Virus record (IMG/VR): IMGVR_UViG_3300037493_004068
Coordinates: 1 to 47,706 of that record
Reading direction: 5' to 3' (one strand)
DNA from: a virus
Length of the DNA stretch: 47,706 bases
The stretch's first letter is position 1, and each line of letters begins with the position of its first letter. Positions 1-47,706 of this stretch are shown one piece after another. A model generated the notes under the pieces. It was not told the origin of the DNA. It saw only the letters and a list, made by a program, of their open reading frames with translations, and did no database searches. The position numbers and the translations under genes are program-made.

Positions 1-5
1 TCACT

Positions 6-3000
6 GTGGAGGGTAAAATGGCTTCGGATCAGTCCATGCCACCAGACCTCGACACTTGGACACAGGTGGGCTACAACCCAGACCGGCATTCCTACATGTA
101 TGACCGCGAAACTGGTGACCCCGTTTCAAGTGGTTCAGAAGCTGTTCAAATTGGGAATACCATATTTGTAAAAGATCCCGAATTTGGTCGGAAAAAAGAT
201 TTTAAGTATTCCCTAGAAGACGAGCCCCTTGACACTGCGTCGGAAAATCTTAATAAGACACCCAATGAACCCACTAGCATCCAACAAGAAGAGCCCCGAC
301 CAGCGCGAGCACTACCAAAAAGCCGCTTCTATGTCTCTTCTGATGAGCGAGGAGGAGATTTTGCAGGAGCTATCACCGAAGCAGCGAGACTCCATAAAAA
401 GGGCGCAGCAGTTGAGGTTAAGTCGCCAGAGTTCTACTCCGACCCCGAAAACCACCTCTACTTTTCCGAAGATGGTCTAGCTGGGGCAGTGGTAAAGCCC
501 GACGGCGATCTGGTCTCGGTGTTCAAACATCCTGACTCGACTGCCAAGATGCGCGACATCCTCACCGATGCATCGCAAGAAGCGACCAAGCTCGACGGGT
601 TCGATATCGATAATTTCCTGCCCAATTATTACTCGCGATTTGGTTTCAGGCCCGTGGCGCGAGTGACGTTCAACGACGATTTTGCCCCGCCCAAATGGAA
701 TTTTGAAGAGAACGGTCGGCCCGACAATGTGTTCATGGTTCGAGACCCCGAAAACAAACTCGGGTTGCCCGAGTATGACGCGTATTCAGAAGTTCGTGAC
801 AGCGTTCCTTTGGTCTCGTACGAAGAAGCTTTGAAACTTCAGCAGGATGCGGTTGATAAAGTCGCGTCGGAGAAACCCAAGGGTGCGGTTCTCGCGTCGG
901 AAAAACCGTCGATGTCTGGGCAGTCGAACGTCCTGTCCCCGAGCGCCACTGACACGGTTACCATGAAGCCGTTCAAGTACTCCGTGGAAGATGAGCCAAA
1001 AGCGGGCTCAAAAAAGGCTGTCCGCACACCTAACGAAGCAGTACGGAAACTCTCCGACGACTACAACGCTCAGATGGGATTAGGCCCGATTGACCATGGT
1101 CACTACGTTAACTTTGACGAGGCTACGGCTAGGAAGATTGCCAAAGCTTACGACGCCATGCCTGAAATTGATCGGTCTCCTGAGACCGTAAAGGCGTATG
1201 AGGCTCTCGCAAAAGAAGTGAACGACCAGTGGGACTTTGCGGTCGAAAACCTCGGCATGAATTTTGAGCCATGGACCGAAGATGGACAGCCATACGCCAA
1301 TTCTCGCGAGATGATGGAAGATGTGCGGAACAACAACCACCTCTACTTTTTCCGAGGGGGAGGTAAGCATGAGTTTATGAGTCAGGTTGACCCTGAAACA
1401 GGTCTTACGTCTATCGACAAGCTTCGTGCAATCCATGACCTGTACGGACATGCCGCCGAAGACTATCAGTTCGGTCCGCGTGGTGAAGAGAACGCTTGGC
1501 TCAAACACAGTCAGATGTTCACCCCCGAGGCTCAGAGAGCTTTATCGGTCGGAACCAGAGGTCAGAACTCGTGGGTCAATTTCGGAGATCAAAATTACGA
1601 AAACGGCGTCAACAAAAACATCCCCGCCAAAGATCGCCCATACGCTCCGCAGAAGATGGCGTTGTTGCCCGAGGAGCTTACCGACTGGCGCTCTGCACTC
1701 GGACAATCCGAGCCCGATCGGTCGAGCGTCCTAGCCAAGCAGCCGATCCGCGAGAGCGTGACGGATGACCCCGTCGACGTCGCCGATCTCCCTAAAAATC
1801 TCAGGGGCGATTCCGAGGGTTTTATTCCGACGTACATTACGAAGCAGAACGCGCTCCCAACGGTTGTGGTTGGTAAGAACAAGACCGTGGAAGTCCCAGT
1901 CATCGATTTTGGCCAGTACGCCGACAGGGTTTTCAAGGCCAAGGGCGTGTCAGAATTGACGGGCAAAGAGATTACGCTCGCCGAGGCTCATGTACCCGTA
2001 ATTCAAAAGTATTACGCGGGGTTGAGCCCAGAAACGTACCGAGAGAAAGACGTCCGAGCCGCTGCCGACATGGTCGCAAACGACATGTCGAACAACCTGT
2101 TGTTCCTACATGATCTCGCGCTCGACACGTTTGGTCCTGAAGTGGTGAAGCGTATGTCGAAGTGGTACGACGGTGCCAACGTAATTTCCAAGATGTTTGC
2201 CGATAAGTATGTCGTTTCTGTCGAGCAATCAGCCGCAATTCTCGCCACACTTTCCCCGCAGAAGCACTGGTTTGCCAACGTCAGTCTTGCCGAAAACGTG
2301 ATGGACGTGATGCGTAACCATCAGGACACTGTGTTCGACGCCGCAGTAGAAAAAGCCGCTCGCGCCTCAATCAAGAATAGTGTCGGCACTACGTCGTCCA
2401 AGCGAGAGTTGTACACAGCAATCCGAGCCATATCCGGCAAGAAATTGTCGGACTTGAGTGATCTTAAGGAGCAGACTATCTTCACTCGGTTTCTCTCACA
2501 GGGTATTCACCCAAAACTCGCCTACATCGTGACGCCCGAAGGTCAGTTAACTCCGGGGTCGTCGGTCGCAGTCGCGTGGTCGGGAGCGTCTATCACATCC
2601 AACGCGGTCAGCGCATTTCTGGATGGATCGGTTGACAACCTCACGGTGGCGCTCGGTGGGGGGCACAAAGTTCGCAACTTCAACGGCAACATCATCGACC
2701 CGATGAGCCCGTTTTTCTATACGTCCGACACCCATAACGTCGCGGCGTCCCTCTTGATTCCGGTTGGGGGAACCGATTTTGAGGTGTCTCATAATTTCGG
2801 AGGAAATCCCGGTGTTGGCGAGGGTCCGAAATTGCCGGTCATTGGGACCACGGTCACCGGTTTGCAGGGCACGTACCCGCTCTACCTTGAAGCGGGTCGC
2901 CGAGCAGCCCAACAGCGCAACGTCTTACCTCGCCAAATGCAGTCCATCACTTGGGAGATGATCCGCATCATGTTCACCGACGATATGAAGACTCCAGCAT

Positions 3001-3140
3001 TTATGGACTCGGTAAAACGCGTCCACGACCAAGTTCGTAGCGGAGGGTTGGGCATTGACTCCGCTCGTCAAAATATCATCGAATTGTCCGGTGGCCGAGA
3101 CGCGATCAAGGCCCGCCCTCCCGAATGGCTAAACAAGTAA
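6..3140 (+). CDS. Large modular (polyvalent-type) phage protein with GNAT-like module
   Basis: This 1044-residue protein opens at a GTG at position 6, with an ATG four codons later; no in-frame stop lies before it in the window, so it may begin outside. Residues about 105-255 read like an acetyltransferase-type (GNAT) fold of phage polyvalent proteins, ending in a 'YYSRFGFRPVARVTFND' segment. A short motif, FKYS(L/V)EDEP followed by TPNE, occurs near residue 66 and again near 322, bracketing that module. The middle (about 350-545) has a conserved-looking block with 'LYFFRGGGKHEF' and 'IHDLYGHAAEDYQFGP'. The C-terminal half has 'AAILATLSPQKHWFANV' and a Gly-rich end. Proteins of this kind are usually injected or packaged with the DNA; that role, and any enzymatic activity, is inference. 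Confidence 0.8.
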   Translation: MEGKMASDQSMPPDLDTWTQVGYNPDRHSYMYDRETGDPVSSGSEAVQIGNTIFVKDPEFGRKKDFKYSLEDEPLDTASENLNKTPNEPTSIQQEEPRPARALPKSRFYVSSDERGGDFAGAITEAARLHKKGAAVEVKSPEFYSDPENHLYFSEDGLAGAVVKPDGDLVSVFKHPDSTAKMRDILTDASQEATKLDGFDIDNFLPNYYSRFGFRPVARVTFNDDFAPPKWNFEENGRPDNVFMVRDPENKLGLPEYDAYSEVRDSVPLVSYEEALKLQQDAVDKVASEKPKGAVLASEKPSMSGQSNVLSPSATDTVTMKPFKYSVEDEPKAGSKKAVRTPNEAVRKLSDDYNAQMGLGPIDHGHYVNFDEATARKIAKAYDAMPEIDRSPETVKAYEALAKEVNDQWDFAVENLGMNFEPWTEDGQPYANSREMMEDVRNNNHLYFFRGGGKHEFMSQVDPETGLTSIDKLRAIHDLYGHAAEDYQFGPRGEENAWLKHSQMFTPEAQRALSVGTRGQNSWVNFGDQNYENGVNKNIPAKDRPYAPQKMALLPEELTDWRSALGQSEPDRSSVLAKQPIRESVTDDPVDVADLPKNLRGDSEGFIPTYITKQNALPTVVVGKNKTVEVPVIDFGQYADRVFKAKGVSELTGKEITLAEAHVPVIQKYYAGLSPETYREKDVRAAADMVANDMSNNLLFLHDLALDTFGPEVVKRMSKWYDGANVISKMFADKYVVSVEQSAAILATLSPQKHWFANVSLAENVMDVMRNHQDTVFDAAVEKAARASIKNSVGTTSSKRELYTAIRAISGKKLSDLSDLKEQTIFTRFLSQGIHPKLAYIVTPEGQLTPGSSVAVAWSGASITSNAVSAFLDGSVDNLTVALGGGHKVRNFNGNIIDPMSPFFYTSDTHNVAASLLIPVGGTDFEVSHNFGGNPGVGEGPKLPVIGTTVTGLQGTYPLYLEAGRRAAQQRNVLPRQMQSITWEMIRIMFTDDMKTPAFMDSVKRVHDQVRSGGLGIDSARQNIIELSGGRDAIKARPPEWLNK

Positions 3141-3421
3141 CAGTCCCCCTCATGGGTTTATCCGACCGCGACCGAGCAGCGCGATGGTGGAGCGAACTTC
3201 TTAAAAGGCCCGTTTCGGCTTCCGAGGCCAAAGACCTCGACCTCACGTTCTCTGGTGGCCCCGCAGACACAAAGCTGGGGGCCGAACCCATGTCCCCGAT
3301 TCAGGACAACGATGAGGAGCCCACGACCTCGCGTTCCCAGCAGCCCAACAAACCCAAATCGCGCCCTTTGGCTGCTCGCCGCATGTCCGGCAAAGGCAGC
3401 TCCTCGTTGCTCTCTCGCTAG
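3125..3421 (+). CDS. Small hydrophilic protein, unknown function
   Basis: A 98-residue reading frame starts at an ATG 16 nt inside the end of the preceding gene, so the two are probably translated together. The N-terminal 40 residues look helical (DRDRAARWWSELLKRPVSASEAKDL). The rest is rich in Pro, Ser, Arg and Lys and is probably disordered. Its TAG stop overlaps the TAG of the convergent methyltransferase gene through the palindrome CTAG. I do not recognise a family. The position suggests a partner of the large upstream protein, but nothing else supports this. Confidence 0.6.
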   Translation: MAKQVTVPLMGLSDRDRAARWWSELLKRPVSASEAKDLDLTFSGGPADTKLGAEPMSPIQDNDEEPTTSRSQQPNKPKSRPLAARRMSGKGSSSLLSR

Positions 3422-3963
3422 CCCTTGGTGATGCCCCAGTGGCGCTTCCCATAGACCGCCACTCGGTCTTTGCCGAAGATCTCTTCGACTGCCTGAACCA
3501 CTCCGGGCCACGCGGGCTCGAAATCGTCGCCCCCGATCATTCCACCGTTACGGATTCTTGGATACCAGTGGACGATGTCTTGGGCGACGTTCCAATAGTC
3601 GTGTGATGCGTCGATGAATACAAAGTCCAGCGAGTTGGGCTCGTACAGTCGGGACGCTTCTACCGACGTCATTTCGTGGACGTAACCGATCACGGATTTG
3701 ACCGGATCGACGTTCCGCAAGAACTCCGCCTTTAACGCTGTCGAATCGACCGTCCCATGCTCGGTTGAACCTTGGAAGGTGTCCACGACGTCGAGTTTGA
3801 TGTCTTTCCCACTGTTGAGGATTTCGACACCCATGAACGACGTTGACCGGCCCTTCCAGCAGCCGACCTCAACAAACCGAGCATTGTTGTATCGTAACAC
3901 CGCTTCTCGGTAGAGTGGTCCGTACTCGAACCACCCCTCAACCGACGTGTAGTAATGCTTCAA
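3418..3963 (-). CDS. Class I SAM-dependent methyltransferase
   Basis: The 181-residue protein matches the Methyltransf_24 type of Rossmann methyltransferase. A glycine-containing motif I (ARFVEVGCWKGRST) lies near residues 28-41 and an acidic strand (KLDVVDTFQGS) near 57-67. The segment 'SLDFVFIDASHDYWNVAQDI' is typical of motif IV in this family, and 'GGMIGGDDFEPAWPGVVQAV' follows it. The start is a TTG whose last bases overlap the TGA stop of the upstream glycosyltransferase gene (TTGA), so the two genes are translationally coupled. Enzymes of this family often act on sugars or sugar-linked compounds. With a glycosyltransferase as operon partner, a methylated glycan is a reasonable inference; the real substrate is unknown. 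Confidence 0.85.
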   Translation of the reverse strand: MKHYYTSVEGWFEYGPLYREAVLRYNNARFVEVGCWKGRSTSFMGVEILNSGKDIKLDVVDTFQGSTEHGTVDSTALKAEFLRNVDPVKSVIGYVHEMTSVEASRLYEPNSLDFVFIDASHDYWNVAQDIVHWYPRIRNGGMIGGDDFEPAWPGVVQAVEEIFGKDRVAVYGKRHWGITKG

Positions 3964-5153
3964 GGGATTCGATGGCTTTCGGAGGTGTACCAGCCCTTGC
4001 GGTCGATGTCCGATACCTGCTTGAACGCTCGATCATAGAGCTTGGCACAAGCTTCGAGCGAATACCGCTCCCGAGTGATCGACGCAACCTTGGCTCGGTC
4101 GAGGTGCTTGCTGGCTTCAATCCCAGCGATCCAATCGCCAAGAGTGTTGCAGCGATATCCGGTGACTCCCTCGATCACGGTGGACGTAAACGCCCCGTAA
4201 TCGACCGAAAGGAGCGGAGTCCCACAGATCATGGCTTCAACGCCCGATCCTGCGAACGGCTCAATGAAATTGGTCGGCATCAGCATGCAACGCGCGTTGC
4301 CGATAAGGTCTGAACGAGCCCGACCATGAACCGGACCGACGTACTCGACGTTGATGCAATGGGCTTCGGGTTTGGGGTCTGAAAGTACGTGCCTCATTAC
4401 CTCGTGATCGAAATTTCCCTGACCGGCAAAAACGAACCGAGGCGGAACTTCGCCAGTCTTCTTGCAGCGGTTCGCTAGCTCCCGTATCATCGCGGCAATT
4501 ACAGTCATGCCTTTCTCGGGCGTGATTCGACCCATGTAGACGACGTAGTCACCCTTGCCGGTGCCTACGGTCCAGTCGTCGAGGTCGAAATAATTTGGCA
4601 CGACCCACGAATAGTAGCGGTTGATCCCCTTGTCGTCCCGAGGAACGGAGCCATCATGGTCCCAACGCCCCCAGTGGTAGTGACGCCACGTCTCGGACTC
4701 GTAAATGCGCCAGCAATTGAACGGCTTGTCGGAGTAGCCGATGCCAGACTCAACATGGTGAGCGTGTGGGAAGTGGGTCACCAGTGACTCATGGGCACGA
4801 CCAAACGGGTGGAGAATGAAGTCCCCCTTTTTGACCCGCTTGGACAGTTCAACGATCAACCGATTGTTGAACGCTGGCCAGCCACGGTCCCCGATCACGG
4901 CATGGTTGCCGTGAAACTCCGTCTTGTCTTTGCGGGGGTAGAAGTGGGCAAATTCCTCGGCACTGAGGAGGTGTACCATTTCCGAGGCGTCGGGAACGTC
5001 GCTGCCCTCGTTGGTGTAGACGACCGTTTTCCATCCGAGGGGCTTCATCATCTTGGCCCATCGGCGGCACTTTCCGCTAAAGGCACAGTGAGAGTAGTCA
5101 TCCGTCAAAAGCGTGTGAAAACACGCGACCATGTGAAAGGTGGGCAAGTCCAT
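3960..5153 (-). CDS. GT4-type glycosyltransferase (GT-B fold)
   Basis: A 397-residue protein with the layout of GT-B glycosyltransferases. The N-terminal acceptor domain (about 1-195) contains 'GDFILHPFGRAHESL'. The donor-domain linker 'YVVYMGRITPEKGMTVIA' near residue 200 and the sugar-nucleotide region 'PTNFIEPFAGSGVEAMICGTPLLS' near 300-325 are both typical of family GT4. The Glu in 'IEPFAGSGVEAM' corresponds to the conserved E-x7-E region. It starts at ATG and its TGA overlaps the TTG start of the methyltransferase. It probably transfers an activated sugar to a phage or host acceptor; the acceptor cannot be told from sequence. An AT-rich motif lies about 14 nt upstream of the start. Confidence 0.92.
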   Translation of the reverse strand: MDLPTFHMVACFHTLLTDDYSHCAFSGKCRRWAKMMKPLGWKTVVYTNEGSDVPDASEMVHLLSAEEFAHFYPRKDKTEFHGNHAVIGDRGWPAFNNRLIVELSKRVKKGDFILHPFGRAHESLVTHFPHAHHVESGIGYSDKPFNCWRIYESETWRHYHWGRWDHDGSVPRDDKGINRYYSWVVPNYFDLDDWTVGTGKGDYVVYMGRITPEKGMTVIAAMIRELANRCKKTGEVPPRFVFAGQGNFDHEVMRHVLSDPKPEAHCINVEYVGPVHGRARSDLIGNARCMLMPTNFIEPFAGSGVEAMICGTPLLSVDYGAFTSTVIEGVTGYRCNTLGDWIAGIEASKHLDRAKVASITRERYSLEACAKLYDRAFKQVSDIDRKGWYTSESHRIP

Positions 5154-5166
5154 TCTCTGAGGGGTG

Positions 5167-5177
5167 TCTTGTTAAGA
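5167..5177. promoter_or_regulatory. TCTTGTTAAGA motif in divergent leader
   Basis: TCTTGTTAAGA has TCTT/AAGA arms and lies in the 82-nt gap between the divergent glycosyltransferase (start 5153, -) and the holin-like gene (start 5236, +). The same core, TCTTRTTAAG, recurs at 29924 and 32140 near other gene starts. This may be an operator or part of a promoter. The evidence is recurrence and position only. Confidence 0.4.
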
Positions 5178-5235
5178 TTTCACGTCAAGTCTATACTTGT
5201 CAGGGTAGGGGATCGAATTTAACTGTCTGTCATAA

Positions 5236-5673
5236 ATGAGCCTTACCGAGATCCTATTTAATGCCGCCAGCGGTGGTGTAGTGGGTTCGCTGTTACACTT
5301 GGGCACAAGTTTCTTTGAAACTTGGCGCAAGCGTAAGGATGCCGAGGTGGAGATCATGCTCTTGACCGCCAAGCTTCAAGCAGCGGAGAAAGAGGCGGCA
5401 TGGACTGCGTTCACCGCCTCGCAGAAAACAGGCGACAACACCCTCGTAATTCCTGTTGGGACGTGGCCATGGGTCGGCTCCATTTACGTTTTGGTCGACG
5501 CCTTTCGCCAGCTCACGCGACCCGGTTTGACGTGGGCTGGGTTCATTTTCTTGACCACGGTCTACTTCTCCTCGTCTCCTGAAGTTCGCGCTACGATGTC
5601 ACCAGAGATTCAATTCGGGTCTTGGACATTGATTTTCTGGTGGGTCGGCGCGAGGTACAACAAATCCAAATGA
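5236..5673 (+). CDS. Holin-like membrane protein
   Basis: The 145-residue protein has a weakly hydrophobic N-terminus (ILFNAASGGVVGSLLHLG) and a charged helix (ETWRKRKDAEVEIMLLTAKL). These are followed by hydrophobic segments near residues 75-90 (WPWVGSIYVLVDAF), 97-112 (GLTWAGFIFLTTVYF) and 128-140 (SWTLIFWWVGARY). This order, an amphipathic helix rich in Ala, Glu and Lys before three short membrane segments, resembles the three-TM phage and gene-transfer-agent holins. It is followed by a second small membrane protein in an ATGA overlap, which fits a lysis pair. A holin role is inference; a virion membrane protein is an alternative. Confidence 0.65.
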   Translation: MSLTEILFNAASGGVVGSLLHLGTSFFETWRKRKDAEVEIMLLTAKLQAAEKEAAWTAFTASQKTGDNTLVIPVGTWPWVGSIYVLVDAFRQLTRPGLTWAGFIFLTTVYFSSSPEVRATMSPEIQFGSWTLIFWWVGARYNKSK

Positions 5674-5864
5674 CCCCCGACAACGCCAAAGCCCTGCTCA
5701 CCGCCGCAACGCCAGCCGCTGCAATGTTGAGCCTATCACAAATCAACGAGGTCGCAGGGCTTGTCGGCACTCTCCTCGGCATTGCCTTTCTCCTCTGGCG
5801 GTGGCGCAAGCAATGGAAGGCCGGACACGTCAAAAACTCCGAAGAGCGGATGCACCAAGATTAA
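5670..5864 (+). CDS. Small single-TM protein, possible lysis accessory
   Basis: A 64-residue protein. I chose the ATG at 5670 because its ATGA overlaps the stop of the holin-like gene; a longer in-frame start at 5622 would lie deep inside that gene. It has one membrane segment near residues 30-43 (VAGLVGTLLGIAFLLW), then a basic Arg/Lys-rich stretch and a charged tail. This topology fits a small lysis or spanin-type accessory protein, but no lipobox or other diagnostic feature is present. The TAA stop overlaps the TAA of the convergent helicase gene in the palindrome TTAA. Confidence 0.65.
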   Translation: MTPDNAKALLTAATPAAAMLSLSQINEVAGLVGTLLGIAFLLWRWRKQWKAGHVKNSEERMHQD

Positions 5865-7198
5865 GAAGAAGAAGAAGAAATGAGTTTGCGGTAGTTCAGC
5901 ATCACGTCGGCCATCTCGCGCTGGTCGTCGCCACGCTCACGCAGGGTCTCGACGATAGCCTCGTCAATGGTGCCCGAGCACAGTATTCGGTAGATCAGGG
6001 GGTCTTTGTCCTGACCCTTGCGGGCCACACGGGCGTTGAACTGATCGTAGAGTTCTCGGCTCCACGTCGGACTGTACCAGACCACCGTGCGGCCACCCTG
6101 TTGCAGATTGAGGCCATGCCCCAGTGAGCGGGGATCGGCCACAAGGGTCCGAATGGTCCCCGAGTTCCAAGCCTGCTCGATGTCGCCCTTGAACTCGGAT
6201 GCGTTGACGGGCCACAGCCCCGCCTTGTTCAGTGCAGCGCAGATCCGATCCCGTTCGTGGATGTAATTGCACGCCACCAACGCCGGTTCGTTTAGCTTCT
6301 TCAAAAGGTCGATCAGGGCGTCGATCTTGGCGTTGTGGATCGGGAGCGCAGTTCGATCTTCGGAATACAGGTTTCCACCACATAGCTGATGGAGCTTTCC
6401 CGCCAGAACGGCTGCGTTTTTAGCCGTCACCACGTCATTGGCGGTGAGGGTAAGGAAATCCTTTTCAAGCTCGTCGTACGCGGTCTGGGCGGCAGGCGGC
6501 AACGTCACCTCGATGTCCTCCAAGACCGTGTCGGCGATGTTGAGGTAGTCGGAACTGCGAAGGGTTACGGTGATGTCCGAGATGCGCTGATAAATGCGAT
6601 CTTTGGAGCCAGCTTTGGCCACCCAGTTGTAGCGCATGTAGTCGGTCGGGTAAAAGTAGCAGTCGCGGTAGCCTGAGAACGTCCGGCCAAGGCGAACACC
6701 GTCGTCGATCAGCCGCACTTGGGCGAAAAGCTCCAGCATCGAGTTGGGGCGGGGCGTCCCCGTTAACCCCCAGCGTCGGTGGTGCCTCATTAAGCCCGCA
6801 ATCGCCTTGATCCGCTTGCTCTTCGGGTTCTTGGCTTTGGTGATCTCGTCGAACACCACCACATCGCAGAACTTGAGGTCGGTCAGTTGCTGCAAACGCT
6901 CGTAGTTAATGAGGTAGACCTGCGCTTTACCCGATGGCTTTTTCCCCGCCAGAATCTCGACTTTCATCCACTTGAACTGGTCCCATTTCGCAATCTCGTT
7001 CGGCCATGCAATCCGAGCCACCCTGATGGGGGCCACGACCAGTACGGATCGAATCGACCCAGCCATGAACAGCTCGTTCAGGGCTAATAACGTGGACGCT
7101 GTTTTACCAAGTCCGAGCCCCACGTTGGAATAGGCTCGGTCGTTGGCGAGCAAGTGATCCGCCATCACGGTCTGATATGGTTCGGGGGTAAATTTCAC
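5861..7198 (-). CDS. SNF2-type DEAD/H-box helicase
   Basis: A 445-residue superfamily 2 helicase. I place the start at the GTG at 7198, because it overlaps the TGA of the VRR-NUC gene (GTGA) and gives the N-terminus 'MKFTPEPYQTVMADHLL', a typical Q-motif-like opening of phage SNF2 proteins. Walker A is GLGLGKT near residue 28, motif II is DEIT, and motif III is LTGTP. The C-terminal RecA domain has 'LVADPRSLGHGLNLQQGGRTVVW' features and the Arg-finger region 'QFNARVARKGQ'. Such proteins accompany phage polymerases and probably remodel DNA or displace proteins during replication. A (GAA)n tract encodes a short poly-Ser C-terminus. Confidence 0.92.
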   Translation of the reverse strand: MKFTPEPYQTVMADHLLANDRAYSNVGLGLGKTASTLLALNELFMAGSIRSVLVVAPIRVARIAWPNEIAKWDQFKWMKVEILAGKKPSGKAQVYLINYERLQQLTDLKFCDVVVFDEITKAKNPKSKRIKAIAGLMRHHRRWGLTGTPRPNSMLELFAQVRLIDDGVRLGRTFSGYRDCYFYPTDYMRYNWVAKAGSKDRIYQRISDITVTLRSSDYLNIADTVLEDIEVTLPPAAQTAYDELEKDFLTLTANDVVTAKNAAVLAGKLHQLCGGNLYSEDRTALPIHNAKIDALIDLLKKLNEPALVACNYIHERDRICAALNKAGLWPVNASEFKGDIEQAWNSGTIRTLVADPRSLGHGLNLQQGGRTVVWYSPTWSRELYDQFNARVARKGQDKDPLIYRILCSGTIDEAIVETLRERGDDQREMADVMLNYRKLISSSSS

Positions 7199-7476
7199 GA
7201 CGTGACCTGAAACAGGAGAATGATGGAACTGGCGGTGTCGTAGTTGTCGGCCCAATCGGCTTTGCAGCCCGCTTCGCGCAATCGATTGATCTCATGCATC
7301 TGAAGTCGAGTGGGCTTTTGTCCCCGCCGTTTCAGCTCCAAGAACAGTACCGAACCGTTGCTGATGATGATGCGGTCGGGAACGCCCCGATTGGACGGCG
7401 ATGAAAATTTGTAGGTAGTTAATCCATACAATTTGCACAGCTTGACCACCTTGGATTCAATTTGAGCTTCCAACAT
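7195..7476 (-). CDS. VRR-NUC domain nuclease
   Basis: A 93-residue single-domain protein of the VRR-NUC family, part of the PD-(D/E)XK superfamily. The N-terminal Glu (EAQIESKVVKL), 'NRGVPDRIII' with the catalytic Asp, and 'LFLELKRRGQKPTRLQ' (E-x-K plus the downstream Q) are all visible. I chose the ATG at 7476 over a TTG nine codons upstream, because family members begin close to this point. The gene overlaps its upstream neighbour by 20 nt. Stand-alone VRR-NUC proteins are structure-specific DNA nucleases or resolvases, commonly found beside the SNF2 helicase in phage genomes, as here. Confidence 0.93.
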   Translation of the reverse strand: MLEAQIESKVVKLCKLYGLTTYKFSSPSNRGVPDRIIISNGSVLFLELKRRGQKPTRLQMHEINRLREAGCKADWADNYDTASSIILLFQVTS

Positions 7477-7645
7477 CGGGGGTAGGCTCTTCAGCGGTTT
7501 CAAAGACTTCTAGTCCGGTGGGTTTGGGTTGAAGCGTAAACCGTTTGGACAGGTACTTTTGAGCTTTCTCCAGAGCCTGTTGGGGAGTGTCGGCTTTGAT
7601 TTCGACGGCTCCGATAATGCTGGCTGCGATGTAGTATTTTTTCAT
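7457..7645 (-). CDS. Small conserved-looking protein, unknown
   Basis: A 62-residue protein starting with a short beta strand-helix pattern (KKYYIAASIIGAVEIKADTPQQALEKAQKYL), which resembles small alpha/beta proteins found in phage early regions. The C-terminus is acidic and Pro-rich. Its ATG overlaps the TGA of the upstream gene (ATGA), and its end overlaps the VRR-NUC gene. I cannot assign a function. Confidence 0.7.
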   Translation of the reverse strand: MKKYYIAASIIGAVEIKADTPQQALEKAQKYLSKRFTLQPKPTGLEVFETAEEPTPDVGSSN

Positions 7646-7911
7646 GTGGTAGCTTTTGTGATACGGGCAAGATATTTCTGACGTTCTAGCTTGGCCAATC
7701 GACCAAGCAATCGAGCGATGATGACGCGGCGTTGGCCCCCCATAAGCTCCAGCACGACCATCCGGCGAAGGTCATGCGCGTTGAGCCCTACGAGAAAGAT
7801 CTCGTTGAGTTTGTTCCACCCTGTGAGGTGGGGCTTGAGGCTGGCTGCGTCTTTTTCCAAGATCTCCACGGGGGAGTCGAAGATTTGATATTTCAGGGGT
7901 ATGCGTATCAT
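7642..7911 (-). CDS. Small basic helical protein, unknown
   Basis: An 89-residue protein in the replication operon, linked by ATGA overlaps to both the DNA polymerase gene upstream and the small gene downstream. The C-terminal half is strongly helical and basic (MGGQRRVIIARLLGRLAKLERQKYLARI) and could bind nucleic acid or a replication partner. No family is recognised. Confidence 0.7.
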   Translation of the reverse strand: MIRIPLKYQIFDSPVEILEKDAASLKPHLTGWNKLNEIFLVGLNAHDLRRMVVLELMGGQRRVIIARLLGRLAKLERQKYLARITKATT

Positions 7912-9866
7912 TTTGAGTAGTACGGTGCGATTTTGGTTTCAACTTTCAGTGGTAGCCCTTTCGCCCACGATGGGAGAGTAGCGAGAGCGTCAGAAAAACC
8001 TTCAGCGGTTTGTCCCGATAGTTTAATGGCAAGACCTTGGTCGTGGATCAGTGCGAACGGTAACATCCACCTCGACTCAGCCGTGCGGGAGCCATGCGCC
8101 ATGATGTCGGCGGCGATGGCTTGGCAGATGTTCTCGAACAGCTTTGCGCCATAGATGTTGATGCGGCCCCACTGAGTGGAGAGAGGGATCTGGCCCCAGT
8201 ACGTGACCTTCGTCCCAAATTGGGCGTCGTCCTCAATCATGGGCCATGGATAAGCGAGCGAGCGCCCAGACGGTAGTCTTATGAACAAGTAGGGAATACC
8301 TGCGGAAGCGTGGCAATAAACCGTAATGCCCGGTCCAAAAGAGTAATTCGATACCGCAAGTTGAATTGCACGCCGAATCGCCCGATCAAGCACTTTCCAT
8401 GTCTCGACGATCTTCGGATGCTTTTCTCGGAAAGAGTCCTTGGCCAATTCCGCCACCTCCATCGAAATGTTAATGCCGTACTGATCGCGGCAAGAGGACT
8501 GAAACTTTTCAGCCCCCATGCCGTAGCCCAGCCCAAGGATCGCCCGCTTACCGACTTCCCTCTCGTCTGACGTTACGAGCCGGATTGGTTTATTGTAGAT
8601 ATACGCTGCCATCGTCTTGTAGCGGTCCACTCCGTTGCGGTACTCTTTCAAGGCGCTTTCTTCTCCAGCGACCCAGCACGCGATGCGGGCTTCGATGGCG
8701 TTGTAGTCGCCGTCCAAAAGCTCGGAACCGGGGGCGTGGACGAAATGGCGGATGCACGACGCCAAGATCTCAATCGGCTCCCCGTAGACCGCTCGCAGCC
8801 CTTCGATGGTCCCCCCATTTGCTACGTACTTGTAGGCTGCGTGCGTGATCGGGCGCATCTCGGGGGTCGCCTTCTTGGCGTTGTGCAACTGCGGACCACC
8901 CGCCGACCAACGTCCGGTGCCCGCGCCATAAAATTTGAACACTCCATGGAGCCGGTCATCGGGGCAGACCCAGTCCAGCATCGTGGTGATCTTCTTGGTC
9001 GCGGCGTATGAGAGTTGGCAATACAGCTCAATAGCGCGGGATGCCTCTGTCGCTCCAAGCCCCTTGAGGCTCGTCGCAGCCTCGATCAAGGTCTCGGCCT
9101 GCATGTTGGGCAGATCCAGACCTCGAGCCGCCAGCCAGTCTTTCACCTTGGCCCGCTGGGTGATGTTCAGCTTGGTGAGCTGGCGGAACTCTGCGCCAGC
9201 CGTCGCCTCCACGACGTCGATCATCTTCTGGGCATTACGAAGGGCAGGCACGTTGACCGGAATGCCCGTGTCGTTCATGCGGATCGTGAACTGAAACGTC
9301 TCAAGGTTCACGCCCTTCAGGCTGAAATGATCCTTAAGCAATCCGTGGATCTGCATCTCGGACCTGACATCCTGTTTGCAGTAGTCGCAAAACTGACGCC
9401 ACTTTTCTTGGTGGTCGCGTGGTTCGTTAAAGGTGCCGTCCTCCCGTGGGATCGAGAAAAACTTGATGAGGTCTTTGCCCTTCTTGTCCTTCTTGCTGTC
9501 GATGTTCAGTGCATCGCCGCACTTCTCCAGTGAATCGGGCAGGGCGGCGATGCGGGCCATAGCGGCAGTGCAGCGCCACTGCGTAAGTTGGATGGAGACC
9601 TCGAACTGGGTACGATCCAAAAGCTCCCGCTCGAAGTCGGCGTTATGCGCGTGGACCTCGTCCGCTTGGCGCAGCAACGCCAGCGCCTCGGGGTCCGAAT
9701 CGACTCCAGCATCACGGAACTTGGGGTTGATCCACAGGTAAATCTCGGACCCATCGCTGACCGCAGCCATGAAGATCTCAGTCGTGGGGTCAGCAGCGTA
9801 CCGCGCCCCACCCACACTGGGTAGGTCGGCTCGGCTGCGGGTCTCGATGTCTAGGAATACGTGCAT
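7908..9866 (-). CDS. Family A DNA polymerase with 3'-5' exonuclease
   Basis: A 652-residue replicative polymerase starting at the ATG at 9866. An upstream TTG gives nine extra residues not expected in the family, and a GGGA tract lies upstream of the ATG. Exonuclease motif I is 'FLDIETR' at residues 4-10. Exo II lies around 'VHAHNADFERELL', and Exo III around 'FCDYCKQDVRSEMQI'. The polymerase domain has motif A 'LLDGDYNAIEARI' near 390, motif B/O-helix 'KRAILGLGYGMG' near 445, and motif C 'ALIHDQG' near 608. Motif C normally reads HDE; here the Glu is Gln, while the catalytic Asp is kept. The length is normal for phage enzymes lacking a 5' nuclease domain. Confidence 0.95.
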   Translation of the reverse strand: MHVFLDIETRSRADLPSVGGARYAADPTTEIFMAAVSDGSEIYLWINPKFRDAGVDSDPEALALLRQADEVHAHNADFERELLDRTQFEVSIQLTQWRCTAAMARIAALPDSLEKCGDALNIDSKKDKKGKDLIKFFSIPREDGTFNEPRDHQEKWRQFCDYCKQDVRSEMQIHGLLKDHFSLKGVNLETFQFTIRMNDTGIPVNVPALRNAQKMIDVVEATAGAEFRQLTKLNITQRAKVKDWLAARGLDLPNMQAETLIEAATSLKGLGATEASRAIELYCQLSYAATKKITTMLDWVCPDDRLHGVFKFYGAGTGRWSAGGPQLHNAKKATPEMRPITHAAYKYVANGGTIEGLRAVYGEPIEILASCIRHFVHAPGSELLDGDYNAIEARIACWVAGEESALKEYRNGVDRYKTMAAYIYNKPIRLVTSDEREVGKRAILGLGYGMGAEKFQSSCRDQYGINISMEVAELAKDSFREKHPKIVETWKVLDRAIRRAIQLAVSNYSFGPGITVYCHASAGIPYLFIRLPSGRSLAYPWPMIEDDAQFGTKVTYWGQIPLSTQWGRINIYGAKLFENICQAIAADIMAHGSRTAESRWMLPFALIHDQGLAIKLSGQTAEGFSDALATLPSWAKGLPLKVETKIAPYYSK

Positions 9867-9886
9867 AAATTTTTCCCTGAATAGGT

Positions 9887-10879
9887 TCAGCAAATGAATT
9901 GTTGTATCCGCTTAATAGCGTCAGATTTCTCGTCCATAGCCTGAGAAAAAAACCCCTGTTGATACGCCAACGCATCTGGAAAAGATATGGAATCTGCGTA
10001 ATCACACACCCCGTATTTAATCTTCTCTGAATCAATGATGCAGTGTTGAGGAATATCATAGCCGCATTGAAGGATAGTGTTCCAGCATCCAGCGTCAAAA
10101 AGCACCACGACATCCGACATCAACGCCTCGTAAAACCTATTGGCGAGAAATGCGTAATGGTCATGGGTATGCTTGTCCTCGATATAAATGGAGTATTTGA
10201 ATTTTCTAAGGTCTTCGTCATTCTTACGCCATTCGAGTTTCGGGATGAAATCGCACTTGCATCCAAGAGCTTGAAATTTCCCCCAATTCTTGTTGGAAGC
10301 GGAAAGATGTACGCGCTCAGTCAGGAATTTCTTGAAGGACTCGACCCGCCACTTGCGATACGTGCCGTAATAAATCACGCCCTTCTTTTGAGAGTGGTCG
10401 ACCGAGGTACCATTCGGGTCCATGATCAGCGAATTGAGGTTAACCGTTAGCCACGAGTTGATGAAATCATTCAGCTTTTTATCTGCGATACTCTTGCTTA
10501 ATATCCAATGACGGTAGCCCTCTCGGGGGTTATTACAGATCATGTCGTAACTCAATCCCATGTTCTGAATGCCCCAACGCAGTAGCTGATTGTCCTCAAT
10601 ATCGTGGTCGTTCACCAGCCAAATGTATCGGGCCTTTGGATTCATTTTTAGAACTTCACGATACGGAACATGAGGCATGTACGGAGACGCGTAGCAGCAG
10701 ATGATGACGTCGTACTGTTTTTTAAGTACTTCCGGCAGGAAGTATTCCCCGTCAAGAAGGTCTGCACGCAAAGCTCCCTTCAAGATGAGGCTATTTCGGC
10801 AGTGGACAATCGACGTGTCACTGTAGTCCTCCGCTAAAGGTTTTCGCTTACTCGTCGCCTCGATTATTAGAACTCGCAT
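9887..10879 (-). CDS. Possible glycosyltransferase-like protein
   Basis: A 330-residue protein. I chose the ATG at 10879 because the 37 residues upstream are low-quality Arg-rich sequence with no start context. The N-terminal half alternates strands and helices (MRVLIIEATSKRKPLAEDY; YDVIICCYASPYMP; ARYIWLVNDHDIE). The C-terminal half contains 'GVIYYGTYRKWRVESFKKFL' and 'YSIYIEDKHTHDHYAFLANRFYEALMSDVVVLFD'-type sequence. That layout, a strand-helix unit and then a conserved E in a region that shifts from Asn/Arg to 'EALMSDVVVLF', is like the donor domain of GT-B glycosyltransferases. Codon use looks more AT-rich than in the flanking replication genes, which suggests a separate acquisition. The function is tentative. 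Confidence 0.55.
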   Translation of the reverse strand: MRVLIIEATSKRKPLAEDYSDTSIVHCRNSLILKGALRADLLDGEYFLPEVLKKQYDVIICCYASPYMPHVPYREVLKMNPKARYIWLVNDHDIEDNQLLRWGIQNMGLSYDMICNNPREGYRHWILSKSIADKKLNDFINSWLTVNLNSLIMDPNGTSVDHSQKKGVIYYGTYRKWRVESFKKFLTERVHLSASNKNWGKFQALGCKCDFIPKLEWRKNDEDLRKFKYSIYIEDKHTHDHYAFLANRFYEALMSDVVVLFDAGCWNTILQCGYDIPQHCIIDSEKIKYGVCDYADSISFPDALAYQQGFFSQAMDEKSDAIKRIQQFIC

Positions 10880-10926
10880 GTAAATTGGTGGGCCACCACT
10901 ACGCAGGTTGCCCAGTCGCGTGTTCC

Positions 10927-11139
10927 TCAGTCCTTGGTAGCGCCGTCTTCGCAGGGATCTGCGGGGACGGGAATTTGCATGATCTTGCACATATCGGACT
11001 CCGATATGCCGAACAGTCGAATGATCTCCTTCACTGGCAGATGCTCCTTAACCAGACCTGTTGCCACAGGATCGGCTCGAAGCATCTTGGCGATTGCCGC
11101 CGACGTCATCAGCACTGATTGATTAGACGGGGGATTCAT
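10927..11139 (-). CDS. Small HTH-like protein, unknown
   Basis: A 70-residue protein starting at the ATG at 11139. This start is preceded by GAGGA at suitable spacing and overlaps the end of the DUF2815-like gene by 17 nt; a later ATG at 11109 has no such site. Residues 15-55 are helical (AAIAKMLRADPVATGLVKEH; VKEIIRLFGISESDMCKIM) and the second part resembles a helix-turn-helix. It may bind DNA or a replication factor. No family is recognised. Confidence 0.65.
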   Translation of the reverse strand: MNPPSNQSVLMTSAAIAKMLRADPVATGLVKEHLPVKEIIRLFGISESDMCKIMQIPVPADPCEDGATKD

Positions 11140-11659
11140 CTTCGTCCTCAAGGTTGGTAAACAGCTTGTTCACGTCGACCTCACCCTCGCCAAACGGCTT
11201 GCCGTCCTTGAAGAACTGCACAGCGCGGAGCTTCGCGTTGATCCGCTTGCCGTACTGGTTGTCCTGACCCCAGAGCTGGATCACAGCGTTGACGTGGCAC
11301 CCAGCGTAGGGCTTGCCGTCCTCCTCAGTGAGGGGCGACATATCGCGGCCAATGACTTGAGGGCGCTTCTCGCTGCGGGCGCTGACGAACATTACGCCGT
11401 CGCCGTAGCCGTCGGTCTCGGCCTTTTCTTCACCATCACGCAGACAGACCTTGGGCGGGCGCTTGCCCTTGAAGACCTCGCGGACGATGTCGTTGATCGC
11501 GGCATTGAGTGCCGCGATTTCCTTGGCGTTGATTTTCTTGTCGAGGATGAAGGTCGCGGAGTACGCGCCCTTGGCATCGGTGGGTGCGAATTTCCTCTCC
11601 CGAAAAAGGGATGGGAACGAGAGTCGCACGTTGTTGAGTTTGATGTTTTGATTTTCCAT
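11123..11659 (-). CDS. DUF2815-like single-stranded DNA-binding protein
   Basis: A 178-residue protein with the features of the phage DUF2815 family: 'LNNVRLSFPSLFRERKF' at the N-terminus, 'YSATFILDKK' and 'GCHVNAVIQLWGQDNQYGKRINAKLRAVQFFKDGKPFG' in pieces across the second half, and an acidic tail ending in DEDESPV. Family members are OB-fold ssDNA-binding proteins with an acidic C-terminal tail that recruits partners. It sits immediately downstream of the DUF2800-like nuclease, the usual partner in many phages. This would coat exposed single strands at the fork. Confidence 0.9.
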   Translation of the reverse strand: MENQNIKLNNVRLSFPSLFRERKFAPTDAKGAYSATFILDKKINAKEIAALNAAINDIVREVFKGKRPPKVCLRDGEEKAETDGYGDGVMFVSARSEKRPQVIGRDMSPLTEEDGKPYAGCHVNAVIQLWGQDNQYGKRINAKLRAVQFFKDGKPFGEGEVDVNKLFTNLEDEDESPV

Positions 11660-11660
11660 G

Positions 11661-12815
11661 TTAGATGACGTCGATGTTTTCTAGCGAGTTAACGGGTTGA
11701 AGTGCCGGACGCTTGTCCGACTCCGGTACAAGCGTTGGTTTCCCTTCCGGCTTTGTGATGAGAGACTGAAAGCGCGATTCAAACCGCGCCGACAGCTCCT
11801 TCCCTTTGAGAGCTTCTTCCGCCTTGTGGGGCGAAATGAGGTCTGCTCTCGGCCTCGTAATATCTAGTGTCAGGTGATTGCTCAGAAGAGTCTGAGCGGC
11901 TTCTGGGTCACTCCACTGTCGGTTGCTCTTGCCCTCGACGAGCTTGAAGCCTTGCGGCTCTTTGCCCGCCATCAGGTCGGCGACCTCTTGGTCTTCGACC
12001 GCTTCGAGCCAGTCGCGCAACACCTTCTTTGCCCCCAGTACCTTGACCCGCTGATCGCGAGTAAGGGCACCGGGATCTGGGAGGGTGATGATGCGTGCCT
12101 CTTCTGGAAGAGCCACCAGCCCCTGCGTGGCGTATGCCGAGCAGATGCCTTTGGCTGGACAGAATCGGCACGCCTTGTCGCAAGGGCCGAACAGCCCTTC
12201 TCCCCCCAGTGCCTGACGCGCCTTCGCGCCAAGCGTTGCCGTGAACACTGACAGTTGTTGGCGAGTCAGGGTCCACGTCCTGACAGGTTCTAGGTTGTTC
12301 CGGTCCCTCGGTTGATAGATCGAGAGGTGGATCGGGAGATCGTGCGCGATGTCCGAGATCTGCTCCCACTGGCGGATCAGAGACTCGGCATAGATCGCGA
12401 TCTGTTCGTTGTCCTCGGCCTCGACACTCACGCCGACACCATACTTGAGGTCGTCGATATAGATGCCGTCGGTCCGCATGGTGGCAGCGTCCACCATGCC
12501 GTTGCGCTCGGGGAGATAAAACAGGGGGATCTTTTTCTCCACGTAGCGCCGAGAGTTCGGTGCTTCGTGGGAGCGGACAAAATCCACGTAGCCGTTTACG
12601 TATTGCAGCATGATGTCGTCGATCCCCTCGGGAACAGGTTTCCCAGTGAGGATCATTGCTGCTACGTCGTGGGCTTTGGTGCCTTCGTCCGCGAAGAAAC
12701 TGGACTCGTCTGGCAGATCTGACGCGTGATCGATGATGAACTGCGGTGAGGCAGTGCATCGAGACCAGCGGTGAGCCGAGGACGGTCCGACGTCGATGCG
12801 GGTGCGTTTAGCCAT
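11661..12815 (-). CDS. DUF2800-like Cas4/RecB-type exonuclease
   Basis: A 384-residue protein of the phage DUF2800 type. I chose the ATG at 12815; a further ATG ten codons up would only add sequence overlapping the previous gene. The opening 'GPSSAHRWSRCTASP' contributes the first cysteine. The 'EGTKAHDVAAMIL' helix, the 'GMVDAATM' Asp and the 'IDDLKYG' D-x-K motif are the nuclease core. 'CDKACRFCPAKGIC' gives the C-terminal cysteines expected for a Cas4-like iron-sulphur cluster. The likely role is end resection or recombination together with the DUF2815-like protein. The gene starts 8 nt inside the preceding gene. Confidence 0.9.
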   Translation of the reverse strand: MAKRTRIDVGPSSAHRWSRCTASPQFIIDHASDLPDESSFFADEGTKAHDVAAMILTGKPVPEGIDDIMLQYVNGYVDFVRSHEAPNSRRYVEKKIPLFYLPERNGMVDAATMRTDGIYIDDLKYGVGVSVEAEDNEQIAIYAESLIRQWEQISDIAHDLPIHLSIYQPRDRNNLEPVRTWTLTRQQLSVFTATLGAKARQALGGEGLFGPCDKACRFCPAKGICSAYATQGLVALPEEARIITLPDPGALTRDQRVKVLGAKKVLRDWLEAVEDQEVADLMAGKEPQGFKLVEGKSNRQWSDPEAAQTLLSNHLTLDITRPRADLISPHKAEEALKGKELSARFESRFQSLITKPEGKPTLVPESDKRPALQPVNSLENIDVI

Positions 12816-13233
12816 TTTGAACAACGGGCAGGGCGTCTGGCGCATTGAGGAGAGCGGTCAGGTCAGCGTGAAGGTCGGCAAACTTGTCTTCGGTGGCTTC
12901 ACCGATCTTGCGGAGACCATACTTCTTGTTGATGCCGATGACCCCACTGAGCTTGTCGTTGTCGAGGCAGCTTTGGGCTACCTCGCGGATGTCTTGAAGC
13001 GTGAGCTTCTTGACACCGGGGAGTGGCGCAAGTTTTTCGAGGACTTTAGCGCGTTCTACACCGACTACTCGAACCTCCTCCACGGGCTCTTCGACCTTGG
13101 TCTCTTCGACCTTGGCGGGCTTAGTAGCCTTGGCGGGCTTGGCTGCGGCGTCAGTCTTGACGCCGCCAGATTGGATGACCTTCGTGAGGGCTTCGACTGC
13201 TGCGGTGAGGGCTGCGATTTTTTCTTCTAGCAT
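12808..13233 (-). CDS. Coiled-coil protein with Lys/Glu-rich linker, unknown
   Basis: A 141-residue protein with a short N-terminal coiled coil (EEKIAALTAAVEALTKVI), then a low-complexity linker rich in Lys, Ala, Val and Glu (about residues 24-55), and a folded C-terminal part (KLTLQDIREVAQSCLDNDK; GVIGINKKYGLRKIGEATED). This organisation, an oligomerisation helix plus a small domain, is common in accessory proteins of phage replication operons. The start is preceded by a CAACCATCAACCAACATCC leader rather than a Shine-Dalgarno sequence. Function unknown. Confidence 0.75.
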   Translation of the reverse strand: MLEEKIAALTAAVEALTKVIQSGGVKTDAAAKPAKATKPAKVEETKVEEPVEEVRVVGVERAKVLEKLAPLPGVKKLTLQDIREVAQSCLDNDKLSGVIGINKKYGLRKIGEATEDKFADLHADLTALLNAPDALPVVQNG

Positions 13234-13257
13234 TTGGATGTTGGTTGATGGTTGTTT

Positions 13258-13491
13258 TTAGATGACGTCCCGCTCCACCGGAGTGGCGTAGCAGGGCGAA
13301 AGGTTGGGCCATTCAAGGATGATCTGGACAATGTCCTGACCACGGTAGCAGCGACCCTTGTCCTCGTCGTTAGACGAGACCACGTAGTCGCTGATTTCCT
13401 TGAATAGCTCTGGACGGAGCTTGGACTCCCAGTTTTTGAGGTGCTGTGTTTGGAATCCAAGAGCCTCCGTAAAGTTGGTTGTGGGTATCAT
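13258..13491 (-). CDS. Small protein, unknown
   Basis: A 77-residue protein whose ATG at 13491 overlaps the stop of a 42-codon membrane-protein gene (ATGA). That overlap decides the start over longer in-frame options. The sequence has 'FTEALGFQTQHLKNWESKL' and 'GRCYRGQDIVQIILEWP' with two cysteines. No recognised family. Confidence 0.65.
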   Translation of the reverse strand: MIPTTNFTEALGFQTQHLKNWESKLRPELFKEISDYVVSSNDEDKGRCYRGQDIVQIILEWPNLSPCYATPVERDVI

Positions 13492-13616
13492 AGCGCGATT
13501 ACAAGGGCCATGATCATAACTCCCATCGCGAACCCGACCGCTATCGCGGCGGCAATCGTGGGCCAATTGATAATGTCGTCAGATTGAAATTTAAGTCTGC
13601 CGTAGTTTTTATGCAT
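13488..13616 (-). CDS. Tiny single-TM protein (42 aa)
   Basis: A 42-residue reading frame from ATG 13616 to TGA 13488. Its N-terminus is polar and basic (MHKNYGRLKFQSDDIINW), followed by one strongly hydrophobic segment rich in Ala, Val, Met and Ile up to the C-terminus. The TGA overlaps the ATG of the next gene in the classical ATGA arrangement, which supports both genes. A small inner-membrane protein expressed with the replication genes could anchor replisomes or act in host takeover or superinfection exclusion; this is inference. Confidence 0.65.
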   Translation of the reverse strand: MHKNYGRLKFQSDDIINWPTIAAAIAVGFAMGVMIMALVIAL

Positions 13617-13692
13617 ATGGGTGGGGGGGACTGGGACTAATACTGTTTATGTTTAGGTTGACGAGCGAAAAATGACCCCGAGGTCATAAATC

Positions 13693-16137
13693 TTAAAGGG
13701 TGTCCATGCGGGCCTGAGCACGGGCCTCGATGTCGGGCGTGATCTGCTTGGCCCACAGCGTGTGGCGAGTGCCGTCGACGAGGTGTCTGCCTGCCGAGAC
13801 CAACCCCAGCGAGCGCAGGACTGCGCCCAGAGCTTGATCGGAAAACGGAGGCAGCTTCTCGGTCGGTAAGACTGCGCGTAGTGCCGTGATTGATACGAGG
13901 TCTTTGCGGACCAGAGCGTGCGGCTCGTCTTCGAGGACGTCCGCAATCGCTGACGCCAGTGGGCTCGTCGTCTGCTTGGCCAACTCCTGAAGGAATGGAG
14001 TGGCGGGGGCTCGACCCTCGGGATTGAAATCTGGCGAGATCGGCCAAGCCTCGAGGAAGGCGCGGATGCCGCCCGCCAGCCGCGTGCATTCGCTGTAGAA
14101 ATGATTGAAGTAAGCCTCGCCGCCGATGGCATCGATGTCTGGCTTGGTCTGGAGAGGACTGTTGATGACCCAGTACCGACGGTCGTCGTCATGGACTGCG
14201 AGAGCGTCGTGATGGTTCGTGAACAGGATGTAGTTCGTGACGTTAGGCACGGTCTGGACTGGCTCGTACAACTGACGGACCGAGACCTTGTCGTCCGAGA
14301 TCAGGGGCTTCATCTTATCCATGACCCTGTAGCGATTCGTGCCCATCACGCGCACCTCGTCGAGAATGAGGAGCTGCGAACCGCTCGCCCAGCCGTTGCT
14401 GGTGCCTTCCATAATGTGTTCGGCTGCGAGCCACTGGACGTTGCTGTGCCCGAGTGCCAGCGTCATCACGTAGCCCCAGCCACCTTTGCCCGCACCCGGT
14501 GCGGACATAAGCATCGGAGCCCAGCGGATTTTCTTGCCGGGGTGTTGCACCTGATAAGCCGCCCAGTCCATCGCGGTCACCCAGTACTGCCTGCCGTGCA
14601 GGTTGCACGCATGGATGCAAAGCAGCTCGCCTGCCTCCAGTGCCTGCGACTTGTCGGCCTTTGCGTACGTCGGTCGGTAGGTGTTGATGAACGGCACCCC
14701 GCCCGACACGAAGACCCGCTTGGGTTCTGCCGGATCGTAGCGCACGTTCTCGACGACTGGGATGTTGGCTTCGTGTATCAGGTATTGTGATGCGCTGACC
14801 TCGGGGTTGGGGCTTTGATAGATTAGATCGACGACCTCGCGCCTCATCTTGCGGTTGTCGAGGTAGCGGTAAAACAGGTTGGGAGCAGTCAGGAAGACGA
14901 TGCCGCTCGTCCACGGGGGATGCACTGCCGTGGCCTTCACGGCTGCGTTGGTGATGCGTTTGACCTCCTTGGCGAGGTCGCCGACGGTCGGCCCGCGCAA
15001 GCCTCTGGACTTCGTCGCTCCGAACAGGTCAGCAACCAGCACCTTCTGCTCAATGGGGCCGACGACATCGGCAAGCTTCGCGATGCGTCTGGCTCCTTCG
15101 TCGAGGAGCTCTTCGGACGACCGCGCAGGGCTTTGAATCCAGTCGCGCGTCTGTTGAAAGACTCGGTTGGACATCGGGCGATTGTCCCAGCCGCACTTCA
15201 CCGCTTCGCGGATCACGGTGCGGATCGTGACCGGAACGCGGTCACCGGGATTGGCTTTGAACGACTCCCAACGAGTGAGCAGGGTGTCGGTGTCGGTGTA
15301 CTTGTCGGAACTCTGGGAGGACCACGCGTCCCAGATCTCGAACCCCGCGTCACCCAGTTGATGCTTGATGCCCATGCCGATCTCGACCCATTGCTTCATC
15401 GAACACGACGCATCGATGACCTTGAGCGCCGACTCTACATCATCGGCGGTGACGCTATCGACGGGCTCGCGCAGGTTCGCGATATCGCCGACGTCCGCGT
15501 CGGCTGGGTCGACTGGGTCCACGCCCTTGAGGCTCGCGATCTGCGCGATCTGAGTGTGATCGAACTCCTGACCGTCGGTCTTCTGATAGGCGATGGGACT
15601 CTCGGTTGAGTCCGTGTATTGCACGGGCAAATACATCGGCTGCACGGCGACCTTCGACTCGCTCGTGACGGCATTCATGCCGAGCAGTCCCGCAAGGGCC
15701 GTGACCGCTGCTGGGTAATGCGGCACCGGAACACCATTGACGGGCACCATGACGCGCAGTCGGGGCTTCTCGGGCGTCGAGCGTGCGGTGTGCCAGATGA
15801 CTGCGCTCAGGTCACCCAAGAGGGTCTCGGGACCGACGCTCAGAATGCGGGCGCTCTCCTTGCCGTCGTCGACGTCGATGAACAACACGTTGCAGTGAGT
15901 TGCCTGCGAAGTCTGGCGGGGACTGGGGCTCGCCTTGAACACGGCGGGCACGAGGTAGTCGGTCTTCTTGCGTTTGTTCTGCTCCTCGTCGGGCAGCGCG
16001 AACATCTCGGGACGGGTGAGCGCCAACTGCACGGGACTCGCCACCGTTGCCTCGACCAGCTCCGCGAAGGTCTCGTGAGGCAACGCTTGGACCTGCCCGA
16101 GTTGACTGGCGAGGCCGCTGAAGTATCGCGGGCTCAT
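13693..16137 (-). CDS. NrS-1-type primase-helicase (PrimPol-like plus SF3-like helicase)
   Basis: An 814-residue protein starting at the ATG at 16137, which overlaps the TGA of a small basic gene (ATGA); a GTG three codons up is less likely. The N-terminal third resembles archaeo-eukaryotic-type primase, with 'VLFIDVDDG' near residue 87 as the metal-binding acidic motif. A PriCT-2-like helical region follows (ALKVIDASCSMKQWVEIGMG). The C-terminal half is a D5/DUF5906-like helicase: Walker A variant 'SAPGAGKGGWG' near 545, Walker B 'LLILDEV' near 592, and 'NYILFTNHHDAL', the sensor region. The GKG Walker A, lacking the usual Thr/Ser, is characteristic of NrS-1-type proteins. It would prime and unwind DNA for the family A polymerase. 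Confidence 0.9.
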   Translation of the reverse strand: MSPRYFSGLASQLGQVQALPHETFAELVEATVASPVQLALTRPEMFALPDEEQNKRKKTDYLVPAVFKASPSPRQTSQATHCNVLFIDVDDGKESARILSVGPETLLGDLSAVIWHTARSTPEKPRLRVMVPVNGVPVPHYPAAVTALAGLLGMNAVTSESKVAVQPMYLPVQYTDSTESPIAYQKTDGQEFDHTQIAQIASLKGVDPVDPADADVGDIANLREPVDSVTADDVESALKVIDASCSMKQWVEIGMGIKHQLGDAGFEIWDAWSSQSSDKYTDTDTLLTRWESFKANPGDRVPVTIRTVIREAVKCGWDNRPMSNRVFQQTRDWIQSPARSSEELLDEGARRIAKLADVVGPIEQKVLVADLFGATKSRGLRGPTVGDLAKEVKRITNAAVKATAVHPPWTSGIVFLTAPNLFYRYLDNRKMRREVVDLIYQSPNPEVSASQYLIHEANIPVVENVRYDPAEPKRVFVSGGVPFINTYRPTYAKADKSQALEAGELLCIHACNLHGRQYWVTAMDWAAYQVQHPGKKIRWAPMLMSAPGAGKGGWGYVMTLALGHSNVQWLAAEHIMEGTSNGWASGSQLLILDEVRVMGTNRYRVMDKMKPLISDDKVSVRQLYEPVQTVPNVTNYILFTNHHDALAVHDDDRRYWVINSPLQTKPDIDAIGGEAYFNHFYSECTRLAGGIRAFLEAWPISPDFNPEGRAPATPFLQELAKQTTSPLASAIADVLEDEPHALVRKDLVSITALRAVLPTEKLPPFSDQALGAVLRSLGLVSAGRHLVDGTRHTLWAKQITPDIEARAQARMDTL

Positions 16138-16265
16138 TTCAGCCACCTCCGCTTGCGCGCCTCTGCGAGCTGCTTGGTCCGTCGAGCTATTTCAGCCTTC
16201 GACAGGGTCTTCTTCTTGCCCTTGGACAGGCGTCCAAGGGCTGCGGCGAGTTGGGAGGGAGTCAT
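16134..16265 (-). CDS. Tiny basic helical protein (43 aa)
   Basis: A 43-residue frame from ATG 16265 to TGA 16134. It reads as one or two amphipathic helices with many Lys and Arg residues (LAAALGRLSKGKKKTLSKAE; ARRTKQLAEARKRRWLK). Its stop overlaps the start of the primase-helicase gene (ATGA), which argues that it is translated. It could bind nucleic acid. No family is recognised, and a gene this short needs its coupling to be credible. Confidence 0.6.
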   Translation of the reverse strand: MTPSQLAAALGRLSKGKKKTLSKAEIARRTKQLAEARKRRWLK

Positions 16266-16313
16266 GGCGGGCGTGGAGGACGATCACGAGCTCGCATTCG
16301 TGTCAAGCGACGA

Positions 16314-16898
16314 CTACTTGATGAACCCTTCGGTCCGGAGATAGTCGACGAGCTTGACGCCAAGGCGAGCGGCAGCTTCTGCCGACGGTTGTCGTGACAT
16401 CGCCATGTTGATCACGTGTATGATCTCCGTGTCAAAGCGCATCGACTCAAACGCGCCGTCGTCCATCCTCCCCGAGCCGTGAAGGTACTGACTGTTGCTT
16501 GTGATTGCATCGAGTTGCGCTCGGTGCTCTTCCAATCGTGCCGCTTTTTTCTTTTTCGTGTGATCGCGCTCGGCGTACTTGGCTCGGAGCTCGGCGAGCT
16601 TGAAGGTCGTGGCAGCGTGCCACCGGAACAGGCGATTCTCCCAATGGGGGTTGTCGAGGTTAATGGTGGCAGACTTGATCACGTCTTGGTAGATCGCGTC
16701 CTTGTCGTCGCAGCCGAGGACAAATTTCGAGGCGCTTACGGAGGTGCGATGGCCACCCTTGACCCTTACGCCGCGCAGGTACATCGAGGTCTCTGTCTTC
16801 GAGCGGAAGGTCCAATGGTTATTGACGATGCTGGTGTCGCTAATCTCCCAGCCGAGGCGGGTGAGAATGTCGCGTAATCTATCGGTGATGTTGAGCAT
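16314..16898 (-). CDS. Hypothetical protein of the early block
   Basis: A 194-residue protein. The N-terminal part (RLRDILTRLGWEISDTSIVN) and the mixed strands around 'YLRGVRVKGGHRTSVSASKF' suggest a small alpha/beta domain. Residues about 93-130 are a long, highly charged helix with KKKK. The C-terminus is helical (AAARLGVKLVDYLRTEG). No catalytic motif was found. It lies in the same orientation as the primase genes and is probably part of the same transcript. Confidence 0.75.
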   Translation of the reverse strand: MLNITDRLRDILTRLGWEISDTSIVNNHWTFRSKTETSMYLRGVRVKGGHRTSVSASKFVLGCDDKDAIYQDVIKSATINLDNPHWENRLFRWHAATTFKLAELRAKYAERDHTKKKKAARLEEHRAQLDAITSNSQYLHGSGRMDDGAFESMRFDTEIIHVINMAMSRQPSAEAAARLGVKLVDYLRTEGFIK

Positions 16899-16902
16899 GG
16901 TG

Positions 16903-17193
16903 TTAATCGGTTTTGACGGACTTGGAAAAAACTTTCACGGCGAAGCAGGGTTTGGTGACGGACTCCACGGAGTAAAGTTCGTCATCAAGTAAGAAAAAAG
17001 GGTGCATCGGAGCGCCCGCCAATATCGCCTTCCACGGCGACTTCTGCGACAACACCGTCGGGGGCGTCGTCGAGTCATCCCACGCAATGTGCGACAGATT
17101 CTTTATGCGGCGAAGCCCTCGTTGCGAACGCAGTTTGACTTCAGACTTATGGCGTTTGTTGAGGACGGTTTTGGCCCAGTAGGTGGTGATCAT
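16903..17193 (-). CDS. Hypothetical basic protein
   Basis: A 96-residue protein with a basic N-terminal half (KTVLNKRHKSEVKLRSQRGL) and a strand-rich C-terminal half (HPFFLLDDELYSVESV; CFAVKVFSKSVKTD). It starts at ATG 17193, 5 nt after the preceding stop. The preceding gene encodes a protein with a similar opening (MIT...) and a similar size class, but the similarity is too weak to call them paralogues. Confidence 0.65.
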   Translation of the reverse strand: MITTYWAKTVLNKRHKSEVKLRSQRGLRRIKNLSHIAWDDSTTPPTVLSQKSPWKAILAGAPMHPFFLLDDELYSVESVTKPCFAVKVFSKSVKTD

Positions 17194-17198
17194 AGTGA

Positions 17199-17417
17199 CT
17201 AGAACGAGGGTTGAACCGCATCTTCTCGCGTATCGACGCGGTCAATACCGTGGTGGGGAGTGAACCGATAGAACGAACGACCGTCGAGGCTTTCGAGCGC
17301 ATAGACGTCGGGACGGTAGTCGCCGGGCGTGGCGATGGAGCAAAGGACGCGGAGGCGCAGGAAGCCGACGCGAACGACGGAGCCTGCGCTCCAATTCTGG
17401 CGGGAACGTGTGATCAT
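17199..17417 (-). CDS. Hypothetical small protein
   Basis: A 72-residue protein. I take the ATG at 17417 as the start because it follows a C/A-rich leader (CCAACATCCAACTACACAAC) like those of its neighbours, and because a longer in-frame extension would cross a terminator hairpin. The sequence is strand-rich (GSVVRVGFLRLRVLCSIATP; VYALESLDGRSFYRFTPHHG). Function unknown. Confidence 0.6.
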   Translation of the reverse strand: MITRSRQNWSAGSVVRVGFLRLRVLCSIATPGDYRPDVYALESLDGRSFYRFTPHHGIDRVDTREDAVQPSF

Positions 17418-17458
17418 GTGTTGTGTAGTTGGATGTTGGTTACTGACGTGGAAAGTTA

Positions 17459-17485
17459 ACCGCCCTCCCCCGAGGGGAGGGCGGT
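17459..17485 (-). terminator. Hairpin terminator after the VWA-metallopeptidase gene
   Basis: A perfect 10-bp GC-rich stem (CCGCCCTCCC with its complement) closes a 5-nt loop, 6 nt after the stop of the leftward VWA gene. On the minus strand it is followed by TTAACTTTCC, a weak T tract. It probably ends or attenuates the upstream transcript. Confidence 0.7.
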
Positions 17486-17490
17486 GATGG

Positions 17491-18771
17491 TCACAGCTCG
17501 ACGTGGACCGTGCGCCCCGTCTGAGCGACGGTGTCTGTGGTCGAGAGCCAGAGGGTGGCGACATCCACGCTCTCTGGCTCGTCTCCGCAGAGGTCGGTGA
17601 GGTAGACCAGACCCGCGACGTTCTCACCGGACTCGACGAGCTCCGCCACTCGGGCGAAGGGCTCGCGGAAGTCGGTGCCGCCGCCGCCCTTGGCGTGCAG
17701 TGGCGCGTCCTCGCCCGCTGCGAGGCGATACTCGGCGTGGATGATCGTGTCGCAGTCCATGACCAGTGCCTCGCAGTTAAGGTCGGCGCAGCACTGCGAG
17801 ATGAGCGCCGTGAACTCCGCCGTCAGCTTGTCGTCGATGCTCCCCGAGGTGTCGCGGACGAACACGACCAGACCAGTCGAGTCCGCCTTGCGGCTCGGGA
17901 TGATCGTCGCCGCCAGCGCATGGCGGCGAGCAGCCCGCGTCCAGTTGTTACGGGTCGCGATGCTGGACTTGAGGAAGTCCGCGCACTCGTCCTTCCAGTC
18001 GAGCTTCACGGGTGCCTTGAGGGCGTCGAGCAGGCGCTGGAGCTCGGCGGGCGCGTTGCCTTTGCCGAGGCTGCGCGAGGCTTGGTCGGCCTGCACCAGC
18101 GCCCGATCCCACCGTTCCTTCATCGTGATCGGGGTCTTGCCGGGTTGCGTTGGGGTCGGCGCTGGAGCCTCGAAACCACCGCACCCGCCAACGTCTGGCG
18201 GGGGCTGACCGTTGGGGTCGGGCTGACCGTTGGGGTCGGGCTGACCGTTGGGGTCGGGCTGACCGTTGGGGTCGGGCTGCGGCTGACCGCCACCCTGCGG
18301 GGGCTGACCACCCTGCGGGGGCTGACCACCACCCTTGGGCGGCGGGGGCGGCGGGGGCGGCGGATTGCGACGGATCGAGGCGAGAACCTCTTCCTCCGCC
18401 AGCCCTTGGTACTTCGAGTCGAGGAGACCACCTTTGGGCATCGAGATGCCCGCGATTTTCGAGAGGATGAGGTTAATGACCAAATCGCCCGCCGTGTTGC
18501 CTTCCGCGTTGATCGGGAGGCGATAGAAATGCCCGTGAGCGCAGTGGAGCGTCTCATGGAGCAACACGAACCGCACTTCCTCGGGGGTGAGCGTGCCGAC
18601 GAACTCGGGGTTCCAGCGGATGACTTTTCCATCGGTGCTGGCAGTGGAGACGCTGGAATCGATCACGTCCTGTAGATTATGGGCGAGACTGCCGTAGAAC
18701 GCGACGTGCGGAGTCGAGAGACTCCACCAGCGTGCTTTGTCGATTTCGATTGGTGTTGGGATGTTGGACAT
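17491..18771 (-). CDS. VWA-like metallopeptidase (DUF2201-type, CobT-like role)
   Basis: A 426-residue protein starting at ATG 18771 after a GATATCACC leader. Residues about 70-85 hold a zinc-peptidase motif 'LLHETLHCAHGHF' (HExxH plus a downstream His). The middle is a low-complexity Pro/Gly/Gln linker with a nine-Pro run and four PDPNGQ repeats. The C-terminal half is a VWA-like domain with the metal-site motif 'VRDTSGSIDD' near residue 306 and 'GGGGTDF' later. This is the fused peptidase plus VWA layout of the DUF2201 family. It neighbours a DUF3150-like gene and a MoxR-like ATPase, and such trios (CobS/CobT-like) are common in phages. Its target is unknown. Confidence 0.9.
   Translation of the reverse strand: MSNIPTPIEIDKARWWSLSTPHVAFYGSLAHNLQDVIDSSVSTASTDGKVIRWNPEFVGTLTPEEVRFVLLHETLHCAHGHFYRLPINAEGNTAGDLVINLILSKIAGISMPKGGLLDSKYQGLAEEEVLASIRRNPPPPPPPPPKGGGQPPQGGQPPQGGGQPQPDPNGQPDPNGQPDPNGQPDPNGQPPPDVGGCGGFEAPAPTPTQPGKTPITMKERWDRALVQADQASRSLGKGNAPAELQRLLDALKAPVKLDWKDECADFLKSSIATRNNWTRAARRHALAATIIPSRKADSTGLVVFVRDTSGSIDDKLTAEFTALISQCCADLNCEALVMDCDTIIHAEYRLAAGEDAPLHAKGGGGTDFREPFARVAELVESGENVAGLVYLTDLCGDEPESVDVATLWLSTTDTVAQTGRTVHVEL
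18205..18276. repeat. Four 18-bp tandem repeats (PDPNGQ linker)
   Basis: Four perfect copies of an 18-bp unit (CTGACCGTTGGGGTCGGG on the + strand) encode PDPNGQ four times in the linker of the VWA-metallopeptidase. Copy number may vary between relatives through slippage. Confidence 0.9.
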
Positions 18772-18797
18772 GGTGATATCGGTTGTAGGGTGATGCA

Positions 18798-19598
18798 TTA
18801 CAGGCTGAACAGTGAGCAGAGGTCGGTCGCACGTTGGGCGACGTTGGCACGAGCGATCGGATCGTCTCGGAGGGTGGCGGCGTCGAACTCGGTGAGCTCG
18901 GCGGCTTGGGCCGCAAGGGCGGCGATCTGGGGGTCATCGCGGAGATTTAAATCCGGTACCAGAGCGAGAATCTCGCTAAGGTTCGACACCAGCGTGTCAC
19001 GGAAGATGCCTTTGGGGTCGCGCAACTTTTGCGCCACCTTGAGGATCGCCTCGCTCAAACGCTCGCGCAGCTCGTCCTGAGCCGCCTTGCTGGCCTCGTC
19101 GATCCACTCAGCCCACTGACCGACGTCGGGGACGGGGAGGTAGCGGGTCGCAAAGGAGAACCGAGCCGCCACGACGTCGTGGGATGGCCATTGGCTGGCG
19201 ACGTAGAGACCGTTGAGGCGGGCTGGAGCCTCTGCACGCACGCGGTCGTAGTCGGCGAGGAACTGGGAGACGAGGGTGTCGATCCGTACGCCGAACGACT
19301 GCATGAGCGCACTGTGCTCAAACTGGCGGGCGGCGGGGAGGAGCCGCAGCCCTTTGTCGGCGGCGGGGAGCGTGAGCCGATAGTGCTCGGCGCGGGCCTC
19401 CGTGTGGAGGCGGGCGATCTCTTCCAAGGCGGGGTGGTTGCAGATCTTGACGTCGACCCGCGCTTCGTCGCGCAGACCGTGGCGGGCATTCTCGGCGGCA
19501 GTTTCGGCGGCGTGGCGTTTGACGGTGCGCCATGCGCCCACGTTCAACGTGGCGATGACGGCTTTTGATGACAGGCGGGCGGTGGTGGGAGCATTCAT
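18798..19598 (-). CDS. DUF3150-like protein
   Basis: A 266-residue, mostly helical protein. Its order of features fits the DUF3150 family of phages: a short N-terminal strand and helix, 'HYRLTLPAADKGLRLLPAARQFEH', then 'VSQFLADYDRVRAEAPARL' and 'ARFSFATRYLPVPD'. The C-terminal part is an Ala-rich helical bundle. DUF3150 genes are typically next to a MoxR/CobS-type AAA ATPase and a VWA protein, exactly as here. The ATPase is upstream and the VWA gene is 26 nt downstream. The start ATG follows the same GATATCACC-type leader as the VWA gene. Molecular role unknown; probably an adaptor of an ATPase-driven remodelling complex. Confidence 0.8.
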   Translation of the reverse strand: MNAPTTARLSSKAVIATLNVGAWRTVKRHAAETAAENARHGLRDEARVDVKICNHPALEEIARLHTEARAEHYRLTLPAADKGLRLLPAARQFEHSALMQSFGVRIDTLVSQFLADYDRVRAEAPARLNGLYVASQWPSHDVVAARFSFATRYLPVPDVGQWAEWIDEASKAAQDELRERLSEAILKVAQKLRDPKGIFRDTLVSNLSEILALVPDLNLRDDPQIAALAAQAAELTEFDAATLRDDPIARANVAQRATDLCSLFSL

Positions 19599-19642
19599 GG
19601 TGATATCTGTTTTTGGTTGTTATGGATTGAGAACTGAAGAGA

Positions 19643-19679
19643 GCCGCCCCCAGCACTATTGGAAAGTGCTGGGGGCAGC
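19643..19679 (-). terminator. Strong hairpin after the AAA ATPase gene
   Basis: A 15-bp stem with one G-T wobble (core CCCCCAGCACT with its perfect complement) and a 7-nt loop lies just after the stop of the leftward AAA ATPase gene and before the DUF3150-like start. It is followed on the minus strand by a pyrimidine-rich CTCTCTTC tract. It could be a terminator or an mRNA stability element between the ATPase and the DUF3150/VWA pair. Confidence 0.7.
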
Positions 19680-19690
19680 TCGATGAGGTC

Positions 19691-20725
19691 TCAGGTGGTG
19701 AACAGTGCTTGGTTAGCCAACCACCACTCTTGCCAAGCCTTGTTGCCCACGAGCTTGGCACCGAGGCGCGAGAACGCATCGCGGGCGCAGTACGCGCCCA
19801 TCACTCGCGGCAGGCGACCGATGTACGTGACGAGCTGGGCGGCATACTTGGCCTCGACTGCCCGACCGAGCATCGCGGCGATCAGGTACTGGGCTGCTGG
19901 GTCCGTGGGGACCGGAGCGCCGTGGGGGTCCATCCAGACTTGCTGGGGGGTCGGGAGCTGATCGGCGAGGGCGGCGAACGCGAGGAACTCCGCAGCGGCA
20001 GGTTTGCCGATGGCCGAGCTCACGATCTTAAAGCTCCGCAGCCCGCTCTCCCAGAGGTGACCCACGGTCTCCCAACTGCGGAAGTCGGGCATGCGGAGGG
20101 CTGGGTCGGCGCACGGTTTCCAAGCGTACAACGTGCGTCCCGTAGTGGCGCGGTGCCACGCGATGATCTCTGGCGCGAAGCCCTGTTCCGACGCCCAGCG
20201 AGCCCACGCGTCTACCTCTTCGCGCCACGTCGCGAGGTAAGTGGGGCCATCGGCTTTGTCCTCGGTGGTGGGCGTTGCAATGGCAAATGCACTATTGAAA
20301 CGGGAGCGCAGTGCCTCGTTGAGCGAGGTCACGCCCGCCTTGTCGCCGGGTCGATTGGTAGCGCCCCAGATCAAGACGTGGCGGGAGATCGCGTTGTCGT
20401 CGAATAACGCCATCGCGCTGGCCTGAACGTCGATCGGCGCTTGGCCCAGATCGTCCAAGAAGAGCAGGGTCGGGACCGTCGCGTTCCGGAGCTTGTAGAG
20501 CAGCTCCAGAGGGAGCGACTCGGTCACCCCTTTGGCTTGGTTCGGGACGTAGCAACCGCCGAGGTCTACGCGGTCGGCCTGAGCCGCCCGAAAGAGGATG
20601 AGCTTGCGGTTGCACTGGAGCGCCGCGTCGGCGACGCGGGCGGTTTTCGCACAACCGGGCGGCCCCACGAGGAGGACGCGGCGGTTGGCGTTGAGGAGAT
20701 CGATGAGTTCGGATGATGAGGACAT
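19691..20725 (-). CDS. MoxR/CobS-like AAA+ ATPase
   Basis: A 344-residue AAA+ protein starting at ATG 20725. The reading frame stays open for 200 more codons upstream, but that part is Pro/Thr/Ser low-complexity sequence lying over another gene, so I reject it. Walker A 'LLVGPPGCAKT' is near residues 18-28, Walker B 'LLFLDDLGQ' near 89-97, and sensor 1 'IWGATNRPGD' follows. An Arg-finger-like 'EALRSRF' precedes the C-terminal lid. The class is that of MoxR/CobS ATPases, which remodel a client with a VWA partner. The partner gene is two genes downstream. The leader is C/A-rich (CCAATCCAATCCAACC). Confidence 0.9.
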   Translation of the reverse strand: MSSSSELIDLLNANRRVLLVGPPGCAKTARVADAALQCNRKLILFRAAQADRVDLGGCYVPNQAKGVTESLPLELLYKLRNATVPTLLFLDDLGQAPIDVQASAMALFDDNAISRHVLIWGATNRPGDKAGVTSLNEALRSRFNSAFAIATPTTEDKADGPTYLATWREEVDAWARWASEQGFAPEIIAWHRATTGRTLYAWKPCADPALRMPDFRSWETVGHLWESGLRSFKIVSSAIGKPAAAEFLAFAALADQLPTPQQVWMDPHGAPVPTDPAAQYLIAAMLGRAVEAKYAAQLVTYIGRLPRVMGAYCARDAFSRLGAKLVGNKAWQEWWLANQALFTT

Positions 20726-20768
20726 GGTTGGATTGGATTGGCTGACGTTGTTGTTGTTGGGCTGAGAG

Positions 20769-21221
20769 TTAGTTGGTGAGGTCGAACACGCGGTTGATGG
20801 CATACTCGGCGTCGGCGTGGGCGTCGTAGGTGTCGCCTGAGCCGTCGTCGGCGGCGGCGGCAGTGCGGGCCGCGACGGACACGGCGAGCAGGGCCGCGTC
20901 GAGGGCTGCGAGGGCTGCGAGGATCGCAGCCTCGTCGCGCACCACCGGACCTTTGATGGCTTTTTTGAGGGCTGCGTCGGCCTTCTCGAACGCTGACGCA
21001 GCGTCGTTCGCGGCCTGCACGGTGGCTGGCGTGGATTCGAGGTACAGGCGGCGACCCGCTTGGTCGTACGCCGTCGAGGTGGCCTCGACGGCTTTGCTGA
21101 GGATCGCGAGCCCCTCGTCCCTAGTGTGGAGCGTGCGGGCTTTTTGAAGGGCTGCGGCGAGGTACGTGTCGAGGGCGACGATGGCGGCTTGGCGTGAGGT
21201 TTCGTATGAGGATGAGTACAT
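20769..21221 (-). CDS. Ala-rich helical protein
   Basis: A 150-residue protein, almost entirely helical by composition and very rich in Ala and Asp (e.g. AANDAASAFEKADAALKKA; AAILAALAALDAALLAVS). No catalytic motif. A second Ala-rich protein of similar style lies at 21920-22204, so they may be distant paralogues. The high Ala content leaves several frames open here; the 'MYSSSYETSRQAAIVALDTYL' N-terminus and gene-sized length support this one. Confidence 0.6.
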   Translation of the reverse strand: MYSSSYETSRQAAIVALDTYLAAALQKARTLHTRDEGLAILSKAVEATSTAYDQAGRRLYLESTPATVQAANDAASAFEKADAALKKAIKGPVVRDEAAILAALAALDAALLAVSVAARTAAAADDGSGDTYDAHADAEYAINRVFDLTN

Positions 21222-21262
21222 GGGAGGCGGAGGTCTAACGTCGAGGCAACTGGACTCGTCAG

Positions 21263-21297
21263 CAGTGCAGAGAGCACTGGACGCCCCGTGGGGGCGT
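21263..21297 (-). terminator. Two adjacent hairpins after the 21304-21681 gene
   Basis: ACGCCCC-GTG-GGGGCGT (21281-21297) and CAGTGC-AGAGA-GCACTG (21263-21279) are two short perfect hairpins side by side in the gap between two leftward genes. No clear T tract follows on the minus strand, so a processing or stability role is as likely as termination. Confidence 0.5.
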
Positions 21298-21303
21298 TTC
21301 GTC

Positions 21304-21681
21304 CTATGGGGTGGGGCGGGTAATGAGCCACGCCCGTTTTACGTGGCAGAGCGGCGAGGTCGTGATGGCGTCGTGAGCCACGCCATCGATCAGGGCGAAG
21401 GCGTGACCGCGCGTATTGACCACCAGTCGGCCCACTGGGTAGTCGCGGAGCAGTCTCTCGACTGAGCCGCTGCGGCGCACGACCCGAGCCGTGAGGCCGA
21501 GGTCGCGGGAGACTGACTGCATGACCAACCGGAGGGCGACGCCGCGTCGGTTTTTGCGACCGTGAGCGGCGAAGACCGCGTGCACCGTCTCGTATGCTGC
21601 ACCGCTGACGTTGGTGAGTGCTCGCACCGTGCAGTCGCGGTGTTCATTGATGCCCTCCGAGGGTGTGATGGTGGTGGTCAT
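21304..21681 (-). CDS. Small putative cysteine-peptidase-like protein
   Basis: A 125-residue protein starting at the ATG at 21681, just 4 nt after the preceding stop; a further upstream ATG would overlap that gene. 'INEHRDCTVRALTNVSG' near residues 11-27 and 'NTRGHAFALIDGVAHD' near 92-107 form a Cys ... His ... Asp pattern. This resembles the NlpC/papain-like arrangement in small phage proteins of the DCxVRAL type. Whether it is an active peptidase or a pseudoenzyme is not decided by sequence. It lies in a string of small early genes, which would fit a host-takeover role. Confidence 0.65.
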   Translation of the reverse strand: MTTTITPSEGINEHRDCTVRALTNVSGAAYETVHAVFAAHGRKNRRGVALRLVMQSVSRDLGLTARVVRRSGSVERLLRDYPVGRLVVNTRGHAFALIDGVAHDAITTSPLCHVKRAWLITRPTP

Positions 21682-21685
21682 GGGA

Positions 21686-21910
21686 TCAGCGGTGGTCGTC
21701 GTCGTCGGCGTCGAGCCATGCCTTGGCAACCGACGCCGTGCCGTTGGTGGTGGGGAGTAAGACGACCTGTCCGGTGGCCGTGAGGACGATCATGGCGGGG
21801 TGGTACTTCTCGGCGGCGTAGGCCGCGTCGTCGAACAGGTCGGCGGTGGCGACGACCTCTTCGTGACGGTTGAGGATTTCGTAACGGGGGACGTAGGTGG
21901 TGGATTTCAT
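21686..21910 (-). CDS. Small acidic protein, unknown
   Basis: A 74-residue protein with a strand-helix-strand pattern (YEILNRHEEVVATADLFDD; AMIVLTATGQVVLLPT) and an Asp-rich C-terminus (DADDDDHR). It is the second gene of the leftward early block. Acidic proteins of this size in phage early regions sometimes mimic DNA, but no specific feature supports that here. Confidence 0.7.
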   Translation of the reverse strand: MKSTTYVPRYEILNRHEEVVATADLFDDAAYAAEKYHPAMIVLTATGQVVLLPTTNGTASVAKAWLDADDDDHR

Positions 21911-21919
21911 GGTGGAGAG

Positions 21920-22204
21920 TTAGGCTGCGGTGGTGAATGCACCAGTGGTGGCGGTCGTGTAGTCGCACTCCGCTAAGGTCGCGGCGTCCCACGCCGTGAA
22001 GGCCGCTTGTCGGGCGGCGAAGGTGCGGGCGGAGGCGGCGTCTGCGGCGTCGGCCTCGTAGAGGGCGGCGGAGAGGGCGGCGCGGGCGGCGTCGACTGCG
22101 GACTGGGCCGCGCTGGCGCGGTCGTAGGCGGCGCGGTCGGCGATGCTCGCCGCCGACCATGTGGCGTAGGTGAGGGCGGAGGCGTTTTCGTAGGTGGTTT
22201 TCAT
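21920..22204 (-). CDS. Ala-rich protein, first gene of the leftward block
   Basis: A 94-residue Ala-rich helical protein (AAYDRASAAQSAVDAARAAL) with a Thr-rich ending. It begins at the first ATG after a long structured leader, so it is probably the first translated gene of the 16-kb leftward transcript. It shares its composition with the protein at 20769-21221. Function unknown. Confidence 0.6.
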   Translation of the reverse strand: MKTTYENASALTYATWSAASIADRAAYDRASAAQSAVDAARAALSAALYEADAADAASARTFAARQAAFTAWDAATLAECDYTTATTGAFTTAA

Positions 22205-22227
22205 AGGAGGACTGGGCTGGGTTGATT

Positions 22228-22298
22228 GAAGCGTGAGTGCTTCCTACAGGGCTCACGGGGAGCGTGGGCGCTGTAGGAAACACTCACTGGAGTGTTCC
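22228..22298 (-). promoter_or_regulatory. Overlapping-hairpin leader of the leftward early block
   Basis: Three hairpins share arms. The long one (22233-22287) pairs GTGAGTGCTTCCTACAG with CTGTAGGAAACACTCAC with one mismatch, then a further 7-bp inner stem and a GGGAG loop. A second (22276-22298: GGAA-a-CACTC / GAGTG-TTCC) uses its right arm. A third (22228-22243: GAAGC / GCTTC) uses its left arm. In the leftward RNA the order is second, long, third, then the ATG at 22204. Mutually exclusive folds of this sort are typical of attenuators or riboswitches. No known riboswitch class was recognised. Confidence 0.6.
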
Positions 22299-22645
22299 TG
22301 CTCACTGGTCCTCCACGTCGGTTGGGATCGTGGTTTCGGTGAGCGATGCACGGCTGGCGGGGGGTGACCAGTGTGTCCCTCGGTGCGCTGGTTGGAGCGC
22401 TTTTGTCGAGGGCAGCTATTACGACCGTGTGGCGGGTCGAGGCGGGGGGCTTAGATCAGTCGGCGTCAGTTACTACACCAGTCGATCACTCCCGTTGCGC
22501 TTGGCTCACCATCCCCCGTCGTAACGTAGTACGACTTTCGGAGCCCGTGGGTTGGGGCCGAGGGGGGAGGCGTGTGGCGCTTTGCGCCTCGGCCTGCTAC
22601 CGTCCCCGTCACCAACGAGCAACAAGCTGGGAGATGATCTGAGCG
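22299..22645. other. Non-coding control region, GC-rich
   Basis: About 350 bases without a convincing gene between the leftward early block and the rightward genes. Open frames here are Arg/Ser-rich and out of step with neighbouring codon use. It holds a GGCGC-TTT-GCGCC hairpin at 22576-22588 within a larger imperfect inverted region. This is the expected place for the promoters of the two divergent blocks, but I see no promoter clear enough to mark. Confidence 0.5.
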
Positions 22646-22843
22646 GTGACAAGCACTAAAACACAATCTGTTTACGATTGTCCACAAAGCGTTGGGGATA
22701 AGGCAATTAAAGTTTCGTCGATTTTTGAGGGTTTTGGGATCTCCAAGGCGTGGATACGTAATTACGACCTGTCTTATGGGGGGATCATCTCTCTAAGAGT
22801 GTGTAAAAAAAATAAGAGAATAAGGATAGGGTATACAGTATAG
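22646..22843 (+). CDS. Possible small basic protein
   Basis: A 65-codon frame from a GTG start. The protein would have 'GDKAIKVSSIFEGFGISKAW' and a very basic C-terminus (RVCKKNKRIRIGYTV). Base composition is more AT-rich than in the surrounding sequence. It has no overlap with another gene and no ribosome-binding site, so it could equally be leader sequence. The end contains TATACAGTATAG, which might be a promoter element for the next gene. Confidence 0.35.
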   Translation: MTSTKTQSVYDCPQSVGDKAIKVSSIFEGFGISKAWIRNYDLSYGGIISLRVCKKNKRIRIGYTV

Positions 22844-22930
22844 AGATTATAGGGAGCGGTTTCCCCATTAGCCCCTCCATGATAATGGAGATGATTTGAC
22901 TCGGCGGCGACGGAGCGAACACTGGTCGGC

Positions 22931-23206
22931 ATGGAGACGATTTACGACCACCACTACCACAATCCGGATTTGAATCCGAAAAAGCGATACAGGCAACGGC
23001 AGCGTGATCGGTTCCGCTGCATTGAGTGCGCGCAGCCAACGGTGCCGGGTTACGTGCGGTGCCAACGCCACCTCGTGGTGCGGCGGGCGCAGCGGGTGGG
23101 TGAGTCAACCAAGGCTACGGCTCGAAAGCACGAGCGAGCGAGGGTCGCAATGTGGCTCCTGATGCTCGAGGCTCGGGTCCGTCGTGGTCAGGCCGATGTC
23201 ATTTGA
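22931..23206 (+). CDS. Small zinc-finger protein
   Basis: A 91-residue basic protein with a CxxC...CxxH cluster near residues 29-47 (CIECAQPTVPGYVRCQRH), a typical zinc-binding knuckle of small phage DNA- or RNA-binding proteins. The N-terminus has 'YDHHYHNPDLNPKKRYRQRQ' and the C-terminus is Arg-rich. Its stop codon (TGA, 23204-23206) forms the first bases of a TGAGACTCAGTCTCA palindrome. It is probably regulatory or a DNA-binding accessory. Confidence 0.65.
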   Translation: METIYDHHYHNPDLNPKKRYRQRQRDRFRCIECAQPTVPGYVRCQRHLVVRRAQRVGESTKATARKHERARVAMWLLMLEARVRRGQADVI

Positions 23207-23218
23207 GACTCAGTCTCA
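23204..23218. promoter_or_regulatory. Palindromic operator site 1
   Basis: TGAGACTCAGTCTCA, a perfect 15-bp palindrome with 7-bp arms and one central base, extended to 17 bp by flanking T and A. It lies about 300 bp upstream of the HTH gene. Identical or one-mismatch copies occur at 23477, 24306, 24328 and 24344. Confidence 0.75.
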
Positions 23219-23476
23219 ATAAGGTCAAAAACAGGGCTTTCGTAAGTGCCTGAAAACAGGTGGTTTACGTGAGTCGAAACAAACGGGTCGAAATCGATTC
23301 CTAGGCCCATTGCGGCCAATCCTCGGGGGGTCTGGAAAAAACGGAGGCACTGGTATAGGGTGTCAGATGATTTGTTGGGGGACCATGCACTTACGTGATT
23401 TCGGAATTTCGGAATAGGGGCCGCAGAATCGATTTAAACGGGGGTGGGCGATTTAGGGCTTGATTTAGGGGCTTAT
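23219..23476. other. Non-coding region upstream of the HTH gene
   Basis: About 260 bases without a gene. The tandem TTTCGGAA-TTTCGGAA at 23401-23416 and three GATTTA-led direct repeats between 23431 and 23470 are the visible structures. It presumably carries the promoter of the HTH gene. Confidence 0.5.
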
Positions 23477-23491
23477 TGCGACTGAGTCTCA
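23477..23491. promoter_or_regulatory. Palindromic operator site 2
   Basis: TGCGACTGAGTCTCA differs by one base from the complement of site 1 and ends 11 bp before the ATG of the HTH gene. Binding here would block initiation of that gene, so autoregulation is likely if the HTH protein is the binder. Confidence 0.65.
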
Positions 23492-23502
23492 GCGACACAA
23501 CT

Positions 23503-24180
23503 ATGGCTCGTCAAACTGGAGAACGTCAGCGAGTGCAATCGGTCGATTGGATCGCGCTACGCCGCGCATTCATCGAGCGGCCTGAGCGACCGATGCTCGA
23601 AGATCTCGGCAACGAGTTCGGCGTGAGTCGCGACCGCATAAACAGAGCGTCTGGTGAGGAGGGCTGGGCAACGCTCCGCGCAGCGCATCTGGGTGAGCGC
23701 CTCAAGGTCGCTGACGCAGGTGTCGCCCTGCTCCAAGCGGCCAAGGCCGACTCCGCCGTCACCCACGCATTCACCGATGTCGCACTGGAGGTCGTGAGAG
23801 AAGTGCATGGCGTGGTGGCGCGACTGGGCAACAAGAAGCTGGCAGAGAACACGCGAGCCAACACCCTTAACACCTGCGCGTTCACGCTGTCCAATCTGGC
23901 CAACGCCCTCGCTCGAGTCGGCGTGGTGGGGTTGCCCAAGTCGCTGAAAGAGAGCGCTGGGGTGGACAGTGGCAACGGTCGCTGGAACCCCGCGATGCTG
24001 GCGTCCTTGAACGTCACGGTCCAGAACCTGATGCAGCCAGCGCCTGCGGTCGTCGTCACGGAGGCCCAGCCTGCGCCAACGGCTGCGATCCTCGGGGGGT
24101 CCGAGCGCCGGATCGGTCTCGACGCCACCAATCTGGTGCAGGACGATGCCGTGAGGGTCGCCGCCGACGACGTTCTGTGA
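23503..24180 (+). CDS. HTH DNA-binding protein, candidate small terminase or regulator
   Basis: A 225-residue protein starting at ATG 23503; a TTG nine codons upstream lies over an operator and is unlikely. Residues about 13-55 form a helix-turn-helix of the small-terminase style (EDLGNEFGVSRDRINRASGE followed by EGWATLRAAH). The next 90 residues are helical and could be an oligomerisation domain. The C-terminus is Pro/Ala-rich and probably flexible. Palindromic sites lie on both sides of the gene, and no other small terminase is visible near the large terminase. A packaging-site-binding TerS is therefore one candidate; an autoregulating repressor or a partition protein are others. The family is not certain. 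Confidence 0.7.
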   Translation: MARQTGERQRVQSVDWIALRRAFIERPERPMLEDLGNEFGVSRDRINRASGEEGWATLRAAHLGERLKVADAGVALLQAAKADSAVTHAFTDVALEVVREVHGVVARLGNKKLAENTRANTLNTCAFTLSNLANALARVGVVGLPKSLKESAGVDSGNGRWNPAMLASLNVTVQNLMQPAPAVVVTEAQPAPTAAILGGSERRIGLDATNLVQDDAVRVAADDVL

Positions 24181-24242
24181 CGACCGTCACCGAACCGGAA
24201 GCGGCGACAGGGGGTTGACGCCGCAACCGGATGTCAGGCGTA

Positions 24243-24300
24243 ATCTGAACCACGATCTGAACCACGATCTGAACCACGATCTGATCCATGATATGATACA
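24243..24300. repeat. 12-bp iteron array
   Basis: Three perfect tandem copies of ATCTGAACCACG (24243-24278), a fourth with two changes (ATCTGATCCATG, 24279-24290) and a degenerate fifth. The array lies directly before the palindromic sites 3-5, in the gap between convergent genes, so it is unlikely to be an ordinary promoter. Iterons of this size are typical of replication origins and centromere-like sites. Confidence 0.85.
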
Positions 24301-24305
24301 GAGAT

Positions 24306-24358
24306 TGAGACTCAGTCTCAGTGCGATTGAGACTCAGTCTCAGTGAGATTGAGTCTCA
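24306..24358. promoter_or_regulatory. Cluster of three palindromic sites (3-5)
   Basis: TGAGACTCAGTCTCA occurs twice perfectly (24306-24320 and 24328-24342, start-to-start 22 bp), and TGAGATTGAGTCTCA once (24344-24358). The 22-bp step is close to two helical turns, which favours cooperative binding on one face. A C-rich tract with runs of eight or more C follows at 24361-24390. Between convergent genes such a cluster suggests an origin, a packaging site or a partition site rather than a promoter. Confidence 0.8.
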
Positions 24359-24459
24359 ATATCAACACCCCACCCCCCCCGCCCCCGCCCTGCATAAGCA
24401 TATACCCCTCTCAGATTCCGCTATAGTTTTTCACTATTCACGAATAAACAAATTCTGTT

Positions 24460-25320
24460 TTAGACCTCTAAAATCCGCTCCAACTTAGCCCGAATCTCAG
24501 GCGTAACGCCTCTACGGGACCAAAAGTAATGCACAGGCGACACCAACGGTCCATGAGTAGACACGTCATCTCCAAACAGGTTGTAGTCCGTCTCACCAAT
24601 TGGCTTCCCATCTTTGCCCCGTTCCAAGGGCGTTATGCCGTGATCCCGCCAGTACTCGCTTGGAGTCACGACTCGCGTGACCACAGCGTACCGTTCACGC
24701 CACTGCCCTGACCCCAAGGCAAACCCACCGATGGTTGGAAACTCTGCAAAGGTCTGGGGGAATTCGTTCCTTTGGAGCAACACGTATTGAGTAAATGGAT
24801 ATCCGTGGCGGTCTTCGACCCATGTCCGCATCTCGCGGTACATCTCGGTCCAAAACACCCCCGGATGTCTGACCATGGTCTCCCACGGCATTTCAAACCC
24901 AAGGGCGTGCTCGACGCACTTCTGCCACGAAGCCCTCGCCCCGTAGTGGGAGAAGTCTGCGTACCGCTCACGCACCAATATCGGTTTCCCCCCGCGCATG
25001 AACGTCTCCACCGAGAACGGCTCCTTGAAGACGCAGTCGGAGTCGATGTGAACCACCAGATCCGTGCCCTTGGGCACCCACAGGTCAGCCTCGCACTTTA
25101 CGACCTGATGATGGAGAAAACCCTTCCCAGCGGCCTCGTAAAACAACCGCAGATTGCATCCATGCTTCTTCGCCAACCGTTCAAATAGTTCACCATCCTT
25201 GTACGGCACCACAATGGTGATGCCCGCGAACCCTTGACCGAACTTGGCAATTGAGCGAAGGGTGTACGACGTGAAGTCGAAGTCGGGGGCGTAGGTTACG
25301 AGAAGGATCTCAGCTTTCAA
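24460..25320 (-). CDS. GT-A glycosyltransferase-like protein (DUF6492 type)
   Basis: A 286-residue protein starting at TTG 25320, which overlaps the TGA of the upstream gene (TTGA), so the unusual start is well supported. The N-terminus 'AEILLVTYAPDFDFTSYTLRS' is the nucleotide-sugar-binding strand and helix of a GT-A fold. 'LVVHIDSDCVF' near residue 92 contains the metal-binding DxD (DSD). Later 'EFPTIGGFALGSG' and 'SPVHYFWSRRG' complete the family pattern. It probably transfers a sugar to a surface or virion component. It is the last gene of the leftward operon before the operator cluster. Confidence 0.85.
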   Translation of the reverse strand: MKAEILLVTYAPDFDFTSYTLRSIAKFGQGFAGITIVVPYKDGELFERLAKKHGCNLRLFYEAAGKGFLHHQVVKCEADLWVPKGTDLVVHIDSDCVFKEPFSVETFMRGGKPILVRERYADFSHYGARASWQKCVEHALGFEMPWETMVRHPGVFWTEMYREMRTWVEDRHGYPFTQYVLLQRNEFPQTFAEFPTIGGFALGSGQWRERYAVVTRVVTPSEYWRDHGITPLERGKDGKPIGETDYNLFGDDVSTHGPLVSPVHYFWSRRGVTPEIRAKLERILEV

Positions 25321-26069
25321 GTGCGTAAGAAAAAATCAGAGTTGTAATTGGAAGATCGGGAGATCAATTCGCCATGGTTTTCGTAATCTTTTCGGTCCAA
25401 TACAAACCTATCGTAAACGCACCCATTGTTGGCCGATTCAAGATCTTTTATGTCGCAGCAAATGTGGAATTTTTGCAAATCCAGTTTAACTCCGTTGCGA
25501 TGCAAGGATGAAAAATCGGCATCCGACGAGATTGGGAGATACCCAAGGTTTTTTACTCGGGGCTTCAAAACTTTAGTATTTCTCCATAACGCTTGAGAGC
25601 ACCAAAACTCGGCATTGAGCCGAGTCCCAAAAGAAATTGATTGGGGGTCTTCAAGGGTTTTTACGTAGGAACTTCTAAACCAAAAAAAATTCCCTTTGAA
25701 ATGTCTATACCACATGCATCCGACTAAGTCTGCCCCACGTTCAAGATGGATGCGGCAAATTTGATGGTTATCCAATACTCCATCAGCCATGTAGTTTAAC
25801 CACGCCAAACCGTTTTCAATCTCGGCATCGTCAATTTTGCTCGAGCTTTTGCAGTGAAGGTAGAGCCCGTGGAAATCCTCAACGTGACTATCGAGCCACA
25901 GGCGTTGAAGAGCTGGGTACTCAAACTCTGAGGGGAGCGAGTCAACAATGACTAGGTTGCTTCTAGGTATTCCAGACCGCTCAACCCGATCCATTAACGT
26001 GGACAAAGATCGTGCGAGATTGGGTAGCCCACGGTTGGCACTGATGTAAATTCTAACAGGTTTGTTCAT
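25317..26069 (-). CDS. Glycosyltransferase-like protein
   Basis: A 250-residue protein. 'PVRIYISANRGLPNLARSLSTL' opens like a GT-A fold. The central 'ADLVGCMWYRHFKGNFFWFRSSYVKTL' region, split by its HF-GNF motif, is characteristic of sugar-transfer proteins with an HFxGNFWW motif in polysaccharide clusters. Base composition is clearly more AT-rich than in the capsid genes, a sign of recent acquisition. It is translationally coupled to the DSD glycosyltransferase downstream. Confidence 0.7.
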   Translation of the reverse strand: MNKPVRIYISANRGLPNLARSLSTLMDRVERSGIPRSNLVIVDSLPSEFEYPALQRLWLDSHVEDFHGLYLHCKSSSKIDDAEIENGLAWLNYMADGVLDNHQICRIHLERGADLVGCMWYRHFKGNFFWFRSSYVKTLEDPQSISFGTRLNAEFWCSQALWRNTKVLKPRVKNLGYLPISSDADFSSLHRNGVKLDLQKFHICCDIKDLESANNGCVYDRFVLDRKDYENHGELISRSSNYNSDFFLRT

Positions 26070-26119
26070 AAATTGAATGGGTTAACGGGATTGACCCCGT
26101 GCCAGTAACCCAAAAGTAA

Positions 26120-26593
26120 TTAAATTAAATCTGACGGGTGAAAAAATTCGGCTTCGTCTATGGGAAAGAAAGTGTTTTCCTGAAACACATAGAAAGACCC
26201 CATGCAGTCACCTTTGCTCCTAGTTGCCTTTGTATCGTACAATAGTTCGATACCGTTACTATCAACCACGGTCCACGAGAGTAACACATTGTCGGCCATT
26301 TTCACCAACATGCGGCCAACTACTCCCAAGAGTTTTGCACGTTTCGCCAATAGATTTATTTTTTCCGTCGTGACAATTATTGTCGACCAACTGAATTGGT
26401 CCATGGATTCGCTACGGTTTCGGATAACGGCAATCTCCTCAACCTTGCCGTTTTTTTGAAACGATACCGCGAGCTGACTTAACGGGTCTGGGTCAATAAC
26501 GGGCTTAAACCCCTTGATGCAGGCGTAAAATTGTGCGGTTTGATTGCGGTTTTGAATCGCGGTCTGTCCTTGATGGGTTTGATAGGCGTACAT
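26120..26593 (-). CDS. Hypothetical protein
   Basis: A 157-residue protein starting at ATG 26593, only 2 nt after the preceding stop. It has no recognised motif. The segments 'EKINLLAKRAKLLGVVGRML' and 'NVLLSWTVVDSNGIELLYDT' suggest a mixed alpha/beta fold. A 50-nt AT-rich gap separates it from the next gene. Confidence 0.65.
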   Translation of the reverse strand: MYAYQTHQGQTAIQNRNQTAQFYACIKGFKPVIDPDPLSQLAVSFQKNGKVEEIAVIRNRSESMDQFSWSTIIVTTEKINLLAKRAKLLGVVGRMLVKMADNVLLSWTVVDSNGIELLYDTKATRSKGDCMGSFYVFQENTFFPIDEAEFFHPSDLI

Positions 26594-26595
26594 GT

Positions 26596-26853
26596 TTAGC
26601 AGTTCCAAGCTTTCCTACTCCAGTGGTTGGCGGAGAGTTTGCCGTCACCGCCCTCGATCCCTCCGCTGCGGGCGCAGTACGACTTCTTGCGTGCGGGCTG
26701 GTCTTTCTTGATCGACATCTTGGGATCGCCGAAACGGACCAGCTTTACCTTGTCGCCAGACTTGGCTAGCACGGCAGACTTTTTCGTCGCACCCGGAGTG
26801 CGCTTGGGGGCATTGTATCCAGCAAAGACCATCCCTCGATATTTGATACTCAT
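26596..26853 (-). CDS. Conserved phage protein with the 'RxSYCARSGG' signature
   Basis: An 85-residue protein whose ATG at 26853 overlaps the stop of the upstream glycosyltransferase (ATGA). It has 'MVFAGYNAPKRTPGATKKSA', 'DKVKLVRFGDP', 'ARKKSYCARSGG' and 'LSANHWSRKAWNC'. This is the pattern of a small basic protein conserved in many environmental phages, which I know by its sequence rather than by function (it resembles DUF6321). It is highly basic and may bind nucleic acid. Confidence 0.75.
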   Translation of the reverse strand: MSIKYRGMVFAGYNAPKRTPGATKKSAVLAKSGDKVKLVRFGDPKMSIKKDQPARKKSYCARSGGIEGGDGKLSANHWSRKAWNC

Positions 26854-27755
26854 ATGGACGCAGATTTGAAGAACTCCTGCCACTGTGGCAAGACCTCTGG
26901 CCAATCGAATCGTTTCATGGCTTCACGACCTCGTTCACACCGGTCGGTAAATGCATTGGGATTATCTTTGTACCACAGCAGACGTTCGACCGCAGCCCTC
27001 CGAAAGTCATCAATGTTGGACGGTAGTAATTCTGCGATGCCGAGTGCCGTCAGTTCGGCAGTGTTACCAACCGCAGACGTCAGCACCAGCCGTCCGCTTG
27101 CAGCCGCCTCCAATTGCGGGATCGGAGCCGTTTCGTAGAGCGCACTCGCCAGAATGCAATCCACGGTCTGCCAGTATTGGGGGACGGCGAGGTAGTTGTA
27201 GGAGTGGGCAGGACGAAACTCCAACCCAGCCGAGGTTGCACATTCCTGCGCCAGATACCCGCGTTTGAACTCCACTCCGAAATGATTCTTTCGATCCATT
27301 GCGGTGCCGTATCCGACCGTCTTGAGCTCCTTTGGAATCGACCCAGCATATCGGGACAACGTCAGCCCGATAGGGAGGACTTGCGGAATGCGTCGGACAC
27401 CCATCGAAAGCGAAATTGAGAGCAGGTTATGGCTGGGGACGGCGTAGCCAGCTACTTTATCAAACAGCGCGTCCACCTTTTCGTTCTTGGCTTTCGTGAT
27501 GTCGTAGTCGCTGTAGCAGAACACGACTATTTTTTCGGGTGGGACTTGGTACTGATTGACCAGCACATCCAGCCCAGAAGCGATTGTGACCACTCGGTCG
27601 TACTGACTCGCGATGAGGGCTACTTCCTCACGGCTGTAACTAACCAGCCACGACAATAGGTCAGACTGCCAACCGCGAGCGCAGAGGTGCTTGACCAGTT
27701 CTTGATGGATGAGCCCGAAAGCCCATTTTGGATCTACGAAGAATAGAATTTTCAT
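26850..27755 (-). CDS. GT-B glycosyltransferase
   Basis: A 301-residue GT-B protein of family GT4/GT1 style. The acceptor-side domain (KILFFVDPKWAFGLIHQELV) is short. The hinge strand is 'KTVGYGTAMDRKNHFGV' and the donor domain includes 'DCILASALYETAPIPQLEAAASGRLVLTS', with the E-x7-E in 'ETAPIPQLEAAASG'. The start ATG overlaps the preceding stop (ATGA). It is one of three sugar-transfer genes in this leftward block. Confidence 0.85.
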   Translation of the reverse strand: MKILFFVDPKWAFGLIHQELVKHLCARGWQSDLLSWLVSYSREEVALIASQYDRVVTIASGLDVLVNQYQVPPEKIVVFCYSDYDITKAKNEKVDALFDKVAGYAVPSHNLLSISLSMGVRRIPQVLPIGLTLSRYAGSIPKELKTVGYGTAMDRKNHFGVEFKRGYLAQECATSAGLEFRPAHSYNYLAVPQYWQTVDCILASALYETAPIPQLEAAASGRLVLTSAVGNTAELTALGIAELLPSNIDDFRRAAVERLLWYKDNPNAFTDRCERGREAMKRFDWPEVLPQWQEFFKSASI

Positions 27756-28309
27756 ATTTTGTTTAGTTTGTGGAGCAGGTTAAAGATTGGGACAACGATC
27801 CATCGGGGAATCCAAGGCCACGGGAAGACAAACTTGTACGGCCCAGAATCCGGTATCAGCATCGGCGTATCGCCGTTAATGACTCGGACGTAGACCGGCT
27901 CTCCATCGGAGCGAGAGATGTCGAGCATCACGCCAGTGGTGGGCTCGGACGATTGATCGGACCAGTTGCCGATGTCGACGTCGGTCTCCTTGCCGTGACC
28001 TTTGCAGTCGTGCGCCGTGACCCGTATGTTCGTCGATCCACCTTTGATTGTAACCCCCATCGTGCCACGAAACACCAACTCGTCGACCGTGATGTTGACG
28101 AGGTTGCACTGGTTGTTGACGTCGATGCAGTCCTCCATGCCCGAGGTCACTGATGGGAATTTCCCGTAGAAGTTGGTCAGCCCGGTGGAGAACTTTAGCG
28201 TATCCGAAATCTCGGGACCGGGCACGATGGCTCCGTCGGGCGTGAGATCGACCGACTGCCCGTTATCCTGCGGACCGTTAAAGCTGATGAGGTTGATGTC
28301 TTTGTTCAT
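27752..28309 (-). CDS. Beta-helix-like protein with hydrophobic C-terminus
   Basis: A 185-residue protein starting at ATG 28309, overlapped with the previous stop (ATGA). Repeated short strands with regularly placed Asn, Asp and Gly (GMEDCIDVNNQCNLVNITVDE; GVTIKGGSTNIRVTAHDCKG) suggest a short right-handed beta-helix, as in pectate-lyase-like phage proteins. The C-terminus has a Trp/Pro-rich hydrophobic stretch (PWPWIPRWIVVPIFNLL) that may contact a membrane. Role unknown; a virion or host-surface-binding protein is possible. Confidence 0.6.
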   Translation of the reverse strand: MNKDINLISFNGPQDNGQSVDLTPDGAIVPGPEISDTLKFSTGLTNFYGKFPSVTSGMEDCIDVNNQCNLVNITVDELVFRGTMGVTIKGGSTNIRVTAHDCKGHGKETDVDIGNWSDQSSEPTTGVMLDISRSDGEPVYVRVINGDTPMLIPDSGPYKFVFPWPWIPRWIVVPIFNLLHKLNKI

Positions 28310-28659
28310 TTTGCGCCCTCCCATTTCCGGAGCGTGCGAAGGAATGCTTCGGCGCGCTGCGCGGCGGTGGCAGAAGCTCGGTCAGCAACGTAATCTACGT
28401 GCGGTCCGTGTTTTACGATGTCGTCCAATATGCGGATGAACTCCCAGTAAGTGCTTCCGTCAGGCAGCACCTTCTCTGCCTCATGCAGGGCGTTGAGGTC
28501 TTGCGTGTAATTGGGGAGTGATACTTCGTATCCGCGCCGAGGCGGAACACCATAGGGGGATTTCCCGCGCTCTGGTGCGCCTGCACCCTTTATAGCGAGA
28601 CGGCACTTCGTCCACCCGCACGCCTCCGCGATGGCGATACGTTGTGAGTCGGGGCTCAT
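28306..28659 (-). CDS. Phage ABA-sandwich-like protein
   Basis: A 117-residue protein resembling the phage ABA-sandwich domain family: 'AIAEACGWTKCRLA' at the N-terminus, 'SLPNYTQDLNALHEAEKVL' in the middle and a helical C-terminus. It overlaps its neighbours by ATGA on both sides. Proteins of this family are common in phages and have no assigned role. Confidence 0.8.
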   Translation of the reverse strand: MSPDSQRIAIAEACGWTKCRLAIKGAGAPERGKSPYGVPPRRGYEVSLPNYTQDLNALHEAEKVLPDGSTYWEFIRILDDIVKHGPHVDYVADRASATAAQRAEAFLRTLRKWEGAK

Positions 28660-28889
28660 TTCGCGCCTTCCGTTGCGGCTTTCCGCATTTTTATGAGCAT
28701 GGAATGCTCTTCATCAGTGATGAACACTTTCTTTATCCCCATGCTTATGAGCATCCTACTGGTACTGCTTGCGTGTAGGGAGCTGAACGATTTTGCGAGA
28801 CCTCCCGAAAGGATGTGTTTTCGGAGTTCGGTTCTCAGTTTATCCTCCGGAGTTTTTCTCTTACCGTAGGTGTATATTCGCGTGCTCAT
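28656..28889 (-). CDS. Small basic protein, unknown
   Basis: A 77-residue protein from ATG 28889. It is rich in Lys and Arg (YTYGKRKTPEDKLRTELRKH), with a C-terminal helical part (FITDEEHSMLIKMRKAATEG). A longer in-frame start would overlap the upstream gene and is not favoured. No family is recognised. Confidence 0.6.
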   Translation of the reverse strand: MSTRIYTYGKRKTPEDKLRTELRKHILSGGLAKSFSSLHASSTSRMLISMGIKKVFITDEEHSMLIKMRKAATEGAK

Positions 28890-28897
28890 TTGTTGGT

Positions 28898-29275
28898 CTA
28901 TGTTTCGTAAGCGATAAAGTAATTTTCTACGCGTTGCGCGTAATCGTCTCGGTCGGAATTTTTTCTGCGGACCAATGCTCCACTCCAACCGCGATTCCAC
29001 ATTAACGCCAAAAGGTAGGGAGTGGGTCGAATGTCCAAAACGTGTAGACGGCGAATAAACTTGTTCAGACGTTGTTCTGCCAGTTCACGGGAAAATTTTG
29101 GGTCAGTGGCTTTCTTAAAATCTTCCTTGGTCTCCTCTGACCAAGTGGCTTTTGACCATTGTAGCCCACCCCCCGTCGAGGTCCACGAAGAGTTTTCAAC
29201 CGCTTCGATGGCTCGAACCAATCGGGGGACGTCAGGGTTTCCGACAAAGCCTAGAATAATCGCGAGGCCGATCAT
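28898..29275 (-). CDS. Lysozyme-like protein, candidate endolysin
   Basis: A 125-residue protein starting at ATG 29275, overlapped with the recombinase stop (ATGA). 'RLVRAIEAVENSSW' with a central Glu, then 'GGGLQWSKATW' and a helical C-terminal half with 'LLALMWNRGW', match the order seen in lysozyme-like domains: a catalytic Glu in a helix, a Gly-rich loop with Q and T, then helices. The size is near that of small phage lysozymes, but the catalytic assignment is tentative. The holin-like genes lie far away at 5236. Confidence 0.45.
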   Translation of the reverse strand: MIGLAIILGFVGNPDVPRLVRAIEAVENSSWTSTGGGLQWSKATWSEETKEDFKKATDPKFSRELAEQRLNKFIRRLHVLDIRPTPYLLALMWNRGWSGALVRRKNSDRDDYAQRVENYFIAYET

Positions 29276-29880
29276 ATGGGGCTGTTTGTCCTCGCGGTCT
29301 GAGCCAGTCGGAATGCCGTTGATACTGACACCCCACCCAAACGATTGGCCAACTCCCGCACTTGAGTCGCGCCTTCCTTGAGCCACTGGGATACGATTTC
29401 GCCATGGTTCTCGGGCAGGCGCTTTGACGGCTTGCCGAGCTTTACGCCTCGGGCTTTTGCCGCTGCAAGGCCCGCCTTGGTGCGCTCAATGATGAGCGAA
29501 CGCTCAAACTCGGCCACAGCAGCAAGGACGTGCATCTGGAGCCGTCCTGCGGGGTTGGCTTTGGAGGTGTCGATGCCTTGACCGGGGCACACCAGCGCCA
29601 CCCCGTGTTTGTCGAACTCCGCCACGAGCTGGGCGAAGTGCGAGAGCGACCTAGCCAACCGGTCCAGCTTCACAACAAGGACCGCGTCGTATCGCTTTTG
29701 CCGGACCTGTGCCAGCATCTTGTCCAATGCCAGACGAGTGGACTTGGAACCCGAGATCGTATCAACGAACGTGTCGGCCACAATCCAGCCACGTTGGGCG
29801 GCGTAGGCTTGAAGCTCCATCTTCTGAGGATCAGTTGTCTGATCGTCAGTAGAGACCCTGAGATACAATGCAATTTTCAT
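29272..29880 (-). CDS. Small serine recombinase (resolvase/invertase type)
   Basis: A 202-residue serine recombinase starting at ATG 29880; another in-frame ATG ten codons upstream is possible. 'IALYLRVSTDDQ' carries the nucleophilic Ser (residue 10) and the preceding Arg. 'VLVVKLDRLARSLSHF' has the conserved LDRLARS, and 'EFERSLIIERTKAGL' is the start of the long dimerisation helix. The C-terminus holds a helix-turn-helix (GATQVRELANRLGGVS). The length fits resolvases and invertases rather than large serine integrases. It may resolve dimers or flip a phage segment; the 17-bp palindrome just upstream of its gene could be part of its site. Confidence 0.93.
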   Translation of the reverse strand: MKIALYLRVSTDDQTTDPQKMELQAYAAQRGWIVADTFVDTISGSKSTRLALDKMLAQVRQKRYDAVLVVKLDRLARSLSHFAQLVAEFDKHGVALVCPGQGIDTSKANPAGRLQMHVLAAVAEFERSLIIERTKAGLAAAKARGVKLGKPSKRLPENHGEIVSQWLKEGATQVRELANRLGGVSVSTAFRLAQTARTNSPI

Positions 29881-29920
29881 GGACCACACTCTGGTTCGAT
29901 GACCACTCATGTGTAAAGAA

Positions 29921-29937
29921 AAATCTTATTAAGATTT
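29921..29937. promoter_or_regulatory. Perfect 17-bp palindrome AAATCTTATTAAGATTT
   Basis: Two 8-bp arms around one central base. It lies upstream of the recombinase start and overlaps the last codons and stop of the ribbon-helix-helix-like gene. The same core, TCTTRTTAAG, appears at 5167 and 32140, and a half site at 30133. Confidence 0.6.
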
Positions 29938-30117
29938 GAATTTAGGAGGAGAAAACTCTTCGGGCTTGATCGATTTACCCTGAGTCTCCACGACTAATAG
30001 CCGTACGACATCGAACAGGCTTCGGAGTTTTCGCTCGCGAGCGACTCGCAAAAGTACTTCTCGCTCGCGAGGGTAGACCGAGAAGGTCATGGGTGCGGCA
30101 AGATGCTTTCCGTTCAT
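29929..30117 (-). CDS. Ribbon-helix-helix-like small protein
   Basis: A 62-residue basic protein from ATG 30117. 'MTFSVYPREREVLLRVARER' followed by 'SLFDVVRLLVVETQ' has the strand-helix-helix pattern of small ribbon-helix-helix (CopG/MetJ-type) repressors. The C-terminus is Pro/Lys-rich. AT-rich motifs lie upstream of its start and over its stop, which would suit an autoregulator also controlling the recombinase and the terminase region. The fold is inferred from pattern only. Confidence 0.6.
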   Translation of the reverse strand: MNGKHLAAPMTFSVYPREREVLLRVARERKLRSLFDVVRLLVVETQGKSIKPEEFSPPKFKS

Positions 30118-30147
30118 TGATTTAGGGATCACAATCTTAATAATTTG

Positions 30148-32133
30148 TCAATCCTTCATCATGTCTCCGGTCGAGGCGATACCGGAGTCCATGCCCGACA
30201 TGCTGGCACCACCAAAAGCCATCTCGAACCCCTCCCAATCGGAGGAGTGGTCTCGCCGGACTTCGCCGACCACCTTGGTGTCTTTGGCTCTCGGTACGAG
30301 GGAAGGCACGCGCATTCGAGCGACGTGAAGCATGATGAGGAAAGAGTCGGCTCGGTCCGGAGAGGTCTCGCCCGTGCGGGCCTTGTAGGCGTCTTTTGGC
30401 TCGACCGATTGCCTCTTGCCGATCCCGACTTTCATTCCGCCGCGACGACCCGCGAGTTCGTCGCTGGTCTTGATGTCCACGCCTCGGCCAATCCGGACGA
30501 TGTCGTACTCAAATAATTTCGCTCCTGCCATCCAGAGTTCGGTGGCGGTGCGGTCGTAAAGCTCTTTTGGGGTCTCGGTATCTTCGTCGGCGATCTTTAC
30601 TTCCGATGGGCTGGAAGCGTACTCCACTCCCAGAATCGGAGCCAATCCCTCGGCATCTTCTGGCAATGGACCGACCTTGTTTTCCCATTGACGACGTATG
30701 ACGTCATGCACTCCACGACCCGTACCCGTTTTATCAATACCAAAATTCTCCGGAAGCAGATGTAGGACTTTGCACCGGCTCATGTTCTCGTCCGCGACGT
30801 CCTGAGTATCGCCATGCGGCAGGATCGCCGTGGCGTCGGCTTGGATCTTGATTGCGGGCTCGGGCAAGTCGTGCCGGTCACCCTTGTAGTCGGTCCAGCC
30901 CACGGCTCGACCCACGCGACCGATGGTCATGGCAGGCAAGTCGCTCGTGAACGCTGGGTCGGACCCAGCAATGGTCTGAGTCGGACCGTCGAAGATCCAC
31001 TCGCCCTCGGCTCGACGAAGGTGGGCCGAGTTGATAATCGATGTCTGCACACCCGTCTTTGGGAATCGACCGTAGACGTACGTGTAGACGTTGGGGTGCT
31101 GGTCGTTTCCACCGGCCTGTGAGCGGATAATTTTTTGCACGCCCTCGTACGTTATCATGCGGGGGAAGATTGTCTTTTTCGCCAGTACGTTCTCTGTCCG
31201 CATGGCGTTAATCGAGATGACGTGCCAACCGGTTTCCGATTCCCACTCGTCTTGGTCGTCGGCCACTGCTTCCCATCCACCCACTGGTTTGCAGTTCATT
31301 CCGTAGCGGGACCACTCGTCTTTAGGATTTGCCGCCGCCATGATCTTGATGTGCTCAACCGAGTCGTCGACCGACGACAACAAGTTGGGGGTATCGTCGA
31401 AGATGTTGGCCGGAATTTCCTGTGCCTCGTCGAGAAGGATTCGCAGCCGAGAGTTGTCGCCGAACAACGGGTGGGTCGGACGGTTCTTGATCTTGGCACC
31501 CTTTAGTTTACCACGCGACTTGGGTCCACCCGGTATAACCAACACAAAAATCCCCATGCCTCGCTTCTTGTCGAGTGAGATGGACTCGGAGTCTATGTTA
31601 CCCGGCAACGGCAAGACCGACTCCGTGTGCAGTCGAACGATATCGGCGAAGAGGTTCTTCTCAACGTGGTCTTGGGAATTGGACGCAACTTCGATGCGCG
31701 TCCACTCGGGGTCGAGCAGCCAGTCGAGGACACACCACGCGGATGGGGTGAAGGTCTTCCCAACCGACCCGCAACCCATGACATTGATGAGATTTTTTGT
31801 GAACAACGCGTTCCACATCTGTTGCGCGGCTTTGGGCTCGGGCGTAAAAGTCTTCGGACCCCACAACACAAATGCGGCTGCTACGTAGTCTCGAGCGTAC
31901 AAGAGGGAGTAGACGTAGGCCCAAGCCATGGCCTGCATGTCTGACGGCTTCTGCATCGGCTTGCGAAGCGTCGGGTTGTTCTGGACGTACCGCATAAACT
32001 CCGCGTCTTGAAACATCCGTCCGACCGCATTCGCCAAGGCTGCGGCGTCACTATTCTCACGATACAGAAACAGGTTCTGGTGAATGTAGCGGAGGCTGGC
32101 TCGACGGGCCTTGTCAGGAAGTATTACCGGCAT
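30148..32133 (-). CDS. terL: Terminase large subunit (TerL)
   Basis: A 661-residue packaging motor. The ATPase domain has the Walker A 'VMGCGSVGKTFTPSAW' near residues 117-132, Walker B 'LRILLDEAQEIP' near 230 and the coupling motif 'AAANPKDEW' near 268. The C-terminal RNase H-like nuclease begins with 'TIAGSDPAF' near residue 395, whose Asp is the first metal ligand. The length is normal to large for TerL. It is read leftward, away from the portal gene, from which it is separated by two small Cys-rich genes; this opposite polarity is less common than terminase-portal co-transcription. Confidence 0.95.
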   Translation of the reverse strand: MPVILPDKARRASLRYIHQNLFLYRENSDAAALANAVGRMFQDAEFMRYVQNNPTLRKPMQKPSDMQAMAWAYVYSLLYARDYVAAAFVLWGPKTFTPEPKAAQQMWNALFTKNLINVMGCGSVGKTFTPSAWCVLDWLLDPEWTRIEVASNSQDHVEKNLFADIVRLHTESVLPLPGNIDSESISLDKKRGMGIFVLVIPGGPKSRGKLKGAKIKNRPTHPLFGDNSRLRILLDEAQEIPANIFDDTPNLLSSVDDSVEHIKIMAAANPKDEWSRYGMNCKPVGGWEAVADDQDEWESETGWHVISINAMRTENVLAKKTIFPRMITYEGVQKIIRSQAGGNDQHPNVYTYVYGRFPKTGVQTSIINSAHLRRAEGEWIFDGPTQTIAGSDPAFTSDLPAMTIGRVGRAVGWTDYKGDRHDLPEPAIKIQADATAILPHGDTQDVADENMSRCKVLHLLPENFGIDKTGTGRGVHDVIRRQWENKVGPLPEDAEGLAPILGVEYASSPSEVKIADEDTETPKELYDRTATELWMAGAKLFEYDIVRIGRGVDIKTSDELAGRRGGMKVGIGKRQSVEPKDAYKARTGETSPDRADSFLIMLHVARMRVPSLVPRAKDTKVVGEVRRDHSSDWEGFEMAFGGASMSGMDSGIASTGDMMKD

Positions 32134-32137
32134 GGGT

Positions 32138-32153
32138 AAATCTTGTTAAGTTA
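32138..32153. promoter_or_regulatory. AAATCTTGTTAAGTTA motif between TerL and the virion operon
   Basis: AAATCTTGTTAAGTTA lies in the 63-nt divergent gap between the terminase start and the first rightward virion gene and matches the TCTTRTTAAG core found at 5167 and 29924. A shared operator or promoter element is possible. Confidence 0.4.
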
Positions 32154-32196
32154 CTTTTCGATTGCCCGCAAGCGTTTTGCAAAGTAGACTCCGTCG

Positions 32197-32796
32197 ATGA
32201 AACTTGGTCGTGGTAGAGTTCCTCCGAGGGGTTGGCATTTCGTGGTCGCACCCAACGTGAAGTTGGAAGCGATAAACGAGGAGACGTTGGTAAAACAGAT
32301 TTTTGAATACCGACTGAGAAACAACATTCCAATCGGGGACATTGAGCGGGACATAGATAATTACTACTGCAAGCTCTGGCCCGAGGCTTGTCATAAGGAA
32401 CCCAAAGATTTTGATAATAATTCCATCGGTTCGTCCCCGCCTTCGGAGCCACTCCTCAATCGTGTGACTCGATGGGCCGCAATGATGATCTACGGTCAGT
32501 CGAAGGGCGGGTACACCACGTTGTCGGTTGATGAAGCCAACAAGCGGGCAGATATTTGCGTTGGGTGCCCATCCAATCAACCGTGGCGAGTCGGATGCTC
32601 AGGTTGCAGCAGCTCGACGGCTACGGTGCTGGCTCAACTGCGAAAGCTACAGTCCACTCGCCAACAGGGCAATTTGATGGCGTGTAGCGTGGGTGGATGG
32701 GACAACGCTACCGCAGCGTTCGTCCCCAAAGAGGCTCTAGGTCTGACCGAAGATCAGTTGCAATCGCTCCCAGATAGGTGTTGGAGGAAGCCATGA
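32197..32796 (+). CDS. Cys-rich phage protein, unknown
   Basis: A 199-residue protein. The first half (GWHFVVAPNVKLEAINEETL) is a mixed fold. The second half has two Cys pairs, 'CVGCPSNQPWRVGCSGC', and further Cys at 'LMACSVGGW' and 'PDRCWRKP', suggesting a zinc-binding module. It is the first gene of the rightward virion operon and overlaps the next small Cys gene (ATGA). Similar small Cys proteins lie near the portal in many phages, without assigned function. Confidence 0.75.
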   Translation: MKLGRGRVPPRGWHFVVAPNVKLEAINEETLVKQIFEYRLRNNIPIGDIERDIDNYYCKLWPEACHKEPKDFDNNSIGSSPPSEPLLNRVTRWAAMMIYGQSKGGYTTLSVDEANKRADICVGCPSNQPWRVGCSGCSSSTATVLAQLRKLQSTRQQGNLMACSVGGWDNATAAFVPKEALGLTEDQLQSLPDRCWRKP

Positions 32797-33077
32797 TTAT
32801 CAGATGGTCTACCCCCGTTAACGCCCTAAAATCCGTTTATCGTAGCGTTCGGCACTTGGTGCAACGTCGACCGGTGTTTGCGCCTCAAGACGTGCAAGAC
32901 GAGCGTTACGCTGCTTGCAGGAAGTGTCCGTGGCATCTCGACGGACAATGCACCGTCTGCACCTGCTTTATCAGCATGAAGGTGGTTTTGTCGGCGGAAA
33001 GCTGCCCCGATCACCCCCCTCGATGGAAAAAGTTGACTTTCAGTAAACAGATATCCACAACAACGACAGTCGCGTAA
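32793..33077 (+). CDS. Small zinc-ribbon-like protein
   Basis: A 94-residue basic protein whose ATG at 32793 overlaps the previous stop (ATGA) and follows a good Shine-Dalgarno sequence (TTGGAGGAAGCC), one of the few clear ones here. The Cys set 'CRKCPWHLDGQCTVCTC' and 'CPDHPPRW' suggests one or two metal sites. No family is recognised. Confidence 0.75.
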   Translation: MIIRWSTPVNALKSVYRSVRHLVQRRPVFAPQDVQDERYAACRKCPWHLDGQCTVCTCFISMKVVLSAESCPDHPPRWKKLTFSKQISTTTTVA

Positions 33078-33082
33078 TTGCA

Positions 33083-35422
33083 ATGACAACTGACATTCAA
33101 CCGAACAACCAAGATATCGTAGGTAACGGCAGTCCGTTGCCATCTATTGGTATCGCGACCATTGACGCTCCCGAACGTACTGACAACGGGTATGGCAATC
33201 AGCTAAAGCTCGAGGCCCGCTCGGTAAAAACGGTCGATCAAGCGTGGAATATCTGCAAAGCAACCGAGCAGAACAACCGGAGCCGAGCAGCTCGAACGGC
33301 TGACATCCAAGCCCTGCACGATGGTGAACCCCCACGGTCATCGGCAGGCATGGCCGAACGCGGAAAATCTTGGCAGTCTAACGCCTCCACCAACTGGTTG
33401 TCCGGTATCGTGGGTCGAGTCAGCCAACGGTTCGTCAACTCGACGATTACGCAGATTTACGTCACATCCAGCTCCCTCCCGTCTAACCTGAATTTTGCGA
33501 AAGCCAAGACCGATCTACTCAGGTCCAAGTTTACCAAATTGATCCGGTCTTGGGACGGCAACACCGGCATGATCAACAGCCTCGCGGTCGAGACAGCCCT
33601 TCAAGGGTACTCGTACGCGGTCTTCCTTGATCCCTACACCTACAAGCCGACGATGTTCAAGCAGGACCGAGCATTCTGTCCGGAACAGTCCGGACAGCAT
33701 GCCCGCGACCTGCAATTCTTCGTGGCCAAGATGGACTACCGGCTCGACGAGTTTCTCGCGCTGTTCAAGGACGAGGAAGCCGCCAAGGAAATCGGGTACG
33801 ACCTCGACAATTGCGTCTACGCGGCGAACAACGCAACGATGATGGACCCTCGCGAGGACGCGACCACCACTCAGTTTCGCAAGTTTGTTGAGATGATTAA
33901 CGAGGGCGTTCTCGGTTTAACCTTTACCAGCACCGGTGCCCGTATCGTCTCATGCTGGCTGCTCTTCAATCGCGAATACGACGGCAGCGTGTCGTTCTGG
34001 CTTATCCATCGCGATTCGGGTAAAATGCTTCGATTCAGTTTTAAGCTCTTCCCCCAAATGGAGGACGTGCTTGCCATATTCAGTTTTGAGCCCGGCAACG
34101 GATGCATTCACTCGTCCAAGGGTCTGGGCCGCAAGCTCGCATCGCTTACAATTATGAAGGAGCTGTTTCGCAACGGCATCATCGATAACAGCCGCATGAG
34201 CGGGTTGATGATCCTGCGAGCGGACGCGAAAGATAAATCCAAATTCGCTCCAGCAGTGATGGCTCCGTTTATCGTAATCGATAAGTCGGTGGAGATCCCT
34301 CAACAGCAATTTATCGCCAATGGCGAGTCCTACCGAATAACCGACACTCAAATCGATGGTTGGGCAGAGCAGTCGGTCGGGGCATATTTAGCCAATCAGA
34401 TATCGCCCGAAGGGCGCACAGAGAAGACCGCTACCGAGGCCAACATCGACGCTCGTCGAGACTCAGAAGCGGCAGATATTATGATCCGTCGTTGGGTCGA
34501 CCAGTTTGCAAACCTCACTCAGATTCAACAACTCCGTGCGTTTTCGGATGACTATATCTCCGAGTCTCGTCGCCTGTCGAAGAAACTGATGGAAGATCCA
34601 GCACTGGACGCCCCTAAATTCTACGAAGGTCACGGTGACTCGGACCCAGAAGTTCTGCGGACGTTGGTTGAGGTCATGCTAGACCCGTTGCAGATCTCCG
34701 ATGACGAGATCAAGACGTGGCGCACGTCCCCAGCCAGTCCGCTGGCCCATACCGCTGACTCTGCGCTCGCTCAGGGCGTCTCGGTGGTGGTGCAGAAGTA
34801 CGCAGGCAATCCGAATCTCGACATGTCCAAAGTCATTCAGCGCGACGTCGAGAATATCGTCGGAGCGGAACTGGCGTTGGAGTTCCTCGTACCAAATCCC
34901 GATCAGACGATTCAAGCCGAGGCGCAACGGATGCAGCTCATGGAGTCGAGCATTATGACCAGTTCCCAAATGGATCTTCCGGTCAGCCCTCGGGACAATC
35001 ACTTGGTGCATGGTCAGACGGTGCAGCAACTGTTGACGGAGTACGCAGCTCCGGTGCTGAGTCAGCCCAATCCGCCTCCTGAAGTTCTCAAAGCTTCCGA
35101 ATTGAACCTCAACCATTTGCTGGCCCATCTTAAAATGGGAGAGTCGATGGGCCTCAATAAGAACCCCCAGTTCAATGAACTCGAAAAGTTTGCTGAAGGG
35201 TTTAAGAAGCAGTTGAGCCAAGTCGTGCAGATCAATGCCCAGATGCAAGCCTCGCAGTCGGCGGTGATGGATGCCGTCCGACGTGAGGGTCTGCCTCCCG
35301 ACGAAGCATCGGCAGGAGAGGCCGCTCCCGATCAATCTCTGGAGACCGCGTTAGCGGTTCCCTCCATCCCGACAGCACCACCACAAGGCGAAGCGCCCGC
35401 ACTCGCTAATGTACCTTCGTAA
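33083..35422 (+). CDS. Portal protein
   Basis: A 779-residue protein placed between TerL-adjacent genes and the scaffold, the usual portal position. It has the long helical stem (KLMEDPALDAPKFYEGHGDS; DPEVLRTLVEVMLDPLQ) and a C-terminal Gln/Ala/Met-rich region. The N-terminal half contains 'SYAVFLDPYTYKPTMFKQDR' and 'NSRMSGLMILRADAKDK', consistent with the wing and clip of large podovirus- or myovirus-type portals. The length is above average. The assignment rests on position, size and pattern rather than a single diagnostic motif. Confidence 0.8.
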   Translation: MTTDIQPNNQDIVGNGSPLPSIGIATIDAPERTDNGYGNQLKLEARSVKTVDQAWNICKATEQNNRSRAARTADIQALHDGEPPRSSAGMAERGKSWQSNASTNWLSGIVGRVSQRFVNSTITQIYVTSSSLPSNLNFAKAKTDLLRSKFTKLIRSWDGNTGMINSLAVETALQGYSYAVFLDPYTYKPTMFKQDRAFCPEQSGQHARDLQFFVAKMDYRLDEFLALFKDEEAAKEIGYDLDNCVYAANNATMMDPREDATTTQFRKFVEMINEGVLGLTFTSTGARIVSCWLLFNREYDGSVSFWLIHRDSGKMLRFSFKLFPQMEDVLAIFSFEPGNGCIHSSKGLGRKLASLTIMKELFRNGIIDNSRMSGLMILRADAKDKSKFAPAVMAPFIVIDKSVEIPQQQFIANGESYRITDTQIDGWAEQSVGAYLANQISPEGRTEKTATEANIDARRDSEAADIMIRRWVDQFANLTQIQQLRAFSDDYISESRRLSKKLMEDPALDAPKFYEGHGDSDPEVLRTLVEVMLDPLQISDDEIKTWRTSPASPLAHTADSALAQGVSVVVQKYAGNPNLDMSKVIQRDVENIVGAELALEFLVPNPDQTIQAEAQRMQLMESSIMTSSQMDLPVSPRDNHLVHGQTVQQLLTEYAAPVLSQPNPPPEVLKASELNLNHLLAHLKMGESMGLNKNPQFNELEKFAEGFKKQLSQVVQINAQMQASQSAVMDAVRREGLPPDEASAGEAAPDQSLETALAVPSIPTAPPQGEAPALANVPS

Positions 35423-35669
35423 AGAAAATCAGGAAGCCCTAGCCAACCTCCTCAATTCATCGCTCTGGGCAGACATCAAACGGTGTCTGCAACAGCGTCG
35501 ACCCGAGTCTCCGGTATCCGGTGATCTGGTACACGTAGCAGCGGCGAAGGGGTTTGAGAGAAAAGGATATGAACAGGCGATCTCGGATATCGAGATCTTG
35601 CCGTTCGATCAGCCCTTAACTCGGGCCGACCCATTTGATCGCCCGTCCGTAAACGCAACTGAAGATTAA
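35409..35669 (+). CDS. Small protein between portal and scaffold
   Basis: An 86-residue protein overlapping the portal end by 14 nt. It has a helix-rich N-terminus (EALANLLNSSLWADIKRCL) and a segment 'AAAKGFERKGYEQAISDIEILPFDQP'. Proteins of similar size and pattern occur between portal and scaffold genes in other phages, role unknown. Confidence 0.7.
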   Translation: MYLRKENQEALANLLNSSLWADIKRCLQQRRPESPVSGDLVHVAAAKGFERKGYEQAISDIEILPFDQPLTRADPFDRPSVNATED

Positions 35670-35670
35670 C

Positions 35671-37149
<1,479 letters not shown>

Positions 37150-37152
37150 ACC

Positions 37153-38064
37153 GTGATTGACCTCGTCAATCTCCCTCAAACCTACATCAACAGATATGGT
37201 CGGGACAAAGTGATCGAAATTATCGGTCAGGGTCCAGCCATGGTGTCGATGTGGCTCTCGCGGAAGCGATTTCCGGTCGAAGCGATTCAAAAACTGATCG
37301 ATTTTGACCCGTCGCCACTGCACGACCTAAAACCGTTCTACACGAACCCAGAACCCGGCAAAAAACTCGTCATTCTGATGCCGCTGAACGGTCCTCCCGA
37401 GCCAGAAGTGCTCGATGCGTTTGCACGGCTCTACGACCCCAAGGAAATGGACTTTCGCAGGGTTGCGTTCAATAATTTATCGGTAGCTCGCAACGCTTTG
37501 GCGGGCCAGTTCCTTCGTGGGCCGTGGGACACCGCGATTTGGTGGGACGGAGACACTATTCCTCCCTATGGAGATGCGGTTGCGTTTAAGCGGCTCTGCC
37601 AGACGCCCAACATGCCCGATGTCTTTGCAGGAGTTCACTCGATCTACCGCATGTTGGTTCACCGAAAGACGTTCGTGAGCGCCGTCTACGTCGGGCGTCG
37701 AAAAGGTGCCGCCCCGCAATTTGGGGGAGGAGAATCTGAAACCACCAAGATGGTAATCAAGCGTGGGCCACGTAATGAACTTCGCGATACGGACTGGTCG
37801 GGGTTCGGATTTGCCCTGACCCACCGACAAGTTTTTGAGGACATCATTAAAACCCAAGGCGAAGAAATTCGCGTAACCAACGAGGGTCTTCGTAGCCGGT
37901 TCGGCTACGATTACGCCTTTTTCACTCCGACAGGGGTCGATATCCCCGGCGACGACATCCCGTTCTGCATCCGTGCGGCCAAGGCCGGTCACAAGGTGCA
38001 GCTCGATATGTCCGTTTTCGCGGCTCATATCGGCAATCACGCCTACACGTATCAAGATCTGTAA
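37153..38064 (+). CDS. HTH-like module fused to GT-A glycosyltransferase
   Basis: A 303-residue protein starting at GTG 37153, 3 nt after the scaffold stop. Residues 1-45 (INRYGRDKVIEIIGQGPAMV; SMWLSRKRFPVEAIQKLIDF) look like a Cro/CI-type helix-turn-helix. From about residue 70 a GT-A fold begins (KLVILMPLNGPPEPEVLDAF), with the metal-binding 'AIWWDGDTIPP' near residue 135 and a His near the end (AAHIGNHAY) that fits the second metal ligand. The union of a DNA-binding-like module with a glycosyltransferase next to the capsid is unusual. Glycosylation of capsid or fibre proteins is the likely job, by position. Confidence 0.8.
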   Translation: MIDLVNLPQTYINRYGRDKVIEIIGQGPAMVSMWLSRKRFPVEAIQKLIDFDPSPLHDLKPFYTNPEPGKKLVILMPLNGPPEPEVLDAFARLYDPKEMDFRRVAFNNLSVARNALAGQFLRGPWDTAIWWDGDTIPPYGDAVAFKRLCQTPNMPDVFAGVHSIYRMLVHRKTFVSAVYVGRRKGAAPQFGGGESETTKMVIKRGPRNELRDTDWSGFGFALTHRQVFEDIIKTQGEEIRVTNEGLRSRFGYDYAFFTPTGVDIPGDDIPFCIRAAKAGHKVQLDMSVFAAHIGNHAYTYQDL

Positions 38065-38076
38065 ATAAATATCACC

Positions 38077-39552
38077 ATGCCCGCTCCAAACAACATTCAG
38101 TCCTTCACGTCCGGTCCAACCATGATGATGATGAATGACGGGACGTATGTCCCAGTGTCTCGGCCTAGTCGTGTGCAACACGGTAATCATCAAAAACTGT
38201 TGATCGTACTTCAGTACTACGACGGGGATAAATCCGCCGCCGAGGATCTTGGTGCCCTCATCGCTGGTCTGGAGCGAGTCCGCAACCACACGGCGGATAT
38301 TATGATTTTCCGGCGATTCGACGCCTCGGATTACAGCAGTGAAATTATCACTCGTTTGCGCGACAAATTTGACAAAGTCTTCGTAGAGACCAGTCGACGT
38401 AGGGACGCGAAAGGATATCCGTTTGGACCCAACCAGATGTGGGCGGATATCGTAGGTATGGTGGGTCAGATGCCGCAGTGGAATGACAACTATTTTGCGT
38501 TCTTACCGTTGGAGTCCGATTGCGTGCCGGTTCATCCCAACTGGATCAACGAACTTTCGGAGGAGTTTAGACTTTCTAAAGCTCGAAATTACTCGGCCAT
38601 CGGCCACATCCACGAGGCACCGGTGAAGCACATGAATGGTGTGGGGGTCTACGATAGCCTGCTTTGGTCAATCGTGGGTGGGAATAAGTTGAATGGCGCA
38701 GACCCTCAAGTGGCTTATGACATCCACCATCGGGGCGACATCTTGCCGTTGGCGTATGACACCCCGTTAATAATGATGCAATATCAGCGTCCGACAATTA
38801 CTCCGTCGGACCTGTTTAAGAAATGGAAAAATGGGGTTGAGCCAGCCCTGTTCCACGGAGTAAAAGACGGATCTGCACGAGCGGCTGTCCGAGCAAAGTA
38901 CATCACGTTTTCAGATGAATTGGACATGTCGAAACGCACGGTGTTTACGTATGAACACCAACGCCCCAACAATCCATCGGTCAATGCAGTCTACGAAATG
39001 TGGGCAGACGGATGGAAGAGCCGAGGATGGAATCCGGTGAAACTATCATTAAGGGACGCAGCTCGGGAGACTCGGTATTCCGAGGTTATGAAAAACGTCG
39101 AGCGGATGAAATTCTTTGGATCTACTACCGATGAGGTGGCTCGACTGATCCGTTGGGTAGCGTTGGAAGCGGTTGGTGGGGGGCTTATGGTCGACCCCGA
39201 TGTCCTTCCAACCAATTTCAATCCGGTAGATTTTAAGCGGACTCCTGCACTCCTGAACGACGAAAGCAGCTTTGGGATTATTGCGGCGTATTTCGATATG
39301 AAGTCTCTGGGGGTTTTCCTCGATGCCATGAAGAAATATCCCGTCGACGACGAGGTTCGTCTGGCGTATGCCGATTCACTTATCCTCAAGAAAAGCGGGG
39401 CACTAAAGAAGACCACGGTCAAAGTTGCAATCAGTGGGTCGAAAGAATGGAGGTCGTCCCCCATGGTATCGTTCAACCAGTTTGAGATGCAGCGTTTGGG
39501 CATAGGCGGGATGGCTCCGCGAGCCATGGAGCGGTTCCTGCGAGAGAACTGA
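38077..39552 (+). CDS. Two-domain glycosyltransferase-like protein
   Basis: A 491-residue protein, probably with two glycosyltransferase-like domains. The first (about 35-270) has 'KLLIVLQYYDGDKSAAEDL' and 'FAFLPLESDCVPVHPNW', whose ESD may replace a DxD motif. The second (about 285-480) has 'LIRWVALEAVGGGLMVDPDVLP', the R-x4-L-x-x-x-GG-x-x-x-D-x-D pattern of GT32-type sugar transferases. It starts after a TATCACC leader without a Shine-Dalgarno sequence. It lies between a glycosyltransferase and the capsid gene and probably works on virion proteins. Confidence 0.8.
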   Translation: MPAPNNIQSFTSGPTMMMMNDGTYVPVSRPSRVQHGNHQKLLIVLQYYDGDKSAAEDLGALIAGLERVRNHTADIMIFRRFDASDYSSEIITRLRDKFDKVFVETSRRRDAKGYPFGPNQMWADIVGMVGQMPQWNDNYFAFLPLESDCVPVHPNWINELSEEFRLSKARNYSAIGHIHEAPVKHMNGVGVYDSLLWSIVGGNKLNGADPQVAYDIHHRGDILPLAYDTPLIMMQYQRPTITPSDLFKKWKNGVEPALFHGVKDGSARAAVRAKYITFSDELDMSKRTVFTYEHQRPNNPSVNAVYEMWADGWKSRGWNPVKLSLRDAARETRYSEVMKNVERMKFFGSTTDEVARLIRWVALEAVGGGLMVDPDVLPTNFNPVDFKRTPALLNDESSFGIIAAYFDMKSLGVFLDAMKKYPVDDEVRLAYADSLILKKSGALKKTTVKVAISGSKEWRSSPMVSFNQFEMQRLGIGGMAPRAMERFLREN

Positions 39553-39568
39553 GATAAAAAAGATTGAC

Positions 39569-39738
39569 CACTCACACCAACCGGTTATTGCGTAAGTTAA
39601 CCGGAGGTTATTAGCGCGAAAGCGCCGGTCCCCCTGCGAGAGCAGGGACATCTGCCGGGGACGAACGGGTGTGTCGCAAGACCGAACCTGAGAGGGAACT
39701 ACCCACCTTCGACTGAGTGTAACCCGCCTCCGTGGCGG
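39569..39738 (+). ncRNA. Structured RNA element in the capsid-gene leader
   Basis: A 213-nt gap before the capsid gene folds into several hairpins. CCGGTTA pairs with TAACCGG (39581-39604). GCGC-GAAA-GCGC (39614-39625) and CCCTGC-GAGA-GCAGGG (39632-39647) carry GNRA tetraloops. GGT-gt-GTC-GCAA-GACC near 39669-39683 carries a third. CCGCC-TCCGT-GGCGG closes the end (39724-39738). A long-range pair CACTCA (39569-39574) with TGAGTG (39714-39719) would close a multi-branch domain, and GTCCCC (39628-39633) can pair with GGGGAC (39657-39662) as an alternative fold. It could be a ribozyme, a translational regulator or a packaging element. No known class was matched. Confidence 0.65.
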
Positions 39739-39765
39739 AAAGTTCAACTATAAACCTCTTTTAAC

Positions 39766-40998
39766 ATGTCTTGCACACCGATTCCAATTGATCTGGCTAC
39801 GCAACTTTTCTCTCGCGATCCCCAACGCCTCTACGGCCCAATCGCCAAGTCCCTGCTCACGCAGGTTCCATACATTTCGGTCCTCAAGTCGGGTACTTTC
39901 CCGTCGGCAGTCGCGGCCACACTCTTGAGCGTTGCTCAGGGTCGTCCGTACCTGCAAAGCTCGCTGGCTAATCCGTCGTTCACCACGATGCTGAACCTCT
40001 GTGGTTCTTGCAATTTGAACGTCGACCAAAACGGTACGAATCAATACTCGTACACGGCTGCGATCAATCAGGGTATGTCCGACAAAATCTGCTTGAACCA
40101 AGGGTTCAGCGCATTTCTTGGCTCCCTGACCGCCCAGCTTGAAGCCTACCAGACCGGTGTGACTGAGCTGATCAACGCGGACATCCGCTGGCAGCTCTTC
40201 CTCCGTTCCGGCGTCAAAATGTGTGTCCAGACCGGTATTGGCGTCACTAGCCAGATCACCGGTGGCGAGTACAACATCGACCAAGCCGTTCCGGCTGTTC
40301 AGTCCAACGCTGAATTGACGTTCGCCACTCTTCAAAGTGCGAACCGTTATATGCGTTCAGCCCTTCGTACCAAGCCCTTTGGCTCTGGTGCCAATGCCCA
40401 CGCTCGGTTCATCGGTTCCCCCGATATTCTCGATGCTCTCCGTAACGATCTCGGCGGTGCTGCTGGTCCCGGTGGTGCGAACATCGTTCCCCTCGGTCAA
40501 GTCGCCGCTGGTGGCAACAAGATGGCTCAGGACGCCATCACGGGCTACATGTTTGAGCCCCTCTATCGTGGCATTCAGTTCGGAGAAGACCCAATCCCGC
40601 TTCGCCTCAATTGGAATGGTGCTGGCTACGATCCCGTTGACCCGAACTCAGCCTACGCACCTACCGCAGGAGGCTCGGTCTCCATCGTGTCGAACGCTTG
40701 GCTCAATGCGTCTCACGAGGTCGCGTTCCTCATGTATGATGGCTCGTTCGAGCGTCAAGTCCCCGCTCCGTTCACGGGCGAGGGCAAGATCAAGTTCCAA
40801 CGTCAGCTCTTCGGCGGTGAGATTCAGTTTATGAACCACCCCGACATGTCCACCAACATGTTTGGTGACTATGGCGTGATGGCTTACCGCATTGGTCGCG
40901 CCCTGCGCCCAATGTACCCATGGTTCGTGCTGCCGATCATCTATAAACGGTGCCGCGACACGGGCGATCTGACGACCTGCACTGGCGTCAGCGGTTAA
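39766..40998 (+). CDS. Major capsid protein
   Basis: A 410-residue protein that is the best candidate for the shell protein. It follows the scaffold, has its own structured leader and is closed by a strong terminator, an arrangement suited to high expression. Codons are uniform (many CGT, GGT, TCC). The N-terminus (SRDPQRLYGPIAKSLLTQVP) and the long central helix region (FLGSLTAQLEAYQTGVTEL) fit a HK97-type fold, with a strand-rich C-terminal part. It has several Cys. No separate delta-domain or protease is evident. The start ATG follows TTTTAAC without a Shine-Dalgarno sequence. Confidence 0.8.
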   Translation: MSCTPIPIDLATQLFSRDPQRLYGPIAKSLLTQVPYISVLKSGTFPSAVAATLLSVAQGRPYLQSSLANPSFTTMLNLCGSCNLNVDQNGTNQYSYTAAINQGMSDKICLNQGFSAFLGSLTAQLEAYQTGVTELINADIRWQLFLRSGVKMCVQTGIGVTSQITGGEYNIDQAVPAVQSNAELTFATLQSANRYMRSALRTKPFGSGANAHARFIGSPDILDALRNDLGGAAGPGGANIVPLGQVAAGGNKMAQDAITGYMFEPLYRGIQFGEDPIPLRLNWNGAGYDPVDPNSAYAPTAGGSVSIVSNAWLNASHEVAFLMYDGSFERQVPAPFTGEGKIKFQRQLFGGEIQFMNHPDMSTNMFGDYGVMAYRIGRALRPMYPWFVLPIIYKRCRDTGDLTTCTGVSG

Positions 40999-41015
40999 TC
41001 CAGTAGTGAAAAATC

Positions 41016-41050
41016 AGCCACCTCGGGGATATCCCCCGAGGTGGCTATTT
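41016..41050 (+). terminator. Strong terminator after the capsid gene
   Basis: A perfect 13-bp stem (AGCCACCTCGGGG with its complement) around an ATATC loop, followed by ATTTCTAC. It lies between the capsid and the first collagen-like gene and would limit read-through, setting a high capsid-to-fibre ratio. Confidence 0.9.
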
Positions 41051-41076
41051 CTACATAATTAGGGAAAACCAATATC

Positions 41077-44188
<3,112 letters not shown>

Positions 44189-44200
44189 TCCTAAAACATC

Positions 44201-46048
<1,848 letters not shown>

Positions 46049-46057
46049 TCGTACATC

Positions 46058-47706
46058 ATGGCTCTAAATTTTCCAACCTCTCCCACCCTAGATCAGGTTT
46101 ACTCCTTCAACGGGTTTAGCTGGAGGTGGGACGGCACCAGTTGGGTCACAGCGACGTTTATCGTTGGCCCCACTGGGGCTACGGGCGCGTCCGGATCTAC
46201 TGGTGTTACCGGAGCGACCGGTGTCGGAATAACTGGAGCGACCGGAGTTCAAGGCGCGACTGGCGTTGTAGGTGTGACTGGCGCGACTGGCGTTCAGGGC
46301 GTTGCGGGCGCTGTCGGTGTAACCGGTGTGTCTGGCGCTACGGGCGTTGTCGGTGTGACTGGCGCGACTGGCGTTCAAGGCGCTGTCGGTGTAACCGGTG
46401 TGTCTGGCGCTACGGGCGTTGTCGGTGTGTCTGGCGCTACGGGCGTTGTCGGTGTGACTGGCGCGACTGGCGTTGTCGGTGTGACTGGAGCGACAGGTGT
46501 TCAGGGCGTCACAGGCGTTATCGGTGTGACTGGCGCGACTGGCGTTGTCGGTGTGACTGGCGCGACTGGCGTTGTCGGTGTGACTGGCGCTACTGGGGCT
46601 CAAGGCGTCACGGGCGTTGTCGGTGTGACTGGCGCGACTGGCGTTCAAGGCGTTCAAGGCAATGTCGGTGTGACTGGCGCGACTGGCGTTGTCGGTGTGA
46701 CTGGCGCGACTGGCGTTCAAGGCGCTGTTGGTGTAACCGGCGTGTCTGGCGCTACCGGAGCTCAGGGCGTCACAGGCGTTGTCGGTGTGACTGGCGCGAC
46801 CGGCGTTCAAGGCGTTCAAGGCAATGTCGGTGTGACTGGCGCGACTGGCGTTGTCGGTGTGACTGGCGCGACTGGCGTTCAAGGCGCTGTTGGTGTAACC
46901 GGCGTGTCTGGCGCAACTGGCGTTCAAGGCGTTCAAGGCAATGTCGGTGTGACTGGCGCAACTGGCGTTCAAGGCAATGTCGGTGTGACAGGCGTGTCTG
47001 GCGCTACTGGGGCTCAAGGCGTCACGGGCGTTGTCGGTGTAACTGGCGCAACCGGAACTCAAGGCGTTCAAGGCAATGTCGGTGTGACTGGCGCGACCGG
47101 CGTTGTTGGCGTAACAGGCGTTGTCGGTGTGTCTGGCGCGACTGGCGTTCAAGGCGCTGTCGGTGTAACCGGTGTGTCTGGCGCTACCGGATCTCAAGGC
47201 GTTCAAGGCGTTGTCGGTGTGACTGGCGCAACCGGAACTCAAGGCGTTCAAGGCGTTGTCGGTGTAACTGGCGCTACCGGAACTCAAGGCGTTCAAGGCG
47301 TTGTCGGTGTGACTGGCGCGACTGGCGTTGTTGGCGTAACGGGCGTTGTTGGCGTAACGGGCGCGACTGGCGTTGTCGGGGTAACTGGTGTTGTCGGCGT
47401 CACGGGCGCGACTGGCGTTAAAGGCACGACTGGCGCAACCGGAGCTCAAGGCATTCAAGGCAATGTCGGTGTGACTGGCGCTACCGGAACTCAAGGCGTT
47501 CAAGGCGTTGTCGGTGTGACTGGCGCAACCGGAACTCAAGGCGTTCAAGGCGTTGTCGGTGTGACTGGCGCTACCGGAACTCAAGGCGTTCAAGGCGTTG
47601 TCGGTGTGACTGGCGCAACCGGAACTCAAGGCGTTCAAGGCGTTGTCGGTGTAACTGGCGCTACCGGAACTCAAGGCGTTCAAGGCGTTGTCGGTGTGAC
47701 TGGCGC
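46058..47706 (+). CDS. Collagen-like virion protein 4 (partial)
   Basis: Starts at ATG 46058 with the same N-terminal module as the previous gene ([20 protein letters not shown]) and runs open to the window end, giving at least 549 codons without a stop. From about residue 37 it is only Gly-X-Y triplets ([18 protein letters not shown]), with near-identical DNA blocks repeated many times. The C-terminal head lies outside the window. Confidence 0.8.

Follow-up and report, generated by a model that had tools for sequence, protein, structure and literature searches.

The closest described counterparts of the locus presented here are the packaging sites of SPP1 and lambda, together with the iteron-type replication origins. 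In SPP1, pac overlaps the promoters, the ribosome-binding site, and the start of the gene for the small terminase subunit (TerS), and the TerS sites pacL and pacR flank the cut (PMC6316719, PMC4856287). In lambda, the three sites of cosB that are bound by gpNu1 (TerS) adjoin bent AT-rich DNA (PMC4856287). Moreover, the TerS proteins characterized so far mostly bind DNA weakly and with little sequence specificity (PMC9611059).

The locus compared with them lies in an IMG/VR virus record of 47,706 bp from an uncultured phage, analyzed at full length and called here the window. The locus proved to be a genuine cis-acting system, local and conserved, and its TerS-like gene is very divergent. The reading developed below, in which a divergent and probably autoregulated TerS-like protein would possess its own packaging-recognition region, is put forward tentatively, with somewhat less than even confidence. 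The features concerned are the following (no strand is given where none applies):

22931–23206, plus strand: small basic ORF (91 aa) immediately preceding the HTH gene, with a CxxC...CxxH motif resembling a zinc knuckle
23204–23218: perfect palindrome TGAGACTCAGTCTCA (17 bp with its flanks), overlapping the stop codon of the 91-aa ORF
23219–23471: noncoding spacer with the short blocks GTAAGTG or GTAAGTC and AATCGATTTAA, common to six of six phage copies
23477–23491, minus strand: palindrome with one mismatch; 11 bp separate its end from the HTH start codon
23503–24180, plus strand: HTH protein of 225 aa, proposed to be TerS-like, with an N-terminal HTH, a helical middle, and a low-confidence C-terminal tail ending in ADDVL; the start codon is the ATG at 23503
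24177–24190: second dyad, GTGACG-AC-CGTCAC, at the HTH stop codon
24243–24290, plus strand: iteron array of the 12-bp direct repeat ATCTGAACCACG, with three exact and about 1.5 degenerate units
24303–24361: array of three palindromes (24306, 24328, and 24344), where a long hairpin is possible (DNA fold z = -4.1)
24364–24390, plus strand: C-rich tract CCCCACCCCCCCCGCCCCCGCCC, C-rich in six of six phage copies
24416–24475: AT-rich block (70% AT) containing the conserved CCGCTATAGTTTTTCACTATTCACGAA
30148–32133, minus strand: putative large terminase (TerL) of 661 aa, with Walker A GCGSVGKT and Walker B ILLDEAQ, motifs assigned by eye

In the surrounding window, minus-strand replication genes occupy 4–22 kb, portal- and capsid-like genes (candidates, assigned by reading) are found from 33 kb onward, and collagen-like genes extend from 41 kb to the window end. 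Long tandem repeats run through the collagen-like genes (41077–47706) and the record ends inside them, while the contig of one relative, L007, begins in sequence resembling the same genes. The stretch from 14000 to 22000 is a GC-rich block (58–66%, the rest being at about 55%) in which GC skew is positive across the minus-strand genes. The 91-aa ORF and the HTH gene form a small rightward unit that faces a leftward gene ending at 24460. From there, a variable region with glycosyltransferases (24460–29300) separates the HTH locus from a serine resolvase/invertase gene (29272–29910), and the contigs of several relatives break at the borders of this region. The resolvase gene, present in all relatives examined with 72–100% identity, is located directly downstream of the TerL candidate, for whose product Pfam, PHROGs, and PDB sequences gave no match despite its clear Walker motifs.

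Exact copies of the 15-bp TGAGACTCAGTCTCA are located at 23204–23218, 24306–24320, and 24328–24342, and copies with one mismatch, read on the minus strand, at 23477–23491 and 24344–24358. These are the five palindromes that an earlier sequence-only reading had placed on both sides of the HTH gene. Its further statements, that a 12-bp iteron array starts at 24243 and that the downstream cluster lies between convergent genes, proved equally correct, with gene ends at 24180 (plus strand) and 24460 (minus strand). When up to three mismatches are allowed, TGAGACTCAGTCTCA has 13 matches against 0.94 expected, a number that none of 100 dinucleotide shuffles reaches. Furthermore, the five matches to TGAGACNNNGTCTCA with up to two mismatches in the 47,706 bp all fall within 23.2–24.36 kb.

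Across three phages, 16 sites with at most one mismatch keep the outer TGAGAC and GTCTCA nearly invariant around a variable center (TCA, TGA, or TGG), and the sites are therefore best written as TGAGAC-N3-GTCTCA. The counterpart of the 23204 site in the relatives L006 and L007, the first site in both, reads TGAGACTGGGTCTCA, which maintains the half-sites and changes the center. A long stem formed by the copies at 23204 and 23477 (RNA fold z = -5.2) was considered as a conserved structure and rejected, since in L006 and L007 the stem is disrupted by changes that have no compensating partner. The pattern is thus better explained by a dimeric protein contacting the two half-sites than by distant copies pairing in a hairpin.

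The 6-bp half-sites spaced by 3 bp, and the operator 11 bp ahead of the start codon, are typical features of dimeric HTH repressors. They favor a local autorepressor, i.e., an ordinary dimeric HTH regulator acting on 15-bp operators at its own gene, in which case the downstream dyads would serve as a hairpin terminator between the convergent genes. Folding dyads of differing sequence, present at the corresponding convergent position in all lineages, speak for it as well. However, in the window the identical sequence, and not the fold alone, recurs both upstream and downstream, and the conserved C-rich and AT-rich blocks would be superfluous in a terminator. In addition, a promoter scan of the region yielded two sites against 1.3 expected from shuffled sequence, i.e., no excess, and the HTH domain aligns with TerS-type domains (see below) and not with the HTH control family tried. 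An autorepressor of this kind is considered unlikely. No intrinsic terminator (hairpin followed by a T run) was found at 24300–24360 on either strand, and Rfam returned no match.

Relatives of the HTH protein are encoded in the IMG/VR contigs L006 (89%), L007 (68%), L008 (61%), and L009 (70%; best segment), and further ones in L142/L160 and L159 (50%) and in L129 (53%), a 7.4-kb contig binned to a Verrucomicrobia genome; among plasmid records, none encodes a relative. The L129 contig carries the HTH homologue with an integrase, an excisionase-like HTH, and a Prim-Pol/AAA_25 protein, an arrangement reminiscent of a phage satellite carrying its own TerS. A weak Verrucomicrobiota match in G216 was discarded, its frame running across ordinary host genes (dTMP kinase, lysine–tRNA ligase).

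A palindrome scan across the collection returned at least 119 stretches, including the L006 contig, and the search in related phages that had been suggested as a check was successful, as L006 and L007 have sites at corresponding places. The exact GAGACN3GTCTC occurs nowhere else in these two contigs (43 and 56 kb), and this restriction of the palindromes to the surroundings of the HTH gene in the window, L006, and L007 points to a local function. In L008 and L009, the palindromes are absent, and different upstream dyads, CAATGAATATTCATTG, and different downstream repeats, GTAGGCAAC, are found; the downstream repeats of L160 are different again. The iteron array, in turn, is longer in L007 and degenerate in L006, and L008, L009, and L160 lack it. 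Common to six of six aligned phage copies are the C-rich tract, the AT-rich block with CTATTCAC, the upstream GTAAGT and AATCGATTTAA, and a dyad, TGACGryCGTCACCGA, that coincides with the HTH stop codon or follows it closely. This conservation of the layout while the repeats change argues for a cis-acting site rather than a chance cluster. The 91-aa ORF has strong tblastn matches only in L006 (97%) and L007 (86%), and a small CxxC/CxxC ORF, recognized by eye, occupies the corresponding position in L008, L009, and L160.

Two observations concern individual elements of this layout. Firstly, the central dinucleotide of TGACGryCGTCACCGA is AC or GT (window, L006–L009, and L160), i.e., flipped relative to a fixed flank; TGACGryCGTCA was considered as a serine-recombinase site and rejected, as the window contains no second exact copy. 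Secondly, L007 carries an inserted gene (10920–11813) that weakly matches HNH endonucleases (E 0.0019), directly beside the conserved AT-rich block, at the place opposite window positions 24465–24479.

Like iteron-type origins, such as SPP1 oriL at gene 38 (PMC6316719), the locus combines repeats at the gene of the presumed binder with an AT-rich block. If it were a replication origin, an HTH initiator would bind the upstream operator and the downstream iteron-like and dyad sites, and melt the AT-rich block. The 12-bp iterons, the palindrome array, the C-rich tract, and the AT-rich block, which ranks among the record's 60-bp stretches of highest AT content, lie together within 230 bp and thus provide the direct repeats and AT-rich element of an iteron-type origin. 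Moreover, conserved flanking blocks accompany repeats that vary from lineage to lineage, the replication genes lie to the left and are divergently transcribed, and cumulative GC skew turns at about 24 kb both in the window and in a complete relative. However, the skew turns from plus to minus, which is a better fit to a terminus, and it follows the GC-rich segment. The variation of the repeats between relatives, with iterons degenerate in L006 and missing from other lineages, also differs from iteron-type origins, as does the HTH protein itself, which matches no replication-initiator family and has TerS-type proteins as its only distant links. The origin was one of three options in the sequence-only reading; its repeats, C-rich tract, and conserved AT-rich block are indeed found together, and the initiator is the part that the family searches did not supply. 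With the repeats, the AT-rich block, and the turn of the skew in its favor, this option keeps its standing, as an unlikely one.

Another of the three options, a centromere-like partition site of a phage-plasmid, gained no support. An array of identical dyads adjoining a DNA-binding gene, in a genome with a serine resolvase, would suit such a site. However, neither ParA nor ParM is found among the window genes scanned, a scan confined to the part of the genome present in the record, and the resolvase is located 5 kb away, beside TerL. Partition is thus regarded as highly improbable.

The HTH gene is a mosaic. Between the window and L007, nucleotide identity in the HTH body (23492–24030) is 60–72%, and lower at the very start, the palindromic blocks 23472–23491 (the same in three phages) and 24303–24361 are identical, and most other flanks reach 93–97%. 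In trees, the L007 HTH protein branches outside those of the window, L006, L008, and L009, and the replication genes group L007 with the window and L006. The HTH domain of the window is nearer to that of L008 (68%), which has no palindromes, than to that of L007 (61%), which has the same palindromes. Thus, the HTH body has been exchanged and the palindromes have not, which leaves two cases: both bodies recognize one and the same site, or a different protein uses the palindromes. As far as sequence can tell, the evidence on the HTH protein reading the palindromes is mixed.

In the second case, the palindromes would be bound by the small zinc-knuckle protein, by some other protein of the phage, or by a host factor, and the HTH gene would be an exchangeable passenger. 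HTH bodies of different clades between the same palindromes, and a left breakpoint that adjoins 23472–23491, would be explained in this way. Nevertheless, the palindromes occur at no other gene, and the HTH gene is found with the same neighboring blocks in six related phage contigs, and another binder is considered improbable. A further conceivable reading is a TerS that acts as a dimeric repressor and would bind 15-bp dyads with high affinity, repressing itself from the upstream sites and using the downstream array as pac. This combination is quite unlikely, yet, if true, a single type of site would set both packaging initiation and the TerS level, and the protein body would be exchangeable between phages while the sites stay. 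It is mainly this exchange of the HTH body without the palindromes that limits confidence in the TerS-like reading and holds it below even.

Several individually weak links point to TerS. The HTH protein has no significant match in Pfam, PHROGs, NCBIfam, or PDB sequences, and no TerS family matches the window's own protein directly. Structure models (mean pLDDT 59–64) predict an HTH at pLDDT of about 77–89, followed by long helices and a low-confidence tail. Foldseek searches with two models gave no match below E 0.05, and the top match of the window model, which is also its best viral match, is a 318-aa protein of Cantare (E 0.086). Cantare gp129 has the same length and is a 35% homologue of a Gordonia phage family that served as a bridge in the profile comparisons. 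When the relative L142 was searched with tblastn against 50,697 phage records, 13 weak matches (E 1 to 6) were obtained, 12 of them in Gordonia phages (all of one family, with gene 1 in 11 cases and DalanDe gene 2 in the other), and the remaining one in Dulem virus 33, one small ORF before the annotated terminase. Moreover, hhalign aligned the HTH family with the actinophage bridge family (A8) at 93.7% (E 2e-7, 49 HTH columns), the controls being the resolvase family of the phage itself, which presumably carries a C-terminal HTH (0.2%), and TerL (0.04%). Members of the bridge family weakly match the terminase-small-subunit PHROGs 1206, 2606, and 509 (E 0.004–0.015, best 0.004), and among six relatives phrog_1206 matches nothing but the G008 HTH gene, as two collinear segments (E 0.0098 and 2.8). 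The locus thus shares a homologous HTH domain, by profile comparison, with the Bendigovirus/Cantarevirus family (Gordonia UBSmoodge gp1 and Hanem gp1; Brevibacterium Cantare gp129), and in both the gene lies several genes from TerL. However, the HTH domain alone aligns, and no repeated palindrome was found near the genes of that family. In this way, the option of a pac site with its TerS from the sequence-only reading gained support from profile comparison and, more weakly, from the fold search.

In the packaging reading, the HTH gene would encode a strongly diverged DNA-recognition protein of TerS-like type, with the palindromes as its sequence-specific sites. Through the two upstream sites, the protein would probably control its own gene, while the downstream cluster of palindrome array, C-rich tract, and AT-rich block would act as a pac-like packaging-recognition region. 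There, the HTH protein may assemble, bring TerL, and start the packaging of concatemeric DNA. Palindrome binding by the HTH protein, autoregulation, packaging, and cutting at the locus are all inferred. As in SPP1 pac and gp1, a functional element at the TerS gene, here a proposed one, would have recognition sites to either side that overlap its promoter region, and an N-terminal HTH with a helical core is predicted. Unlike in SPP1, where pacL and pacR have no common sequence and TerS and TerL are neighbors, the sites here are identical 15-bp dyads, with more of them 3’ of the gene, and TerL is distant. The R sites of lambda are not palindromes, unlike the sites of the window, and a search for a cohesive-end site like that of lambda found none here. 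As in lambda cosB, three repeated sites are placed by an AT-rich block beside the proposed TerS gene, and gpNu1 has a dimeric DNA-binding domain (PMC4856287).

Several points weigh against packaging. Adjacency of TerS and TerL is usual, if not strict, and here the TerL candidate, which itself matches no TerL profile, lies about 6 kb from the HTH gene on the opposite strand, in addition to the missing direct TerS match of the window protein. The TerS proteins solved so far bind weakly, mostly without clear specificity, and are thus unlike a dimer on a dyad (PMC9611059). As regards genome ends, the ends of one relative (G004, contig 3300036978_000814; L134/L143/L144) overlap by exactly 127 bp, giving an apparently complete circular map of 63,807 bp that fits a permuted headful genome, although a replicating cos phage could look alike. 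A physical genome end near the cluster, where G004 is cut, was considered and rejected because the 127-bp overlap looks like an assembler k-mer, and contig cuts were likewise not taken as genome ends, since other contigs are cut at the borders of the variable region.

If the tentatively favored packaging reading is true, a TerS-like protein between five dyads of nearly the same sequence would offer an exceptionally clear-cut setting in which to measure recognition, with ready-made natural controls in the sites that keep their half-sites and change their center, and in the exchanged protein bodies. Moreover, the locus would provide a candidate TerS and packaging site for a phage lineage whose TerS and TerL escape current profile libraries.
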